Positions 1 to 64,000 of a stretch of DNA of 64,000 nucleotides are shown one piece after another. Both the position numbers and the translations under genes were made by a program. The DNA lies in the NCBI GenBank assembly GCA_028287465.1, contig JAQBPO010000031.1, forward strand, positions 124,001 through 188,000, read 5' to 3'. The notes beneath the pieces were generated by a model. That model was not told where the DNA came from and ran no database searches. It saw nothing but the letters and a program-made list of their open reading frames with translations. This stretch comes from Fibrobacterota bacterium (GTDB lineage Bacteria > Fibrobacterota > Fibrobacteria > UBA11236). Position 1 is the first letter of the stretch. The number at the start of each line of letters is the position of its first letter.

Positions 1-2201
<2,201 letters not shown>

Positions 2202-2253
2202 AGTAGCGGTAAATATAACAATGGCTTAGCTTATTCCTAGTGGAGAACCAGGA

Positions 2254-2334
2254 TTTGACCCGGAAAATGGCCCATTTTTGGCCAAACTTGTTGAAAAGTG
2301 GTCAAATTTTACTGTTTTAGCCATATTTTTGACC
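2254..2334. promoter_or_regulatory. Three TTTGACC/GGTCAAA words, candidate operator
   Basis: TTTGACC occurs at 2254-2260 and 2328-2334, and its reverse complement GGTCAAA at 2300-2306. The last two form an inverted repeat with a 21-nt AT-rich centre. All lie 50-135 nt upstream of the reductase start, where a regulator of nitrogen or sulfur assimilation could bind. The repeats are visible; the regulatory role is inference. Confidence 0.35.
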
Positions 2335-2443
2335 CATTTTAACCTACTATTTTGATATGTTTAACCGCTTTTTGGAGCTTGGGGAAATCCGGGGTAATGG
2401 CACAAAATAGCCAATCAACCCTGAGGAATTGCGTGGCGAATAT

Positions 2444-2472
2444 TTGAATGGCCCGTTCTTTTCCGATAGAAT
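2444..2472 (+). promoter_or_regulatory. Candidate sigma70-type promoter
   Basis: TTGAAT (2444-2449) and TAGAAT (2467-2472) are separated by 17 nt and lie about 50 nt upstream of the small membrane protein start at 2525. The spacing and hexamers fit a housekeeping promoter, but this is only a pattern match. Confidence 0.35.
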
Positions 2473-2524
2473 GATTCTGCCCCCGTGATGCAAACGGGGA
2501 CCGGACCCTAGAGGTGAAGAGTTG

Positions 2525-2857
2525 ATGGACGAATTCGAAGAAGAAAGGATCATGGCGGCCCGCCGCATGGCCCGCAAACTGGCAAGGAACAAGTCCAGGA
2601 GCCGGACCGTACGCAAGCTGCCCCAATCCATGGTCATAGTGCCCCGGCAACCCAGGCAGGTCTTCCCGGTGCGCAAGGCGATCAATCAGAACAAACGTTT
2701 GACCTATATCGTTCTCCTGGGCGCGGTCCTTTGCGCGTACTGGTACGATGTGGACCTGGACACCCTGGAATTCATGATGCAGGTGGTCAGCAAGGAAGCC
2801 CACCAGCACATTCCCGGGGTAAACCTGGAATCGTTGGGCCTTCCCGGGGTTTCCTGA
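2525..2857 (+). CDS. Small basic membrane protein, unknown function
   Basis: This 110-residue protein belongs to no family I recognise. Its N-terminal ~55 residues are rich in Arg and Lys (RRMARKLARNKSRSR). One probable membrane segment follows at about residues 60-76 (YIVLLGAVLCAYWYDV), then a short C-terminal tail. The ATG at 2525 follows an AGAGGTG ribosome site at good spacing; a TTG directly before it at 2522 is the alternative. The topology suggests a cytoplasmic basic domain tethered to the inner membrane. It ends 15 bp before the secreted protease gene, so the two may be co-transcribed. The GC-rich codon use supports a real gene. Confidence 0.6.
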   Translation: MDEFEEERIMAARRMARKLARNKSRSRTVRKLPQSMVIVPRQPRQVFPVRKAINQNKRLTYIVLLGAVLCAYWYDVDLDTLEFMMQVVSKEAHQHIPGVNLESLGLPGVS

Positions 2858-2872
2858 TGTAGTTTTTCCCGC

Positions 2873-4174
2873 ATGCACGCTCCTTGCATGCCAATCCGGC
2901 GCCCGCCGGGCACGATCCTGCGGATTCTCCTCCTGGTTTCCGCATGGATATCGTGCCCGACGGGTCGCTTCCCGGCCTATGCCGCCGAACCGGCGCCTCG
3001 CACGGCCGAACCGGCGCTTCGCACGGCCGAACCGGCGCCTCCCGCCATCCCCTTCGCGCCGTTCTCCCCTTCCGCTTCGGTCGAGGTGGCCCAATCCGAC
3101 TCTTCCGACCCTTCCGAACCATCCTTTCCATCCACGGCCGCCTTCCCGCCCGCCATCTCCAAGGCCCGCGTAGCGATTTCCGATCTGCGCGTCTACCTCG
3201 AGTATGACGAGGACACCTCCACCTTCGCCTCATGGCCCGTGGACAAGTTCGGCCGCAAGCTTCCCGCCGACCAGATCGCGCGCGCGGTTCGCATGGGCCT
3301 CGCCTTATGGGCCAGCGTGCTGCCGGACATGCGCTTCCGCCTGGTCAACCGCGCTTCCGAGGCCAACCTGCTGGTCCGTTTCGGCGACTACAAGTCTTCC
3401 GGCTTCGGGGACGCGGGCGGCCGGGCCTTCCTGCCTACGCAATGGTCGACCCTGGATCCGGAGTGCGGCCGCAAGCGCGAGAACCGCGGCCCGGACGGCT
3501 CGCCTTGCGAAGAGTGGGAGCACAATATCATCCTGATGAAGAACGGCCGCTGGGCCGTCAAGGGCGCGGACTACCGCGGCAACCTGGAAGTGTACCGGTA
3601 CTTCGCCTGGATCTTCGATCCCGCCCATCCCCACTACTCCAAGGCGGGCCGCTGCCGCGACGGCAGGGATTCCTCGGCGGCCTGGTCGGACGCCTGCGTG
3701 GACTTCAGACGCGCCCCCGGCTACGATTCGCTGCAGGGAGTCGATCTGGCCTCGGTCTTCCAGCACGAGTTCGGCCACGCCTTGCTGGGAGACCACACCT
3801 ACAATGACTACGAGTGCATCGATTACCACCGCCGCCCCATCGTGTCCAAGGACAAATGCACGCGGATGTACGAGGGCGGCTTCTCTTCCCTGTTCCCCGG
3901 GGACGGCGTGGACGGCTGGTGGAACCGGCGCGGGATCTTCGAGGCGGACGCGATCCGGCTCAAGCGCATGGGGTATCGCGTCAGTTACCCGGTCTCCCGG
4001 GCCACCATCGTCCTGACCCGTCCGGGCGGGGCCTTCATCAAGACATCGGATTGGCGGGAGGCGCAGCGGGCCATGATCTGGCCTTTGCAGGCGAAGCCGT
4101 TGACGCCGGCCCAGGCGAAGCGGGAGCTGTTCGTGACGGAGTTGCGGTTGGATTCGCTTGTCGCAGGTCCCTAA
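2873..4174 (+). CDS. Secreted zinc metalloprotease, matrixin-like
   Basis: The 433-residue protein has a signal peptide (hydrophobic core at residues 17-26, likely cleavage AYA|AEP near 37) and a Pro/Ser-rich linker to about residue 95. A catalytic domain follows. The zinc site HEFGHALLGDH has H298, E299, H302 and H308, the HExxHxxxxxH ligand spacing of metzincins. However, the usual matrixin Gly falls one position late. A Met in CTRMYEGG about 40 residues downstream could be the Met-turn. Six or more Cys suggest disulfides in an exported protein. The likely role is proteolysis outside the inner membrane; the substrate is unknown. The start is the ATG at 2873, although a Met six codons in would also leave an intact signal peptide. 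Confidence 0.75.
   Translation: MHAPCMPIRRPPGTILRILLLVSAWISCPTGRFPAYAAEPAPRTAEPALRTAEPAPPAIPFAPFSPSASVEVAQSDSSDPSEPSFPSTAAFPPAISKARVAISDLRVYLEYDEDTSTFASWPVDKFGRKLPADQIARAVRMGLALWASVLPDMRFRLVNRASEANLLVRFGDYKSSGFGDAGGRAFLPTQWSTLDPECGRKRENRGPDGSPCEEWEHNIILMKNGRWAVKGADYRGNLEVYRYFAWIFDPAHPHYSKAGRCRDGRDSSAAWSDACVDFRRAPGYDSLQGVDLASVFQHEFGHALLGDHTYNDYECIDYHRRPIVSKDKCTRMYEGGFSSLFPGDGVDGWWNRRGIFEADAIRLKRMGYRVSYPVSRATIVLTRPGGAFIKTSDWREAQRAMIWPLQAKPLTPAQAKRELFVTELRLDSLVAGP
2984..3046 (+). repeat. Three 21-bp tandem repeats within the protease gene
   Basis: Three imperfect 21-bp units (2984-3004, 3005-3025, 3026-3046) encode repeats of the type AEPAPRT directly after the signal peptide. In-frame expansion or contraction would change only the length of the linker. 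Confidence 0.85.
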
Positions 4175-4186
4175 TCGCCTTGTGAA

Positions 4187-4960
4187 TCAAGGACGAAAAG
4201 GGAAAATCCGGCGGCCCAGGATGTTCCAAAGAGAAAACGGTTTTGCGCGCATCGGCTCTGGCGGGTTTCGATCCCCGATGGCCGGCATTATCCGCGTGGA
4301 TTCATCCATAAGATCGCCTCCGTCATCCGAAACGAGTATCGCGATTTTCATCTCCACTATCACCTTCAATTCCACTCCCCGGTTCACCACGGTGGAATCC
4401 CGATGCGCAAAGGCCTGGAATTTCGCGAAGGAACCACGGCTTCTATAATAAATGAGTTGGTTGGAATTGCCGACCATGGAGTAAAAACGCAATCCGCATA
4501 TCCCTTGGTAATTGGAATCGATGGCCGCGCGGATTCCGACGAACCTTTCGTGCCGGTCGGGAGTCCGGCCACTCAAGAGCCAAGACCCCCCATAGGGAAC
4601 GGAATCAAGTTTTCCTAATGAATCTGGAAATCGATTGCCCGCGGTCCATACCGTATCCGATTTGGAAGATTTGCCGATTATACCCGATTTCGACTCATAG
4701 GTGAATCCGTATTCGGTTTCAGCCCCGCCGCAAGCAGACAAGGCAGACCAAGCTGAGTAGGTCCGGATGCGCAATGAGTCCGAGCCTTTCGATAGGATCA
4801 GCACGGTGTCGAATTTGGCTTCGGCCTCTTTCGAAGGCTCGACGAACCCCATTCTCATGGTGACCGTGTCGGTCATTTTCCCGGAGGCGAAGTAAACGGA
4901 TTTGGTACCGGCTGATACGGAGATGGCGAACAGACAGGGAAAGAGAATGAAAGCCTTCAT
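4187..4960 (-). CDS. Secreted protein of unknown function, lower GC than neighbours
   Basis: The 257-residue protein begins with a short clear signal peptide (MKAFILFPCLFAISVSAG). The rest is mostly Ser-, Lys- and Gly-rich with predicted beta character, two nearby Cys (one in SACGGAE, one in GICGLRF), and no motif I recognise. Base composition is near 50% GC by eye, well below the neighbouring genes, and codon use looks less GC-biased, which may indicate recent acquisition. It converges with the protease gene 12 bp away. Its start lies just left of the methyltransferase stop on the same strand. It may be a periplasmic or surface protein; no function can be assigned. Confidence 0.6.
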   Translation of the reverse strand: MKAFILFPCLFAISVSAGTKSVYFASGKMTDTVTMRMGFVEPSKEAEAKFDTVLILSKGSDSLRIRTYSAWSALSACGGAETEYGFTYESKSGIIGKSSKSDTVWTAGNRFPDSLGKLDSVPYGGSWLLSGRTPDRHERFVGIRAAIDSNYQGICGLRFYSMVGNSNQLIYYRSRGSFAKFQAFAHRDSTVVNRGVELKVIVEMKIAILVSDDGGDLMDESTRIMPAIGDRNPPEPMRAKPFSLWNILGRRIFPFRP

Positions 4961-4967
4961 TCCATCT

Positions 4968-5624
4968 CTATCGACCCAAGGCCGCGCGCGCCTTGCGCTT
5001 CAGGGTGTTCACCGAATGGCTCACCAGGGACTTCCAGGTCCCGAATCCGCGGAAGTGGTTCCAGGCCCGGTCGTCCTCCCCGCGTTTGCGGAACAGGATC
5101 AGGTTCTTCATCGGGGTGGGCACCTGGACGAAATTCTTCTTGTTGCGCCGGACCCAGGAGGCCACGGTCTGGGTGGAGCGCATCCAGGCATCGTGCAGGC
5201 AGATATGCCCGCCGTCCCGAAGCAGCAGCTCCGCGTAATAGAAGTCGATGAAGATGTCGTCGAAGCGATGGCCGCCGTCGATGAAGGCGAAATCGACCTT
5301 GACCCCTTCCGCGGCCAGGCGCGGCAGGGCGGCATGGGAGAACTCCGGGAAGAATTTCATGTAGCCGTCCAGGCCCAGCTTGGCGACGTTGCGCAGGCCC
5401 AGGCCCTGGTAATCCGATTGCAGCGGGTCCATGGCGTAATGGGTGACGCCCGCGCCGGAGATGATGTAGGCGGCGGAGCACCCGTAGCCCATGCCCACTT
5501 CGAGGGTGGCGGCGGGCTTGAGACGGGCGACCAGGCCGTGCAGGAACTCCGCTTCCGCGCGCGAGATCGCGGTGCCCTGATCGGCGGCGGGGATGTCCAG
5601 ATCTTCGTAACGGGGCATGGCCAT
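4968..5624 (-). CDS. Class I SAM-dependent methyltransferase
   Basis: This 218-residue protein has the Rossmann-type SAM-binding loop TLEVGMGYGCSA (motif I). An acidic strand-2 end follows (HYAMDP), then VDFAFIDGGHRFDD, typical of the cephalosporin hydroxylase/Methyltransf_24-like group that often modifies surface sugars. Start ATG at 5624, 8 bp after the upstream stop; a second in-frame Met two codons later is possible. It closes a long leftward run of envelope genes, so a glycan or small-molecule sugar precursor is the most likely substrate (inference). The C-terminus is Lys/Arg-rich. Confidence 0.8.
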   Translation of the reverse strand: MAMPRYEDLDIPAADQGTAISRAEAEFLHGLVARLKPAATLEVGMGYGCSAAYIISGAGVTHYAMDPLQSDYQGLGLRNVAKLGLDGYMKFFPEFSHAALPRLAAEGVKVDFAFIDGGHRFDDIFIDFYYAELLLRDGGHICLHDAWMRSTQTVASWVRRNKKNFVQVPTPMKNLILFRKRGEDDRAWNHFRGFGTWKSLVSHSVNTLKRKARAALGR

Positions 5625-5632
5625 GGAGCGGT

Positions 5633-8434
5633 TCAATCCATCATGGTGATGCGGCGGACCACCTGGAGGCCCTCGCCGGTGATGGCCAGGCGGTAGACGC
5701 CGCGGTTGAGGCCGGATAGCGGGAGCGAAAGCGCCCCCGGGCCGCGGCCCTCGACGCTCGCGGCGATGCGTCCGCGCAGGTCGATCAGGGAGGCGCGGTA
5801 ATGTCCGGGTCGCGGCAGCGAAATGGCGAGGCGTCCGCCTTCGAAGCGGGCGTCCGGAAGGCCGGCGGCGGGCAGGGCGCGGCGCAGGCCCGTTCCGATA
5901 TCGGTGATGGTGAAGGCGCGGTCGGAGCGATCGCGATCGCTGCCGAAGTAATCGTAGACGGAGAGCAGGCATTTGTCCGTGGCCAGGGAATAGCCGTCCA
6001 GGGAATCGGGAATGGCCCAGCCGTAATCGCCCCAGCCCGCCTGGCCCTGGTTGATGGCGCTGCGACGGGTGACCGGGATCCATTTCTTGCCGCTGTCCGG
6101 CGAGATCTGGATGCCCACCGAGCTGATGAATCCGTCGGTGTCCCAACGGACATGGAGGGTATCGCCCACATGATAGGTCTCGCCGCCGTTGGGCGACTTC
6201 AGGGAAATGGGGATCGCGCCGATATCGAAGACTTCCAGGCCCGCGATGGCGACGTCCCCGGAAGCGCCTTCGAATTCGATCTTGAGCCCGTCGCCGTCCC
6301 CGACCGTGGTCTGGAGTTCGCGGGTTTCGCCTTTAAGTCCGTAGGGATTGCCTCCGGAGGTGTCCGGCCGGGCCGGTAGCCGGTAATCCTCCAACAGGCG
6401 AACCCCTTCCAGCTTGACCGCCAGGCCGGCCGCGGGGGCGGCGCCGGATGCGGGCGGGAAGGCGCTCACGAAGTGCAGGCGCACCGCGTAACGGCCGTTG
6501 GGGAGGCTGTCGAAGGCATAAGCGCCGGAGGGCCGGCGTATGGTGCGGTAGACCTGGCTGGGAGCCGAATCCGCGGCGGTCCGCAGGTCCACCTTCAGGG
6601 CGGCCGCGGCGGCTTCCCGCGCGCCTTTCACGGCGGGAGAAGCGTCGGGCGAGGCGTCCAGAACCGCATCGGATATCCATCCCGCGGGCACGCTGTCCTT
6701 GGCGGCCCCGGCGTCCACGCGCACCAGGAAGCGCGCGATCTGCACATGGGTGGTGCAAGCCACGGCTCCGGCGGAAGCCCGGAAGGCGTAGCGGCTCCAA
6801 TGGGAGGAATCGCCGGTGACCAGGCCCCCGGCCGAGATGGGGAGGGCGTCCAGGGCTTCCCAGGATATGGCGGGCTGCGGGGCCAGGGGCGCGCCGGTCT
6901 GGTCCAGGGCCACGGCCTGGAAGCGCACGGTATCCCCGGAGCGCAGGACCGGGTTCATCGGCGAGGCGCGCAGGGAAGTGAGGACGGGGTCGGCGTATTT
7001 GAACTTGACGAGATAGGAGGCGCTGTCGGCCCCCTGGCCGAAGGAGACCTTCACGGTGGCGGAATACTCCCCGAGGGCCAGGCCGGCGCGATCCACGCGG
7101 TTTACCAGCTTGGGCGCATTGCCGCCGTTGGCTAGGACGGAAACCTTGAGCCAGGAGGGGAGGACGCCGATGGTGAGCGCAGGCAGGGTCCCGTCCCCGC
7201 CATTGGAAACCGCCAAGGTGTCCGGAGCGGGATTGGCCGTGTCCTTTTTCAAAGAGACGAAGGAAAGGGCGCTGCGTCCCAGGTTGATCTTGGCGGGGAG
7301 CACCCCATCCTTGATCCAGAGATGGGGATAATGGTTGAGGCCGCCGCCCTTGAGGACGCGGCGGATCTGGCTCTCCCCCGCCAGGTTGATGCGGCCCATG
7401 TAGAGATCGGCTTCCGTCCAGTTCTCGATGACCTTGGATCCCACGGCGGTGAAATAATCCTCGTCCGTGGACCATTCTGAATGATCCCAGAACAGGTTGC
7501 CGCTGCTGTCGTTGTTGCAATGCACGCCGGGGATCCCCATCACCCAAAGGGGCGAGGCCACGCCCTTGTCCGCGTAGGTGCGGATGATGATCGCCTTGTG
7601 GTTCTCGAAATTCTCCCCGCCGGCCGTGGCCAGGGAGGAGTTCAGATGCATCATGCGGTTCTGGCGCAAGGGGTCCTTGGAAGGGCTGATGGATCCGTTG
7701 CAGGCGCCCCAGCCGCCGCTGTCCTGCCAGTTGGTGCTGCCGAAGAAGGCATTCTCCACCTTGTCCGCGTAGAGCTTGTACATGCCCGTGGAATGGTGCG
7801 AGGTGGCGCCCCACAGGCCGTTCTTGGATCGGCCGCTGGCCATCATGAACGGAAGCAGGGTGAGCAGGGGCCCGCTGGGCTGGTTGGCGACGATCTTCTG
7901 CATGTAGGTCTGGCCGCTCTTGGGGGGCCATTCCACGTCGGCGACGTTGCCCGTGCAGAAGAGGATGTATTCCTCGCCGGTCTTGGGATTGACCCACCAG
8001 TGCGGCTCCAGGGACTGTCCGTTGGTCGGGATCCCGGAATAGATGAGGAAGCGATCCTTGGAGTTCTCCTCCAGGACCCGGATATAGATGGACGCCTGGG
8101 ACTCGTAGACGATGCGCTTTCCGTCCGGGCTGATCATGGGGCTCCAGCAATAGGCGTCGTCCGAGACCTTCTTCTCGATGAGCACGCTGTCCGAGAAGTC
8201 GATGAAATGGATCTGCTTGAGCTGGTTCTTCAGGTAGGCGATCTTGCCCGTTCGCCCGCCCAGGAAGGCCCGAGCCTCGGGACCGGTCAGATCCGGCGCC
8301 GCGGAGGACGAGGCGGCCAGGCAGGCGGCCGTCAGGGCCGTCTTCGCGATGCCCCTGGATAAGGTTCCGGAAAGGCCCCGGGACAGGGACCGGAAGGCGC
8401 GCGCGAAGGCGGAGGGGAAGGCGGCGAGGGTCAT
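5633..8434 (-). CDS. Large surface protein: TolB-like propeller, malectin-like and T9SS-like C-terminal domain
   Basis: A 933-residue exported protein. After an Arg-rich start and a hydrophobic signal (TALTAACLAASSSAA), residues ~45-400 look like a TolB/WD40-type propeller (for example MISPDGKRIVYES). Ig-like material comes next, then a segment resembling malectin-type carbohydrate-binding domains (FLVRVDAGA ... GLEVFDIGA). A domain opening SPNGGETYHVGDTLHVRW follows. The last ~70 residues (YRASLIDLRGRI ... GVYRLAITGEG) have the strand pattern of T9SS type-A sorting domains. The ATG at 8434 lies 7 bp after the SGNH gene stop, so they probably share a transcript. It probably sits on the cell surface and binds carbohydrate; this is inferred from the domain mix. 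Confidence 0.75.
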   Translation of the reverse strand: MTLAAFPSAFARAFRSLSRGLSGTLSRGIAKTALTAACLAASSSAAPDLTGPEARAFLGGRTGKIAYLKNQLKQIHFIDFSDSVLIEKKVSDDAYCWSPMISPDGKRIVYESQASIYIRVLEENSKDRFLIYSGIPTNGQSLEPHWWVNPKTGEEYILFCTGNVADVEWPPKSGQTYMQKIVANQPSGPLLTLLPFMMASGRSKNGLWGATSHHSTGMYKLYADKVENAFFGSTNWQDSGGWGACNGSISPSKDPLRQNRMMHLNSSLATAGGENFENHKAIIIRTYADKGVASPLWVMGIPGVHCNNDSSGNLFWDHSEWSTDEDYFTAVGSKVIENWTEADLYMGRINLAGESQIRRVLKGGGLNHYPHLWIKDGVLPAKINLGRSALSFVSLKKDTANPAPDTLAVSNGGDGTLPALTIGVLPSWLKVSVLANGGNAPKLVNRVDRAGLALGEYSATVKVSFGQGADSASYLVKFKYADPVLTSLRASPMNPVLRSGDTVRFQAVALDQTGAPLAPQPAISWEALDALPISAGGLVTGDSSHWSRYAFRASAGAVACTTHVQIARFLVRVDAGAAKDSVPAGWISDAVLDASPDASPAVKGAREAAAAALKVDLRTAADSAPSQVYRTIRRPSGAYAFDSLPNGRYAVRLHFVSAFPPASGAAPAAGLAVKLEGVRLLEDYRLPARPDTSGGNPYGLKGETRELQTTVGDGDGLKIEFEGASGDVAIAGLEVFDIGAIPISLKSPNGGETYHVGDTLHVRWDTDGFISSVGIQISPDSGKKWIPVTRRSAINQGQAGWGDYGWAIPDSLDGYSLATDKCLLSVYDYFGSDRDRSDRAFTITDIGTGLRRALPAAGLPDARFEGGRLAISLPRPGHYRASLIDLRGRIAASVEGRGPGALSLPLSGLNRGVYRLAITGEGLQVVRRITMMD

Positions 8435-8441
8435 GTGCCGG

Positions 8442-9182
8442 TTACCTGTCCGCCCAGATGGCGTCCGCGACGGCCTCGGCGATCTTGCGCATGCCGCGGT
8501 TCCCGGGATGCCATTGCACGGCCGGATCCTTGAACAGGGTGGAGTCGCCGTAGTTGAGGGTATCCGCGGCCACGGCCGTGATATCGACGAATTCGTAGGC
8601 GGGGAACTCCTTGAGGGCCTGGTTGATCGCCTCCGCATGGGGCTGGTCCGCGCTCTTCTCGCCCCAAGCGCTCACGCAGTAGGCATGCGGGACGCCGGCG
8701 TCCTTGAGGCCTTGGAGGAGCATCCGGTATTGGGCGGTCATCTTCCCGCTGCGGAGTTCCACGTCCCCGCTATGCTCGGACAGTTGAACCACCACGAAGC
8801 GCGGGCGCATTTCGCGCACCTGGTCCATATTGTGGATCTGCTCATCGAGGGCGCCGTCGCAATCCGGGCACCTTCGCGCGGCGACCGTACCCACCGCTTC
8901 CATGCCCTTTTCCTTCAGGATGCGCACCGTCTGATGCACGTAATCCGAATCCGGGGCGGTGGCCGCCATGCCCCAATTCCCCGTCCAATGGAAGGCGGGC
9001 GCGGGCGCGTTGAGGGTGATGCTGTTTCCCATGAATAGGATGTCCGGTCCCTTGTGCTGGGTTTCGAATACGCAGCCGGATACGATTCCCACGGCGATGA
9101 AAGCGATAGCGCGCAACCCCATGACTCCCGCCGGAGGCGGGCCGGCGTTCCGGAATCTACGGATTTCCATCCTCACCTGCAT
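8442..9182 (-). CDS. SGNH/GDSL-type esterase lipoprotein
   Basis: About 246 residues. A hydrophobic stretch ends in the lipobox IVSGC, so the mature protein should be lipid-anchored. Block I is ILFMGNSITLN, where GNS replaces the GDS of classic lipases, as in several SGNH subfamilies. GNWG and VVVQLSEHSGD are plausible blocks II and III. The C-terminal DPAVQWHPGNRGM supplies the Asp and His of the catalytic site. Such enzymes deacylate lipids, glycans or xylan-type esters. Start: ATG at 9182 with an upstream GAGG. A GTG at 9209, or an inner Met directly before the signal core, are alternatives. It sits in the glycan block, consistent with glycan de-esterification. Confidence 0.75.
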   Translation of the reverse strand: MQVRMEIRRFRNAGPPPAGVMGLRAIAFIAVGIVSGCVFETQHKGPDILFMGNSITLNAPAPAFHWTGNWGMAATAPDSDYVHQTVRILKEKGMEAVGTVAARRCPDCDGALDEQIHNMDQVREMRPRFVVVQLSEHSGDVELRSGKMTAQYRMLLQGLKDAGVPHAYCVSAWGEKSADQPHAEAINQALKEFPAYEFVDITAVAADTLNYGDSTLFKDPAVQWHPGNRGMRKIAEAVADAIWADR

Positions 9183-9236
9183 GACGTAATTCCTCAAAAA
9201 CCGGTACACTATGGGTTGCCCCGCATCCCGCCCCGC

Positions 9237-10052
9237 TTAAGCGGCCGGTTTTCCCAGGATCCAAACGTCTTGGGTGAATTCCGCCGGCGCCGGGCCGCCT
9301 TCCCGATGCTCAAGAACCCGCAATCCGGCCCCGGCGGCGAGCTTTTCCATGAAGGCGGGAGGCTGGAAACTGGTATAGGTCCGATGGCCTTCCTTGGCGT
9401 TGCCGCGGGCCACCAGTTCGCCCGCATCGAATTCCTTCCGCTCCCACGGCATCAGGTTGGACCGGGTCGAGCGGCCATGGGTGGACAGGAACAGGACCCC
9501 TCCCGGGCGCAGGACGCGATGGAGCTCCTTGGCCCATTGCGCATGCTGGTCGGGCGAGAGATGGGTCAATACGGATATGCCGTAGATTGCGTCGAAGGAC
9601 GCGTCGGGGTGGGCCAGGGGAGGGTTGCTTCCATTGAGCGAGAACGCGACCCCTTTCACGTGGGCCTGGCACCAGGCCACGGACCGGGGATTGTAGTCCG
9701 ACCCGGATACCTTGCATTCCCTGCCCTCCAGGAGCTCCGGCATGTGGCGCACCACCCGGGCGGGACCGCAGCCCCAATCCAGGAGGGAAACGCTTTCCAT
9801 GCGCTTGTGGCGGCCCAGGCTGGCGAGCACGAAGCGCGCGGTATCCAGGCCGTCATGCCAATAATTGCGGAAGTCCAGGGCGTAGGATTCGTAGACCAGG
9901 TAGGGCGGAGGCAGGTCCACGCCCGGATGCTCGCGGATGAACGCGCGGTTGCTGCCGCGCATGCGCAGGCCTTGCACGCGGTATTTGACCGCGTCGGACA
10001 TGCCGAGAAGGCCCGAGCGGCGGAGCATGAAGCTGATGAGTTTCCGGGTCAT
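9237..10052 (-). CDS. Class I SAM-dependent methyltransferase
   Basis: A 271-residue Methyltransf_11/25-type enzyme. Motif I is SLLDWGCGPARVV; an acidic residue follows strand 2 (VSGSDYNP). FDAIYGISVLTHLS and RVLRPGGVLFLSTHG match motifs II/III. The N-terminal ~65 residues (TRKLISFMLRRSG...) are extra and basic. The start ATG at 10052 overlaps the stop of the upstream methyltransferase (ATGA), showing translational coupling. Two methyltransferases in series, next to a flippase and FemAB-like gene, suggest modification of a surface glycan or its carrier; the actual acceptor is unknown. Confidence 0.85.
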   Translation of the reverse strand: MTRKLISFMLRRSGLLGMSDAVKYRVQGLRMRGSNRAFIREHPGVDLPPPYLVYESYALDFRNYWHDGLDTARFVLASLGRHKRMESVSLLDWGCGPARVVRHMPELLEGRECKVSGSDYNPRSVAWCQAHVKGVAFSLNGSNPPLAHPDASFDAIYGISVLTHLSPDQHAQWAKELHRVLRPGGVLFLSTHGRSTRSNLMPWERKEFDAGELVARGNAKEGHRTYTSFQPPAFMEKLAAGAGLRVLEHREGGPAPAEFTQDVWILGKPAA

Positions 10053-10822
10053 GACGGGTTCCCGTGCACGGGGCGCGTGCGCTTCCAGTATTCGATGTGG
10101 GAGTCCAGGTCGATGGGCGCCACCTTGCGGCACTTGACCAGCAGGGTGTCCGAGAGCAGCGGGAACCAGCGCGCCAGCAGCCGCGAGGAGAAGAGGCGGG
10201 GCAGGGTGATGCGCGTGGGCACCACTTCCGCGATCTTGAGCCCGATGAAGTTGAGGGTCTTCTCGAGGGTGAGGTAATCGTAGGTCTGGAAATGGAAGTC
10301 CTGCAGCTTCGCGGGATTCCAGTAGTCCATGTCCGGGCCGCGGCGGACCAGGTGCCAGAGGAAACGATGGGGCGTGCTCCCGTTGGGCGTGTGCAGGATC
10401 AGGACGCCGTCCTCCTTGAGCAGGGCGCGCAGGTGCTCCAGCCCGACCACGGGATTCTTGAGATGCTCGATGACGTCCATGAAGAACACCGCGTCGAAGC
10501 GCTTTCCTCCGAAGGCGTCGATGCCGGCCTCGATGTCCGCGAGATAGGAGCCGTGCAGCTTCACGCCCGCCTTGGCCGCCTCGGCCTCGGCGAATCGCAG
10601 CTGGGATGGAGCGATGTCCCCCACGCTCACCTTATGCCCCGCCTTGGCGAGACCCACGGCCAGGCGGCCTTCCGCGCAACCGAGATCGAGCACGTCCAGG
10701 GCGCCGCCCTGGGGGAGCATGGACTCGAAGCGGCGCAATTCCTCCCGATCCAATTGCTGGGGGAAGACGGCGGCCTTCTCGTAATACTCCGAATAATCGC
10801 TGGACAGGGTCTTATCGGCCAT
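10049..10822 (-). CDS. Class I SAM-dependent methyltransferase
   Basis: A 257-residue UbiG/Methyltransf_23-like enzyme with motif I VLDLGCAEGRLAVGL, acidic VGDIAP, then FDAVFFMDVIEHLKNP and LLKEDGVLILHTPN. The HTPNGS and downstream HFQTYDY features are typical of methyltransferases in O-antigen and other polysaccharide clusters. The start overlaps the end of the FemAB-like gene by 11 bp, and the stop overlaps the next methyltransferase, so it sits in the middle of a coupled operon. The probable reaction is O- or N-methylation of a sugar in the surface polymer (inference). Confidence 0.85.
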   Translation of the reverse strand: MADKTLSSDYSEYYEKAAVFPQQLDREELRRFESMLPQGGALDVLDLGCAEGRLAVGLAKAGHKVSVGDIAPSQLRFAEAEAAKAGVKLHGSYLADIEAGIDAFGGKRFDAVFFMDVIEHLKNPVVGLEHLRALLKEDGVLILHTPNGSTPHRFLWHLVRRGPDMDYWNPAKLQDFHFQTYDYLTLEKTLNFIGLKIAEVVPTRITLPRLFSSRLLARWFPLLSDTLLVKCRKVAPIDLDSHIEYWKRTRPVHGNPS

Positions 10823-11831
10823 GGCTTCCTTTGGATCGCGCTAGGGTGAAGGCGCTCATGACGGCCCGGGTGACCGGTCCCCGGTATTTCTCGAAAGAGT
10901 GGCGGATCTCGATCTCCTGGGCGAACTTCTCCTTGAACTCGGACAGGCCGCGGTGGTCGGCGCCGCACAGGTCGAAGACCTCGAAATCGGCGCGGTAGGC
11001 TTCCAGCAGGCGGTACATGAGGAAATGCATGGCTCCGGTGCGGTCCGCTTCCTCGAGGGAACAGGAATACCAGAGCACGGCGCGTTCGCGCGGCCGGTCC
11101 AGGGCCACGCTGGCGAAGGCGATCTCCTTGCCTTCCGGGGAGAGGACCGAACGGTTCTCGAGCAATCCGGCCGCGGTCAGACCGCGGCGCAAGGCCACGG
11201 CCCATTCCGGCCGCCAGGGCATGCCCAGGCCCTTGCGTTCGAACGTGCGCGCGAAGGCGCGGCCGAAGGCGCCCTCATCCCGGCCCGGGCCCATGGTAAG
11301 CCCCGCCTTTTCCGCCTTGCGCACGTTGCGCATGGAGTCCCCGCCCAAATCCAGGCTGGAGTCCGATCGCAACCGGTTCAGCACCGTCGCCTTGGGGCGG
11401 CACTCCCAGCCCGCGTCCAGGCCCGCGCGCACGTCCGCGGCGTCCGGGGTAAGCTGCACGTAATGGTAGCGCCGGCCCAGCCAGGCCAGGATCCCGGCCA
11501 GCGCATCGTAGCGGATCTTGGCGGCCTCATGGAACCGCAGATCCGGAGGCATCAGGAAATAGGGGCCGCCGTAATAGGTGAGGACGGGCGTGAAGGCCTT
11601 GGTCATGCCGCCGCGGCGGATGAACTGCAGGGGGAGGTAGCATAGGAGTTTCCCGGCCTTGCGCGCCTCCAGCACCTTCAATTCGAAGGGCAGGGCCTCG
11701 CGCGTGGCCGCGAGCCAGGCAGGGGATCCGAACACGGTCCCGTCGGCGGGGAGGTGATCGAAGGTTTCCGTGAGGGTGATTTCCAGGCCGGTTCCGTCCG
11801 TTGCCGATCCTCCGATTCCCGGTCCGCTCAT
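10812..11831 (-). CDS. FemAB/GNAT-like aminoacyl or acyl transferase
   Basis: A 339-residue protein of the acyl-CoA N-acyltransferase superfamily, close to the BioF2-like/FemAB group. Supporting features are the N-terminal FGSPAWLAATREALP, the conserved middle (MRNVRKAEKAGL), and the C-terminal signature VFDLCGADHRGLSEFKEKFA, which matches the typical FD-x-gG-x-glxxFK end of this fold. Family members attach amino acids or acyl groups to peptidoglycan peptides or to exopolysaccharide sugars. The start ATG at 11831 overlaps the upstream membrane-protein stop (ATGA). In this neighbourhood it most likely decorates a glycan or its precursor at the cytoplasmic membrane face. Confidence 0.75.
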   Translation of the reverse strand: MSGPGIGGSATDGTGLEITLTETFDHLPADGTVFGSPAWLAATREALPFELKVLEARKAGKLLCYLPLQFIRRGGMTKAFTPVLTYYGGPYFLMPPDLRFHEAAKIRYDALAGILAWLGRRYHYVQLTPDAADVRAGLDAGWECRPKATVLNRLRSDSSLDLGGDSMRNVRKAEKAGLTMGPGRDEGAFGRAFARTFERKGLGMPWRPEWAVALRRGLTAAGLLENRSVLSPEGKEIAFASVALDRPRERAVLWYSCSLEEADRTGAMHFLMYRLLEAYRADFEVFDLCGADHRGLSEFKEKFAQEIEIRHSFEKYRGPVTRAVMSAFTLARSKGSHGR

Positions 11832-13258
11832 GCCCGACCCGCCCCGTCCCGGAGGTATTTCCCGGCGCCCACGCGGTGGATCCAGAAGAAGGCGATCGCC
11901 GTCAGGGCCAGGTACTGGAACAGGCTGATCATGAGCACGCGCGGGTTGGCCAGTTCCGACCAGAGATCGAAGACCGGAAGGTCCGAGCCCCAACCGGTCA
12001 GGATGGGGAACCGCCAGGCTTCCGACCCCGGATAATCCGGGATGGGGAAGAACATGCGGGTGGTGACGGCTTCCAGCAGCAGGAATCCCCCGATGCCGAA
12101 GGTCGCGAGCTTGAGATCGGAAAGCACCAAAGCCATCAATGGCAAAAGGGCCAGGCAGCCCCAATAGTTGATGCGCGTGGTATCGCCCCCCGCGGTCCAC
12201 CCCAGGGCGAAGGTGATCAAGGGATAAACGGCGAGGATGGGCCGTTCCTTGATGAAGGCCCAGGCGCGCCGCCGGAAGACCAGGACGGGGATGAGGGCCG
12301 TCCCGTATCCGTTATAGAAGGCATGGACGAGCACCATCATGGGCTTGTGGTAGAGGTAGTAGAGGATGGTGACCAGGAAGCTGTAGGGGCCGCTGCCGTC
12401 CGCGAGCAGATGGGTGATGGCGATGCCCGCCAGCCCCGCTCCCATCGGGATGGCCGCCGCCCATAGGGATCGCTCCCGCGCGAGGACCCCGATCAGACGG
12501 GTCGGGAATCCGTCGCGGTCGCCGGATCCGCCCTGGCCGCGGGCCGCGCCGAGATCGCCCGCTTCGGCCATGGCTGCCGCGAGCTCCGCCAACCATACCG
12601 CCCCGGCGGCGAAGATCACGGATTCCCGGAAGAAAACCCCGGCGAAGGCGGCGAGCGATAGGGCGGCCAGCCTCCGGCCCCGGTTCCGGATGGCGATATG
12701 GGCGAGGAAGATCAGGCAGGTGAAGGGTTGCGAGGCCGCGTCCACGCCGAAGGAATCGTAGAACTGCTGGCGCAGGGGCGCGTGCCATTGCAGGAAAAAG
12801 GTCCCGATCAGGAACAGGGAAACGCCCGGACGCGCGCCCAGGGCCGCCATGATCCAAAGCATCAGGCATCCGGTGATCAGGACCGAGACGAGGTTGACGA
12901 TATGGAAGGCCGTACGCGCTTCATGCATTCCGAGATGGGCGGCCAGCCATGGCGTGGCGACGCGGAATACGTAAGGCTTTTCCTCCGCCAGGCGTTCGCC
13001 GGCCTGGGCCTGGCGGTACATGTGCTCGTACTTGGCCCCGTCCCAACCGAGCCCGCCGTTCTGGCTCACCGGCTTTTGCGCATGCCCGTACCAGGCCACG
13101 GCGGCGAGCCACAGGACCAGGACCGCGGCGAAGTGGAACCAGGCGGGGCGCGGGAGAGGCGGGGACGCCCCGTTTACGGGCATGGCGAGGCCGGGACCCC
13201 GACCCTGGGCCTGTTCCTTGCGGCCGCGCGCTGCCGATGCCGGGGTCCTACCTGACAT
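11828..13258 (-). CDS. Polytopic membrane protein of the glycan block
   Basis: A 476-residue integral membrane protein with roughly ten hydrophobic segments, the first at WFHFAAVLVLWLAAVAWY. A loop with acidic and aromatic residues (LGWDGAKYEHMYRQA) follows TM1, as in GT-C glycosyltransferases and polysaccharide polymerases, where an Asp near TM1 is catalytic. I cannot assign a family confidently. Its position between a flippase and a FemAB-like transferase makes a Wzy-like polymerase or GT-C role the best guess. Start: ATG at 13258, preceded by AGGAAG at about 8 nt; the upstream in-frame codons have no ribosome site. Confidence 0.6.
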   Translation of the reverse strand: MSGRTPASAARGRKEQAQGRGPGLAMPVNGASPPLPRPAWFHFAAVLVLWLAAVAWYGHAQKPVSQNGGLGWDGAKYEHMYRQAQAGERLAEEKPYVFRVATPWLAAHLGMHEARTAFHIVNLVSVLITGCLMLWIMAALGARPGVSLFLIGTFFLQWHAPLRQQFYDSFGVDAASQPFTCLIFLAHIAIRNRGRRLAALSLAAFAGVFFRESVIFAAGAVWLAELAAAMAEAGDLGAARGQGGSGDRDGFPTRLIGVLARERSLWAAAIPMGAGLAGIAITHLLADGSGPYSFLVTILYYLYHKPMMVLVHAFYNGYGTALIPVLVFRRRAWAFIKERPILAVYPLITFALGWTAGGDTTRINYWGCLALLPLMALVLSDLKLATFGIGGFLLLEAVTTRMFFPIPDYPGSEAWRFPILTGWGSDLPVFDLWSELANPRVLMISLFQYLALTAIAFFWIHRVGAGKYLRDGAGRA

Positions 13259-13325
13259 TATCCGTTCTTCCTGCCGATCCGGTTTCCGGTTCGGAATCCC
13301 CATAATGTATGATTTTTACCGGTTT

Positions 13326-14720
13326 TCAGACCCAGTACCTGACCCAGGCCAGGTAAAACGCGGACCAGGCGGCCAGGGCCGCGAGCCGTCCCCACATCCC
13401 GGGCCGCGCGGCGACGTGCAAGGTGGCCAGCCACCATCCGGTGAACACCAGATCCGCCGCCAAGGCCCAGACCGGAAGCCAGCGCCATTGGCCCAGCAGA
13501 ACCGCCGTGCCCACCGCGGCCGCGTTCACGGCCCCGGCAAGGAAAAAGCGGCCGCAATAGGTCCAGGAGGAACCCGTGGCCAGGGCCTTGGTCAGGGGCG
13601 GCATGCGCAGGAGGTGGAGGTAATTCGATAGCGCCATGGTGGAGAGCGCCCAGGCGGCATAGCCCAGGGAGGCGGCATCCCAACCGGCCCTGGGAAAGAG
13701 CAGGGACAAGAGCGGGCGAGCCAGGAAGGGAATGGCCAGCATGGGCAAGGCCAGGGTCAGGGCCATGCCGTCGAAGGCTCCTCGCAGGGAGGCGTCCAGA
13801 TCCGTCCTTCCCTGCACGGTGGTGCGGGCGGAGAATCGGGGCAGCAATACCATGAACAGGGAGGACGCGAACAGGGACGCGGCGAACACCACACGGTAGG
13901 CCGCGCCGTACGCCCCCAGCAAAGGTCCTTCCCCGGCGGCCACGCGGAAGGCGTAGAAGCCCAAGGGAAGGAAGAGGAAATCGCAGGCCCCCGTAAGCGC
14001 GAGCGGCAGGGACTTCCACCAAAGCCAACGCATGCGCGGCACGCCCGGGCGGGGCCAGGGCAGGCGCAGGCCTTTGCCGCCGGCGGTGGCCCTCAGGATC
14101 AGATACGTTGCGGCGGCCATCGCTCCGGCGCTGTAGGCCGCGGCGGCCGCGGGCAGCACCGGCCAGCGGCGCACCAGGGCCAGGGCCATGAGAAGGGTGA
14201 CCGCGCCTCCCAGGCAGCGGTGGACGATGAGATCGCGCCAGGATCGGCGGGCCACGAACCACCATTCCAGCTGGGCGGGATTGAAGAGAACGGCCGGGGC
14301 CAGGGCCAGGGCGGTAACGGCCATGTCGCGTTCCCGGAAGGTTACCTCGAACAGGAGGTAGAGGGCGAGGGCGGCCAGGGAGGTCCACCAGCGCGTGCCC
14401 ATGGCCAGGGAGAAGGCGCCGTCCTTGAACCCGCCCCGGACGGCCAGGGCGACGGACGCGGCGGGCAGGGCGAAATTGGCCAGGTTGGAAAAGACGGTGA
14501 AATCGAGGAGGCAGATGCCGTACCTGCCGAAGGTTTCCAGGCCCAGCCAGGCCGAGAACAGGGACAGGGCGGCGAAGTTGAGGATCTGGCCCGCGGCCAG
14601 GGAGGTGAAGACCAGGGCGGTGGGCCGCGCCGGGACCAGGGACTCCAAAGGACCGGGCGGGGTCCCTGCCGCCGCGATGCGGCCGCGCGGCGTTTCAGCG
14701 CCCGGCATCGCGCCCCGCAT
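13326..14720 (-). CDS. Wzx-like oligosaccharide flippase (MOP superfamily)
   Basis: A 464-residue protein with about 12-14 hydrophobic segments and the layout of polysaccharide exporters of the MOP/MVF group. The early part GRYGICLLDFTVFSNLANFALPAA resembles the first helices of Wzx proteins, and the LLPRFSA segment after the sixth helix is typical. It should flip lipid-linked sugar repeats from the cytoplasmic to the periplasmic leaflet. The start region overlaps the deacetylase gene by 26 bp; ATG 14720 or ATG 14708 could both serve. Its presence shows that the surrounding genes make a membrane-assembled surface glycan. Confidence 0.8.
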   Translation of the reverse strand: MRGAMPGAETPRGRIAAAGTPPGPLESLVPARPTALVFTSLAAGQILNFAALSLFSAWLGLETFGRYGICLLDFTVFSNLANFALPAASVALAVRGGFKDGAFSLAMGTRWWTSLAALALYLLFEVTFRERDMAVTALALAPAVLFNPAQLEWWFVARRSWRDLIVHRCLGGAVTLLMALALVRRWPVLPAAAAAYSAGAMAAATYLILRATAGGKGLRLPWPRPGVPRMRWLWWKSLPLALTGACDFLFLPLGFYAFRVAAGEGPLLGAYGAAYRVVFAASLFASSLFMVLLPRFSARTTVQGRTDLDASLRGAFDGMALTLALPMLAIPFLARPLLSLLFPRAGWDAASLGYAAWALSTMALSNYLHLLRMPPLTKALATGSSWTYCGRFFLAGAVNAAAVGTAVLLGQWRWLPVWALAADLVFTGWWLATLHVAARPGMWGRLAALAAWSAFYLAWVRYWV

Positions 14721-16215
14721 TCCCGCCGGCGACCAAGGCGGCTTGCTCCTCCTGCGCGGCCAGCGGATCGAAATCCGCCAGGCCCAGGCCGTCCGCCCAG
14801 GCGATGAGATCGCGATAGACCGCGGAGTGCCCGGGGAATTCGGCCTCGTGGAAGTATTGGTTGTGGAAGAGCACGGTGAAGACCCCGCCTTGCCGGCAGG
14901 CCGCCTCCATGCAGGCCCGCATCGCCTTGCGCACGGCCTCCCCGTCGAAACGCAAGGGATCGTAGATCTGGAATTCCGCCAGGATGAGCGGAACCTCCAG
15001 CAGCGGGGTGGGCCGATCCGCGGCGCAATCGAACCAGAGGTAAGGCCAGGCCGTGCCCGCGCGGAAGCCCGGGGTATCGTTGTACCCCAAGGTGGAATCG
15101 ACCCGGACGCCCGCCGCCTCCAGGCCCGCGAAGGTCTTCCCCGCGTCCCAGCGCAGGTAGTGCTGGCGGTTGAGCCTCACGGGCGCGGACGCCAGGCCGG
15201 AAATCCTGTCCACCTCGGCCTTGATGCCCGCCGCGTCCGAGATGAAATGGACCTGTCCGTGGAGCCCGAGGTCCTTGCCCGCCTTCCGGCAATCCTCCAG
15301 CACGCGCCGGTAACGGGGGCGTGACAGGTCGTAACGGTGGAACAGGTGATCGCGCCCGTTCGCCAGGAAGAAGCTCGCTGATTTGCGCTTGCCCTCCAGG
15401 GCATGGATCCGGTCCATGCAGTCGTAGGGATCGCGTCCCGTGAAGGCGCGCGCCAGCATCTCCCGGTAATTGCGGCCCGCCAAGGCGAAGCGCCCCGAGG
15501 CCAATTGCAATGGGGTCCGCGCCAGCTGTCCCGCGACGGATCGCACGCGCCATTTGGAGAGATTGTCCAGGTCATGGGTGAGCCAGATCCGGGCGCGGGA
15601 CGGCAAGGCGTCGACGGCGGCCCGGAAGCGCGGCAGCATCGAGAGCAGGCGGAACATCCAGCGGTCCACCCAGGGTTCCTTGTCCAGCCCCAAGGCCGCG
15701 TCGGGAAGATCCCGGAAGCGGGCCTCCCTGGAGGCTTCGCGATAGGCGGGCAGGGAATCCGCGCGCTTGAAAAGGATATCGGCGCAGAAGGAGAGGAGAT
15801 CCCAATCCGAGCGCACCGTCTCCCCGGAACGCGATAGCATGCGGCCGTAACAGACGTCGAGGATTTCCCCTGGCGCTCGATTCACGTCAGGGGACGCGGC
15901 GCGCTGGTCCGGTACGGGCGCGGAGGGCACGGGAAAACCTTCCCGCGTCCACGCGAACAGGGTTTCCGCTTCCGCCGAGGGGCGGCCGGGAAGCACGAGG
16001 CATGCCCCGGTCGGGCGCGCGGCGGGACCATCCCAATCGATGTCGATTTCGTCCGCCTCGCCGTCCCGTTCCGTGAGCGTGGTCCCGAGATGGGCCGCAT
16101 AGTTGCGCAGCAGATGCAGGACGGCGGGATGGTTGGGGTTGGAACGGTTGCCGCGGAAGCGGAGGGGGGCAAGGCGCGGATGCGGACGGGGCGGAGTGCC
16201 GATTGGTTGTTCCAT
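14695..16215 (-). CDS. Polysaccharide deacetylase-like protein
   Basis: A 506-residue protein. The NodB-like part starts around WLTHDLDNLSKW, where the His-Asp-x-Asp arrangement corresponds to the metal-binding motif of carbohydrate esterase family 4. Later come SASFFLAN, LGLHGQVHFISD (His-containing motif 2) and the LFHNQYFHEAEFPGH end. The N-terminal ~200 residues match the uncharacterised region often fused to such deacetylases in O-antigen loci. It has no signal peptide, so a cytoplasmic substrate is likely. Start: ATG 16215, with GGAAG five nt upstream; ATG 16218 is nearly equivalent. It removes N-acetyl groups from sugars if active. Confidence 0.75.
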   Translation of the reverse strand: MEQPIGTPPRPHPRLAPLRFRGNRSNPNHPAVLHLLRNYAAHLGTTLTERDGEADEIDIDWDGPAARPTGACLVLPGRPSAEAETLFAWTREGFPVPSAPVPDQRAASPDVNRAPGEILDVCYGRMLSRSGETVRSDWDLLSFCADILFKRADSLPAYREASREARFRDLPDAALGLDKEPWVDRWMFRLLSMLPRFRAAVDALPSRARIWLTHDLDNLSKWRVRSVAGQLARTPLQLASGRFALAGRNYREMLARAFTGRDPYDCMDRIHALEGKRKSASFFLANGRDHLFHRYDLSRPRYRRVLEDCRKAGKDLGLHGQVHFISDAAGIKAEVDRISGLASAPVRLNRQHYLRWDAGKTFAGLEAAGVRVDSTLGYNDTPGFRAGTAWPYLWFDCAADRPTPLLEVPLILAEFQIYDPLRFDGEAVRKAMRACMEAACRQGGVFTVLFHNQYFHEAEFPGHSAVYRDLIAWADGLGLADFDPLAAQEEQAALVAGGNAGRDAGR

Positions 16216-16322
16216 CATCGCTTCCGTGCCCTGGGGAATATAGCAAGTTCCCTTCGTTGACATTCCGCCGGGACAATCATAGTTTGGGCCATTGCCGGCG
16301 GGAGCCCGGCGCAAGGGAACGA

Positions 16323-17552
16323 TTGCGGCAAACCACCCAAAAAGCTGAAGCCGGCAGGGGCGAAATCACCCTTGTGGTCGCGCAGTCCCCGCGGTATTAC
16401 CCCCATGTCGCGCGGCATCTCAAGAGTCTGAAAAAGGTTTTCGCCCGGGTCCGCCTGTTGTACTGGGAGAAGGACGGGAACGAACCTCTCTACGCATTCC
16501 CCGGCGTGGAGGCCGAGCGAGTGGTACTTCCATTCGGGAACGGCGGGACCCCCTTCTTCCTCAAGCTGATGGCGGCCTTCTTTTCCCGGTTGCGGCGCAT
16601 GCGTCCGGAGAATATCGAGGCCATCGATCCCTATGCCCTGGTGCCCGCGCGTTTCGCTTCCCTTTTCAATCGCGTCGATGGCGCTTTCGGCGCGGGCGGC
16701 GCCCAGGGGAAAGGGACACGGGCCCGGATCGCGTATTTCTCCATGGAGTATTTCTCCGAGCTCCCCAGCTTGAGGGCCAAGCCCTTCAAGCGCCGCATCT
16801 GGCGGGCCCTGGAATCGTGGGGCGTATCCGGCGCCTCCGCCGCGGCAACGGTCTGCGACGGCATCGCGGAACACCTGCGGGCGGATTTCCGCATGCCCGT
16901 GATCACGGTGCGAAACGTGCCCGAGCGTTCTTCCGGGCCTTCCGGAGCGGCGTCCGGAACCGCGGACCATGCCGCGGAAACCGGCGCCCTGCATGCCCGC
17001 TGCGGCCTGAAGCCCGACGTTCCCGTCCTCATCTACCAAGGCATGCTCCAGGAGGGACGCGGCCTGGAGACCGCCGTCCAGGCGCTCGCCGCCGTTCCCG
17101 GGATCCACCTGGCCATAGCCGGAGGCGGTCCCCTGCGCGAACCCCTGCGCGCCCTGGCGGCCGCATCCGGGTGCCCGGATCGGGTGCATTTCCTGGGGGA
17201 AGTGGATTTCCGCGATCTGCTCGCCCTGACGCGCGGCGCCTTCGCCGGCCTGGCGCCGTTCCAGGCGCTTTCGGCGAGCTACCTCCATTCCCTGCCGGGC
17301 AAGCTTTTCGAATACCTGCAGGCGGGCATTCCCGTGATCACGACGGACCTGCCTGAGATCCGCAAGGTGGTCGACGGCTACGGGGTGGGGATCTGCCTGG
17401 CGCCTTACCGGCCCGATACCCTGGCCGAGGCGCTGCGCCGCCTTCGCGAAGAGCCGGGATTGCGGGACGGGTTCCTGCGCAACCTGCCGAAGGCGCAGGC
17501 GGAATTGTGCTGGGAGGCGGAAGAGGCCCGCTACCTCTCCCTGTATCGCTGA
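16323..17552 (+). CDS. Glycosyltransferase, GT4-like (GT-B fold)
   Basis: About 409 residues. The C-terminal half is a typical Glycos_transf_1 domain: LIYQGMLQEGRGLETAVQAL, LAIAGGGPLREPL, VHFLGEVDFRDLLAL. It then has the donor-binding stretch SLPGKLFEYLQAGIPVI, whose Glu contacts the nucleotide-sugar. The N-terminal half is less conserved. The start is uncertain: a TTG at 16323 with AAGGGAA just upstream is chosen, while the frame stays open to a TTG at 16203, which would overlap the divergent deacetylase gene. It faces opposite to the rest of the block and converges with the aminotransferase gene 2 bp away. It probably adds one sugar to the surface glycan. Confidence 0.8.
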   Translation: MRQTTQKAEAGRGEITLVVAQSPRYYPHVARHLKSLKKVFARVRLLYWEKDGNEPLYAFPGVEAERVVLPFGNGGTPFFLKLMAAFFSRLRRMRPENIEAIDPYALVPARFASLFNRVDGAFGAGGAQGKGTRARIAYFSMEYFSELPSLRAKPFKRRIWRALESWGVSGASAAATVCDGIAEHLRADFRMPVITVRNVPERSSGPSGAASGTADHAAETGALHARCGLKPDVPVLIYQGMLQEGRGLETAVQALAAVPGIHLAIAGGGPLREPLRALAAASGCPDRVHFLGEVDFRDLLALTRGAFAGLAPFQALSASYLHSLPGKLFEYLQAGIPVITTDLPEIRKVVDGYGVGICLAPYRPDTLAEALRRLREEPGLRDGFLRNLPKAQAELCWEAEEARYLSLYR

Positions 17553-17554
17553 GG

Positions 17555-18805
17555 TTACCCGAACGCGTTCACGACGTCGACCACGCGCTCGACCTGTTCC
17601 ATCTTCATCCCGTAGAACAAGGGCAGGCTCACCACCGAACGCGAGAGCTCCAGGGCATGCGGCTGGGCGGACCCGGACCGGGCCTTCGAACCCGCCCCGG
17701 GTTTGGAACCCTTTCCTTTCCGCGATGCGGAAGCCGTCCCCGGCTTCGATGTTCCGGCTTCCGCGTCGCGGAAAGGCGGAAGCTCCGGCAGGGTGACCGG
17801 ATAATGGATCCCGTAACCGATGCCGTGCTTGTCCAGGTGGGCGAGGAAGGCCTTGCGCCGCTTCACCCTGCAGACGAAAAGGTGCCAGACCGAACCTTCG
17901 CCGCCGCCAAGGGGGACGGCCTCGGCGCTGTAAAGGCCTTCCAGGTATGCCGTGGCCAGCAGGGATCGCTCCGCGTTCATGCGATCCAGGAAGGCCAGCT
18001 TCTTCTCCAGGAAAAGCCCCTGCAGCCCGTCCATGCGGTAATTGAAACCCAGCAGGTCATGGCGATAGCGCACCTTCTGCCCATGGTTGCGCAAGCGTTC
18101 GATCTTCTCCGCCATGGCCGCGCTTTTCGTGATGACGGCTCCGGCCTCGCCGGCCGCGCCCAGGTTCTTGCTGGGGTAGAAGGAAAAACAGCCCGCATCC
18201 CCCAAGGTGCCCACGGCCTTGCCGTCCCAGAGCGCGCCATGCGCCTGGGCCGCGTCCTCGATGAGGGCGATGCGCTGGCCTCGTTTACCGTGGTGGGCAT
18301 CCAGCACGGCCTGGATGAGGTCCATGTCGGCGGGACGGCCGAACAGATGCACGACGATGACGGCCTTGGTGCGCGGGGTGATGGCGCCGGCCAGGGAATT
18401 GGCGTCGATGCAGGCGGTATCGGGATCCACGTCCGCGAAGACGGGCGTGGCGCCGCAGTAGAGGATGCCCCAGGCGCTGCCCACGAAGGTGAAGGCGGGC
18501 ACGATGACTTCGTCCCCGGGTCCGATGTCCAGGGCCGCCAGGGCCAGGTGTACCGCCGACGTGCCGCTGTTGAGGCCCAGGCAATGGCGCGCTCCCAGGT
18601 AGCCGGCGAAGGCCTTTTCGAAGGAATGCACGTAGGGGCCGCCGCTGAAGGCGCTCTCGCGGTACAGCTCCGCGGCCTGGGCGAGGAATTCCTTTTCCAC
18701 CAGGCGGTTCGCGGGATAGAGATCCTGGAACGGCACCTGTGCCGCCGGCACTTGTGCCGCCGGCGCCTTGGCCGCCGTCCCTTTCGCCGGTTTCACGGCC
18801 TTCAT
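17555..18805 (-). CDS. DegT/DnrJ/EryC1 sugar aminotransferase (WbpE/WlbC-like)
   Basis: A 416-residue PLP-dependent aminotransferase. GLNSGTSAVHLALAALD and EVIVPAFTFVGSA are hallmarks. The PLP Lys lies in FYPSKNLGAAGEAG, and RYRHDLLGFNYRMDGLQ is the conserved substrate loop. It resembles enzymes that aminate a 3-keto UDP-sugar, as WbpE/WlbC do. The start ATG at 18805 overlaps the acetyltransferase stop (ATGA). Two oddities: an Ala/Pro/Lys-rich N-terminal extension with a repeated AAQVP, and a ~35-residue Ser/Gly/Lys-rich insert near the C-terminus, between FRDAEAG and QPHALELSR, that family members normally lack. The adjacent acetyltransferase and the nearby dehydrogenase support the pathway assignment. 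Confidence 0.85.
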   Translation of the reverse strand: MKAVKPAKGTAAKAPAAQVPAAQVPFQDLYPANRLVEKEFLAQAAELYRESAFSGGPYVHSFEKAFAGYLGARHCLGLNSGTSAVHLALAALDIGPGDEVIVPAFTFVGSAWGILYCGATPVFADVDPDTACIDANSLAGAITPRTKAVIVVHLFGRPADMDLIQAVLDAHHGKRGQRIALIEDAAQAHGALWDGKAVGTLGDAGCFSFYPSKNLGAAGEAGAVITKSAAMAEKIERLRNHGQKVRYRHDLLGFNYRMDGLQGLFLEKKLAFLDRMNAERSLLATAYLEGLYSAEAVPLGGGEGSVWHLFVCRVKRRKAFLAHLDKHGIGYGIHYPVTLPELPPFRDAEAGTSKPGTASASRKGKGSKPGAGSKARSGSAQPHALELSRSVVSLPLFYGMKMEQVERVVDVVNAFG

Positions 18806-19317
18806 TTGAACCGCATCGCCGGGCCGAGGACGGTCTTCCCCGGAGGAACGGATTTCACCACCACGGCTCCCGCCCCGATCACGGCGCCGGCGCCGATCTC
18901 GATGCCGGGCAGGATGGTGGCGTTGTTGCCGATGGACGCGCCTTCGCCCACCTTGGTCTCCAGCAAGGTCCAATCGTCCTGGGACCGTATCAGCTTGCCG
19001 TCCTTGGAGGACCTTGGGTGTTTATCGTTGCTGAACACCACTCCGTGGCCTATGAACACGTCGTCCCCCAGGGAGACTCCGGTGCAAATGAAGGAGTGGC
19101 TTTGTATCTTACACCGGCGGCCGATCACGGCGCCGCGCTGGATTTCCACGAAGGGGCCGACCATGCTTTCATCGCCGATCTCGCAGCCGTACAGGTTCAC
19201 GAAGTCGCCGATGCGCACGTCCCTTCCCAGTTTCACATCCACGATGTTCTTCTTGCTTGAGCCCGATCCGGCGTCCGCGCCGTCCGTCCCGCCCGCCATA
19301 TTCGCCTTATCGGCCAT
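18802..19317 (-). CDS. Hexapeptide-repeat N-acetyltransferase (WbpD/WlbB-like)
   Basis: A 171-residue left-handed beta-helix acyltransferase with many [LIV]-G-x4 repeats (VRIGDFVNLYGCEIGDES, VGEGASIGNNATILPG, IEIGAGAVIGAGAVV). The segment DDVFIGHGVVFSNDKHPR is close to the active-site region of WbpD/WlbB, which acetylate the 3-amino group of UDP-2-acetamido-3-amino-2,3-dideoxyglucuronate. Start ATG 19317 is chosen, with GGAG upstream; Met codons at 19338 and 19350 are alternatives. The mature enzyme is cytoplasmic and usually trimeric. It is coupled to the aminotransferase gene, which would make its substrate. Confidence 0.85.
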   Translation of the reverse strand: MADKANMAGGTDGADAGSGSSKKNIVDVKLGRDVRIGDFVNLYGCEIGDESMVGPFVEIQRGAVIGRRCKIQSHSFICTGVSLGDDVFIGHGVVFSNDKHPRSSKDGKLIRSQDDWTLLETKVGEGASIGNNATILPGIEIGAGAVIGAGAVVVKSVPPGKTVLGPAMRFK

Positions 19318-19348
19318 AAGCTGATCCCGCTCCTTCATCGCCAACCGC

Positions 19349-20269
19349 ATGCATACGCCAAAATATAGTCTTCTCCTACCGGTGCGGAACGAGGCCGGCC
19401 GCATCGACGAGGTGGTGCGCTCGGTGTTCACGGACCTGGCCGGCAACCCGGATTGGGAAGTGTGCTTCGCCGACGACTGTTCCGACGACGGCACCTACGA
19501 GCGCCTGCGCCAGCTCGCCGCCATCTTCCCGTTCCGGCTGATACGTCCGGAGGCGAACCTGGGCAGGGGCGCCATCCGCAACCTCCTGGCCCGGGAGGCG
19601 CTGGCGGACATGCTGGTCTTCCTGGACGGGGACTGCAAGGTCCTTCCCGGCTTCTTCCGGGCCTGGGAAGGGCTCGATCCATCCGTGGCCTGGATGGGCA
19701 AGGTCTCCTACGAGAGCCATCCCAAATGCGGGTTCAGCCGTTACCTGGCCAAGGGTTCCGGCATCGGCAAGCTCCGCGTGAAGCGGGATATCCCGGCCGC
19801 CTATTTCATCTCCCAGAACTTCCGCATGTCCAAGGCGCTCTTCCTCGGGACCGGGGGGTTCCGCACGGATCTGCTCGGCTGGGGCGGCGAGGATACGGAC
19901 ATGGCCTATAGGCTCGGCCGCATGGGCGTTCCCATGCGCTACCGCGGGGAGGCGGAGGTGCGTCACCCCTCGGTTACGGGGGTGGAAGCCTATTTCGCCC
20001 GTTTGTTCCATTTCGGCCGGGTGAACCTTCCGGTCCTGATCGGGGACCATCCGGAAGCGGAACGGCAGTTCAAGCTCGGCTTCGCGCGCGCCCCCTGGTC
20101 CCTGCTGTTCCTGAACGGCCCCGTCTTCTCGCTGATGCGGTTCCTGGTCACGTCGATCAAGGGGTGGCCGTGGCCCTTCCCGGTCTACCGCTACGTGATC
20201 TTCAATTGCTATGCCCGCGGTTACCGCCAGGCTCCGCCCCGCCGCGGGGCTGCCGGGCCGGGGGCCTGA
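19349..20269 (+). CDS. Glycosyltransferase family 2
   Basis: A 306-residue GT-A enzyme. YSLLLPVRNEAGRIDEVV opens the nucleotide-binding fold. FADDCSDDGT and the DxD-like FLDGDCKV bind the sugar nucleotide and metal. GGFRTDLLGWGGEDTDMAYRLGRMG is the acceptor-side signature also seen in galactosyltransferase-type C-terminal domains. The start ATG at 19349 lies 31 bp from the divergent acetyltransferase start. It has no membrane segments, so it acts at the cytoplasmic face. A role in adding a sugar to LPS or the linking-sugar glycan is inferred from its position inside the Wbp-like gene set. Confidence 0.85.
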   Translation: MHTPKYSLLLPVRNEAGRIDEVVRSVFTDLAGNPDWEVCFADDCSDDGTYERLRQLAAIFPFRLIRPEANLGRGAIRNLLAREALADMLVFLDGDCKVLPGFFRAWEGLDPSVAWMGKVSYESHPKCGFSRYLAKGSGIGKLRVKRDIPAAYFISQNFRMSKALFLGTGGFRTDLLGWGGEDTDMAYRLGRMGVPMRYRGEAEVRHPSVTGVEAYFARLFHFGRVNLPVLIGDHPEAERQFKLGFARAPWSLLFLNGPVFSLMRFLVTSIKGWPWPFPVYRYVIFNCYARGYRQAPPRRGAAGPGA

Positions 20270-20291
20270 GCCTATCGAGCGACGATTAGGG

Positions 20292-20335
20292 CTCATCGCG
20301 CCGCGATGAGGGCTCATCATCGAGCGATGATGAGC
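20292..20335. terminator. Two adjacent perfect hairpins between convergent genes
   Basis: Two palindromes lie side by side. The first has 9-bp arms at 20292-20300 and 20302-20310 with one spacer base. The second has 11-bp arms at 20312-20322 and 20325-20335 with a 2-nt spacer. Both contain the word CTCATC/GATGAG. The second covers the last codons and stop of the PorZ-like gene. They may act as a bidirectional transcription end or RNA-stabilising structure; no T-tract is present. Confidence 0.5.
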
Positions 20336-22578
20336 TTCCCGTTCTTGCTTTCCTTCGATGAGCGCACCACGTAGAAGTAAACGCCTTCCCTCACGCGCTC
20401 GCCCGCCTGGTTGCGGCCGTTCCATTGGATCTGATCCCCTGACCCCGCGGCCAACCTGGCATGGTAGACCACGGATCCCGATTGGGTGAGCACCTGGATT
20501 TCGCTGCCCGGGGTCAACTTGTCGAAAACCACCTTTTCGTGCTTCGCCAGGAAGGGATTGGGAAAGACCTTGATGCCGGAAAGGTCGGTCCTGTCCGGCC
20601 GGGAGGCGCTCTCGAACCGGGACACCCCTTTCTCCGTAGCCACCCAAACGTCCCCGTTGTCCTGATTCACGTCAAGATGATAGATGGATTCCGACAACAA
20701 TCCATCGTTCAGGCCTAATTTCGAAAAGGCATGCGAGAGGCTGTCCCTGCCCGGGGTTATCGTGAGCACTCCGCCTTCCCTGCATCCGGCCCATAGGTGG
20801 CCTTGGGGATCGATATCCAGGCTGAAGCAGCTTGTACCGGAGAAGCCCTCAAGCGCCTTGAGGGATTGGATGGTTTCCGCCTTGAATGCCACGGATGGAA
20901 TATAGAGAAGGTCGGATCCCTCGGTCGTCACCCAGAAATTCCCCCGTCGATCCATCTTGCCGACGAGCGGGGTTTTTCCGGACGTTTCCAGTCCGGCCAA
21001 TCGGTTGACGGGGTTGAGGGCTACCGAGGAGCCCCCGTCCTCGATCGCGAACGCATCGACCCCCCTTTCCGTAACCACGACCAGGGTGTCTCCTACGATC
21101 TGGAGGTCCTTGGGCTCTTCTTCATTGGTGTTCGGCTCGAAGCACGTGGTGGTCCCCTTCGCCAGGTCATAATAGCCGATGCGATACTTCTTTTTATCCA
21201 GGAATATCCCGATCCAGATTCCTTTATCCTTATAGATCGCTTGGGACATGAGGGCGGGATAATTCGGATCCGCTTCCACGGCGGATGGGATACAGGAGGT
21301 TTTCGCATCGAACACCTTTTCCTCCCCGTTTATCCATGCGTGGAAACCGGATCCCCACGATCCTACGAAGAAAGCGCTCTTGCCGGTGACCGAAAGGGTA
21401 TGGAGGCCGCGGCGCTCCGCCTCCGCCGCATCATAGCCGATCGACAAGGTGGCGGCGGTTTTCCAGGTCCGGCCATCCAGGGTGTAGACATTCGGATTGC
21501 CCCAACTGAAGACGCCGTTCCTGTTGGCCCGGATGGACGTGAACTCGCCCAGGGGAAGGCTTTCCCGGTTTATCACCAGGTCGAAGCCGTCCGGACCGCC
21601 ATTGCCGGAATAGAACCGGCACATCTGGCTTTGGGAACCCATATACCAGACGCCTCGGTAGGAAGCGAGGACCTCCATGTGGAACGGATTGGGGTGGACT
21701 TCCCCGTCCACCAGGATTTTCCCGAACTTGCTTGCCCGCGCCTTGCCGTAGGCCCCTCCGCTGTATTCGCTCGTGATGCCTCCGGGGCCGTACTTGAGGA
21801 ACCCATGCGCGAGCAGCACGTTGTCGAAATCATCCGGCGCGGATCCGATGATATCCGCCGCCACCTTGGCCGAATCCCGGGTGAAGGCCGTATCTCCGGG
21901 GGTCCCGGTGGGATCGTAGAAGAGGGCGCCGGCGGAGCCGGGCACCAGGGACCAGATGCCCGGGTTGAAGATGTTGATCTTGGGATCGGTCATCAATCTG
22001 TCCAGGTGCAGGACGGATTTGAAAATGCCCTTGTTGGTGCCCGCGAAGAGCGTGTCCCCGACGAACAGGATGCCGTTCACGGAGAGGCCGCTGGACCCGC
22101 CCATCTTGGAAACGTTGGCGTCGGCGATCTTCTTTTTCACGTTGAAGAAGCTCAACCCCTTCTCGCTGCCCAGCACCAGGTAACCGGAGCGGTACTCCAT
22201 CGCGCGCTTGTTCATCTTCCAGCCGGCGGCCCGGTAGGACGTCCCGAGGATCTCCCAATCGTCCGTCCCGGGGGCGTAACGGTACAGGTAACCCAGCTGG
22301 GAAGCCGCGTAGACTTCGCCGTCCGGACCGGAAGCCAGGGCGCGGACGCCCACGTCCCTGAGGCCTTCCGTATTACGGTAGACCTTCTCCGACATGTCCG
22401 GCTCGACCGTGCGGATGCCGCCCCCGGTCGCCACGAAAAGGCGGCCGCGGGCGGTCTCCAGATCGTTGATCTCCTCCAGATGGGTGAAGCTGGTCCAATC
22501 GCCCACCAGGGCGTGCGACAGGGTCGCGCCCAGGAGGGCCAACGCGGAAAAGGACTGGGCTATTTTTGCGATGCGCAC
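20317..22578 (-). CDS. PorZ-like two-propeller protein with T9SS-type C-terminal domain
   Basis: A 753-residue exported protein with signal peptide (ALALLGATLSHA). Just after it, VGDWTSFTHLEEIND and GRLFVATGGGIRTVE resemble the N-terminal propeller of PorZ and of two-component-regulator propellers. Blade-like repeats continue to ~residue 660 (for example HLWAGCREGGVLT and GDVWVATEKGVSRFE). The end is a textbook T9SS/FlgD-like module: KVFPNPFLAKHEKVVF, then IQWNGRNQAGERVREGVYFY. In Porphyromonas, PorZ is a surface T9SS component that binds anionic LPS. GTG start at 22578 with AGGGGG at 6 nt. It sits 27 bp downstream of a WbpB-like gene. Other large surface propellers cannot be excluded. Confidence 0.7.
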   Translation of the reverse strand: MRIAKIAQSFSALALLGATLSHALVGDWTSFTHLEEINDLETARGRLFVATGGGIRTVEPDMSEKVYRNTEGLRDVGVRALASGPDGEVYAASQLGYLYRYAPGTDDWEILGTSYRAAGWKMNKRAMEYRSGYLVLGSEKGLSFFNVKKKIADANVSKMGGSSGLSVNGILFVGDTLFAGTNKGIFKSVLHLDRLMTDPKINIFNPGIWSLVPGSAGALFYDPTGTPGDTAFTRDSAKVAADIIGSAPDDFDNVLLAHGFLKYGPGGITSEYSGGAYGKARASKFGKILVDGEVHPNPFHMEVLASYRGVWYMGSQSQMCRFYSGNGGPDGFDLVINRESLPLGEFTSIRANRNGVFSWGNPNVYTLDGRTWKTAATLSIGYDAAEAERRGLHTLSVTGKSAFFVGSWGSGFHAWINGEEKVFDAKTSCIPSAVEADPNYPALMSQAIYKDKGIWIGIFLDKKKYRIGYYDLAKGTTTCFEPNTNEEEPKDLQIVGDTLVVVTERGVDAFAIEDGGSSVALNPVNRLAGLETSGKTPLVGKMDRRGNFWVTTEGSDLLYIPSVAFKAETIQSLKALEGFSGTSCFSLDIDPQGHLWAGCREGGVLTITPGRDSLSHAFSKLGLNDGLLSESIYHLDVNQDNGDVWVATEKGVSRFESASRPDRTDLSGIKVFPNPFLAKHEKVVFDKLTPGSEIQVLTQSGSVVYHARLAAGSGDQIQWNGRNQAGERVREGVYFYVVRSSKESKNGKLIIAR

Positions 22579-22605
22579 GTGTTCCCCCTTGGCCGTTCCG
22601 GCTTC

Positions 22606-23628
22606 TCAGGCCAATGCCACCGGCAAACCGCCGGCCGCCATGGATTCCTGCGCCGCTTCCACCAGGCGGACGATGCGTTCCCCGGAATCCCCGCCGATGA
22701 AGGTGGGCGCGCCGGCGATGGCATTGTGCGCGTGTTCCACCAGCTGGCTGAGGGCCTCCACCTGGGGCAGCTTGGGAATGACGATGTCCCCGGTCCGGTA
22801 ATCGACCATGAGGGAGTATTTCAGCTGATCCGGCTTCCGCTCCACCCCATGATCGTAGATGCGCAGCTTCTCGGTAGGCTCGGTATCGTCGAACAGGATC
22901 ATCTTCTTCGAGCCGCCCAGCAGGGTCTTGCGCACCTTCACGGGCGAAAGCCAGTTGAAGTTGAAATGGCAGATCATTCCGCTTGGGTATTTGAAGGTCA
23001 CGTAGGCAAGGTTCTCCACGTCCTTGTTGAGATGGCCCGCGCCGATGGCGCTCACCGAAGCCGGCTTCTCGTCCAGGAGGTAATCGACGATGGAGAAGTC
23101 ATGCGGCGCGAGATCCCAGACCACGTTGATCTTCTCCTGGAACAGGCCCAGGTTGATGCGGGTGGAATCCAGGTAGCGCAACTCGCCCAGGTCCCCGGAC
23201 GCGATGGCGGACTTGATGTATTCCACCGCGGGGTTGAAGAGGAAGGTATGGTCGACCAGGATCTTGAGGCCTTTTCTCGCGGCCAGGGCGTTGAGCTCGC
23301 CGCAATGCGCGGAGCTCAGGGCCATGGGCTTCTCGACCAGGAGATGCTTGCCCGCGTTCAGGGCCGCGAGCCCCAGGGGATGATGGGTTTCAGGAGGGGT
23401 GGCCAGGACCACCAGCCCGATTTCCGGAGCCAAGGCGGCGGCGAAATCCGTGGACGTTCGCAGGGAGGGGAAGTTCGCGCGGACGGGTTCCAGCCGGGCC
23501 GGATCCCGATCCACCACCGCGGCCACGCGGAAATGCGGCGAGGCGAAGAAATTGCGGATGAGGTTGGGGCCCCAGTAACCGCAACCGACTATCGCGACCG
23601 GCATGGCGGTGGAAGGTCCCGTATTCAT
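22606..23628 (-). CDS. Gfo/Idh/MocA-family sugar dehydrogenase (WbpB/WlbA-like)
   Basis: A 340-residue NAD(P)-dependent oxidoreductase. VAIVGCGYWGPNLIRNF is the nucleotide-binding loop, LATPPETHHPL and LLVEKPMALS (Glu-Lys-Pro) are family signatures, and NVVWDLAPHDFSIVDYLL contains the catalytic-site His region. The GxWGxNxxR form is typical of WbpB/WlbA, which oxidise the 3-hydroxyl of UDP-N-acetylglucosaminuronate. The start ATG at 23628 overlaps the LpxK stop (ATGA); ATG 23604 is a shorter alternative. With the aminotransferase and acetyltransferase at 17555-19317 it supplies three consecutive steps of UDP-diacetamido-glucuronate synthesis. Confidence 0.85.
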   Translation of the reverse strand: MNTGPSTAMPVAIVGCGYWGPNLIRNFFASPHFRVAAVVDRDPARLEPVRANFPSLRTSTDFAAALAPEIGLVVLATPPETHHPLGLAALNAGKHLLVEKPMALSSAHCGELNALAARKGLKILVDHTFLFNPAVEYIKSAIASGDLGELRYLDSTRINLGLFQEKINVVWDLAPHDFSIVDYLLDEKPASVSAIGAGHLNKDVENLAYVTFKYPSGMICHFNFNWLSPVKVRKTLLGGSKKMILFDDTEPTEKLRIYDHGVERKPDQLKYSLMVDYRTGDIVIPKLPQVEALSQLVEHAHNAIAGAPTFIGGDSGERIVRLVEAAQESMAAGGLPVALA

Positions 23629-24797
23629 CCGGGGTAATGTACCAAATATGCGTTCCCGGAGGGTAGGAGCCGGGACATCACCGCGGCCGGGAATTCCGGA
23701 GGAAGGGACACCGCCTGATCCACCTGGTACAGGGGCAGGCGCGCCGCCTCGGGACCGGCGGCCTCGAGCTTGAGGAAATCCTTCCGGGTGCAGAGGATGC
23801 CGGCGCCGGGATGCCGGGCGGCGGCGGATTGGAGCTTTTCGAGGGGCGGGGCCGCATGGTTCCGCCCGAGGATGACGGCCACCGGACGGACCCCTTCCCG
23901 TTCCAGGTCCCGGAGGAAAGGCCGGTTGTCCCCCAGGGCGCAGAATGCGATCCAGGGACGGCCGCCATCGATCCCCGGAGGCAGGATCAGGCGGCGTCGG
24001 AAGGGAAACGCGGCAGGGACCGCCCCGGACGGGTAACGGGGTAATTCCGCGGTTACCTCCTTACCGTCCCCGGACGGGTACGGGCCCTCGAGGCGGAGAT
24101 CGGCCCGGCGGGATGCCGACGCGGTTTCCCGGAACGGTCCGCCCGGCAGGAGGTCGAAGAGGCCGGGACGTTCGCCCGGGGCCGAGAGCAGGATCCGCAG
24201 GGCGCCGTCCAGGCGCGGATCCTGGAAACCGTCGTCGGATATGAGGATGTCGAAGGCGCCATCCGCCTGGAAATCCGGGTGGTGCAGGCGGCGCCAGGCC
24301 CGGGCCCGATCGCGGGTCGCGAATACGCGCATTCCGGAATCGCGCCGGAGCATGACCGCTTCCTCCGAGGACCAGGCCCACTCATCCTCCGCCCCGACTT
24401 CCATGGGGTCCCCGGCCGGAGGCGATCCGTCCGGACCCGGTGCGGCCGGATGGGTTCCGGGCCGACCTGGGCCCAGGCGATAGCACAGGATGGCGGGCCG
24501 CAATCCCGTCCGGGCCAGCTCCCGCGCCAGTTCCAGGGTCACGCTCGTCTTCCCGGATCCGCCCGCGCGCAGCGCGCCGACCACCACCAAGGGGATGCGG
24601 GGAGCGGAATCCGTGACGGCGGACGACCGCATCCATGCGCGATGGGCCTTGGAAACCGCCCAGTAAAGCGGGGAAAGCGGCTTGAGCCAGGAATGGGGCC
24701 GCCAAACGGGCGGAAACCTCGCGCGGAAGTTCGCGCAGAACCTCGGGTAAAATCCCCGGATCCGGCCCTTGCCTAAAAAGGGCCTAACTTCTGACAA
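23625..24797 (-). CDS. lpxK: Tetraacyldisaccharide 4'-kinase (lipid A kinase)
   Basis: About 390 residues. WLKPLSPLYWAVSKAHR is the membrane-associated N-terminal helix seen in LpxK. VVVGALRAGGSGKTS is the P-loop. FDILISDDGFQD contains the DDGxQ motif specific to the family. FCALGDNRPFLRDLE and CTRKDFLKLE follow in the usual order. It phosphorylates the lipid A disaccharide at the inner membrane. The start is unclear: no ATG precedes the conserved N-terminus. TTG at 24797 is listed; GTG 24818 or TTG 24902 would extend it. Inserted Gly/Pro-rich loops after the P-loop domain make it longer than usual. Its stop overlaps the dehydrogenase start. Confidence 0.85.
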   Translation of the reverse strand: MSEVRPFLGKGRIRGFYPRFCANFRARFPPVWRPHSWLKPLSPLYWAVSKAHRAWMRSSAVTDSAPRIPLVVVGALRAGGSGKTSVTLELARELARTGLRPAILCYRLGPGRPGTHPAAPGPDGSPPAGDPMEVGAEDEWAWSSEEAVMLRRDSGMRVFATRDRARAWRRLHHPDFQADGAFDILISDDGFQDPRLDGALRILLSAPGERPGLFDLLPGGPFRETASASRRADLRLEGPYPSGDGKEVTAELPRYPSGAVPAAFPFRRRLILPPGIDGGRPWIAFCALGDNRPFLRDLEREGVRPVAVILGRNHAAPPLEKLQSAAARHPGAGILCTRKDFLKLEAAGPEAARLPLYQVDQAVSLPPEFPAAVMSRLLPSGNAYLVHYPG

Positions 24798-24913
24798 AAT
24801 TGAATTATGGGTGGCCACGTGGGATAATGATCGGGATGTTCGGGCGGTACCTGCGCTGCTGGGAAACGTAGCTATTCCAGGGCCGACGGGGATCCCGATC
24901 AAAAGGAATGAAT

Positions 24914-25885
24914 ATGGGTCTGGACGACAAGCTGGTCCGAAAAAAGCTGGAAGTGCTCCTCAAGGACGAGGCGCTGGTGGAAAAGTACCTGCGCGTTTTC
25001 GGCCCCCGCCTGGACATGAACAACATCACCAAGTTGAAACAAGATCAACTCAAATCCGGCCAGGGGGGCTCCACCGGCGAGAAGGACGATCCCACCTACC
25101 AGATCAAGGTCAAGTGCCCCATCTGCAGCCAGGCCGACATAATCTGTTACGAGATCAAGGCCAAAAGCCTGGCCTCGGCCCCCGATCGTTTCCTGGTCCC
25201 GCGCTACTCCGGCGTAAAACCGTTCAGGACGATCAACTACAGTCTCTTCTCGGTTACGGTATGCCCGTCATGCCTTTTCGCCTCGCCCGACAAGAAGGAT
25301 TTCATCACCTTTTCCGTCCAGGTCCGCGCCGAGAACAAGTCCCAGCTGAGCCCCTTCGTCCTGGAAGAGCTCCGCAAAAGGGTGGATGAGCGCAAGAAGC
25401 TCGTCACCGCGGCGGACTTCACCCAATATTTCGCCCATCCCCGTTCCGCCGACGTGGGGATCTCCAGCTACCGCCTGGCCATCCATCGGGCCCTGGTCGA
25501 AGCGACCCTGGAAACGCCGCTCGCATGGTACAAGGCCGGCATGTATTCCCTCAAGATCGCCCTGCTGACCAGGGACGCCGGACGGGACGATACCCCCTTC
25601 CTGAAGGATGCCGTGAACTACCTGGCGAAGAGCTTCCGCAACAGCGAGCTGAAGAATCCGGAACTGGAATACCAGCTGCTCTACCTCCTGGCCGCCCTCT
25701 TCCTGCGCCTCGAGGACCAGACCCAATGCCAGAATTACCTCGGCGTCCTGGAAAAGTGGCGCAGCGAGCAGGAGAAGGCCGCCAAGGACAATCCCGCCGT
25801 CAATTCCGCCCACGTGACCCGATGGCTGGACAAGGCCAAGGAGCTATGGACCGATCGCGAGTTGCCGGATCTGTGGAAGCATTGA
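24914..25885 (+). CDS. DUF2225 family protein with zinc ribbon
   Basis: A 323-residue protein matching DUF2225: two CxxC pairs (C68/C71 in KCPICSQ and C117/C120 in VCPSCLFAS) likely bind zinc. A helical, TPR-like C-terminal part follows (AIHRALVEATLETPLAWYKAGMY onward). The family is found in Firmicutes, spirochaetes and related groups and its function is unknown. Start ATG 24914 is preferred because AAAAGGA lies six nt upstream; ATG 24908 is too close to it. It is cytoplasmic, with no signal. It lies 25 bp before the PorV-like fusion gene, so the two are probably co-transcribed. Confidence 0.85.
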   Translation: MGLDDKLVRKKLEVLLKDEALVEKYLRVFGPRLDMNNITKLKQDQLKSGQGGSTGEKDDPTYQIKVKCPICSQADIICYEIKAKSLASAPDRFLVPRYSGVKPFRTINYSLFSVTVCPSCLFASPDKKDFITFSVQVRAENKSQLSPFVLEELRKRVDERKKLVTAADFTQYFAHPRSADVGISSYRLAIHRALVEATLETPLAWYKAGMYSLKIALLTRDAGRDDTPFLKDAVNYLAKSFRNSELKNPELEYQLLYLLAALFLRLEDQTQCQNYLGVLEKWRSEQEKAAKDNPAVNSAHVTRWLDKAKELWTDRELPDLWKH

Positions 25886-25910
25886 ACCGGATCCTCCCGG
25901 ATGGTTTCCC

Positions 25911-28877
25911 ATGTTCCATAAAGGCATCCTCCTAGGGCTGGCCGCGGCGCTTTCCGGCCTATGCCACGGGGCCGAACTCAATCCCTCCGGACTGATCGAC
26001 TTCGGAGGCGGGAGCGCCGGCGTTCCCGTGCTCGGTTTCCTCAAGCTTCCGGCCTCCGCGCGCGGCATCGGCATGGGCGCCGCCTCCCTGACCACGGACG
26101 AAGAAGCCTCGATGATCCAGGCCAATCCGGCCCTGTTGGCGCTGGCGGCCGACTACTACTACTCCGTTTCCCACGCCGAGATCCTGGGCGAGTTCCGCCA
26201 CGAGAACCTGGCGTTCACATGGCCAACGCCGTCCTACGGCAACTTCGGCGGGTCCGCGAATATCCTGGCGGCCACCAGCTTCGAGGACGCCCGCGATATC
26301 GACGAGATCCCGGCCAACCCCACGGCCTACGACATCGCCTTGGGGCTGTCCTACGCGAAGTCGCTCTGGGAGGATCGCGTGAGCGCGGGCGGGCGCCTCG
26401 ATCTCATACGAAGCAAGGTGGACGAAGCCGAGGCCACCGGTTACGCCTTGAACGCGGGCCTGATCTTCCTCCTGGTTTCGGACCTGCGCATCGCCCTGAC
26501 CTTGAACAATCTGTCCCACGGCATACGGTACGACGCCTCTTCGGATTCCCCCGTGGAGCCCCTTCCCCTGGGCGTCGGCGTGGAGGTCGGCAAGCCGCTG
26601 CTCGATTCCCGCTGGTCCGCCCATGTGGGCGCCGTCCAGGGCAACGAGGGCATCGCCCATTTCTACGCCGGCCTGGAATGGCGCCTGATCAAATACCTGA
26701 TGGTGAGGGCGGGATACGAGGGCTCCAGCCAGGATAGGGAACTGGGCGCCTGGAGCGGCCTGTCCACGGGACTCGGGATCAAGTACGACCGATTCACCTT
26801 CGACTACGGCTACAAATCCCTGGGCCCGCTCGGCGACTACCACGCCTTCACCCTCAACTATTCCCGCAAGTCCAAGTTCCGCGATCGCGACGAGATCCTG
26901 TTGGAGCGGGCCCTTGGGAAATACCACCAAGGCAGGTACAAATCCGCCCTGGGCCTGGCGCGCGCCGCGATCGCCGCCAACCCCTATAACTTCAAGGCCC
27001 AGGCCCTGGCGCAAAAGCTCCAGTTGGAGCTGGACCGGGAGGACGGCCTGGCCGTCACCATCGCCTATACCGCGAATACGGACGGAAGGCTGAGCTCGGA
27101 GTGGCGCGATGGCCGTCCCGTCGGCGGCCTGGCGCGCCGCAAGACCAAGCTCATCGAGCTGAAAGGGGCCTACGAGAACGTACTGGCCCTGGACGCGGGC
27201 AACCTCCTCAGTCCCGCATCCGGATCGGACAAGGACAAATACGTGTTCGGCGCCTATGCCCAGATGCCCTATGACGCGGTCAATATGGGACCGCGGGAAT
27301 CCGGGTTGGGGGAACGTTTGGATCCGCGCCTGCCCTTCCTCGCTTCCCAGGACCCGATCGGCGGAGGCCGATCCGGCATCCTCACGGAAAAGATCCTGAA
27401 ACTCAAGCACGGCGCGGAAGTGCTGGTGCTCGGGGCCATGTCGCCCAAATGGCCGGAAGGGGCCGCGGTGGGCCCCGTCGATCTGGAGGGCATCCAGGAA
27501 GCGGTCCGGCGGCGGGCGGGAGAGCCGAAGAACGGCCGGATCATGGTCCTCCTCCTGCACGGGAACCTCAAAGAGGCGCATGAAATCGCGGGGAAGATCC
27601 TCGACCTGGACGTGATCATCCTCTCCGGCGAATCCCAGGCCCTGGGCAGCCCCATGAAGTCCGGTAAGACGCTGATCTGCTCGCCGGGCAGGGGCGGAAC
27701 GCACTTGGGCGAACTCACCTTGCTCATCGACAAGGACGGCCACCGGACATCCTTCCGGCATTTCCTGGTGCCCCTGGACGGCTCCATCCCGGAAGATCCG
27801 CAGTTGAAGAAATTCCTGGAGCCCGTAACGGTGGATCCCAACGCGTTCAACATGGACGAATACGACGACGACTACCAGGCCCAGGTCATCGCCTATATCC
27901 GGTCCAAGGAGCCCTCGGCGGGAGGCGACCTTTTCCTCCGCGATCTCCGCACCGGAAACGACTACCTCGTGCCCGCGCCGGGGCTGCTGTGCTCGCGCCC
28001 CATCCTCGGCTATGGCAAGAACCGCGTCGCCTTCGCCGGCGAGGACGGATCGGGAGCCCGCGAGGTCTATGGCTTCGAACCCGGCATCAACCGCCTCGAT
28101 ACCCTGACCCGCCTGGGCGGCCGCGCGGGGGACATGCGCTGGATCCTGCGCAACAACGCGGTCCTCGCGGTCTATGAGGCGGGCGGAAAGAGCGATCTCT
28201 ACCGCATCGATCCCTGGAGCCGCGAGGTGCGCGACCTGACCAAGGGGCGCTTCGGGGCCGTCATGGGATTCGATGCGACCAAATCCGGCGAACGCCTGGC
28301 CGTGAACGCATGGGACGGCAAGGCGAGCACCTTGTGGATCACGAACCTGGAATTGGAGTCCCCGCTCGCGATCGCGTCGGACAGGCTCTTCCCGGGTTCG
28401 CCGCGGTTCAACCCGCAAGGGGATCGGCTCGCGTTCCTCGCGTTCACGGAAGGGGACAGCCTCGCCGCTCCTTCCCCGGCGAAGAAGGACCCGGCGAAGC
28501 GAGCCGCTGGAACGGCGCCCATCGGGGAATTGCGGATTTTCGATTTCACCACCAAGGCGTTCCTGACGGGCACCCGGCAGAGCCGCGTCCGCAGTTTCTC
28601 CTGGTCCGCGGACGGCAAGCGCATCTACTATTCCGCCGGGGTGAACCTGGGCGACATCAACGCCTTCCATCTGGATTCCCTGACCTTGAACAAGGTCACG
28701 GCGCCGCAGGCCACGCCGCGGAACGAGGAGAATCCCGTTCCCAAGGTCCTGGGCGGAGTCGACGGCATGCTGTTCGAAGCCACGGCGGCGGGCGCGCGCA
28801 AGATCCTGTGGATGGACCTGAGGACCCGCAAGGATACCGTCCTCATCGATTCCGCGGGTTGGAACTCCCTGAAATGA
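25911..28877 (+). CDS. PorV/PorQ-like barrel fused to degenerate 5'-nucleotidase-like domain and propeller
   Basis: A 988-residue exported protein. After the signal peptide (LAAALSGLCHGAE), residues ~25-330 match PorV/PorQ-type outer-membrane barrels: FLKLPASARGIGMGAASLTTD, QANPALLAL, and the closing strand FTFDYGYKSLGPLGDYH. A short TPR-like helical segment follows (~330-375). Residues ~380-650 follow the order of a 5'-nucleotidase/metallophosphatase domain (TIAYTANTDGRL, VLALDAGNLLS, VLLLHGNLKEAHEIAGKI), but the metal ligands are mostly replaced (Asn for Asp in GN, no NHE, no GHxH). The rest is a TolB-like propeller (SPRFNPQGDRLAF, FSWSADGKRIYY). PorV shuttles T9SS cargo in Bacteroidota. 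I have not seen this exact fusion described. A rho-independent terminator follows. Confidence 0.75.
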   Translation: MFHKGILLGLAAALSGLCHGAELNPSGLIDFGGGSAGVPVLGFLKLPASARGIGMGAASLTTDEEASMIQANPALLALAADYYYSVSHAEILGEFRHENLAFTWPTPSYGNFGGSANILAATSFEDARDIDEIPANPTAYDIALGLSYAKSLWEDRVSAGGRLDLIRSKVDEAEATGYALNAGLIFLLVSDLRIALTLNNLSHGIRYDASSDSPVEPLPLGVGVEVGKPLLDSRWSAHVGAVQGNEGIAHFYAGLEWRLIKYLMVRAGYEGSSQDRELGAWSGLSTGLGIKYDRFTFDYGYKSLGPLGDYHAFTLNYSRKSKFRDRDEILLERALGKYHQGRYKSALGLARAAIAANPYNFKAQALAQKLQLELDREDGLAVTIAYTANTDGRLSSEWRDGRPVGGLARRKTKLIELKGAYENVLALDAGNLLSPASGSDKDKYVFGAYAQMPYDAVNMGPRESGLGERLDPRLPFLASQDPIGGGRSGILTEKILKLKHGAEVLVLGAMSPKWPEGAAVGPVDLEGIQEAVRRRAGEPKNGRIMVLLLHGNLKEAHEIAGKILDLDVIILSGESQALGSPMKSGKTLICSPGRGGTHLGELTLLIDKDGHRTSFRHFLVPLDGSIPEDPQLKKFLEPVTVDPNAFNMDEYDDDYQAQVIAYIRSKEPSAGGDLFLRDLRTGNDYLVPAPGLLCSRPILGYGKNRVAFAGEDGSGAREVYGFEPGINRLDTLTRLGGRAGDMRWILRNNAVLAVYEAGGKSDLYRIDPWSREVRDLTKGRFGAVMGFDATKSGERLAVNAWDGKASTLWITNLELESPLAIASDRLFPGSPRFNPQGDRLAFLAFTEGDSLAAPSPAKKDPAKRAAGTAPIGELRIFDFTTKAFLTGTRQSRVRSFSWSADGKRIYYSAGVNLGDINAFHLDSLTLNKVTAPQATPRNEENPVPKVLGGVDGMLFEATAAGARKILWMDLRTRKDTVLIDSAGWNSLK

Positions 28878-28878
28878 G

Positions 28879-28912
28879 CCGGTAGGGGCCGGGCCCCGCT
28901 ACTCCGGTTTTT
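28879..28912 (+). terminator. Rho-independent terminator
   Basis: A GC-rich stem around CCGG-TAGGGGC / GCCCC-CTA-CCGG is followed by TTTTT at 28908-28912, starting 2 nt after the stop of the barrel-fusion gene. Confidence 0.7.
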
Positions 28913-28942
28913 CTTCTCTCATCACGGCAAGCGGTTGCCCGC

Positions 28943-29007
28943 CGGGATCGCGGAAGGAAGCGTGATCAACCGGATCACGCTTCCTTCCGCGCGAGGGAGC
29001 GATCCCG
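28943..29007. repeat. Long nested inverted repeat
   Basis: An 18-bp perfect inverted repeat (28950-28967 and 28973-28990, 5-nt loop) extends by one pair outward. It is framed by a second pair of 8-bp arms, CGGGATCG (28943-28950) and CGATCCCG (29000-29007). A smaller GGCAA/TTGCC hairpin lies just to the left. There is no T-tract. It sits between the terminator of the barrel-fusion gene and the start of the CBM21-like gene. It could form an RNA leader structure or a cruciform. Confidence 0.8.
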
Positions 29008-29065
29008 TTGTCCGCGGCGCGAGCGGGATATACCTTCGATTCCGTTCCAACCGTGAAAGGGTCTT

Positions 29066-30073
29066 ATGGTCACCTCCGCTCCCAAACGCTTCGCCTTCCT
29101 CCTCATCGCCGCCGCCATCCTCGTCGCGAAACCGCGCGCCGCCGGGGAGATCCGATTGGTCAGGGCCGTTTCCATGCTCATGCTGGACACCGCTCGGTTG
29201 GACTCCGCTTCCGCCCGGGATACCAATGTCGTCCAGTCGACCTATTTCCTCATGTCGATCAGGAACATCGCCTACGAGAAGCGCGTCTCCCTCTGGGCCA
29301 GGAACGATAGCGCCTGGGACAGCCTCCCCTGCTCCTGGGTCCGCCAGGCCGACGACGACAATGAATACTGGGAGCTGAAGAAGGAATTCACCCCGCGATA
29401 CGGCCAGAACGAACCGCCCCGGGACCTTGAGTTCAAGCTCATGTACGTGGAGGGCAAGACCACCTATTGGGACGACAACGGCGGGAAGAATTACCGCCTC
29501 GCGATGAACGGCGGCACCCTGCTGGGCAAGGCGAACCTGCTCTTCAAGAACGCCAAGTGGGCCTTGGATACCGGGCTCACCCCCGATACCACGGTCTTCT
29601 CCGGCCAAGTGGAGGTCCGCGGGTATCAGGCGGGATCGAGCCTGAAGATCTCCTATACCACCGACTACCTGAACACCCAGGATATCCGCGTACTGCCGGG
29701 CCCGCCGGTTCCCACCTGGAAGGGCGCGGCCCCGGCGGCCGATTCGGACCGGGTCTACCTCTACTCCTTCGCCATCGCCGGAATCAAGCGTCCCTACCGC
29801 ATGAACCCGTACCTGCATTTCCACTTCATCTATGGGGACGGAACGCGAGACTGGATCGACGACAACCGATCGCACCAGTACGCGCTCAATCTGGGCAGCA
29901 GGCTGGATCAACTGGTCTACGAGGAATTGCCCGTTCCCGCCATGCTACGCTATCCCCATGGCGCGGGCGCGGCGGCGGAATCCGGGCGCGACCTTCCCCG
30001 CGGCCGCATGGGGGCGATGCCGGTCTTCCATCTCGGATCCCGCACCATCGACGGAATCGGCCGAAGCAGGTAA
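29066..30073 (+). CDS. Secreted protein with two CBM21-like carbohydrate-binding modules
   Basis: A 335-residue protein with a signal peptide (FAFLLIAAAILVAKPRAAG). The first module contains VEGKTTYWDDNGGKNYRL (W135, N138, N142, Y143), close to the W-x-D-N-x3-N-Y signature of CBM21 starch/glycogen-binding domains. The second has RDWIDDNRSHQYALNL (W263), a diverged copy of the same motif. Both modules have the upstream aromatic strands expected for the fold (EYWELKKEF; YLHFHFIYGDG). It probably binds an alpha-glucan or related polymer outside the cytoplasm. I find no catalytic domain. Start ATG 29066 follows AAAGGGTCTT. A strong terminator follows the gene. Confidence 0.65.
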   Translation: MVTSAPKRFAFLLIAAAILVAKPRAAGEIRLVRAVSMLMLDTARLDSASARDTNVVQSTYFLMSIRNIAYEKRVSLWARNDSAWDSLPCSWVRQADDDNEYWELKKEFTPRYGQNEPPRDLEFKLMYVEGKTTYWDDNGGKNYRLAMNGGTLLGKANLLFKNAKWALDTGLTPDTTVFSGQVEVRGYQAGSSLKISYTTDYLNTQDIRVLPGPPVPTWKGAAPAADSDRVYLYSFAIAGIKRPYRMNPYLHFHFIYGDGTRDWIDDNRSHQYALNLGSRLDQLVYEELPVPAMLRYPHGAGAAAESGRDLPRGRMGAMPVFHLGSRTIDGIGRSR

Positions 30074-30117
30074 CCCCCACTCACCTGCTTCCCCGGAGGC
30101 GGCCGCCAGGCCGCCAG

Positions 30118-30148
30118 GCGGGCGCCTCCCGCGGCGCCCGCTTTTTTT
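30118..30148 (+). terminator. Strong rho-independent terminator
   Basis: A perfect 9-bp stem (30118-30126 with 30133-30141, 6-nt loop) is followed directly by seven T (30142-30148), 45 bp after the CBM21-like gene. Confidence 0.9.
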
Positions 30149-30170
30149 GCGCGATTATCCCTCCTGCCTT

Positions 30171-30326
30171 GAGCGTGGAGTTGCTTCGAAACCCCGGAGC
30201 GAGGTGCCTTAGGAAATCAATATGCATCGAGCGTGGAGTTGCTTCGAAACCCCGGAGCGGGATGCCTTAGGAAATCAATATGCATCGAGCGTGGAGTTGC
30301 TTCGCAACTCCGGAGCGAGATGCCTA
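30171..30326. repeat. 58-bp tandem repeat, 2.7 copies
   Basis: Units start at 30171, 30229 and 30287 (exact 58-bp period); the third is cut after ~40 bp. Each begins GAGCGTGGAGTTGCTTCG, carries a small inverted repeat and ends with an AT-rich spacer (AAATCAATATGCATC). In unit 3 the inverted repeat is perfect, with 8-bp arms around TTC; units 1 and 2 contain differences in the right arm. The third unit touches the 3' end of the leftward membrane-protein gene. It resembles an intergenic REP-like array. Confidence 0.9.
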
Positions 30327-30743
30327 TGTAACTGGCACGCCGCGTTCCTTCAGAGTCTGGAACAATTCGCGCCTCGTCGCCGATTTCTCCCCGATGGACA
30401 CGAGGTAGGACTCTCCCTTGGCCTTTATCTCCGCCTTGCCCCTGCGGCTGTCATAGGTTACGCCTTCGATTTCCGTCAGCAGCAGATCGACCAACCGCTT
30501 TTTGGGGACCAGGCCCACGATCAGGATGGCGCCGTTGTCCACGATGATCTTCTTGCGCGCGAGCAGGATGCCGAAACCGATCATCAAGGCGAAGACCGCC
30601 TTGTCCGCCCATCCGGCCATATCCGTTCCCAGCTTCTCGAAAAGCCCGGCCGACAAACCCAAAAGCCCATTGACCGCGCCGACGGCGATCAGGATCAATC
30701 CGATCCTCAATCCCGGGCGGAATTCCTTCCGTTCAAAGTCCAT
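30324..30743 (-). CDS. Small membrane protein with two TM segments, unknown
   Basis: A 139-residue protein. Two hydrophobic segments (IGLILIAVGAVNGLLGLSAGL, and AVFALMIGFGILLA) are joined by a short loop. A C-terminal cytoplasmic part of ~75 residues (KKIIVDNGAILIVGLVPKKR...) looks like a small beta-rich PH-like domain. No family is recognised with confidence. The start ATG at 30743 has GGAG at suitable spacing; an upstream TTG at 30767 would overlap the next gene. The 3' end runs into the third copy of the 58-bp repeat, so repeat insertion may have trimmed or replaced its terminal codons. It lies 20 bp downstream of a lipoprotein gene on the same strand. Confidence 0.55.
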   Translation of the reverse strand: MDFERKEFRPGLRIGLILIAVGAVNGLLGLSAGLFEKLGTDMAGWADKAVFALMIGFGILLARKKIIVDNGAILIVGLVPKKRLVDLLLTEIEGVTYDSRRGKAEIKAKGESYLVSIGEKSATRRELFQTLKERGVPVT

Positions 30744-30763
30744 TCGTCTCCAGTCCTTTATCG

Positions 30764-31435
30764 TCAATCAATCGAGATATAATAGTAGTCCGGAAAATCC
30801 GAACGGGTCCCGATTTTCCAACCGGTTCCCGTGCGGACCATGTAATAGATCGAACCCGCCGAATCGACGCTCATATAGATGAGAAGGCTGGCGCCGTCCT
30901 CACCCGGAATGGGTCTCCCGATCTCGATTTCCCGATAAGCTTTGACGTATTTCCGCGGAAGGTTCCTGATCCGGAATGAAGGCTTGCGCGTAAGCGAATC
31001 CGTGATGAAAACGCATCGATGCTCCAGCTTCAAGGCCGGCTCGAAACGGGTGGTCGTGTCCTGGTTCCGGCTGAACCGGGAAACCAGATCCTCCGGGACG
31101 CCCTTCCTCTTCAAATCGACCAGGATCGAATCGAGACGATCCAATCCGGCATCTCCGCCGGTCAATCGCCTGGGCAGGTAGAACCGGTCGAAGATTCCGA
31201 GGATGATTTCCGATTTCGGGTATCGGTCGGCGTGCCATGTGGGCCAGCTATGCTTCAGGTTGCCGTCCGTGAGCAGAACGGGAAGCACGGCGGACAAGAG
31301 CGAATCAATCGGCGTGAAGACCTTTGACTTCGGTGGTTCCGGCGCGGCGTTTTTTCCCCCTCCGGAACAGCCGAGGATCACGCCAAGGATCGAAAGGCAG
31401 GCCATCCGGGCGGGACTCGGGAAATCCTTCACCAT
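30764..31435 (-). CDS. Predicted lipoprotein, unknown function
   Basis: A 223-residue protein with a lipoprotein signal ending ILGVILGC|SGGG, followed by an Asn/Pro/Lys linker and a globular domain of ~170 residues. I see no known motif. The C-terminal part (ASLLIYMSVDSAGSIYYMVRTG) looks like beta-strands. The start ATG at 31435 overlaps the upstream lipoprotein gene by 7 bp, so the two are translationally coupled. Base composition is somewhat lower in GC than the housekeeping neighbours. Both lipoproteins probably reach the outer membrane and may work together, but there is no direct evidence of function. Confidence 0.65.
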   Translation of the reverse strand: MVKDFPSPARMACLSILGVILGCSGGGKNAAPEPPKSKVFTPIDSLLSAVLPVLLTDGNLKHSWPTWHADRYPKSEIILGIFDRFYLPRRLTGGDAGLDRLDSILVDLKRKGVPEDLVSRFSRNQDTTTRFEPALKLEHRCVFITDSLTRKPSFRIRNLPRKYVKAYREIEIGRPIPGEDGASLLIYMSVDSAGSIYYMVRTGTGWKIGTRSDFPDYYYISID

Positions 31436-32178
31436 AATTTGCGTTTCACCCGCTCCGGCGACTTCCGGCATTCATACTCGAACGCATAGGCCTTGTTCCG
31501 GAATGCTTCGGACTTGCCCTGCGCCCACGCCTCGCATTCCGCGCGCTCCCGGAATTTCATCGGGGACTCCGCCAAGGTATCCCCGTTCGCCTTGTAGAAT
31601 CCCGACCAAAGCGAGTCGGGAGCCGCGGGGACCACGACCGCCGCCTTGGCCGCCGAGTCGGACTTCGCCGCCGGTTCAGGCGTCTTTTCCGGCGGGTCGG
31701 GCAACAGCTTCAACCGGCGCCGCACCAGGCGGTAGCGCTCGATCAATTCCCGGTTCTGGGATTCGCTGATCATGCGCGGGAGGAGGCGCCAGGAATCCTT
31801 GACGGCCCCGTCGCGGCGCAGCTTCCCGCTGGCGTTGAACCTCGATCCGCCCGTGGAATAATCGTTATAGTCGAAAGTGGTGGTGTCCAGCTTTCCCTCT
31901 TTCAGCACCTTGAGGATTTCCTTGTCCTTGTCGTTGAGGGCAAGGAGGATTTCCAGGCTGGAGCGCTCCGTCTTGAGTTGGGCGGCCGTCATGGTGTCGA
32001 TTTCCATATGCCCGAAAACGGAGCCGTATTGGTTCACAAGGACGGGGGCCTTCTCCCCGGGTTCCTTGGGCCTTCCCGACGCGGCGCTTTCCGGCCGCTT
32101 TTCGCAAGGGGCCCCGCAGAACGAGGAGGAGCAGGCCGTGATCGCGACGGCGGAAAGGAGAAGCAAAACGCGTTTCAC
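31429..32178 (-). CDS. Predicted lipoprotein, unknown function
   Basis: A 249-residue protein with a clean signal and lipobox (KRVLLLLSAVAITAC|SSS). Residues 20-45 are a Cys/Pro/Lys-rich linker. The middle (DTMTAAQLKTERSSLEILLALNDKDKEI) is helical and may form a short coiled coil. A Pro/Ala/Lys-rich linker leads to a C-terminal domain with two Cys (AECEAWAQ and FEYECRKS), compatible with a disulfide. No family is recognised. It is the first gene of a leftward set of three small envelope genes (32178 to 30324). Confidence 0.65.
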   Translation of the reverse strand: MKRVLLLLSAVAITACSSSFCGAPCEKRPESAASGRPKEPGEKAPVLVNQYGSVFGHMEIDTMTAAQLKTERSSLEILLALNDKDKEILKVLKEGKLDTTTFDYNDYSTGGSRFNASGKLRRDGAVKDSWRLLPRMISESQNRELIERYRLVRRRLKLLPDPPEKTPEPAAKSDSAAKAAVVVPAAPDSLWSGFYKANGDTLAESPMKFRERAECEAWAQGKSEAFRNKAYAFEYECRKSPERVKRKLW

Positions 32179-32328
32179 GGTGCCCCTAAAGATAATGAAG
32201 ATGAAGGGATTGGGACGGAGGCCCGGGGTGCCGGGATCCGCCGGCCTCGCTGCCGCCGCGGCCCTCGGCTTGCCGGCTTGATGTCCTAACGGTGTCTAAG
32301 GCCCGGACGATCCACGACGGTCGAGGGC

Positions 32329-32652
32329 CTAACGCCCCACGACTTGGTTGAACCAGCGGACCAGTTCGAATTTCTGGGCGTCGTCCATGGGCTGGAAGCG
32401 GACGCCGATACCCTTGAGACCGGGTTCGTCGACGACCCAAATCACCTGGGCATAGACGCCGTTGAGTTGGGGATTGTAATAACTGTGGACCAGGACCACG
32501 TCCATTTCCCGGATCCCCTGACCGCCCTCCAGGAAGCAGCCCCCCAGGTTCACGTTCAGGATGCTGGTATCGTAATACTGGCCGTTTTGCACCGTCACCC
32601 TCGCGGTGACGGCTACCGGCCAACGGGCGGAGCCTCTACGTTCATCGGACAT
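32329..32652 (-). CDS. PilZ domain protein (cyclic di-GMP receptor)
   Basis: A 107-residue single-domain protein. The c-di-GMP-binding RxxxR is present at the N-terminus (RRGSAR, R6 and R10). The second motif, normally D/N-x-S-x-x-G, appears as NVNLGG (N33 to G38) with Asn in place of Ser. The remaining strands (MDVVLVHSY, VYAQVIWV, KGIGVRFQPMD) fit the PilZ barrel, and the C-terminal helix ends KFELVRWFNQVV. It is likely a cytoplasmic c-di-GMP adaptor. The substitution in motif 2 may weaken but need not abolish binding. No cyclase or phosphodiesterase gene is seen in the window. Confidence 0.85.
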   Translation of the reverse strand: MSDERRGSARWPVAVTARVTVQNGQYYDTSILNVNLGGCFLEGGQGIREMDVVLVHSYYNPQLNGVYAQVIWVVDEPGLKGIGVRFQPMDDAQKFELVRWFNQVVGR

Positions 32653-32950
32653 GATCGGTTACCTCGCTCCCTTATCATAGTACCGGGCAGGGCGGAAGAT
32701 CACTTGTTTTTTGGGTCAGGGGAGGGGCAAGTCCCGCTTGGCCTGGACCGGTTTCCGCCATGGATCCGGGCTCTCCATGCTATGACGGAAAAGGACTCGC
32801 GCCACGCAAGCCCCGTCATTGCGTATCGGGAACGCATTCATCCGCATTCTTGCTAGGAAATGGGGGACCCCGGTTTTCTCCTCGCCCGCCGTTGGGTGCC
32901 TTCGGGTCATGTTGCTACCTTATCGGCCTCCCAATAACGGAGGACTCCCA
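32653..32950. other. Intergenic region between divergent genes
   Basis: About 300 bp between the PilZ and SRPBCC genes. Short reading frames exist in several frames but none has a convincing ribosome site, domain or codon pattern. It should contain promoters for both flanking genes; I could not pick a convincing pair of hexamers. The rightward leader ends with GGAGG 8 nt before the ATG at 32951. Confidence 0.5.
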
Positions 32951-33601
32951 ATGAAAATCCTGAAAAACATCGTCTTGGCCCTGGTGGTCCTGATTGCCGT
33001 ACTGGCCCTGGTCGGCCTGCTGCTCCCGAAGGAATCGAAGATCCAGCGGTCCATGGTCATCAATGCCCCGGCCGAGGTCATATTCGACCAGGTGAACGAT
33101 TTGAAGAAGAACGAAGCCTGGTCCCCTTGGAAGGATCCGACCATGAAGCTGACCTACGGCCCCGTGACCGAAGGCAAGGGCGCGGTTTCCATGTGGACCT
33201 CCAAGAACATGGGCAACGGTTCCATGACCATCGAAGAGAGCGTTCCCGCCACCTCCATCAATATCGGCCTCGACTTCGGCAGCATGGGCAAGTCCCAGGC
33301 GCTTTGGAGCTTCCAGCCCGAGAACGGCGGAATCAAGGTGACCGAGGTGATGGCCAGCAATGCCGGCATGAACCCGGCCAAGCGTTGGATGAGCCTCTTC
33401 TCCGATAGGATGGTGGGTCCTTATTTCGAAAGGGGCCTGGCGTCCCTGAAGCAGGTTTCCGAATCCCGCGCCGCCGAGATCAAGGTAGAGCAGGCCGCCG
33501 CCGCCACCCAACAGGCCGCGGTCACCACGCAAGAAACCTCGGAAGCCGCCGTGCCCTCCGTGAATGCGGCTCCCGCCGTTCCCGCCGCCAAGACCAAGTA
33601 G
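32951..33601 (+). CDS. SRPBCC (START-like) protein with N-terminal membrane anchor
   Basis: A 216-residue protein. The N-terminus is a single hydrophobic segment (IVLALVVLIAVLALVGLLLP). A polyketide-cyclase/SRPBCC domain follows: IQRSMVINAPAEVIFDQV, NEAWSPWKDPTMK, and MASNAGMNPAKRWM, the usual order. Such domains bind hydrophobic ligands, but the ligand here is unknown. The C-terminal ~45 residues are Ala/Val/Thr/Gln-rich and probably disordered. Start: ATG 32951 with GGAGG at 8 nt; longer in-frame starts lack a ribosome site. It forms a single-gene unit, closed by hairpins and a rho-independent terminator. Confidence 0.8.
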   Translation: MKILKNIVLALVVLIAVLALVGLLLPKESKIQRSMVINAPAEVIFDQVNDLKKNEAWSPWKDPTMKLTYGPVTEGKGAVSMWTSKNMGNGSMTIEESVPATSINIGLDFGSMGKSQALWSFQPENGGIKVTEVMASNAGMNPAKRWMSLFSDRMVGPYFERGLASLKQVSESRAAEIKVEQAAAATQQAAVTTQETSEAAVPSVNAAPAVPAAKTK

Positions 33602-33618
33602 AATCCCTATCTGGATCC

Positions 33619-33639
33619 GGCCGGATTAAGAATCCGGCC
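33619..33639 (+). repeat. Perfect 9-bp hairpin after the SRPBCC gene
   Basis: GGCCGGATT and AATCCGGCC flank AAG, 18 nt after the stop. No T-tract follows; the true terminator lies at 33661. It may protect the transcript 3' end. Confidence 0.55.
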
Positions 33640-33660
33640 TGGAAAAGGTCCCTTAACGAA

Positions 33661-33695
33661 AAACCGGCCCCCGTAAGGAGGCCGGTTTCTTTTTT
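33661..33695 (+). terminator. Rho-independent terminator
   Basis: A 9-bp stem (33661-33669 with 33680-33688) is followed by C and six T (33690-33695). An A-run precedes the left arm, so it may also end leftward transcription from the zinc-finger gene. Confidence 0.85.
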
Positions 33696-33750
33696 CCCGC
33701 GTACCGAATCAGCCGGGGCGGGTTCCCCCATCCGGCTTAAATGGCTTTGA

Positions 33751-34311
33751 CTAGCCTACCGAAGCGGCCTCGGCCGCCTTTTCCTGCTTGGTCTTGCAAT
33801 CGATGCACATCTTGGCGGTAGGGACCGCCTCGAGCCGTGGCTTGGGAATGAGCTTCCCGCACTTCTTGCAGACGCCGAAAGTGCCGTTCCGCACGCGGTC
33901 GAGGGCTTCCTCGATATAGAACAGGTATTTGCCTTCGCGGCTGGCCATATGGAAGGCCTGTTCGCGATCCTGGGTCTCGGTGGCGTGATCAGCCAGATGG
34001 TAGGCATGGCTGGACAGATCCCCCGCACCCTCTTTGGAATTGAGGCGCATGGTATTGTCTTCCAGATAGCCCAGCTCCTGGAGCAAGGTCTCTTTCTTCT
34101 CATTCAGCAGGTTTTCGAAGAATTTCAACTCAGGCTTGGTCATTTTGGCACGGGGACCCGTGGGAGCGGCTTCTTCGGCCTCGGCGGGCTTTGCCTTCGA
34201 CTTCTCCTTGGAAACCTCTTTCGGGGCTTCCTTGGAGGTGGCGGCCTTGGTCGGGGATTCCCTACCCGAGGTCTCTTTGCTCGGGGTTTCCTTACCGGCG
34301 GTCTTCTTCAT
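33751..34311 (-). CDS. DksA/TraR-type zinc-finger protein
   Basis: A 186-residue protein. The C-terminal C4 zinc finger CKKCGKLIP ... MCIDCK has C-x2-C-x17-C-x2-C spacing. It is preceded by the coiled-coil part typical of DksA relatives (ELKFFENLLNEKKETLLQELGY, then GDLSSHAYHLADHATETQDRE). It probably binds the RNA-polymerase secondary channel and adjusts transcription. The N-terminal ~55 residues are a Lys/Ser/Glu/Ala-rich tail that is longer than in E. coli DksA. The classic DksA Asp pair at the coiled-coil tip is not obvious. Start ATG 34311 with AAAGGA upstream; a TTG at 34320 is less likely. Confidence 0.85.
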   Translation of the reverse strand: MKKTAGKETPSKETSGRESPTKAATSKEAPKEVSKEKSKAKPAEAEEAAPTGPRAKMTKPELKFFENLLNEKKETLLQELGYLEDNTMRLNSKEGAGDLSSHAYHLADHATETQDREQAFHMASREGKYLFYIEEALDRVRNGTFGVCKKCGKLIPKPRLEAVPTAKMCIDCKTKQEKAAEAASVG

Positions 34312-34370
34312 AAAAGGCAATCCTTTCCCAACCTTTCCGGGGCCCGAAACGGACCCTGGATCGGTTTAAT

Positions 34371-37300
34371 CTAAACTTTTTTTGACACCGAAAATACTGC
34401 GATTTCACCGTTGATATCCAGGGAGTTGCCATCCTCCGCCGAAACGGCTTCCGAAAAGCCAAGGGAGCTCGCCAAAACTTCGGCCGTAATATATGTAAAA
34501 TGCGTTTCCAAAGCCTCCCGGAAAAGCCCGGAAGCGGTTTTCACGCTTACCACGACCCTATCGGTGACCTCGAAACCCGAATCCTTGCGCAAATTCTGGA
34601 TTTTGCTCACGCTTTCCCGCGCCAGCATTTCCAGGCGGAGGCCGTGATCGACGGCGGTATCCAGGGCGAGGGTCAATTCCTGGCTGGCTTCCACCACCAG
34701 CCCTTCCCGTGTTTCGCGCACTACCAGGATATCTTCCGCGGTCAATTCGCCTTCCTCTATGCTGAAGGGTTTCCCCGAAAGCACAGATTTTATCTCTTCA
34801 TGGGAGAGTTTTGCAACCTTTTCCGCCACGGTTTTCATGGATTTCCCCAGGCGGGCTCCCAGGCTCTTGAAGTTGGCCTTTCCCTTATAGGTTACCAGGG
34901 AGGATTCATCCAGGGAAACCTCTACGGACTTCACGTTCAGCTCCTCCCGGATCAGGTCTTCCATATCCAGGATTTCCCGTTTCTGCTGTTCGTTGCGCAC
35001 TACCACGATCAAGGTCCGCAAGGGCTGCCGGTTCTTGATATTGTGCTGGGACCTTAAGGATCGGCCCAGGTTCACGGCCTGGCGCACCCGGGCCATCTTG
35101 GCGTTCAGGGCGGGATCGTGCAGGGCCGCGTCGAAGACGGGAAAATCACATAAATGAACCGAAACGGGTAATGCCGATCCATCCGCGGCCTTGCGGAGCT
35201 GTCCGGCGGTTCCAGGCTCCCGGACCAGGATCTGGTAGATCTCCTCGGCCAGGAAGGGCAGGAAGGGGGCCAGCACCTTGGAGAACTCCACCAGCACCCG
35301 GTACAGGGTGGCATACGCGTAATTCTTATCCTGATCGTCCTCGGACTTCCAGAAGCGTCGGCGGGACCGGCGGATGTACCAGTTGGTCAAATCGTCGATG
35401 AACTCCACCACGGCCGGCACCACGTTGAACAGGCGGTAGGCGTCCATCTCGGCCTGGACCTTGGAAAGCAATTGCTGCAAGTCCGACAGGATCCAGCGAT
35501 CCAATTCGTTCTCGGAATGGAAATCGTCCCCCGGGCGCCAGGTGAGCTGGCCCTTGCCCTCGTCCGCGTTGGCGTAGGTGACGAAAAGCGAGAGGGAGTT
35601 CCAAAGGGGCAGGAGAACGGCGCGCACGATGTTCTTCACGCCCACCTCGCTGAACTTCAGCTCCTCGCCCTTCACGGCGGCGGAGTCGCACATGAACAGC
35701 CGGATGGCGTCCGCGGAGGTGCGGTCGATGAGCTCGTTGGGATCGGGATAGTTCTTGAGCCGCTTGGACATCTTCTGGCCGTCCTCGGCGAGGATGATGC
35801 CGTTGACGATCACGTTCTTGAACGCGGGCTTCTGGAACAGGGCCGCGCCCAGCACGGTCAGGGTATAGAACCACCCGCGGGTCTGATCGAGGCCTTCGGC
35901 GATGAAGTCCGCGGGGAAATTCCCCTTGAACCAGTCGGCGTTCTCGAAGGGATAATGCGGCTGCGCATAGGGCATGGAGCCCGATTCGAACCAGCAGTCG
36001 AGCACTTCCGGGGTGCGGCGGTATTCCTTGCCGGCCGCATCGAAGGTCTTCTTGTCCTTGGTCTTGATGATCAACGGATCCACGATGTGCTTGTGCAGGT
36101 CGTCTACCTTTTGCCCGGTGAGGGCCTGCAGTTCGGCCACGCTGCCGACGCAGAGCATGTCCCCGTCCTCGGCGAGCCAGACCGGGATGCAGGTGCCCCA
36201 GAACCGGTTGCGGGACAGGTTCCAATCGCGCGCGCCCTCCAGCCATTTGCCGAAGCGGCCGGCCTTGATATGATCCGGGACCCAGTTGATCTGCTTATTG
36301 CAATGGATCATCCAGTCCTTGAGGGTCTTGGTGACGCCGTCCGCGGAGGTGATCTCCTTTTCCAGGCTCATGAACCAGTTCTTCTGGGCGCGATAGAGCA
36401 GGGGCACGTCCGTGCGCCAGCAATGGGGATAGCTGTGGACGAAGGTCTCGTGCTTGAACACGCGGCCCTGGGACTTGAGATGGTGCAGGATGGACTTGTC
36501 CGCGTCCTTGGCGCCCACGCCGGTCCACTCCGGGACCAGATGGGTGAACTTCCCTTCCGCGTCCAGGGGATCGAAGAGCCCCAGGCCTTCCTTCTGGCCG
36601 AGCTGGAAATCCTCCTCGCCGAAGGACGGAGCGATGTGCACGGAACCGGCGCCGTCCTCGGCGGTGACGAAGTCCGCCATGAGTATGGTGTATTGCTTGT
36701 CCGTCATGTAGGGCATGTACTGGAACAAAGGCTTGTAGCGGCGGCCGGCGAAGGACGCGCCCTTGCGGGTTTCCAATACTTCGGCGAGGGCATGTTCAGG
36801 AAGCGCGGAGGCGGGGCCGCCGCCGGTCGGGAGCTGGGCGCCGGGGGCCGTGTCGGGCTTGCCTTTTTTGGCCGGCTTGGCTTCCGGGAAATACGCGGTG
36901 CGGCGCGCTTCCGCGATCCAGTACTTCTTGCCTTCGAAGCGGACCAGGGTATAGTCCAGGTCCGGATGCAGGGCGATGGCCATGTTGCTTGGCAAGGTCC
37001 AGGGCGTAGTGGTCCATACCAGGACCTCTTCATCCTCGTCCTCTCCAGGTAGGCGCTCCAGGGGAAACGCCAAGGTTACGCTGGGATCCTGGCGATCCTT
37101 GTAGCCCTGGTTCACCTCGAAATTGGAGAGCGATGTCGCGAGCGCCGGGCTATAGGGCTGGATGCGGTAGCCCTGGTAGATCAGGCCCTTGTCGAAGCAT
37201 TGCTTGAACACCCACCAGACCGATTCCATGAAGGTGAGATCCATGGTCTTGTATTCGTTGTCGAAATCCACCCAGCGGCCCATGCGGCTGACGGTCTTGC

Positions 37301-37694
37301 GCCATTCCTGGGTATAGGTGAGCACGCCGGCGCGGCAGGCTTCGTTGAAATTGCCGACGCCGTACTCGTTGATGTCCCGGACGGTGTGGAGCTTGAGCTT
37401 GTCCTGGATGATGTTCTCGATGGGCAGGCCATGGCAGTCCCACCCGAAGCGGCGCTCCACGCGATAGCCCTTCATGGTCCAGTAGCGGGGGACGATGTCC
37501 TTGATGGTGCCCGCGAGGAGATGGCCGTAATGGGGCAGGCCCGTGGCGAAGGGCGGGCCGTCGTTGAAGATGAAGGCCTTGTCGGCCGGGCGGGCGGCGA
37601 CGCTCTTCTTGAAGCTGTCGTCCGCTTCCCACAATTTCTGGAGGCGCGCCTCCATGTCGGGGAAGGATTGGCTTTTGTCGGGATTGCGGAACAT
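34371..37694 (-). CDS. ileS: Isoleucyl-tRNA synthetase, type-2-like
   Basis: A 1107-residue class Ia synthetase that charges tRNA-Ile in the cytoplasm. The HIGH motif is HYGH at residues 55-58, and KMSKR begins at residue 641 (DGQKMSKRLKNYPDP). Between them lies the CP1 editing domain (WTTTPWTLPSNMA). The C-terminus carries the DUF5915-like extension (VVVRNEQQKREILDMEDLIREEL onward) instead of the zinc-binding tail of type-1 bacterial enzymes. That, and the overall length, point to the eukaryote-like IleRS2 group, members of which often tolerate mupirocin. Start ATG 37694, with AAGGTG just upstream; ATG 37712 is the alternative. Confidence 0.95.
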   Translation of the reverse strand: MFRNPDKSQSFPDMEARLQKLWEADDSFKKSVAARPADKAFIFNDGPPFATGLPHYGHLLAGTIKDIVPRYWTMKGYRVERRFGWDCHGLPIENIIQDKLKLHTVRDINEYGVGNFNEACRAGVLTYTQEWRKTVSRMGRWVDFDNEYKTMDLTFMESVWWVFKQCFDKGLIYQGYRIQPYSPALATSLSNFEVNQGYKDRQDPSVTLAFPLERLPGEDEDEEVLVWTTTPWTLPSNMAIALHPDLDYTLVRFEGKKYWIAEARRTAYFPEAKPAKKGKPDTAPGAQLPTGGGPASALPEHALAEVLETRKGASFAGRRYKPLFQYMPYMTDKQYTILMADFVTAEDGAGSVHIAPSFGEEDFQLGQKEGLGLFDPLDAEGKFTHLVPEWTGVGAKDADKSILHHLKSQGRVFKHETFVHSYPHCWRTDVPLLYRAQKNWFMSLEKEITSADGVTKTLKDWMIHCNKQINWVPDHIKAGRFGKWLEGARDWNLSRNRFWGTCIPVWLAEDGDMLCVGSVAELQALTGQKVDDLHKHIVDPLIIKTKDKKTFDAAGKEYRRTPEVLDCWFESGSMPYAQPHYPFENADWFKGNFPADFIAEGLDQTRGWFYTLTVLGAALFQKPAFKNVIVNGIILAEDGQKMSKRLKNYPDPNELIDRTSADAIRLFMCDSAAVKGEELKFSEVGVKNIVRAVLLPLWNSLSLFVTYANADEGKGQLTWRPGDDFHSENELDRWILSDLQQLLSKVQAEMDAYRLFNVVPAVVEFIDDLTNWYIRRSRRRFWKSEDDQDKNYAYATLYRVLVEFSKVLAPFLPFLAEEIYQILVREPGTAGQLRKAADGSALPVSVHLCDFPVFDAALHDPALNAKMARVRQAVNLGRSLRSQHNIKNRQPLRTLIVVVRNEQQKREILDMEDLIREELNVKSVEVSLDESSLVTYKGKANFKSLGARLGKSMKTVAEKVAKLSHEEIKSVLSGKPFSIEEGELTAEDILVVRETREGLVVEASQELTLALDTAVDHGLRLEMLARESVSKIQNLRKDSGFEVTDRVVVSVKTASGLFREALETHFTYITAEVLASSLGFSEAVSAEDGNSLDINGEIAVFSVSKKV

Positions 37695-37915
37695 AGTCAC
37701 CTTGCTTGCCATCTTGAGAGTGGACGCCGATCCGGATGGATACGGCTCCCGGAAATTGCGAAAAGGGCCAATGGAGTAAAATACCAAGACCCGTCCCGGC
37801 CGGCCGAATGTGCGTGTAGGGCGGGTTCGGACCGAATCGGAAGGGAACAGGGAAAGGGGATGTAATTTAGCAAAAACCGGCCTCCATCCACGGAAATCGC
37901 GAAAAGGATTATCCC

Positions 37916-39064
37916 CTAATTGGCGCGTATTCGGGCTTTAACGGATCGGCCGTCGGGCCTGCGGCCCGTTTGGATCCATGCCGGCGGGGAGGCGTAGCGC
38001 CGGAGATGCGGGCCCCGCCTCGCCGCCGGAGGCCGCATCCCGGAAGCCGCGCCATGGGACGGGGAAAACCATTCCACCCGCCCGGAATCCATCCGGAACA
38101 GGAGGTCGCGTTCATAGGACCATCCCCGGAGCTCTTCCTTGCCCGCGATCCGGTCCCAATGCCATCCCGGCGGATCCGGCTTCCCGGAATACAAGGCCGA
38201 GTCCGCCCAGGCGAACAGGGTCCCGGCTCCGTCCGAAAACAGGGCCTGCGCCTTTTCGAAGGGCGCCCCGCCGGAGGATGCGACGGCCGCTCCCGGGCAA
38301 CGCGTCTCCAGGGTGGCATGGAGGAAGGCATGGGCGCAGCCCCGGCTCAGGATGACGGCGGCATGCGGCGCCAGCCAGAACCAGGTGGCCCCGCCATCCA
38401 GGGAGGCCGCCGCCCGTTGGACGGAAGACGCGTCGCGATTCCGCAGCAGGAGCCGGGGCCCTTCCGCCTGGAGGTCGTCGAACCAGGTCCCCACGCGCAC
38501 GGAATCGGGGAGGGGGACGGCCGACCAGGTAACACCGGCGTCACCGGTGGCCCTGAGCGCGTGGTCGGCGGACAGGGCGTACAGGCGTTCGCCGTCGCCG
38601 CCCGCCGCCACGGTAGCCCCCGGAGGCGCGGCGGGATCGGACCCCGCTTCGAACGGTTTCCAGTCGTCCGCGGCCGCGTCGAAGACGTATCCCAGGTCGC
38701 CGCTCCGGTTGCCCAGGTACAAGGCCGGCCGGGTCGAGGTGAACCAACCCGCCTCCAGGACCGGCACCGGGCCCTTGGGGGTATCGAGGATCCAGCCATG
38801 GCTTTTCCAGGTGCGGCCGGTGTCCGCGGTCCACCACGTGCGCATGTCGAAATGCAGGAAGATGCGTCCGCCCCATTCCACGGCGTCCGCGAAGGCGCGC
38901 GGATCCGCGGAGCCGGCGGAGTCGGCAGGGGGCACGGGGCATTGCCGTACCCGATCGCGGAACCCGGCCGCGCGGACCGGGGACGTCAGTAACACGCAAG
39001 ATACGGTGTGGGCCAGGGCCAGGATCGCCAAGGGGCGGGAGAGGGGGGAATCGAAAAGGCGCAT
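37916..39064 (-). CDS. Secreted BNR/sialidase-like propeller protein
   Basis: A 382-residue exported protein; signal segment LAILALAHTVSCVLLTSPVRA. Several Asp-box-like repeats are visible (TADTGRTWKSHGW, TGDAGVTWSAV, SLDGGATWFWL), the S-x-D-x-G-x-T-W pattern of BNR propellers. No sialidase catalytic Arg triad or Tyr is evident, so it is more likely a binding or structural propeller than an enzyme. It lacks an obvious T9SS-type C-terminal domain. It ends ~220 bp before the ileS start; that gap shows no gene. It is separated by 55 bp from the purine phosphorylase gene upstream. Confidence 0.65.
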   Translation of the reverse strand: MRLFDSPLSRPLAILALAHTVSCVLLTSPVRAAGFRDRVRQCPVPPADSAGSADPRAFADAVEWGGRIFLHFDMRTWWTADTGRTWKSHGWILDTPKGPVPVLEAGWFTSTRPALYLGNRSGDLGYVFDAAADDWKPFEAGSDPAAPPGATVAAGGDGERLYALSADHALRATGDAGVTWSAVPLPDSVRVGTWFDDLQAEGPRLLLRNRDASSVQRAAASLDGGATWFWLAPHAAVILSRGCAHAFLHATLETRCPGAAVASSGGAPFEKAQALFSDGAGTLFAWADSALYSGKPDPPGWHWDRIAGKEELRGWSYERDLLFRMDSGRVEWFSPSHGAASGMRPPAARRGPHLRRYASPPAWIQTGRRPDGRSVKARIRAN

Positions 39065-39119
39065 GGGGTCCCCGGGTGAGTCGGCTCCGCTAAATTACGC
39101 TCCCGCGGGGGCCCCGGGT

Positions 39120-39941
39120 TCACATTTCCGGCGCCAACCCGCGTACAAGTTGCGCGATCTTGGGCTCCGCCTCCCCGGCCACGCGCATGATCGCCGGGAT
39201 GTCGATCGCCTGCAGATCGTCCGGATCGCAGGCGTCCGTGATCAGGCTGAGCGCGACGGTCCTGAGGCCCGCATGCACGGCGGCGATGACCTCCGGGACC
39301 GTGGACATGCCTACCGCGTCCGCGCCGATGATGCGCAGCATACGGTATTCCGCGGCCGTTTCCAGGCAGGGCCCGGACATGCAGGCGTACACGCCTTTCT
39401 TCAGGGCGATGCCCTTGGCCGCGCCCAGCTCCATCAGCCTGGCCGTGAGCGCCCTATCGTAGGGACGGCTCATGTCCGGGAACCGCGGGCCCACGGCTTC
39501 CGTATTGGCGCCGATGAGCGGATTGGTCCCCAGCAGGTTGATATGGTCGGTAATGACCATCAGATCGCCGGGCCGGTAACCCGCGTTCACGCCGCCGGCG
39601 ATATTGGTGATGAACAGGGATTGGACGCCCAGGGCCTTCATCACCCGGATGGGGAAGGCGATGTCCTGCATGGAGTGGCCTTCATAGAAATGGAACCGCC
39701 CCTGCATCACCGCGGCCGGGCGCCCCGAGACCCGTCCCGAAATCCACCTTCCCTCGTGGCCGTCCACGGTCGGGCTCGCGAAATGGGGGATTTCGCCGTA
39801 AGGGATGTCCGCGTCCGGCTCGAGGTGGGCGGCGACCGGACCGAGGCCCGTCCCCAGGATGATGCCGATTTCCGGCTTGAGGCGGCAGCGTCCTGCGATA
39901 TGGGCGCGGGCGGCTTCGATCGTTTCGGGCAATGCTGGCAT
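39120..39941 (-). CDS. Purine nucleoside phosphorylase, trimeric type
   Basis: A 273-residue PNP/MTAP-family enzyme that cleaves purine nucleosides with phosphate in salvage. IGIILGTGLGPVA and QGRFHFYEGHS bind phosphate. ITNIAGGVN and GDLMVITDHINL are conserved. GPCLETAAEYRML carries the base-binding Glu (E194, equivalent to human E201), and GADAVGMSTVPEVIAA follows. The residue equivalent to human Asn243 is Asp (D236, in SLITDACDPD), whereas 6-oxopurine-specific trimeric PNPs have Asn. This suggests acceptance of 6-aminopurines such as adenosine or a related substrate. It appears to be a single gene. Confidence 0.9.
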   Translation of the reverse strand: MPALPETIEAARAHIAGRCRLKPEIGIILGTGLGPVAAHLEPDADIPYGEIPHFASPTVDGHEGRWISGRVSGRPAAVMQGRFHFYEGHSMQDIAFPIRVMKALGVQSLFITNIAGGVNAGYRPGDLMVITDHINLLGTNPLIGANTEAVGPRFPDMSRPYDRALTARLMELGAAKGIALKKGVYACMSGPCLETAAEYRMLRIIGADAVGMSTVPEVIAAVHAGLRTVALSLITDACDPDDLQAIDIPAIMRVAGEAEPKIAQLVRGLAPEM

Positions 39942-40134
39942 GCGACCATCCCATTGGGAAAAGGACCGGCGGATGAGGACGCGGGGAACGTAGGCAATAT
40001 CGGGGCGGGCATCAAGCGGGGGATGGCATCGTCGCGCAACGGCGAACGCGACCGGAAGGGGAAAGGCGGGATGCCTGATCCGCCGGACCCGCGACGGGAC
40101 CGGCAGATTCCTCAGGCATGGGGGATGGGGCGGC

Positions 40135-40455
40135 TCACACCCTGCGGCGGAGGCGGCGGAGCTCTTTTTCCAGATCCCGCATCTGGCCCTTGATCGAGAC
40201 CAGGCGATCCAGCACCGGCACGAAGCCCTGGCCGCGCTTGCGTTTGGGGTCGTCGTTCCCGGTCAGCCAGTTGCGCAAGGCGATATAACTCACCTTGAAC
40301 TGCCGCTGGGCTGCCGCGATGCCGCCGCGGCCGTGCTTGCTGTCGTATTCCTGGACGTATTGGGTCACCCTCTTCTTCTGGGCCGGGGTGTACCGGTTGC
40401 CCGTGAAACCCTTGACTTGCCGCATCTGCGCCGCTTCAACTACTTGGTTCTGCAT
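40135..40455 (-). CDS. Small basic helix-turn-helix protein
   Basis: A 106-residue, highly basic protein. A transposase/Psq-like helix-turn-helix is visible: YTPAQKKRVTQYVQEYDSK, then AAAQRQFKVSYIALRNW. After a Lys/Arg-rich linker, the C-terminus is a heptad-like helix (LVSIKGQMRDLEKELRRLRRRV) that could form a coiled coil. It probably binds DNA as a dimer. There is no catalytic domain, so it is not itself a transposase. Start ATG 40455 has AAGGGG upstream; a longer form from 40527 lacks a ribosome site. The gene lies alone between the PNP gene and the divergent J-domain-like gene. Confidence 0.65.
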   Translation of the reverse strand: MQNQVVEAAQMRQVKGFTGNRYTPAQKKRVTQYVQEYDSKHGRGGIAAAQRQFKVSYIALRNWLTGNDDPKRKRGQGFVPVLDRLVSIKGQMRDLEKELRRLRRRV

Positions 40456-40574
40456 CGAGTCGCCCCTTGTGCTTGGAGGTTTGGTTGAGGACCTGACCAA
40501 ATAAATTAATCGCGAGAAGCCGCGCAACAGTATTCTTACCCCGCACTTGGGGCATTTCCTCTTATTTTTCCACG

Positions 40575-41642
40575 ATGATGCAGCCTCCCGATCCCGCCGG
40601 ACTCCCGGCTTCCAGCGGAAAGCCCGGCGAACCTCCCGGACAGGGCAAGGTCTTGCGGACGCTTTCCGACCTGATGCGCGATATTTCCTCGTCCCGCGCG
40701 GAGCTCCAGCGCCGCGAGGCGGTCATTTCCGATCTCCAACGCCGCCTGCAGGGCGAGCTCCAGCCGCTGCGGGACGGCATGTTGCAAGTCCGCGTCGATA
40801 CCTTCCGCGTACTCGGAAAGCACTTGCGCGCCGGGCATCTGAACAAGCGCGCCCACAAGACCCTGGAACTCGCCCTTCTCGATCTGGCCAATGAACTGGA
40901 AGGGGAATTCGGCGTGGACCTGGGCGAGGACAGGAACCGGATCTTCGAGGACGCGGCCATCCTGGAAGATCAAGAGGAAGGCGGGGAAGGCGATGACGGG
41001 GACGATGGCGACCCCGGGCGCTATCGCGAAGGGGATTTCGACAAGGGCCGTGAAGGCCGCGGGGATTGGGCCTCGCCGGGACCCCATGATGCGAAGTCCG
41101 GGCGCGGGCAATCCCGAAAGGGCCAGGGCGCTCCGCCCAAGCCCGGCAACCGGGATGAAGCCATCGCCGGGGATATCCGCGCGCTCTACCTGATGCTGGC
41201 CCGCGCCCTGCATCCCGACAAGGAATCCGATCCGGCGCGGCTCCAGGAAAAGACCGCCTGGATGCAGAAGGTCACCGCCGCCTACGCCGCCCGCGATCTG
41301 GCGAAGCTGTTGGACATCCTCGCCAGCAATCCCCTGGACGCGGTAGGCCCCTACCTCTCCCAGGCGCCTCTCAAGACCGTGCAGGGATTCGCCAAGCGGC
41401 TGCGCCGCGAGCTCGAGATCCTCCGCACCCGGCTCACCTTCCTGGAGGCGGGGTTGGATCCGCTCCTGGCGACCTTGCTCAAGAACGGCGCCGTGAACGA
41501 CACCGCCTATAACATCCTCCTCAACCAGGTCAAGAAGGAATTCAAGTTCATGAAGCAGCGGCGCGACATCTACCGCACCACCGAGGGGCTGAACGGTTTG
41601 ATCGAAGCGCTGCGCACCCATGCCTGGCGCGATTTGATGTAG
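40575..41642 (+). CDS. J-domain-like protein with coiled coil
   Basis: A 355-residue cytoplasmic protein. Residues ~25-65 are helical (LSDLMRDISSSRAELQRREAVIS), and residues 135-190 are an acidic/Gly-rich, probably disordered linker. A J-domain core comes next: DIRALYLMLARALHPDKESD with the HPD triad at H213-D215, then EKTAWMQKVTAAYAARDLAKLLDIL as helix III-IV. The C-terminal ~110 residues are helical. J-domains activate Hsp70 ATPase, but no dnaK is nearby. Start: ATG 40575, or the Met one codon later. It is 130 bp upstream of the metallopeptidase gene on the same strand. Confidence 0.75.
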   Translation: MMQPPDPAGLPASSGKPGEPPGQGKVLRTLSDLMRDISSSRAELQRREAVISDLQRRLQGELQPLRDGMLQVRVDTFRVLGKHLRAGHLNKRAHKTLELALLDLANELEGEFGVDLGEDRNRIFEDAAILEDQEEGGEGDDGDDGDPGRYREGDFDKGREGRGDWASPGPHDAKSGRGQSRKGQGAPPKPGNRDEAIAGDIRALYLMLARALHPDKESDPARLQEKTAWMQKVTAAYAARDLAKLLDILASNPLDAVGPYLSQAPLKTVQGFAKRLRRELEILRTRLTFLEAGLDPLLATLLKNGAVNDTAYNILLNQVKKEFKFMKQRRDIYRTTEGLNGLIEALRTHAWRDLM

Positions 41643-41770
41643 GGAAAAGCCCCCGGCCCCCCCGCGATTATATTGATTAAGACCTGGAAGCCGCGCCTCA
41701 GGCAAGCGGGCATTGACAAAAGCTGACATCGCCTCCGCGGCGATCCGCACCCCCTACTACCGGACACGAT

Positions 41771-42856
41771 ATGAAAATCTTCCATTGCGATCATTGCCAG
41801 AACCTGGTCTTCTTCGAGAACGTCCACTGCGTCGCCTGCGGCCATTCCCTGGGATTCCTGCCGGATCAGCTGGACATGGGATCCCTGGAGGCCGCCGGCG
41901 ATAGGCTCTGGCGATCGCCCCATCCGGACGCCCGGGAGCGGGGATACCGCCTATGCGCGAACTACGAACGCGAGAACATCTGCAACTGGACCGTTCCGGA
42001 ACACGATGCGGATCCGTTGTGCGTCTCCTGCCGGCTCACCAAGGTCATCCCCGATCTTACGGTGGCGGGCAACAAGGAGGCCTGGTACCGCGTCGAGACC
42101 GCCAAGCGCCGCCTCATATTCAGCCTGTTGACCTTGAGGTTACCCCTGGAGGGGAAAAGGACCGGCGACGGGACGGGCGGCGGGAACCCTGCCGGCGGCG
42201 TCGCTTTCGAATTCCTGGCCGACACGGCCGCTCCGGGAGCCGCCCCGGTGCTCACCGGGCATAACGAAGGCGTCATCACCCTGAACCTGGCCGAGGCGGA
42301 CGATGCGGAGCGGGAAAGGCGGCGCGCCCAATTGCATGAGCCTTATCGCACCCTGCTCGGGCACTTCCGCCATGAAATAGGGCATTACTATTGGGACCGC
42401 CTGGTGGCGGGCGGCGACCTGGAGGGATTCCGGGGCCTTTTCGGGGACGAACGGAAGGACTATGCCGCCGCCCTGCAAAAGCACTATGCGGACGGCGCCC
42501 CGGCCGAATGGCAGCAACGCTTCGTCAGCGCCTACGCCAGCTCCCATCCCTGGGAGGATTGGGCGGAAACCTGGGCCCATTACCTGCACATGCGGGACAG
42601 CCTGGAGACCGCGGAGGCTTGCGGCCTTAGCCTCAAGCCCCGCCGTTCCGATGAACCGTCCCTGCGCGCCTCCCACCCGGAAAAGCCCGGGGATGCCTTT
42701 ACGAAGATGACCGAGGCCTGGTTCCCGCTGACCTATGTGCTGAACAACCTGAACCGCGGGCTGGGCCTGGCGGACGGATACCCGTTCGTGCTTTCCACGC
42801 CCGCGTTGGAGAAGCTCCGCTTCGTGCACGGGATTATCGAGGCGGCCCGGGCCTGA
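41771..42856 (+). CDS. Putative zinc-binding metallopeptidase (Peptidase_Mx family)
   Basis: A 361-residue protein. The N-terminus is a zinc ribbon (FHCDHCQNLVFFENVHCVACGH; four Cys in two CxxC pairs). A second Cys group follows (YRLCANYERENICNW, and PLCVSC). The catalytic motif is RHEIGHYYWDRL (H201, E202, H205), and HPWEDWAETWAHYLHMRD supplies the downstream conserved region with a likely third ligand. This matches the family annotated as putative zinc-binding metallopeptidase (PF15887). It has no signal peptide, so it is cytoplasmic. Substrate unknown. A GC-rich hairpin (42858-42873) follows the stop. Confidence 0.9.
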   Translation: MKIFHCDHCQNLVFFENVHCVACGHSLGFLPDQLDMGSLEAAGDRLWRSPHPDARERGYRLCANYERENICNWTVPEHDADPLCVSCRLTKVIPDLTVAGNKEAWYRVETAKRRLIFSLLTLRLPLEGKRTGDGTGGGNPAGGVAFEFLADTAAPGAAPVLTGHNEGVITLNLAEADDAERERRRAQLHEPYRTLLGHFRHEIGHYYWDRLVAGGDLEGFRGLFGDERKDYAAALQKHYADGAPAEWQQRFVSAYASSHPWEDWAETWAHYLHMRDSLETAEACGLSLKPRRSDEPSLRASHPEKPGDAFTKMTEAWFPLTYVLNNLNRGLGLADGYPFVLSTPALEKLRFVHGIIEAARA

Positions 42857-42857
42857 C

Positions 42858-42873
42858 CGGACGCGCCCGTCCG
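42858..42873 (+). terminator. Short GC hairpin after the metallopeptidase gene
   Basis: CGGACG and CGTCCG flank CGCC, 2 nt after the stop codon. No T-tract follows, so this may be a weak or rho-aided end. Confidence 0.35.
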
Positions 42874-42949
42874 AGGTTCTGGTAGCCGATCCCGACCACC
42901 TTGAGGGGGTTCGCGGCGAGGGGAAAAGGGATCCTGGACGCTAACCGGA

Positions 42950-43459
42950 TCAGGCCTTTACGGGACCGATCGAATACTTCCCGTTCCAGGAAACGCTTTC
43001 GAATCCGGGGTTCGCCCTCATCTCCTCGAAGTCCTCCGCCGGGAACAACCCGCCCATCTGCACGGATAGGACCTCGTACTGGGCCGAGAACAGGGTCTCC
43101 TCGATGATGTCCATGGTCGCGTTCACCAGGGCTTCCAACTCGTCCTTGAAGTCCTCTTCCGCCTCCGCGGCCGACGCTTCCGGATCGAGCTCCGCCCCGA
43201 CGCCGTCATCGTCCCCCCAGACTCCCGAGAAGTCGAAGGACTCCCCGCCGAACCCGAAGCGCAGTTCCACGCGCGCATCGCGTTCGAAGAACTCGATGGA
43301 CTCGCCCTTGGGACCGGGGATTTCCAGGAAGGCGTCGCTGTCCGCGGAGTCTTCCGGCCCGATATGGTTGGCGCGGTTGACGATGGGGAGCTTCACGAAG
43401 AACCGCAATGCCTCCTCCACCTTGGATCGGATGATCTGGGAATCCTTGATGTCGTCCAT
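42950..43459 (-). CDS. Acidic hypothetical protein
   Basis: A 169-residue, strongly acidic protein (many Asp and Glu, notably in GDDDGVGAELDPEASAAEAEED). It contains no signal peptide, membrane segment or known motif. The N-terminal half may be a small alpha/beta domain (VEEALRFFVKLPIVNRANHIG), and the C-terminal helix (DELEALVNATMDIIEETLF) is amphipathic. The ATG at 43459 has GAGAGAA upstream. It is divergent from the DUF2721 gene. The acidic profile would suit a chaperone-like or inhibitor protein, but nothing in the sequence supports that specifically. Confidence 0.55.
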   Translation of the reverse strand: MDDIKDSQIIRSKVEEALRFFVKLPIVNRANHIGPEDSADSDAFLEIPGPKGESIEFFERDARVELRFGFGGESFDFSGVWGDDDGVGAELDPEASAAEAEEDFKDELEALVNATMDIIEETLFSAQYEVLSVQMGGLFPAEDFEEMRANPGFESVSWNGKYSIGPVKA

Positions 43460-43571
43460 GTTCTCTCTCGATGATGGCTGTTGATGCGATGGGCCGCGGC
43501 TCCGGCTCCCGTAAAACTAGGAAATAGCCATCCTCCCGCAAGTTCGCGAGGACTTTGTTACATCTGGGGAT

Positions 43572-43970
43572 ATGCGAATCGACCTGACCACCCCGGCCCT
43601 GCTCTTTCCCGCGATTTCCCTGCTCATGCTGGCCTATACCAACCGTTTCCTGGGCCTGGCGTCCGTGATCCGCCAATTGCACAAGACCCATTCCGAAACC
43701 CCCAAACCCGTCTACCTCAAGGAGATCGAAAACCTGCGCAAGCGGATCCGCATGATCCGGGACATGCAATCCTGGGGGGTGCTGGGCCTGATCCTTTGCA
43801 CCAGCTGCATGTTCCTGCTCTTCCGGGGTTTCCACCGGATAGGCGAGGCCGCCTTCGGAGCCAGCATGTTGTGCATGCTGACGTCCCTGGGGATCTCCTT
43901 CGTTGAAATCCGCATGTCGGTCAATGCCCTGGATTTCCATCTCCAGGATCTGGGGAAGCACACGCTCTGA
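43572..43970 (+). CDS. DUF2721 family membrane protein
   Basis: A 132-residue protein matching DUF2721: the N-terminal TPALLFPAISLLMLAYTNRFL is the family's conserved first membrane segment, followed by IRQLHK. A charged helical loop (EIENLRKRIRMIRDMQ) comes next, then two more hydrophobic segments (WGVLGLILCTSCMFLLF and FGASMLCMLTSLGISFVEI). The function of the family is unknown. It should lie in the inner membrane. The ATG at 43572 follows CTGGGG closely. A hairpin separates it from the convergent VOC gene. Confidence 0.85.
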   Translation: MRIDLTTPALLFPAISLLMLAYTNRFLGLASVIRQLHKTHSETPKPVYLKEIENLRKRIRMIRDMQSWGVLGLILCTSCMFLLFRGFHRIGEAAFGASMLCMLTSLGISFVEIRMSVNALDFHLQDLGKHTL

Positions 43971-43978
43971 GCCGGGCC

Positions 43979-43997
43979 CGGGGCCTTTCAGGCCCCG
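43979..43997. terminator. Hairpin between convergent genes
   Basis: CGGGGCC (43979-43985) and GGCCCCG (43991-43997) form a 7-bp perfect stem with a TTTCA loop, 9 nt after the DUF2721 stop and 5 nt from the VOC-gene stop. It lacks a T-tract. Confidence 0.4.
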
Positions 43998-44001
43998 CCG
44001 C

Positions 44002-44436
44002 TCAAGCCCCGGCGGTTCCCGATTCGACCAGCTCTTCTTCCGGTTCCGTGGTCTTTCCGCTCACGACGGACAGGATGTTCCCGGCGGGATCCCGGAACCA
44101 GGCGATGGCCATGCCATCCCCCCGGCAAATCCCCTTTTCGTCGGTCTTGAGGTCGGGCTCCGAGTAGGACTCGAAGCGGACGCCCAGGTCCGTGAGCCGG
44201 TCCACGGCCCCGTCCACGTCGTCCGCCTCGAAATTGAGCAGGGTGAAATCGGCGGGTTTGTGATCGGCCTTCGGGTACAGCATCAACCTGGCGCCTCCGC
44301 CCAAGCGAACGTTCAACAGGCCGTTCATGCCGGGAACCTCGTCCACCTGGAAACCCAGCGCGCCGCCGTAGAAGGCTTTCGCCTTTTCGGGGTCATCGAC
44401 GGAAAAACTGAAGAAAACCTTGGAATGCTTCAACAT
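44002..44436 (-). CDS. VOC (glyoxalase/bleomycin-resistance-like) protein
   Basis: A 144-residue protein of the vicinal-oxygen-chelate superfamily with two beta-alpha-beta-beta-beta modules. [20 protein letters not shown] is the typical first strand and helix. [20 protein letters not shown] is the second module, and [18 protein letters not shown] is the closing signature with a metal-type Glu replaced by Asn. The common metal ligands are not all present, so the enzymatic role is uncertain; many such proteins bind small ligands. ATG 44436 has GGAGG upstream. It lies 66 bp after the DUF1569 gene stop on the same strand. Confidence 0.85.
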
Positions 44437-44502
44437 GATAGCCTCCGATCCTTCCTTATAAACTCGCTATCGGAAGGGCCCGAGGCAAAACGGGGGGGGT
44501 CT

Positions 44503-44955
44503 TCAGACCCCGAACTGGCGGAGATGGTGGTCGAGGTGCTTGTAGAACATATTGTTCCATTCCTTCCCCGTCAGGGGTCCGAAGGAATGGGAGGCCTTGC
44601 CGTGGAAATGGGCTTCCCCGAGATCGCGGGTCTTGCGGACGTACGCGAGCAGCCGGCCCTTTTCCGCCTCGAAGTCCTTGGTCTCCTTGACGATGAATTG
44701 GGGGCCCGTGGCGCTATTATGCTTGTAGGGTTTCTCGTTGACGACGGCGGGCTTGACCAGCAGCTTGAGGATGACCTTCAGCAGCGGATTGGGCTTGGGA
44801 TGCTTGTCCTCGTAGACCATTTCATAGCTGACATTGCAATGCGCCAGCATCTGCCCCACGGACATCTTCCCCCATTGGGGTTTGGCGGCCGGGGTCAGCT
44901 TGCCCATCCGGCTCTCGATCGCCGCGACCTCGGACTCTTCCCAAATGCTTTTCAC
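44503..44955 (-). CDS. DUF1569/DinB-like four-helix protein
   Basis: A 150-residue protein of the DUF1569 group within the DinB/YfiT superfamily. WGKMSVGQMLAHCNVSYEM carries the conserved first His. HFHGKASHSFGPLTGKEWNNMFYKH includes the family's SHxxFGxLT-x-W signature, and HLDHHLRQFGV supplies the C-terminal His residues of the metal site. Such proteins are metal-dependent thiol or small-molecule transferases; the substrate is unknown here. The start is a GTG at 44955, clearly favoured by AAAGGAGG five nt upstream; no ATG fits. It follows ettA on the same strand by 50 bp. Confidence 0.85.
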   Translation of the reverse strand: MKSIWEESEVAAIESRMGKLTPAAKPQWGKMSVGQMLAHCNVSYEMVYEDKHPKPNPLLKVILKLLVKPAVVNEKPYKHNSATGPQFIVKETKDFEAEKGRLLAYVRKTRDLGEAHFHGKASHSFGPLTGKEWNNMFYKHLDHHLRQFGV

Positions 44956-45005
44956 GGGGTCCTCCTTTGTTGATGGACGGGCGGGGCCGTTGGAGCCCCC
45001 GGCAT

Positions 45006-46685
<1,680 letters not shown>

Positions 46686-46820
46686 GGAATCCTCTCCTGG
46701 AAGGAAGGAGCAAAGGTAGTTATTGGGGAAATGGGCCGAAATGACTCAATTTAAGGCATGGCCGACAAAATCCGCATTCAAATACACTACAGATTATGAA
46801 CATTTCGAGATAAAATGGCT

Positions 46821-46848
46821 TTGTTTTACCTTGGACATGGTTTATAAT
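46821..46848 (+). promoter_or_regulatory. Candidate sigma70-type promoter for the Cys-rich secreted operon
   Basis: TTGTTT (46821-46826) and a perfect TATAAT (46843-46848) are 16 nt apart, within an AT-rich island (about 46740-46870) upstream of the three tandem secreted genes. Confidence 0.55.
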
Positions 46849-46880
46849 TCGGGTAAGGCACACTACGATTTGAGGGATTC

Positions 46881-46934
46881 ATGATGCGCCGACCGAAGAA
46901 TTCGCGTCAACCCCGTTCAGGAGAACCCGCATGA
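46881..46934 (+). CDS. Possible 17-residue leader peptide overlapping the next start
   Basis: A short frame opens with ATGATG at 46881, has GAGGG at 5 nt upstream, and ends at TGA 46932-46934, which overlaps the ATG of the downstream secreted-protein gene at 46931. The peptide is basic (MMRRPKNSRQPRSGEPA). The overlap is the arrangement expected for translational coupling. The downstream gene also has its own AGGAGA site, which lies inside this frame. It could be chance; no regulatory amino-acid run is seen. Confidence 0.3.
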   Translation: MMRRPKNSRQPRSGEPA

Positions 46935-48133
46935 TGTCACTTACGCTTCGCCCGAAGTCCATGGCCGCGCTCGGCCTCTTCGTGCTCGTACCGGTCCTCG
47001 CCCTGCCCGGCATCGGCCGCGGCCAGGTCTCGATCGATCCGGTCCAGGTCTATACCGTGTCCCCGAATCCCGCGCCGGCGGGCGCCCGGTTCACCCTGTC
47101 GCTCAACGGCGGCGCCTTCCCCTGCGTAACGTCCTTCTCGCGGGAGAGCGTCACCGTCACCGGCAACCGGATCGATCTGACCTTCCAGGCCAATAGCGGG
47201 ATCATGGTCCCGGTCGACGATCCCTATGCGGCGAAAGCCATCCCGCCCATCTGCATGGTCGACGACATGGCCGTCCAGCCCGCCATTCCCCAGCCCATCG
47301 ATACCGTACCCATCTTCCGCGCCAATGTCCCCGCCTTCGCCATGCCGGCGCTCAAGGCCGGCGCGTACGAAGTGTGGGCCACCCAGGTCTATGCCTGCCA
47401 GTTCACCCAGCCCGCCTGCCTGGTCAAGTCCCAGCCGCAATACGCCGGAACCCTCAAGACGGGCGCCGCCACGAGGGAAGGGTGGTTCCTGAAGAACGAG
47501 GAGACCCTGGCCGACAAGGCCTTCCCGATGCAGCTCCTGAACAACCTCTACGGCAATTGCCAGACCACCTTTACGCATCTGACCCATGCCGAGGCCGCGG
47601 GAAACATCTCGGTCAGCTTCGTGGTCGAGACGGATAAGAACCGCGTATGCGTCCAGGACATAATCCCCTGGGGCCCGGTCGTCGAGATGCCCGCCCTCAA
47701 GGCCGGGATCTATCCGGTCTATGTGCAGACCCTGCCTGCCTGCCTTTTCACGGAGCCCAGATGCATGATCGACCTCATTCCCAACCCCAGGCCCTCCGAC
47801 ACCCTGGTCGTGACCAAGAGCCTCGCGATCCTGATGTCCTCCCTGCGCGCCGGCGGATTGACCGCGGCCTTCCAGGGTTCCAGGGTGGACTTCGACCTTC
47901 CAAGAGACAACGGTAATGGCAAGGCCGCCGACCGCGATTGGCGCGCGGAACTCATGACCCTGTCCGGCCGACGCCTGGCGTTCGGCGCGGCCCATGCCCG
48001 TGCGGGCGAGCGTGCGGGCCTGGATCTGGCCGTACGGCCCGGACCCGGCGTCTACCTGATTCGCCTGACCGCGGCCGACGGCGAATCGCACATTCTTCCC
48101 GTCCATTCCCTTCCCGTCATCGGCGGGATCTGA
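46931..48133 (+). CDS. Secreted Cys-rich repeat protein with T9SS-like tail (paralogue 1)
   Basis: A 400-residue protein: signal peptide (ALGLFVLVPVLALPGIGRG), two copies of a ~120-residue domain, and a C-terminal beta module. Each domain has four Cys: one in GAFPCVTSF or GNCQTTF, one before the IPPICMVDD or NRVCVQD segment, and two in YACQFTQPAC or PACLFTEPRC. A near-invariant (M)PALKAG-x-Y-x-V precedes the last pair. The tail (WRAELMTLSGRRLAF ... GVYLIRLTAADGES) looks like a T9SS sorting domain. I do not recognise the repeated domain; a disulfide-bonded beta-sandwich at the cell surface is the best guess. It is the first gene of a tandem trio. Confidence 0.7.
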   Translation: MMSLTLRPKSMAALGLFVLVPVLALPGIGRGQVSIDPVQVYTVSPNPAPAGARFTLSLNGGAFPCVTSFSRESVTVTGNRIDLTFQANSGIMVPVDDPYAAKAIPPICMVDDMAVQPAIPQPIDTVPIFRANVPAFAMPALKAGAYEVWATQVYACQFTQPACLVKSQPQYAGTLKTGAATREGWFLKNEETLADKAFPMQLLNNLYGNCQTTFTHLTHAEAAGNISVSFVVETDKNRVCVQDIIPWGPVVEMPALKAGIYPVYVQTLPACLFTEPRCMIDLIPNPRPSDTLVVTKSLAILMSSLRAGGLTAAFQGSRVDFDLPRDNGNGKAADRDWRAELMTLSGRRLAFGAAHARAGERAGLDLAVRPGPGVYLIRLTAADGESHILPVHSLPVIGGI

Positions 48134-48171
48134 TCGAACCACCCGGGGCAATCCCGAAAGGAGTACCACGC

Positions 48172-49254
48172 ATGATACCCAAGATACGCAAGGCGGCCTC
48201 TATGGCCGCCTCCCTGGCCCCTTCCCTGTTCCTGGCGGCCGCCCTCGGGTCCGGCCTGCCCGCCCATGCGGCTTCGTCCACTACGGACCCCGTGGTGAAA
48301 GCCATCACCTACGCCATCAACCCCTCCAAGGCGGATGCCGGCAAGGATTTCGAACTGGACCTGTTGAGCTACGGCTTCAACTGCGGCACCTCCTTCGACA
48401 ACCTTGCGGTGAACGCGGCAGGGAACGTGCTCACCTTGTCCTTCCTGGATCATGAGAAGCCCGGGGTCATCTGCCCCGCCATCTACAAGCCCTACGGGCC
48501 CGCCTTCAAGGTCGCCGGGCTCAAGGCCGGCGCCTACCAGGTCAAGGCCTACCGCCTTCCCGCATGCTATCCCTGCAAGATGGCGGGCGAAACCTCGGAA
48601 GCCGGCACCCTGACCGTCGGGCCCGCAACGGAGCGCACGGGGTGGTTCCTCAAGGAAGGCACGGCGTACGCGGGCAAGCCCTTCTCCCTCCAGCTCCTGA
48701 ACGAGAAGCTCGGGAATTGCGGGACGTCCTTCTCGCATAAGAGCATATCCGCCCAGCAGGGCGCCATCTACGCCAGCTTCCTGGTGGAGGATGACCCCAA
48801 CATCGTCTGCATCGCCGATATCCATCCATACGGCCCCGCCTTCGATATGCAGGCCCTGAAAGCCGGCGCCTATCCCGTCTACGTCACCGAGATGCTCCCA
48901 TGCCAGGTGACCGCGCCCATCTGCGCCGTGAAGTTGATGCCCATCCTGTCCGATACCCTGATCGTGGCGCAGAGCCTTTCCGTCCTCGCTTCGGACCTGC
49001 GCGCCAATGGCCTCCGGATCGAGTTGAACGGGTCGCGCGCGGCCATGCTGCTTCCCGCCGGGATCGGCGGGACCTGGAAGGCGGAGCTGCTCACCCTGAA
49101 CGGCCGCCGCCTGGCGGCGGGTTCGGCGATCGCCCTGGGCGGAGAACGCGCCGAGTTCGACCTGGGCCTGAAGCCGGAACGCGGGATCTACCTGCTGCGG
49201 GTTTCCGCGCCGGATGGGGAAACCCATATGCTGCCCATCATCCGTAAAGATTAG
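48172..49254 (+). CDS. Secreted Cys-rich repeat protein with T9SS-like tail (paralogue 2)
   Basis: A 360-residue paralogue of the preceding gene: signal peptide (LFLAAALGSGLPAHA), two domains and a T9SS-like tail (WKAELLTLNGRRLAA ... GIYLLRVSAPDGETH). Domain 1 has FNCGTSFDNL, VICPAIYKPYGPAF, GLKAGAYQVKAY and PACYPCK. Domain 2 has GNCGTSFSHK, NIVCIADIHPYGPAF, ALKAGAYPVYVT and LPCQVTAPIC. The four-Cys plan and the YGPAF/LKAGAY words are shared with both neighbours. Start ATG 48172 with GAAAGGAG at 8 nt. It lies 38 bp after paralogue 1. Function unknown. Confidence 0.7.
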   Translation: MIPKIRKAASMAASLAPSLFLAAALGSGLPAHAASSTTDPVVKAITYAINPSKADAGKDFELDLLSYGFNCGTSFDNLAVNAAGNVLTLSFLDHEKPGVICPAIYKPYGPAFKVAGLKAGAYQVKAYRLPACYPCKMAGETSEAGTLTVGPATERTGWFLKEGTAYAGKPFSLQLLNEKLGNCGTSFSHKSISAQQGAIYASFLVEDDPNIVCIADIHPYGPAFDMQALKAGAYPVYVTEMLPCQVTAPICAVKLMPILSDTLIVAQSLSVLASDLRANGLRIELNGSRAAMLLPAGIGGTWKAELLTLNGRRLAAGSAIALGGERAEFDLGLKPERGIYLLRVSAPDGETHMLPIIRKD

Positions 49255-49268
49255 ACCCGGAGGATACC

Positions 49269-50225
49269 ATGCGCCACCTTCCATCCCTTCCGCGCCGCGC
49301 CTTCCACCGCGCCATCGCGGCCGCCCTGCTCGCGGGAGCGGCCTGCCTGGCCCAGACCGACCCTTCCGCGGCCGTGGCGCCGAGGGAAGCCGAATCCGGC
49401 ATCGCCTTCCGGGTCACGGTTTCCGGCAAGACCACCTTGTGCAATCCCCAATTCTCGCGCCGCCAGGCGCTTTCCGGGAACGGCACCTTGGATCTCTCGG
49501 TGATGGCCGTGAACGATCCGGTGGCCAAGTGCACCGCCGGGGAGCATGATTACCATACGGACTTCGAGATCCCCGCCCTCAAGGCCGGGAAATACGCCGT
49601 GACCATCGCCCTGAATCCTGCCTGCCTGTATGAAACCCCCATGTGCAAGATCGCGGTCATCCGGGAATCCGCCGGCGACCTCGTGGTCCGGGATTCCGCA
49701 TCCCTGGCCTATGCCATAAGGCCCAAGCGCGTGGCGGCGGGCAAGCCCTTCGAGCTCTTCCTGACCGGCAAGGACTTCACCTGCGGGAACGTTTTCTCCG
49801 ACCTTTCGGCGGCCGTGGATGGGAACGTGGTGCGCGTGCGATTCACGGACAAGCCGAATCCGGCCGCGTTGTGCCCGGCGGTCCTCAAGGACTACGGCCC
49901 CACCTTCCAGGTCCCGGCCCTCGCGGCGGGAACCTACCAGGTCTATGCCTTGCGATCCCCCTATTGTTCCTCCGCCGGCCCATGCCCGCTCGCCCTGGTC
50001 GCGCCGCAATTGTCCGGCGCCTTGGCGGCGGAGGGGGCGGATGCGATCGCGCCTTCGTCCAAGGCGCTATCGCCGGCGGCCGCCGCGGGCCGCGCCGTGC
50101 GCGTCGATGCCCGAGGGGGGAAGGTCACGGCGGCCTGGAAGGGCGGCTCCCGCGACCTTACGGGCAAGGGCGGTCATCCCGGGAAAACCCATCCGCGCGC
50201 GGACCGCGCGGACGGCACGAGGTGA
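49269..50225 (+). CDS. Secreted Cys-rich repeat protein lacking a full T9SS-like tail (paralogue 3)
   Basis: A 318-residue third paralogue: signal peptide (AIAAALLAGAACLAQ) and two repeats. These have TTLCNPQF, AKCTAGEHDYHTDF, PALKAGKYAV and PACLYETPMC; then FTCGNVF, ALCPAVLKDYGPTF, PALAAGTYQVYA and PYCSSAGPC. Unlike the others it ends in a Gly/Lys/Arg-rich segment (GKGGHPGKTHPRADRADGTR) where the sorting-domain strands should be, so the tail is truncated or frame-shifted. It may stay periplasmic, or use a different route. The ATG follows CGGAGG at 5 nt. It ends 4 bp before the DUF6174 gene. Confidence 0.65.
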   Translation: MRHLPSLPRRAFHRAIAAALLAGAACLAQTDPSAAVAPREAESGIAFRVTVSGKTTLCNPQFSRRQALSGNGTLDLSVMAVNDPVAKCTAGEHDYHTDFEIPALKAGKYAVTIALNPACLYETPMCKIAVIRESAGDLVVRDSASLAYAIRPKRVAAGKPFELFLTGKDFTCGNVFSDLSAAVDGNVVRVRFTDKPNPAALCPAVLKDYGPTFQVPALAAGTYQVYALRSPYCSSAGPCPLALVAPQLSGALAAEGADAIAPSSKALSPAAAAGRAVRVDARGGKVTAAWKGGSRDLTGKGGHPGKTHPRADRADGTR

Positions 50226-50229
50226 TATC

Positions 50230-50718
50230 ATGCGTCTACCCTTCCTCAACATGTCGCGTCCCATCCTTTCCTCCGCCTTGATCTTCGCGGCCTTCCTGCC
50301 GGCAGCCCTGGCGCTATCCGGCTGCGTGACGGATGCGTCCGGCCGGGTCGATCTGTCCGGGCCCAGGGCGAAATGGAAGGCGAATGAACCCGCGGAATAC
50401 GCCTACACCATCCGCCGGTTTTGCGAATGCATCCCGGGAACCGTCATGGTCACGGCCAACCGGGATTCCGTGGTGAGCGCCTACGCGCCGGGCTTCGTGT
50501 TCGAGGAGTTGGGAGACAAGCAACGCTATTCCATCGATTCCCTTTTCTCGGAGGTGGAGACCGCCCTGGCCCGATCGTATGACACGCGCAGCGTCGGCTT
50601 CGACGACATGTACGGGTTTCCCGATTCGGTGAGCATCGATTTCGAGAAGCAGGTGGCGGACGAGGAGTTCAGCCTCTTCATCCAGGATTTCCGGAAGCTC
50701 GGATTCCAGATCGACTGA
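50230..50718 (+). CDS. DUF6174 family lipoprotein
   Basis: A 162-residue protein with a lipoprotein signal (ILSSALIFAAFLPAALALSGC|VTD). The mature domain has the DUF6174 plan: AEYAYTIRRFCECIPGTVMVT, a central SIDSLFSEVETALAR, and the C-terminal YGFPDSVSIDFEKQVADEEFSLFI. The CEC pair near the N-terminus is typical. The function of the family is unknown. The ATG at 50230 has GAGGTGAT upstream and lies 4 bp from the end of paralogue 3, so it belongs to the same operon and may act with the three Cys-rich proteins at the envelope. Confidence 0.85.
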   Translation: MRLPFLNMSRPILSSALIFAAFLPAALALSGCVTDASGRVDLSGPRAKWKANEPAEYAYTIRRFCECIPGTVMVTANRDSVVSAYAPGFVFEELGDKQRYSIDSLFSEVETALARSYDTRSVGFDDMYGFPDSVSIDFEKQVADEEFSLFIQDFRKLGFQID

Positions 50719-50783
50719 ACGTCCGGCCGCGCGGCCGCGCCTCGCCGGATCCACCCTCCCGGAACCCCCTGAACCTACCCGAT

Positions 50784-53162
50784 TCAGGGTCCGGGAAGGG
50801 TGGCCGGTACCGCAAGCGGCAGATCGAGATGGAATTCCGCGCCCTGGCCAGGCGCGCTCTCTGCCCAGACGCGGCCGCCCATCCGGTCCATGGCCTTCCT
50901 TACCATGGCCAGTCCCACTCCGGTGCCGGGGAATTCCTCGGACCGGTGCAATCGGTGGAACATCTTGAAGATGTTCTCGTAGTGCTTCATATCGAAACCG
51001 GTCCCGTTATCGCGCACCGAAAGGATGTACCGGTCCCCATCGATACGGGATCGGATCCCGATGACGGAAGGCCGGCGCGTACCGGAGAACTTCACGGCAT
51101 TGTCGATGAGGTTCCGGAGCGCGATGGCCAGGCCTTCCTTGTCGGCGAGGACCGCCCCGGGAACGAGGTCCAGGGACAGGTCGATCCGCTCCGGATCGGG
51201 ATTCAGATCGGCGAGGATCCCTTCCACGGCTTTGGGCACGTCTTGAGGGGCGATGGCCAGGGCGCGACGCTCCATCCTCGAATAGGCGAGCATGTCGTCG
51301 ATCAAGGCCTGCATGTGGGCCACCCCGGCGCGGATATTATCGAGGAATCCGCGGCCGTCCTCGTCCAGCTTTTCCGAGTAATCCATCCTGAGGAGCTGGC
51401 TGTACCCGTCGATGCCGCGGAGAGGCGCCTTGAGATCGTGCGAAACGGAATAGCTGAAGGCCTCCAATTCGCGGTTCTTTTCGGCCAGCTCGGCCGTGCG
51501 CGCCGCGACCCGCTTTTCCAGTTCGGCATTGAGACGATGCAGGTCGTCCTCGGCGCGCTTCCGTTCGGAGATGTCCTGCACCACCCCGACCACCCGCACG
51601 GCCTTTCCGTCCTTCATCACCGCTTCGCCGTGGCTCAGGATCCATAGATCCCTGCCTTTGGCCGTTTTCACCGGGAACTCGATCTTCCAGGATTTCCCCT
51701 GATGGATGGCGGCGTCGATATGCGCTTCCACCTCCGGGCGCGCCTCGGGCGCGACGTATTCCATGACCGCTTCCAAGGTCAGGGTTGCCCTCGGATCGAT
51801 CTCCATGATCTTCCTGTGTTCTTCCGAGAAATGCGGCTTTCCCGTGATCAGGTCCAGTTCCCAGCCTCCGACCTTGGCGATATCGCTCGTACGCCGGAGC
51901 AGGTCGAGGGTCAGGACCAAGGCGTTCTCGGCCACCTTCCTCTCGTGGATGTCCACCAGGGAGCCGGCCATCCGGACCAGATTTCCGTTATCGTCCCACT
52001 GGGCCTTTCCCTGGGCGCTCATCCACCGGTACTCGCCGGATGCCATTCGGAGCCGGTATTCCGCATAGTAAGGCGCGTGCCGGTCGAGGTACGCCTTCAG
52101 CGCCTCATTCACCGTCCGCCGGTCCTCCGGATGGATGAAGGCTTCGAAGGCTTCCCGCGAGGTGGGCAGATCCCGCAGGGGCAGCCCGAACATTTCAGCG
52201 ACCCGGGGAGAGAAGGTGATTTTACCCTGCCCGGGATTCCAGTCCCAGATTCCCGCGGCGGAGCCTTCCACCACCAGCCGGTACCGCTCTTCGCTGGCCC
52301 TGAGCGCGTCTTCGTTGGCCTTCCTTTCGGTAATGTCCCGCGCCACCGCATAAATACGGTCCTCATCGGGAATCGCCATCACGTTCCATTCCAACCATCG
52401 GTAGGATCCGTCCTTGGCCCGCCATCGATTGACGAAACCGATCGCGGTATTGCCGGCCTGAAGCAGCTGCATCTCCAGGCGCGACGATTCCAGATCGTCG
52501 GGGTGGATATGGTCCATGAACGGGACCCGCCTCAACTCATCCACGGTGTAACCCAGGACGCGCTCGAACTGGCGGTTGAGGCGGAAGAACCGTCCTTGGA
52601 GGTCGGCCGAGCAGATCATGTCCGGGGAAAGCGCGAAAATCCGGCTGATCTCCTGCTCGGCCTGCTTCCGCGCGGATATGTCCTGCATGGCCCCGATCAT
52701 GCGCACGCCCCGGCCGGCCGCGTCGCGCAGGACGAAGCCGCGATCCAGGATGTCGGCGTAGCTGCCGTCGCGGCGCCGGAACCGGTATTCATCCGACCAG
52801 GATTGCCCGGTCCCGCCGATGACGGAATGGATCCCGTCGAGCACACGTTGGTAATCCTCCGGGTGCACCCGCTGGCTCCAGGATTCGCTACCCGGTTCGA
52901 TCTCTTCCCGGGGATAACCGAACAAGGAGGTGAAGTTGGCGTTCCACCGGACCGAGTCGGTGTTGAGGTCCCAATCCCAGACGACATCATTGGTGGCCCG
53001 CGAGATGATTTCGAACCTTTCGAGGCTGTCCCGGTGCGAAGCCTCGGCTAGGTGGAGGTCCTCCAGCATGCCGAGCAAGGCGCGGCGAGTCCGTTCCGAA
53101 TCCTCCAGGGATGTACGGCCGGCATCGACCTCTTCATCGACGGTTTCCGGGATCGTGCTCAT
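50784..53162 (-). CDS. Multi-PAS sensor histidine kinase
   Basis: A 792-residue soluble kinase. Four PAS/PAC sensor units run from ~45 to 540 (SRATNDVVWDWDLNTDSVRW; FALSPDMICSADLQG; VVEGSAAGIWDWNPG; DIAKVGGWELDLITG). A coiled-coil linker follows (LNAELEKRVAARTAELAEKNRELE). The phosphoacceptor region is SYSVSHDLKAPLRGIDGY, the phytochrome-type HisKA. ATP-binding boxes are LIDNAVKF, DNGTGFD, IFKMFHRLH and GTGVGLAM. No transmembrane segment is seen, so it senses a cytoplasmic signal. Its start overlaps the end of the GAF-PAS gene (ATGA). It is the last gene of a leftward four-gene signalling operon. Confidence 0.95.
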   Translation of the reverse strand: MSTIPETVDEEVDAGRTSLEDSERTRRALLGMLEDLHLAEASHRDSLERFEIISRATNDVVWDWDLNTDSVRWNANFTSLFGYPREEIEPGSESWSQRVHPEDYQRVLDGIHSVIGGTGQSWSDEYRFRRRDGSYADILDRGFVLRDAAGRGVRMIGAMQDISARKQAEQEISRIFALSPDMICSADLQGRFFRLNRQFERVLGYTVDELRRVPFMDHIHPDDLESSRLEMQLLQAGNTAIGFVNRWRAKDGSYRWLEWNVMAIPDEDRIYAVARDITERKANEDALRASEERYRLVVEGSAAGIWDWNPGQGKITFSPRVAEMFGLPLRDLPTSREAFEAFIHPEDRRTVNEALKAYLDRHAPYYAEYRLRMASGEYRWMSAQGKAQWDDNGNLVRMAGSLVDIHERKVAENALVLTLDLLRRTSDIAKVGGWELDLITGKPHFSEEHRKIMEIDPRATLTLEAVMEYVAPEARPEVEAHIDAAIHQGKSWKIEFPVKTAKGRDLWILSHGEAVMKDGKAVRVVGVVQDISERKRAEDDLHRLNAELEKRVAARTAELAEKNRELEAFSYSVSHDLKAPLRGIDGYSQLLRMDYSEKLDEDGRGFLDNIRAGVAHMQALIDDMLAYSRMERRALAIAPQDVPKAVEGILADLNPDPERIDLSLDLVPGAVLADKEGLAIALRNLIDNAVKFSGTRRPSVIGIRSRIDGDRYILSVRDNGTGFDMKHYENIFKMFHRLHRSEEFPGTGVGLAMVRKAMDRMGGRVWAESAPGQGAEFHLDLPLAVPATLPGP

Positions 53163-54580
53163 GATCGCCCTTGTCCGGCGTAGCGGGGCGGGCGCCCCAT
53201 CTCAACGAGCAGCCCGTTGACCTCGGCTTTGAGTTCCTGCACGCGCTCTTCCCGGCCCACGGTCACGTTCTGCCAACGGAGCAGTTCATCCAGCTGTTCG
53301 CGGATCTGCTTTTCCGATCGCTTGCGGTTGGTGATGTCGTGGATATAGATGGACAGGCCCTGGGGGGAGGGATAGATATGGTTCTCGAACCATCGGCCGT
53401 TGGGCGGGAAATAATCCTCGGTGACCGCGGCCTCCTGCTCCGCCATCGCCCTTTCGCAGGCGAGCCTGAACCTGCCGTCCCCTCCCTCGGGGAATTCCTC
53501 CCATACGTTCCGGCCCAGGAGGCTTTCCGGGGTCCGCCCCAGGATCTGCGCCGCCTTCGCGTTCACGAAGACGTAGCGCCAGTCCGCGTCCAGGGCCACG
53601 AACGCGTCCGAGATGCGATCGTAGATCCTGCGCCGCTCGGCCTCGTCCCGCTTGCGGACGGTCAGATCCTCGATGAGGGCGATCAGTTCCCCCATGGGCC
53701 CGTCCAGGGCGGCGACCCTGACCTTGATGGGAACGCGGTGCCCGTCCTTGTGGAAATACTCCTTTTCGAACGAGGAGGTGATGCCCGATGCCGAGAGCTC
53801 CGCTACGGCCTTGAGGTCCTTCGCTTCCCATTCCGGCGGCGTCATGGCCGCCCAATTCACGAGCCCGGCCGCCAATTCCTCGCGGGAATAGCCCACCATT
53901 TGCAGGTACCGATCGTTGGCCTCCCTGATACGCCCATCGGCATGGGCGATGATGACGCCGATGATGTTCGAGTCCATCAGCCTGCGGTAACGGCCCTCGC
54001 TGACCCGGAGGGCGGCCTCGGTCCGGTGCCGCATGATGGCGATGGCCGCGAGGTGGGTGAAGACCTCGATGAGGCGGGTATGCCTGGCGGTGGGGATCCC
54101 CGGCTCGCGGAAATACATGGCGAAGGTCGCCACCACCTTGCGCTTGTCGTCGAAAACGGGCGTGGACCAGCAGGCATGCAGGTCGTGGGGGAGGGCGAAT
54201 TGCCGGTAATCGTCCCATAGGGGATCGGACCCGATGTCCTCGACGATGACCTGCCTGCCTATATAGGCCGCCGTGCCGCAGGACCCGGCCCGGGGGCCGA
54301 TGGCGCTGCCGTCGATGGCGCGCAGGTATTCCGGGGGCAGGCTGGGCGCGGCGCCGTGGCGCACGTGGACGCCGTCGGGATCCAAAAGCAGGATGGAGCA
54401 AAGCATGTCCCCGGACTGGGCCTCGCAGACGCGGAGCATGGCGTCCAGGGTATCCGCCAGCGGAGCGCCGGTGGCGACCATCTCCAGGATCCGGATCTGC
54501 CCGGATTCCAGGCTTTCCCGGCCCTGCGCGCCGGAATCCCCCCGGGAGGCTTCCGTTTCAGGATCCGTTATCATTTCCAT
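53159..54580 (-). CDS. GAF-PAS-PAS sensor protein without a kinase domain
   Basis: A 473-residue protein. A GAF domain covers ~25-190 (ILLLDPDGVHVRHGAAPSLP, then GSCGTAAYIGRQVIVEDI). Two PAS domains follow (LMDSNIIGVIIAHADGRIREAN; ISDAFVALDADWRYVFVN). The C-terminal ~55 residues form a helix or coiled coil (KQIREQLDELLRWQNVTVGREERVQEL). There is no HisKA, HATPase, GGDEF or other output domain. It probably regulates a partner kinase in trans; the translational overlap with the multi-PAS kinase makes that kinase the obvious partner. The start ATG at 54580 has AGGA at 6 nt. Confidence 0.9.
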   Translation of the reverse strand: MEMITDPETEASRGDSGAQGRESLESGQIRILEMVATGAPLADTLDAMLRVCEAQSGDMLCSILLLDPDGVHVRHGAAPSLPPEYLRAIDGSAIGPRAGSCGTAAYIGRQVIVEDIGSDPLWDDYRQFALPHDLHACWSTPVFDDKRKVVATFAMYFREPGIPTARHTRLIEVFTHLAAIAIMRHRTEAALRVSEGRYRRLMDSNIIGVIIAHADGRIREANDRYLQMVGYSREELAAGLVNWAAMTPPEWEAKDLKAVAELSASGITSSFEKEYFHKDGHRVPIKVRVAALDGPMGELIALIEDLTVRKRDEAERRRIYDRISDAFVALDADWRYVFVNAKAAQILGRTPESLLGRNVWEEFPEGGDGRFRLACERAMAEQEAAVTEDYFPPNGRWFENHIYPSPQGLSIYIHDITNRKRSEKQIREQLDELLRWQNVTVGREERVQELKAEVNGLLVEMGRPPRYAGQGRS

Positions 54581-54620
54581 ATGCGATCCTCGTATCGGCT
54601 GATGCTGAATTCAAGGCGGA

Positions 54621-57065
54621 TCATGTTTTCCCGACCTTGCGGCAGGCTTTCGCGAGCAGGGCGTCCAGCTGGGATTTCTCGAACGGTTTCGCCAGGAACC
54701 CCAGGGCGTCCGGGGGATGCCTGGACTCGTGCTCGGAGTCCGGCCGATAGCCGGAGGAAAGGATGACCAGGCCCGCCGGATTGATCAGGCGGATTTCCCG
54801 GAAGGTTTCCCATCCGCTCATTCCCGGCATCACCATATCCAGGATGATCAGATCGATTTCGCGCCACTTTCCCCGGTAAAGGGCGAGGGCGTCCATCCCG
54901 TTTTCCGCCGTGGCCACGGTATGCCCCTCCTTGCCGAGCATATCCTTCAGCATGCCTCGAAGCAGGGGCTCGTCATCCACGACCAGGATGCGCAACCGGC
55001 AGTCCATGTCCTGCCCGCCGTCGGAGTCATGGATTTCCGGCTTGGTTTCCTGGTACAACGGGAAATGGATGTGGAAGGTGGTCCCCCGGCCGGACTCGCT
55101 TTCCGCGGAAATCGATCCATTGTGGAGGCCCACCGTCCCGAAGACCGAGGCCAGCCCCATGCCGGTCCCCTTCCCCACGGGTTTGGTGGTGAAGAAGGGC
55201 TCGAAGAGGCGCTTCTTCACGGCTTGGTCCATGCCGCAACCGGTATCCCGCACGGAAAGGTGCACGTAGCGCCCGCGCGGGAGGCCGGTGCTGTTGGCCT
55301 TGGCCGTGGCGCTCCCGCCCCGGTAATGGTACGGATCGGGGTCTTCCAGGGATACCGTTTCGGTCGCGAACTCCAGGACTCCCCCTTCCGGCATGGCATC
55401 CCGGGCGTTCAGGGCCAGGTTGAGCAGGGCGTTCTGGATCTGGGACGGATCCCCAATCAAGGTCGCCGGGTCCGCTTCCAGGCGCGTCCTCACCTCGATG
55501 CGTTTGTCGAGGCTCCGTCCGAGCATCTCCACGGTTTCGCGGATGAGGCCATGCAGATCGATGGGGGTTTTCCGGTATTGTCCCTGCCGGGAAAAGGCCA
55601 GGAGGCTGCGGGTGAGATCCCTCGACCGCTTGGCCGCCTGCACTATGGTCTCGATGAAACGTTTGGATTCCTCGTCTTCGGTCTTGGCCCCCAGCAGTTC
55701 GGCGTATCCCAGGATGGCCGCCAGCTGGTTGTTGAAATCGTGGGCGATGCCTCCGGCCAGCCTGCCGATGGCGACCATCTTGTCCTGTTGCCGCAGCTGT
55801 TCCTCATTGCGCTTGCGATCCGTCATGTCCAGGGTGATGCCCAGCAACGCTTCCACCGCTCCGGTTTTGCCGCGGATGGGCGCGGCATGGATCTCCAGCC
55901 AATGCCGGGTCCCCTTGCGTCCTTCCATTTCGAATTCCAGGATGCCGCTCGCCCCCGCCTGTACCCGCTGATTCAGTTCCCTGAAAGCGTCGCGGTATTC
56001 CGAGGCGATGAAATCGATGAAATCCGTCCGCCGCGCTTCTTCGATCGAGTCCAACTCCAGCATGGCGAGGCCGGCCGGATTTATCTCCAGGATCCGCCCT
56101 TCCCGGTCGAGCAGCTTTACGCATTCCGGTTCCGTCTCGAAGATGATCCTGAAACGGGCCTCGCTTTCCCGCAACGCATTCCTCTCCCGTTGCGCCTGGC
56201 TGCGGTAGAACGCGCTTTCCACCGCCAAGGGAAGGCGCTGGAGGTAGCCCGGGGATTTGACGAGGTAATCCATGGCGCCGAGCTTGACGGCCTGGATGGC
56301 CATCTCCTCATTGCCCTGCCCGGTGGCGACCAGAACGGGGACATCCAGCTTGCGGATCCGGTTGAACTCCTTGAGCAGCTCCAGGGCGTCCACGCCCGTC
56401 CGGCGGAAGTCGATGAGGATCACGTCCACGTCCGTGACGGGTCCCTTCCGGGGAAGGCGCGCCAAGGCCGAAGCCGCGCCATCCACCGCTTCGAGGCGGA
56501 TGAAAGGAGCATGTTTGGCCAGGTGCCCGCGGAGGGATTCCAAGTCCGGAACGGTCGGGTCGACATAAAGAAGCCGGATCGGCCGGGTCCGCAGTTCCGA
56601 GCGGCTCCGGAAATTCCGGACGGCCATGGAAATGGCGTCCGGCAACCGGTCCCAATACCCCGGTTTTTTCGGCAGATAATCATCCGCGCCGGCGCGGACC
56701 GCGGAGAGCACGGCCTCCTCGTCCCCTTCTCCGGTCAGTACCACCACGGGAAGCGGCAAGGATCGATCCCGGACCTGGGCGAGCACGTTGAGTCCGCTTC
56801 CGTCCGGAAGGTGCATGTCCAGCAGGAGCAGATCGTAACCCGGCGGTTCCCCCCTGGCCAGCCCCATCTCGAATTCGTCCAGGTGCGCGTAGGCTTCGGC
56901 CACGGTGCCCACGATTTCGAGTTCGATTCCCGGATCCGAGCGCAAGAGCCCTCGCCGGGTCAGGTCGGCGTCGGCCGGATCATCCTCGAGGTACAGGATC
57001 CTCGCGGTGGCCACCTCGGGTTGGAAAACATCGACCGCGGTATCTCCCGATTCTTCCATTTCCAT
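54621..57065 (-). CDS. Hybrid histidine kinase: REC-REC-PAS-HisKA-HATPase-REC
   Basis: An 814-residue cytoplasmic hybrid kinase. Receiver 1 (ILYLEDDPADADLTRRGL; acceptor Asp in LLLLDMHLPDGSG) is followed by receiver 2 (VDVILIDFRRTGVDALE). A PAS domain comes next (FETEPECVKLLDREGRILEIN). HisKA is LAGGIAHDFNNQLAAILGY. The catalytic domain has LNLALNARDAMP, DTGCGMD, and FEPFFTTKPVGKGTGMGLA. A terminal receiver carries LRILVVDDEPLLRGML and LIILDMVMPGMSGWE. The first receiver implies it is itself a target of an upstream kinase, and the last could pass phosphate onward. No DNA-binding output is fused to it. It is 6 bp downstream of a single-domain receiver. Confidence 0.95.
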   Translation of the reverse strand: MEMEESGDTAVDVFQPEVATARILYLEDDPADADLTRRGLLRSDPGIELEIVGTVAEAYAHLDEFEMGLARGEPPGYDLLLLDMHLPDGSGLNVLAQVRDRSLPLPVVVLTGEGDEEAVLSAVRAGADDYLPKKPGYWDRLPDAISMAVRNFRSRSELRTRPIRLLYVDPTVPDLESLRGHLAKHAPFIRLEAVDGAASALARLPRKGPVTDVDVILIDFRRTGVDALELLKEFNRIRKLDVPVLVATGQGNEEMAIQAVKLGAMDYLVKSPGYLQRLPLAVESAFYRSQAQRERNALRESEARFRIIFETEPECVKLLDREGRILEINPAGLAMLELDSIEEARRTDFIDFIASEYRDAFRELNQRVQAGASGILEFEMEGRKGTRHWLEIHAAPIRGKTGAVEALLGITLDMTDRKRNEEQLRQQDKMVAIGRLAGGIAHDFNNQLAAILGYAELLGAKTEDEESKRFIETIVQAAKRSRDLTRSLLAFSRQGQYRKTPIDLHGLIRETVEMLGRSLDKRIEVRTRLEADPATLIGDPSQIQNALLNLALNARDAMPEGGVLEFATETVSLEDPDPYHYRGGSATAKANSTGLPRGRYVHLSVRDTGCGMDQAVKKRLFEPFFTTKPVGKGTGMGLASVFGTVGLHNGSISAESESGRGTTFHIHFPLYQETKPEIHDSDGGQDMDCRLRILVVDDEPLLRGMLKDMLGKEGHTVATAENGMDALALYRGKWREIDLIILDMVMPGMSGWETFREIRLINPAGLVILSSGYRPDSEHESRHPPDALGFLAKPFEKSQLDALLAKACRKVGKT

Positions 57066-57071
57066 ACCGGT

Positions 57072-57494
57072 TCACTCCCCGGAGCATCGCTTGTTCAGGT
57101 CGCTCCAATAGAACTGGATCTGCTCGGTCACGGAGACGAAGCTTTCGAATTTCAGCGGCTTGATGATATAGGAGTTCACCCCGATCAGGTATGCCGAGCG
57201 GAGGTCCTCGTTCTCCGTCGACGTGGTGAGGACCACCACGGGAATGGTCTTATAGACCGGGTGGGATTTGAAGATGCGCAGGACCTCGAGGCCATGGACC
57301 TTCGGCAGGTTCAGGTCGAGAAGGATGACCATGGGCATCTCCGCGCCGCCGTCCCATTTGCCGATCCACTCCAAAGCCTCCTCCCCGTCCCGCGCCACTT
57401 CAAGGGGATTGGCCAGGTTGCGCTTCTTGAACGCGCGCCTGGTCAGATCCACATCCATGGGGTTGTCCTCGACGAGAAGGATGGGGGGCGACAT
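57072..57494 (-). CDS. Single-domain response regulator (Rcp1-like)
   Basis: A 140-residue receiver protein. PILLVEDNPMDVDLTRRAF provides the acidic pair, ILLDLNLPKVHGLEVL the acceptor Asp, VVLTTS the Thr and YIIKPL the Lys. The length and the N- and C-terminal extensions resemble the Rcp1-type regulators paired with phytochrome-class kinases, matching the HisKA type of the last gene in this operon. It has no output domain, so it would act by protein contact or as a phosphate shuttle. The ATG at 57494 has GGGGAAG at 6 nt. It is the first gene of the operon. Confidence 0.95.
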   Translation of the reverse strand: MSPPILLVEDNPMDVDLTRRAFKKRNLANPLEVARDGEEALEWIGKWDGGAEMPMVILLDLNLPKVHGLEVLRIFKSHPVYKTIPVVVLTTSTENEDLRSAYLIGVNSYIIKPLKFESFVSVTEQIQFYWSDLNKRCSGE

Positions 57495-57677
57495 GCTTTA
57501 CTTCCCCGGGTTAGGAAAAGCGGCGTCTCGACGGTGAAGCCCGTCACGGTTAAATCTAAGTAAAGCGCATCCCCGAAATCTAGGAAGATCCTTCCCATCT
57601 CCAATGGCCCCTTGGCCTTGCGCCATCCATGACCCGCCTTTGCCATGATCTGCCAAATCGGGTAATCCGGGGACATT

Positions 57678-57705
57678 TTGACCTCCCGGTTTCCTTACGT
57701 ATCTT
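57678..57705 (+). promoter_or_regulatory. Candidate promoter for pdxA
   Basis: TTGACC (57678-57683) and TATCTT (57700-57705) are 16 nt apart. The start codon at 57722 is ~17 nt from the -10, so the 5' leader would be very short, just covering the AGGAGG site. Confidence 0.4.
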
Positions 57706-57721
57706 ATCAGGAGGCGGAACC

Positions 57722-58708
57722 ATGAACAAAGTCCTCATCACCATGGGCGATCCCGCCGGCATCGGGCCGGAAGTGATCGTCAAATGCCTCGCCAAGATCC
57801 AGCTGCAGGAGGATCTCGAACCCATCATTGTGGGCGAACGCGAGATCCTGGAGGAGACCGCCAAGGCCCTCGGCCTCAAGATCCTGTTCTGCCCGGACGA
57901 CTCCCCGCGCCATGGCCGCATCAAGGTGCGCAGCATGGACCTGGTGCGCCACGGGGATTTCGAGCTCGGCAAGGTCTCGGCCATGTGCGGGAACGCCGCC
58001 TACCATTACTTCGCCCATGCGGTGGAGTCCTGCCTGGCCGGCGAAGCCCAGGCGATCGTCACCGCGCCCCTCCACAAAGAAGCCATGAACCTGGCGGGCC
58101 ACCATTACGTGGGCCATACCGACATCCTGGAAAAGATGACCGGGGCCGAGACCGTGATCATGGCCCTGGTGCACCCCAAGATCATCGTCAGCCACGTGAC
58201 CGATCACGTGCCCCTGCGGAAAGCCCTCGATTACATCACCATCCCCCGCATCAAGGAGGTGGTGAAGCTCACCTGGAAGACCCTGGTGGCCACGCGCACG
58301 CATACCCCGCGCATCGCCCTCGCCGGCGTCAATCCCCATGCGGGGGAGAACGGCCTGTTCGGCCGGGAGGAGATCGAAATCCTGCGTCCCGCCATGGAGG
58401 AATTGCGCGCGGAGGGTTTCCCCACCTTCGGCCCCCTGCCGGGGGACACCGTATTCCTGCAGGCCCTGAAGGGTCGCTTCGACGGCGTGCTCGCGATGTA
58501 CCATGATCAAGGGTTCGGACCCATGAAGACCGTGGACATGGCCAACGGAGTCAACTGCACCTTGGGTCTTCCGTTCGTGCGGACCTCGCCCGATCACGGG
58601 ACGGCCTTCGAGATAGCCGGAAGCGGTCTGGCCGAACCGGAGTCGATGCGCGGGGCCTGGGACCTGGCTGTCCAGCTTTTGAAAGCCCAGGCCCTTCAGC
58701 AGGAATAG
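57722..58708 (+). CDS. pdxA: 4-hydroxythreonine-4-phosphate dehydrogenase
   Basis: A 328-residue PdxA enzyme of the DXP-dependent vitamin B6 pathway; it oxidises 4-phosphohydroxy-threonine using NAD. MGDPAGIGPEVIVK is the N-terminal signature. TAPLHKEAMNLAGHHYVGHTDIL holds the substrate Lys and a metal His. LAGVNPHAGENGLFGREE and YHDQGFGPMKT hold the remaining ligands, followed by PFVRTSPDHGTAFEIAG. All are present at normal spacing. It should be a cytoplasmic metal-dependent dimer. The start is set by AGGAGG seven nt before the ATG. It is divergent from the signalling operon. Confidence 0.95.
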   Translation: MNKVLITMGDPAGIGPEVIVKCLAKIQLQEDLEPIIVGEREILEETAKALGLKILFCPDDSPRHGRIKVRSMDLVRHGDFELGKVSAMCGNAAYHYFAHAVESCLAGEAQAIVTAPLHKEAMNLAGHHYVGHTDILEKMTGAETVIMALVHPKIIVSHVTDHVPLRKALDYITIPRIKEVVKLTWKTLVATRTHTPRIALAGVNPHAGENGLFGREEIEILRPAMEELRAEGFPTFGPLPGDTVFLQALKGRFDGVLAMYHDQGFGPMKTVDMANGVNCTLGLPFVRTSPDHGTAFEIAGSGLAEPESMRGAWDLAVQLLKAQALQQE

Positions 58709-58721
58709 GCCTCGGCGTTAC

Positions 58722-58739
58722 GGTATCCTTTTGGATACC
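58722..58739 (+). terminator. Hairpin downstream of pdxA
   Basis: GGTATCC and GGATACC flank TTTT, 13 nt after the pdxA stop. There is a perfect 7-bp stem but no T-tract. Confidence 0.35.
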
Positions 58740-58862
58740 CACGGGCGTCCATGAACGGAAGCGCTAACTTTCCTTTCAATCCTTTCTCCAAGCAAATCAA
58801 TCACTAAGCCTCATCGCTCGCGCGCGGCGGCGGAAAATGGTTTGACTCCGCATCGACAGTTA

Positions 58863-58890
58863 TTGACAATTGCCGGGGGTAACTTAAGTT
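58863..58890 (+). promoter_or_regulatory. Weak candidate promoter for the barrel protein
   Basis: A perfect TTGACA (58863-58868) is followed after 16 nt by a poor -10 (TAAGTT, 58885-58890), 30 nt before the gene start at 58921. Confidence 0.3.
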
Positions 58891-58920
58891 TTCGGCATCC
58901 CTTTTCCCCCTAGGAGAGAT

Positions 58921-59703
58921 ATGAGAAAAGTATTGGCGATTGTAGGCATGGGCCTTTTGAATTTCAGCTTCGGCCTGGACGAATACCTGTCGATCGAAAC
59001 CGGCAAGGTCGAGCTCGACGGCGGCTATCAGTTCGTAAAACCGACCGGCATCTACAATCCCGATGGGGACATGAAGGATGCCGCCGGCAGCCCGCTGATC
59101 AATGTCATTCCCCTCCAGGTGAAGTACGGCATCATCCCCGGCCTGGACGCGGAATTGGCGACCTCCGGCAGCTTCACGAACGACGATGCGGGCGGCCTCA
59201 GCGGCCTGACCCAGCCCCAGATCGCGGTGAAGTACACCCATGCCCCCCTCGGCCTGGGCGGTTGGGTGAACGTGCTCCTGCCTTTCGCGGTCGGCGACTA
59301 TGGCGATCCCTCCCCGGCCATGGGCCTGGGCATCGGCGGCGTATACGGCAACCGTTTCGGCGACTTCCGCCTCACCGGCATCGCCGGCTACCAGCTCAAC
59401 TTCGAGAGCGACGACTTCAAGGCCGGCAATGTCTTCTCGATCTACGCCAAGCCCGAAGCCATGTGGACCGAGTTCATCGGCACCTACCTCGGATTGCAGT
59501 ACTCCATGACGGGTGAAAGGGAAATCGCCGGCAATGCCGTCAAGGACTCGGACGGCAACCTCTTCGCCGTGGTTCCCGGCGTCAACGTGGCCCTGCTCCC
59601 CTGGCTGGCCTACGAAGTGAACGCGCCCATCACCTTGATGGGGAAGAACTCGGGCTCATCCTGGGGCATCGGCGCCCAGGTCTACGCCACCCTCCCTCAC
59701 TGA
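58921..59703 (+). CDS. Outer-membrane beta-barrel protein
   Basis: A 260-residue protein with a short signal peptide (KVLAIVGMGLLNFSFG). Alternating strands throughout fit a small barrel: VELDGGYQFVKPTG, VIPLQVKYGIIPGLDAELATS, GLTQPQIAVKYTHAPLG, GIGGVYGNRFGDFRLTGIAGY, TYLGLQYSMTG, and a C-terminal WGIGAQVYATLPH. The pattern resembles the MetA-pathway phenol-degradation/transporter-like barrels that are widely annotated as putative transporters. The substrate is unknown. The ATG follows TAGGAGAG. The transcript ends at a strong terminator, so it forms a single-gene unit. Confidence 0.75.
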   Translation: MRKVLAIVGMGLLNFSFGLDEYLSIETGKVELDGGYQFVKPTGIYNPDGDMKDAAGSPLINVIPLQVKYGIIPGLDAELATSGSFTNDDAGGLSGLTQPQIAVKYTHAPLGLGGWVNVLLPFAVGDYGDPSPAMGLGIGGVYGNRFGDFRLTGIAGYQLNFESDDFKAGNVFSIYAKPEAMWTEFIGTYLGLQYSMTGEREIAGNAVKDSDGNLFAVVPGVNVALLPWLAYEVNAPITLMGKNSGSSWGIGAQVYATLPH

Positions 59704-59741
59704 GGATCGGGGAGGCGCCAAGCCTCCGCGCGTGGTTGCAT

Positions 59742-59776
59742 GCCCTTCCGGATCCGTCCGGAAGGGCCTTTTTTTT
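59742..59776 (+). terminator. Strong rho-independent terminator
   Basis: An 11-bp perfect stem (59742-59752 with 59757-59767) with a TCCG loop is followed by eight T (59769-59776), 38 nt after the barrel-protein stop. Confidence 0.95.
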
Positions 59777-60203
59777 GGGTAACGTTCCCGATACCCAGCC
59801 CCGTGGTAAAAAACCCTCTCCGGTTCACGGGGAAATCCGGGCCGAAAGCGGTGCCGCGCGGTGGGCACGGCCCGGCTTGGTCTCCGCCATGGGAAGGCTT
59901 CCGGGATAAAGAATCAGCCCGCTGGCGTCTTCCGGGATCACGATGGACCTCAATTCCAGGGAGGCGGAAGGAGTAGCCGCCCGAATCGTCCGGGCTTGCG
60001 GTCTCCCGGTCGCCCGCGAAGGGAAATGCGAGTAGGGTCCTGTTTGGGGTATTTGAACCCGTCAGGCGTTGATAAATAGTTTCAACGTTATCTTCCCGCC
60101 GTCCCGCCGCGGCCCCTGGAAGGCGCCCTATATTGGATGCCGATGGGGGGCGGCGTTCCATGGCGTTGACTATTCGATCGGGAATCCGGGACGGGGAGGC
60201 ATC
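59777..60203. other. Non-coding stretch upstream of the TIGR02147 gene
   Basis: About 430 bp. Reading frames on both strands are short or lack ribosome sites, and I see no domain signature. It contains one operator-like palindrome near 60067-60087 (listed separately) and is otherwise GC-rich without visible repeats. It should hold the promoter of the regulator-lipoprotein pair. Confidence 0.5.
60067..60087. promoter_or_regulatory. Operator-like palindrome upstream of the TIGR02147 gene
   Basis: CGTTGA and TCAACG flank a 9-nt AT-rich centre (TAAATAGTT), ~120 nt before the regulator start. It is the only AT-rich palindrome in this intergenic stretch. A role as binding site for the regulator is a guess. 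Confidence 0.3.
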
Positions 60204-61043
60204 ATGAACGGGATGGCGCCGAACGTCTTCGATCACCTGAATTACAACGCCTTCCTCAAGGATTATTACGAATACCGGAAGAACCGCAATGCGTTCTTCT
60301 CCTATCGCTACCTCGGCCGCATCCTGAACCTGGACGCCGGTTTCCTGGTCAAGGTCCTGCAGGGAAAGCTGTCCCTGCCGGAGAAGTGCATCGACCCGCT
60401 CATCAAGCTATGCGCCTTCGAAGGCCGGCAGGCGGACTATTTCCGGGAACTGGTCCACTACGGCCGGGCCAAGACCGCCAAGGACATCAAGGCCCATTTC
60501 GAAAGGCTGATCGCCCTGCGGGATCTGGAACCCCGCAAGGTGGAGATGGCCCAATACTCCTTCTACCAGAAGTGGTACCACTCCGCCATCCAATGCCTGC
60601 TGCTTTTCCACCGGTTCACCGGGGACTTCAAGGCCCTGGCCGCCAAGCTCAGCCCCGCCATCTCCGTCAAGGAGGCCAAGGAATCCATCCGCCTGCTGGA
60701 GGATATCGGGTTCGTCCGCAAGCAGGAGGACGGCCGCTACGAGGTCCAGGACGCGCGCATCACGACCGGGGACAAATGGCAATCCGTGGCCATCCGGACT
60801 TTCCAGGAGGAATGCCTGAAGCTCGCCGGCGAGTCCCTGACGCGCCACCCCAAGGAGGACCGGGACATCTCCACGGTCACCATCACCCTGTCTTCCCGCA
60901 ACCTGGAGGAAGTCAGGGCCCGGGTCAAGGAGCTGCGCCAATCCCTTCTGCACCTGCGCCAGGACGGGGACGAACCCGATTCCGTCTATCAGGTCAACAT
61001 CCAGGTCTTTCCCCTGACCCGTATCGATAAGGAGAAGGCGTGA
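60204..61043 (+). CDS. TIGR02147 family regulator-like protein
   Basis: A 279-residue protein of the TIGR02147 (DUF4423-type) family, found mainly in Fibrobacter and relatives as large paralogous sets. NVFDHLNYNAFLKDYYEYRK is the family opening, and SYRYLGRILNLDAGFLVKVLQG is a helix-turn-helix-like part. YSFYQKWYHSAIQCLL and ESIRLLEDIGFVRKQEDGRYE (winged-helix-like) follow. The C-terminal half (TVTITLSSRNLEEVRARVKELR) is a conserved ligand or dimer part. It is probably a cytoplasmic transcription regulator. ATG 60204 has GGGGAGG upstream. Its stop overlaps the lipoprotein start (GTGA), so the pair is co-expressed. Confidence 0.9.
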   Translation: MNGMAPNVFDHLNYNAFLKDYYEYRKNRNAFFSYRYLGRILNLDAGFLVKVLQGKLSLPEKCIDPLIKLCAFEGRQADYFRELVHYGRAKTAKDIKAHFERLIALRDLEPRKVEMAQYSFYQKWYHSAIQCLLLFHRFTGDFKALAAKLSPAISVKEAKESIRLLEDIGFVRKQEDGRYEVQDARITTGDKWQSVAIRTFQEECLKLAGESLTRHPKEDRDISTVTITLSSRNLEEVRARVKELRQSLLHLRQDGDEPDSVYQVNIQVFPLTRIDKEKA

Positions 61044-62761
61044 ACGACCTTATCCAGCGCGGCCGGGCGTCTTCCCGTATCCTCGCCCTCGGTGCCTGCC
61101 TCGGCATGGCCATGGCCCTCTCCTTCAACGGCTGCGAATCCGCCGGCGGTACGACCGGGGGTTCGGAAACCACCAATGGCCTGACCGGGATCATCCGGGA
61201 CCGCGACGGCAATCCGGTCGCGCGCACCCAAGTGGCGCTGGTGCCTTTCGATTACGTTCCCGTGCGGGGCCAGGATGCGCGCGCCCTGAAGCGCTCCGTG
61301 ACCGATGCGCAAGGCCGCTACCGTTTCGCCGGGGTCGCCTCCGGGGTCTACAACCTCGAGGCGAAGGATCCCCTCCGGCAGGTGCAGGCCCTGGTGCGGG
61401 GCATCCATATCGATTCCGGCAGCGCCTACGGGGAAGCGGACGGAACCCTCCGGGCCCCGGGCACCCTGGAAATCCCCTTCTCCGATCGGCACCTTCCGGA
61501 AAACGCCCAGGCGTATCTGGCGGGCACCACCTATTCGGCCTTCATCGCGTCCAAGGCGATGCATGGCACCGTGATCCTGGGGAACATCGCCGCCGGGGAA
61601 TACCCGGAACTGCTCGCGCTCTCGCCGGACTTGCCGGAAGGGGGCCCCGCCCAGGTAACCGGCGCGTTCCGTATCGGCGGCGATTCCGTGACGCGCCTGG
61701 GACCGTTGCAGTCCTGGCTCCACTCCGCCGCGCTCAAATGGGATCCCTCAGCCATCGACCTTGGCGGCGGCCAGGCCGGTTCCGGTTCCATTACGGACTA
61801 TCCCTTGCTGGTCCGGCTGTCGGCCTCCGATTTCGATTTCTCCCAAGCGCGGAGCGGAGGCGAGGATGTCCGGTTCACGCGCAAGGACGGTACCTTGCTG
61901 GCCCACCAGATCGAGCATTGGGACTCCGCCGCCGGAAGCGCCGCCGTATGGGTGCGCGTGGATTCCCTGCCCGCCATCGCTTCCGACTCCGCCCTTATCC
62001 TGCACTGGGGGCGGAACGATGCCGTCGACGCGTCCCACGGGGATCTCGTCTTCGGACCTCCGGGCGGATTCGCGTCCGTATGGCATCTGGGCGAGGCCGC
62101 CAATACGGCGACAGGGGGCTATCGCGATGCCTTGGGCGTTAACCATGCCACCGCGGCGGGCCCCAATGCGGATTCCCGCCTGGGCGCGGTCGCCGGTTCC
62201 GGCAAGCGCTTTTCCCCGACGGCGGGTCCCTTGGCCGCGGCCCTGCCCATGGGGCTGGGCGGGAACGGGAGCTTTTCCGTGACCTTCTGGATGCGCTTCG
62301 AGGCGGCTCCCGGACGGGCGGGGGTCCTGACCTTCGGCGAGCCGGTGACCGACCGGGGCATGCACTTCCTGATCCGGGCCGATTCCACGGCGCAGTTCGG
62401 ACCCTGGGGCGTATCCCCGGATTCCCTCGACTCGCCGTCCGCCCAGCAGAACCATTTCAGCCTGGCCCCTTACGCGGGGAAATGGGCCCATGTGGCCACG
62501 GTCTATGATGCCTCCAAGGGGAGGCTGGCCACCTATATCGATGGGACCCTGGCGGCGGCCAATGACCTGCCGGCCCTGGACATCAACGGCGCCTTCGGCC
62601 TGGATATCGGAAATCGAGTCAACATGATCACCCTTCCGCAAAGCGATTTCCGCGGGGACCTGGATGAAGTACGGATCTATGCACGGGCGCTTACCGAGCC
62701 CTGGATCAAGATGGAATATGCGACCCAGAAGGAGGGTTCCGCCGTCCTGACCAGGCCCTGA
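61040..62761 (+). CDS. Surface lipoprotein with carboxypeptidase-regulatory-like, DUF2341 and LamG domains
   Basis: A 573-residue protein starting with GTG at 61040, overlapping the TIGR02147 stop. The lipoprotein signal ends ALSFNGC|ESAGG. A carboxypeptidase-regulatory-like beta domain follows (LTGIIRDRDGNPVARTQVALV ... GRYRFAGVASGVYNLEA). A DUF2341 domain comes after (YPLLVRLSASDFDFSQA, EDVRFTRKDG, IEHWDSAAGSAAVWVRV). The C-terminal LamG/concanavalin-like domain ends WAHVATVYDASKGRLATYIDG, then FRGDLDEVRIYARALTEPWI. This order is common in Fibrobacter lipoproteins next to TIGR02147 genes. It probably binds carbohydrate at the cell surface. Confidence 0.9.
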   Translation: MNDLIQRGRASSRILALGACLGMAMALSFNGCESAGGTTGGSETTNGLTGIIRDRDGNPVARTQVALVPFDYVPVRGQDARALKRSVTDAQGRYRFAGVASGVYNLEAKDPLRQVQALVRGIHIDSGSAYGEADGTLRAPGTLEIPFSDRHLPENAQAYLAGTTYSAFIASKAMHGTVILGNIAAGEYPELLALSPDLPEGGPAQVTGAFRIGGDSVTRLGPLQSWLHSAALKWDPSAIDLGGGQAGSGSITDYPLLVRLSASDFDFSQARSGGEDVRFTRKDGTLLAHQIEHWDSAAGSAAVWVRVDSLPAIASDSALILHWGRNDAVDASHGDLVFGPPGGFASVWHLGEAANTATGGYRDALGVNHATAAGPNADSRLGAVAGSGKRFSPTAGPLAAALPMGLGGNGSFSVTFWMRFEAAPGRAGVLTFGEPVTDRGMHFLIRADSTAQFGPWGVSPDSLDSPSAQQNHFSLAPYAGKWAHVATVYDASKGRLATYIDGTLAAANDLPALDINGAFGLDIGNRVNMITLPQSDFRGDLDEVRIYARALTEPWIKMEYATQKEGSAVLTRP

Positions 62762-62838
62762 ACCTTTTCCGGATTCCCGGACCCTCATCATCAATCACTT
62801 GGGACCGTCCCTTTCCGGGCCGGCCATGGGAGGCTTTT

Positions 62839-64000
62839 TTGCCTAATCCGAAACGTTTCGAATCCATCGCATCCAACGGGCCGGGCTCCGGCCCATGCAC
62901 CGGGTCCCGGTCCCGGTCGGCCGCGCGCATGGGTCGGCTGGCCCTGAGCACTTCGCTTGGCGGCATCGCAATACTCGGAGCGCTCGCGGCTCTTCCATCC
63001 AAGGCGCATGCCGAGGTCTCCATGGCCTTCGACAAGGTGAAGCTCGACGACAACAGCAACGATGCCTGCACCTTCGGGGACTTCAACAAGGACGGCCGCA
63101 TGGACCTCGCTTGCGCCGACGCCTGGTACGAAGCTCCGGCCTGGGCCAAGCATGTCTTCCGCGCCAACCGCCAGGACGATATGCTGCTGGCCATGGACGT
63201 GGACGGGGACGGGTGGACCGATCTGATCGCGGGCGCGCATGGGGACGGAGTCTGGTACAGGAACAACGGCCTCGCGTCCGGCAATTGGGCCATGGCGGCC
63301 ACTGGCTGCCTGATGGGCCATAGCGGCGAGCTGTGGGACATCGACGGGGACGGCAAGCGGAGGGAGATCCTGTCCGACGTGGCCGATGAGCCCACGGTCT
63401 GGAGCGAGTACTCCGGGGGCGCCTGGGTCTGCCATACCATCTCCACCGCCAAGGACAATTGGGGCGCCGGGGTCGGGGACGTGAACGGGGACGGCCGGGC
63501 CGATATCATCCGCCCGAACGTATGGTACGAGGCGCCCGCGGACCGGCGCGCGGGCGGATGGATCCCGCATGCCATCGCCATCGGCGCCATCGAGGACCGC
63601 CCGGCCCTGCAGGTCCAGGAGCTCCCGTTCGTGGAACGCATCCACGAGATCCGCAACAGCGTGGGGCAGCACGGGCATACGGCCCAGATCTACGCCATGG
63701 ACGTGAACGGGGACGGGCTCAACGATCTCATCGCGGGTTCGGCCCATCGCATGGGGACCATGTGGTACGAACAGATCCGCAAGGGAACGGCCATAACCTT
63801 CAAGTCCCATGTCATCGACGGGGAGCTGAGCATCCTGCACTGCCTGCACCTGGCGGACATGGACCGGGACGGGGACATGGATCTGGTCACGGCCAAGCGC
63901 TGGCGCGGCCACGGGAAGGACGAGGACCCCTTCACCGAGACGCCCCTCTTCGTGGTCTGGTACGAATTCACCAAAGGCCGGGCGCCCTATTGGAAGCGCC
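62839..64000 (+). CDS. FG-GAP/VCBS repeat protein (3' end outside window)
   Basis: An open frame runs to the right edge. Calcium-binding FG-GAP/VCBS-type repeats recur: FGDFNKDGRMDLACAD, MDVDGDGWTDLIAGAHGDG, GDVNGDGRADIIRPN, MDVNGDGLNDLIAGSA and DMDRDGDMDLVTAKRW, the D-x-DGDG-x-x-D loops of an integrin-like propeller. A signal peptide is present (LGGIAILGALAALPSKAHA). TTG 62839 is chosen because GGGAGG lies at good spacing. ATG 62929 gives a more compact signal peptide but has no ribosome site. The protein should be exported; the repeats often bind carbohydrates or calcium in surface enzymes. A catalytic domain could lie beyond the edge. Confidence 0.8.
   Translation, partial: MPNPKRFESIASNGPGSGPCTGSRSRSAARMGRLALSTSLGGIAILGALAALPSKAHAEVSMAFDKVKLDDNSNDACTFGDFNKDGRMDLACADAWYEAPAWAKHVFRANRQDDMLLAMDVDGDGWTDLIAGAHGDGVWYRNNGLASGNWAMAATGCLMGHSGELWDIDGDGKRREILSDVADEPTVWSEYSGGAWVCHTISTAKDNWGAGVGDVNGDGRADIIRPNVWYEAPADRRAGGWIPHAIAIGAIEDRPALQVQELPFVERIHEIRNSVGQHGHTAQIYAMDVNGDGLNDLIAGSAHRMGTMWYEQIRKGTAITFKSHVIDGELSILHCLHLADMDRDGDMDLVTAKRWRGHGKDEDPFTETPLFVVWYEFTKGRAPYWKR

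Follow-up and report, generated by a model that had tools for sequence, protein, structure and literature searches.

Three adjacent genes of a Fibrobacterota bacterium encode tandem copies of an uncatalogued, predicted Ig-like domain with paired-cysteine loops

What kind of protein is encoded by three neighbouring genes whose products are built largely from copies of a single cysteine-containing domain, and what might such proteins do at the cell surface? The question is raised by a locus at 46931-50225 of the window, i.e., the whole 64,000-nucleotide stretch of Fibrobacterota DNA analysed here. Open reading frames and alignment uphold what an earlier note on this DNA had described, namely three co-directional genes with six copies of one domain. 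Gene 1 (46931-48133, + strand; P0001) encodes 400 residues, with domain A at residues ~39-178, which contains an insert of ~35 residues, domain C at ~181-297, and then a divergent T9SS-type C-terminal domain. Gene 2 (48172-49254, + strand; P0002) encodes 360 residues, with domain B at ~44-151, domain C at ~154-268, and a T9SS-type C-terminal domain that runs to residue 360; its start was set at 48172, the program-made list of open reading frames having placed it too early, at 47938. Gene 3 (49269-50225, + strand; P0003) encodes 318 residues, with domain D at ~31-143, domain E at ~143-255, and a short tail rather than a full T9SS domain. The N-termini of all three products, judged by eye, resemble Sec signals, which agrees with the signal peptides claimed previously. 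Between pairs of orthologues of the cluster genes dN/dS was 0.28-0.47, indicating that these genes are under purifying selection and are therefore real, constrained genes. A promoter and terminator scan gave no signal exceeding chance.

The domain is ~115 residues long, occurs twice in each gene, and has four conserved cysteines per copy (C1 to C4). A MAFFT alignment of the six copies shows no variation in these cysteines, in the F of C-x3-F, or in L-x-A-G-x-Y-x-V, and to this extent the motif order given in the earlier note holds. Other parts of that pattern are looser: YGP-x-F and PALKAG are each exact in only three of the six copies (the remaining three have WGPVV, NVPAF, and YHTDF in place of the former), and the last cysteine pair, described as P-x-C-x4-6-P-x-C, is really C-x(2-6)-C, the preceding P-x not being universal (PACYPC in the first domain of P0002). 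That the six copies are one domain was confirmed with a profile made from other genomes only, which matched every copy with iE values of 4e-30 to 1e-39 and scored none of 2000 shuffled sequences. A search of the 5.8-Mb genome found these six copies only.

Scans of the proteins and profiles against Pfam, NCBIfam, and PDB sequences gave no curated family that claims the domain, matching the first impression that no known domain was recognisable. The nearest curated family was IPT/TIG (PF01833), to which one member aligned collinearly over residues 4-87, the greater part of its length, with an E value of 8e-4; the score of this best member, 19.8 bits, is below the Pfam gathering cut-off of 20.9 bits. 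Only two of 20 members matched IPT/TIG, the second more weakly, and the locus's own six copies did not match it. An Ig-like strand plan, as in TIG, is predicted for the new domain, which also carries paired-cysteine loops, not a known TIG feature. An AlphaFold2 model computed from a 34-row alignment is all-beta with eight strands (pLDDT 92.6, pTM 0.84), and the predicted fold is an all-beta Ig-like sandwich. A Foldseek search of this model against PDB and BFVD found nothing below E 0.1, and the best VIA-align score was Z 4.3 (YcnI), the closest solved chains being mostly Ig-like or other beta sandwiches, all with Z ≤4.3. We take these low scores to mean that the model has no clear solved relative, not that its fold is new. 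The profile and structure searches proposed in the earlier note thus leave the repeat outside the curated families searched, although TIG similarity and the modelled sandwich make it recognisably Ig-like. We conclude that this is a genuine domain family, one that the databases lack, and that it is best regarded as a separate Ig-like family.

A tree of 52 domains sorted the copies by position into types A to E: type A is the first domain of gene 1, B the first of gene 2, C the second of both, and D and E make up gene 3. Each of the other five genomes of this genus has A, B, and C united in one gene of ~470-540 residues (one genome has two such genes), whereas in the window they are divided over two genes as A+C and B+C. 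Genes of D+E composition are likewise present in 5/5 of the other genomes. More widely, relatives vary from one to three domains per gene and from one to five genes per cluster. The earlier note had seen tandem duplication with moderate divergence; a recent duplication was rejected on the basis of this tree, the position-specific types being common to the genus. Judged by the same tree, the trio is an old locus in which the type of a domain goes with its position.

The left flank of the cluster is a divergently oriented EttA-like ABC-F gene (45006-46685, - strand), a neighbour that the cluster also has in six relatives. To the right lies pdxA (57629-58708, + strand), which in three of these (L034, L035, and L038) comes next after the cluster; in the window a DUF6174 gene and, on the opposite strand, three sensor-kinase-like genes stand between the two. 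These last are three consecutive genes at 50784-57065 (- strand), of sensor-kinase or PAS type by eye, and three relatives have little or nothing there. The DUF6174 gene (50230-50718, + strand; PF19671, E 1.6e-23), directly downstream of gene 3, encodes a lipoprotein with an LSGC lipobox. When conservation of the trio plus DUF6174 in other Fibrobacterota was checked, as had been proposed, the relatives' DUF6174 genes proved to be on other contigs; DUF6174 was therefore rejected as a conserved partner, and its position beside gene 3 is incidental. No paper naming DUF6174 was found in the literature searched.

With a broadened profile, the domain was detected in 23 of 168 Fibrobacterota genomes, belonging to the window's order and at least five other families, and occurring in 2-, 4-, and 6-8-Cys forms. 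Within the genus, each of the six genomes has six to 12 copies, and in the sister genus two of the four genomes have one or two. In other Fibrobacterota, proteins combine the domain with CarboxypepD_reg, with BsuPI, and, in one case, with a Por_Secre_tail above cut-off. Multi-domain T9SS-type surface proteins with CarboxypepD_reg (PF13620) thus incorporate relatives of the domain, but this module is missing from the three genes of the window, which consist of the new domain and tail alone. In a contig scan whose patterns fit only close relatives, the matching named records were Fibrobacteres/Fibrobacteria MAGs. A plasmid collection queried with P0002, an alignment consensus, and a generic two-Cys Ig consensus returned nothing usable, and viral contigs contained no relatives of the domain. 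The domain is accordingly known from several Fibrobacterota lineages; our searches covered Fibrobacterota genomes, plasmids, and viral contigs, so that confinement to the phylum is not claimed.

The tails of the proteins bear on their destination. T9SS-like tails had been claimed for two of the three genes and were found in genes 1 and 2 only. These tails share with the T9SS type A sorting domain (TIGR04183, PF18962) a C-terminal position and weak profile matches, and they are modelled as a similar sandwich; the difference is that both score below the sequence cut-off of TIGR04183 (E 0.058 for gene 1 and 0.16 for gene 2, versus 0.0071 for the best orthologue). A Pfam scan of the two tails, PF18962 included, gave no match. 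A profile of the tails matched five places in the same genome that TIGR04183 also finds. The tail is modelled as a sandwich of seven strands (pLDDT 84), and a seven-strand Ig-like sandwich has been reported for the C-terminal domains of T9SS cargo proteins, which can be specific to a species (PMC11285876). The model matched those of RemA (8gl6; Z 7.7, 75 residues, rmsd 3.0), mirolase (8qb1; Z 7.7, 74 residues, rmsd 2.7), and NucA (8glk; Z 7.3, 73 residues, rmsd 3.0) over nearly the full domain length, although FnIII-like folds score equally. The genome also encodes a T9SS translocon, with matches to SprA (E 2e-149) and the PorV family (E 4.6e-44), and has 47 Por_Secre_tail matches. Because tails of T9SS type occur together with SprA and PorV, Sec plus T9SS surface export is the best model, and T9SS export of the gene 1 and gene 2 products is likely.

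Gene 3 differs in having just a short W-x-G...G-[RK] end. Its tail (50125-50225) and the ends of the relatives' D+E genes (L034, L035, L037-L039) have a short motif of about W-x-G-x4-D/L-x-x-G-[RK], the gene 3 version being W-x-G-x4-L-x-G-[RK]; either the tail is truncated here, or the motif serves as a short signal for sorting. Elsewhere in the window, T9SS-type tails are marked by a TIGR04183 match at 20326-20568 (within 20317-22578, - strand) and by a match to the gene 1/2 tail profile at 5675-5872 (within 5633-8638, - strand). There is also a PorV-family match (NF033709, E 3.9e-31) at 26031-26864 (+ strand) in the open reading frame 25911-28877, which at 988 residues, against 326 positions in the model, is possibly a fusion.

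The cysteines follow a simple pattern. Counts were made over 81 domain copies, loop 1 holding C1, loop 2 C2, and loop 3 C3 and C4. Loops 1 and 2 have equal numbers of cysteines in 80 of the 81 copies (1:1 in 69, 2:2 in seven, 3:3 in four), the exception being one 1:3 copy; loop 3 has none or two, again in 80 of 81. None of 20,000 shuffles reached the observed equality of loops 1 and 2, a figure that is not a probability since shuffles ignore relatedness. In three copies of the relative L038, C3 and C4 are jointly absent while C1 and C2 are kept. In 6-8-Cys copies (L043, L044, L045, L069, L075, L076, and L079), CC or CCC in loop 1 goes with Cx4C or CxxCxC in loop 2, with matched numbers. Such matched gains, together with joint loss of C3 and C4, are what C1-C2 and C3-C4 pairing predicts, and strongly suggest that the disulfides pair in this way; the two bonds would lock those loops that lie at one end of the predicted sandwich. 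The disulfide prediction called for in the earlier note can thus be made from cysteine counts. The four-Cys layout on which that note was based is one variant among the three forms. Separately, certain proteins with the 2-Cys form (in L070, L074, L085, and L043:4007-5116) have an extra C-x-R-x-P-C pair, e.g., CVRAPC, in an inserted loop.

We propose, with moderate confidence, that the products of the three genes are secreted proteins made of tandem Ig-like domains stapled by disulfides, exported by the T9SS in the case of genes 1 and 2, and that they serve as adhesive or structural stalks. The products would cross the inner membrane via Sec, and their domains would oxidise in the periplasm to form the C1-C2 and C3-C4 staples. 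The T9SS would then export the gene 1 and gene 2 products and hold them on the outer surface through the C-terminal sandwich domain, whereas the gene 3 product, having no such domain, may remain within the envelope or be retained through the other two. The least certain step is the last, in which rigid tandem modules at the surface would act as adhesive or structural stalk proteins. The function of the domain is most likely an ordinary one, that of a structural or adhesive module. The trio may, as first suggested, form a specialised surface system.

Different roles for the cysteines and for the whole proteins can be envisaged. Instead of pairing as disulfides, the four cysteines could make up a metal or redox site, and it speaks for such a site that the AlphaFold2 strand order places C34, C64, C95, and C102 all in loops at a single end of the sandwich and that 6-8-Cys copies have CCC and CxxCxC motifs. 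We nevertheless consider it improbable, because C3 and C4 vanish together while C1 and C2 stay, because cysteines of loops 1 and 2 are gained in equal numbers, as pairs would be, and because export would probably bring the proteins into oxidising surroundings. It is a long shot that the paired-Cys loops, besides acting as staples, would form inter-protein disulfides or a thiol/metal site that ties surface proteins to one another or to some structure of the envelope, the 2-, 4-, and 6-8-Cys forms then being graded versions of this linkage across the phylum.

The domains might also be secreted Ig-like protease inhibitors, with locked loops that enter the active site and shield the cell from foreign peptidases or its own exported ones. 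The one hint of this comes from distant relatives, in which proteins with the 2-Cys form also contain BsuPI, the intracellular proteinase inhibitor domain (PF12690, E 1e-13 to 4e-3); BsuPI has an Ig-like inhibitor fold, and homologues occur in surface proteins (PMC3901451). BsuPI is Ig-like and secreted, as is predicted for the Cys-loop domain, but it is a separate neighbouring domain: PF12690 had no match within the Cys-loop domain in 34- and 20-copy scans, and neither the proteins of the window nor the ABC gene of the 4-Cys form that was scanned contains BsuPI. Moreover, the loops differ in length and sequence and have no common reactive site, and among the genes flanking the cluster, most of them unannotated, none was recognised as encoding a peptidase. 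Inhibition therefore seems unlikely to us, and as the weaker rival it yields to an adhesive or structural role. Rather unlikely, too, is a surface coat or spacer that has no specific binding role and is free to differ in length between species. The lack of a ligand-site signature would fit a coat of this kind, as would the varying numbers of domains per gene and genes per cluster among relatives; however, retention of types A to E across the genus and purifying selection on the genes both go beyond what filler needs.

The matching of cysteines between loops 1 and 2, with none or two in loop 3, supplies a simple disulfide-predicting rule that can be tested on one recombinant domain. The locus also shows that T9SS-type tails too divergent for standard models sit on proteins otherwise annotated only as hypothetical. 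Together, these results mean that the surface proteome of a phylum that has been little studied gains a domain family so far absent from the catalogues.
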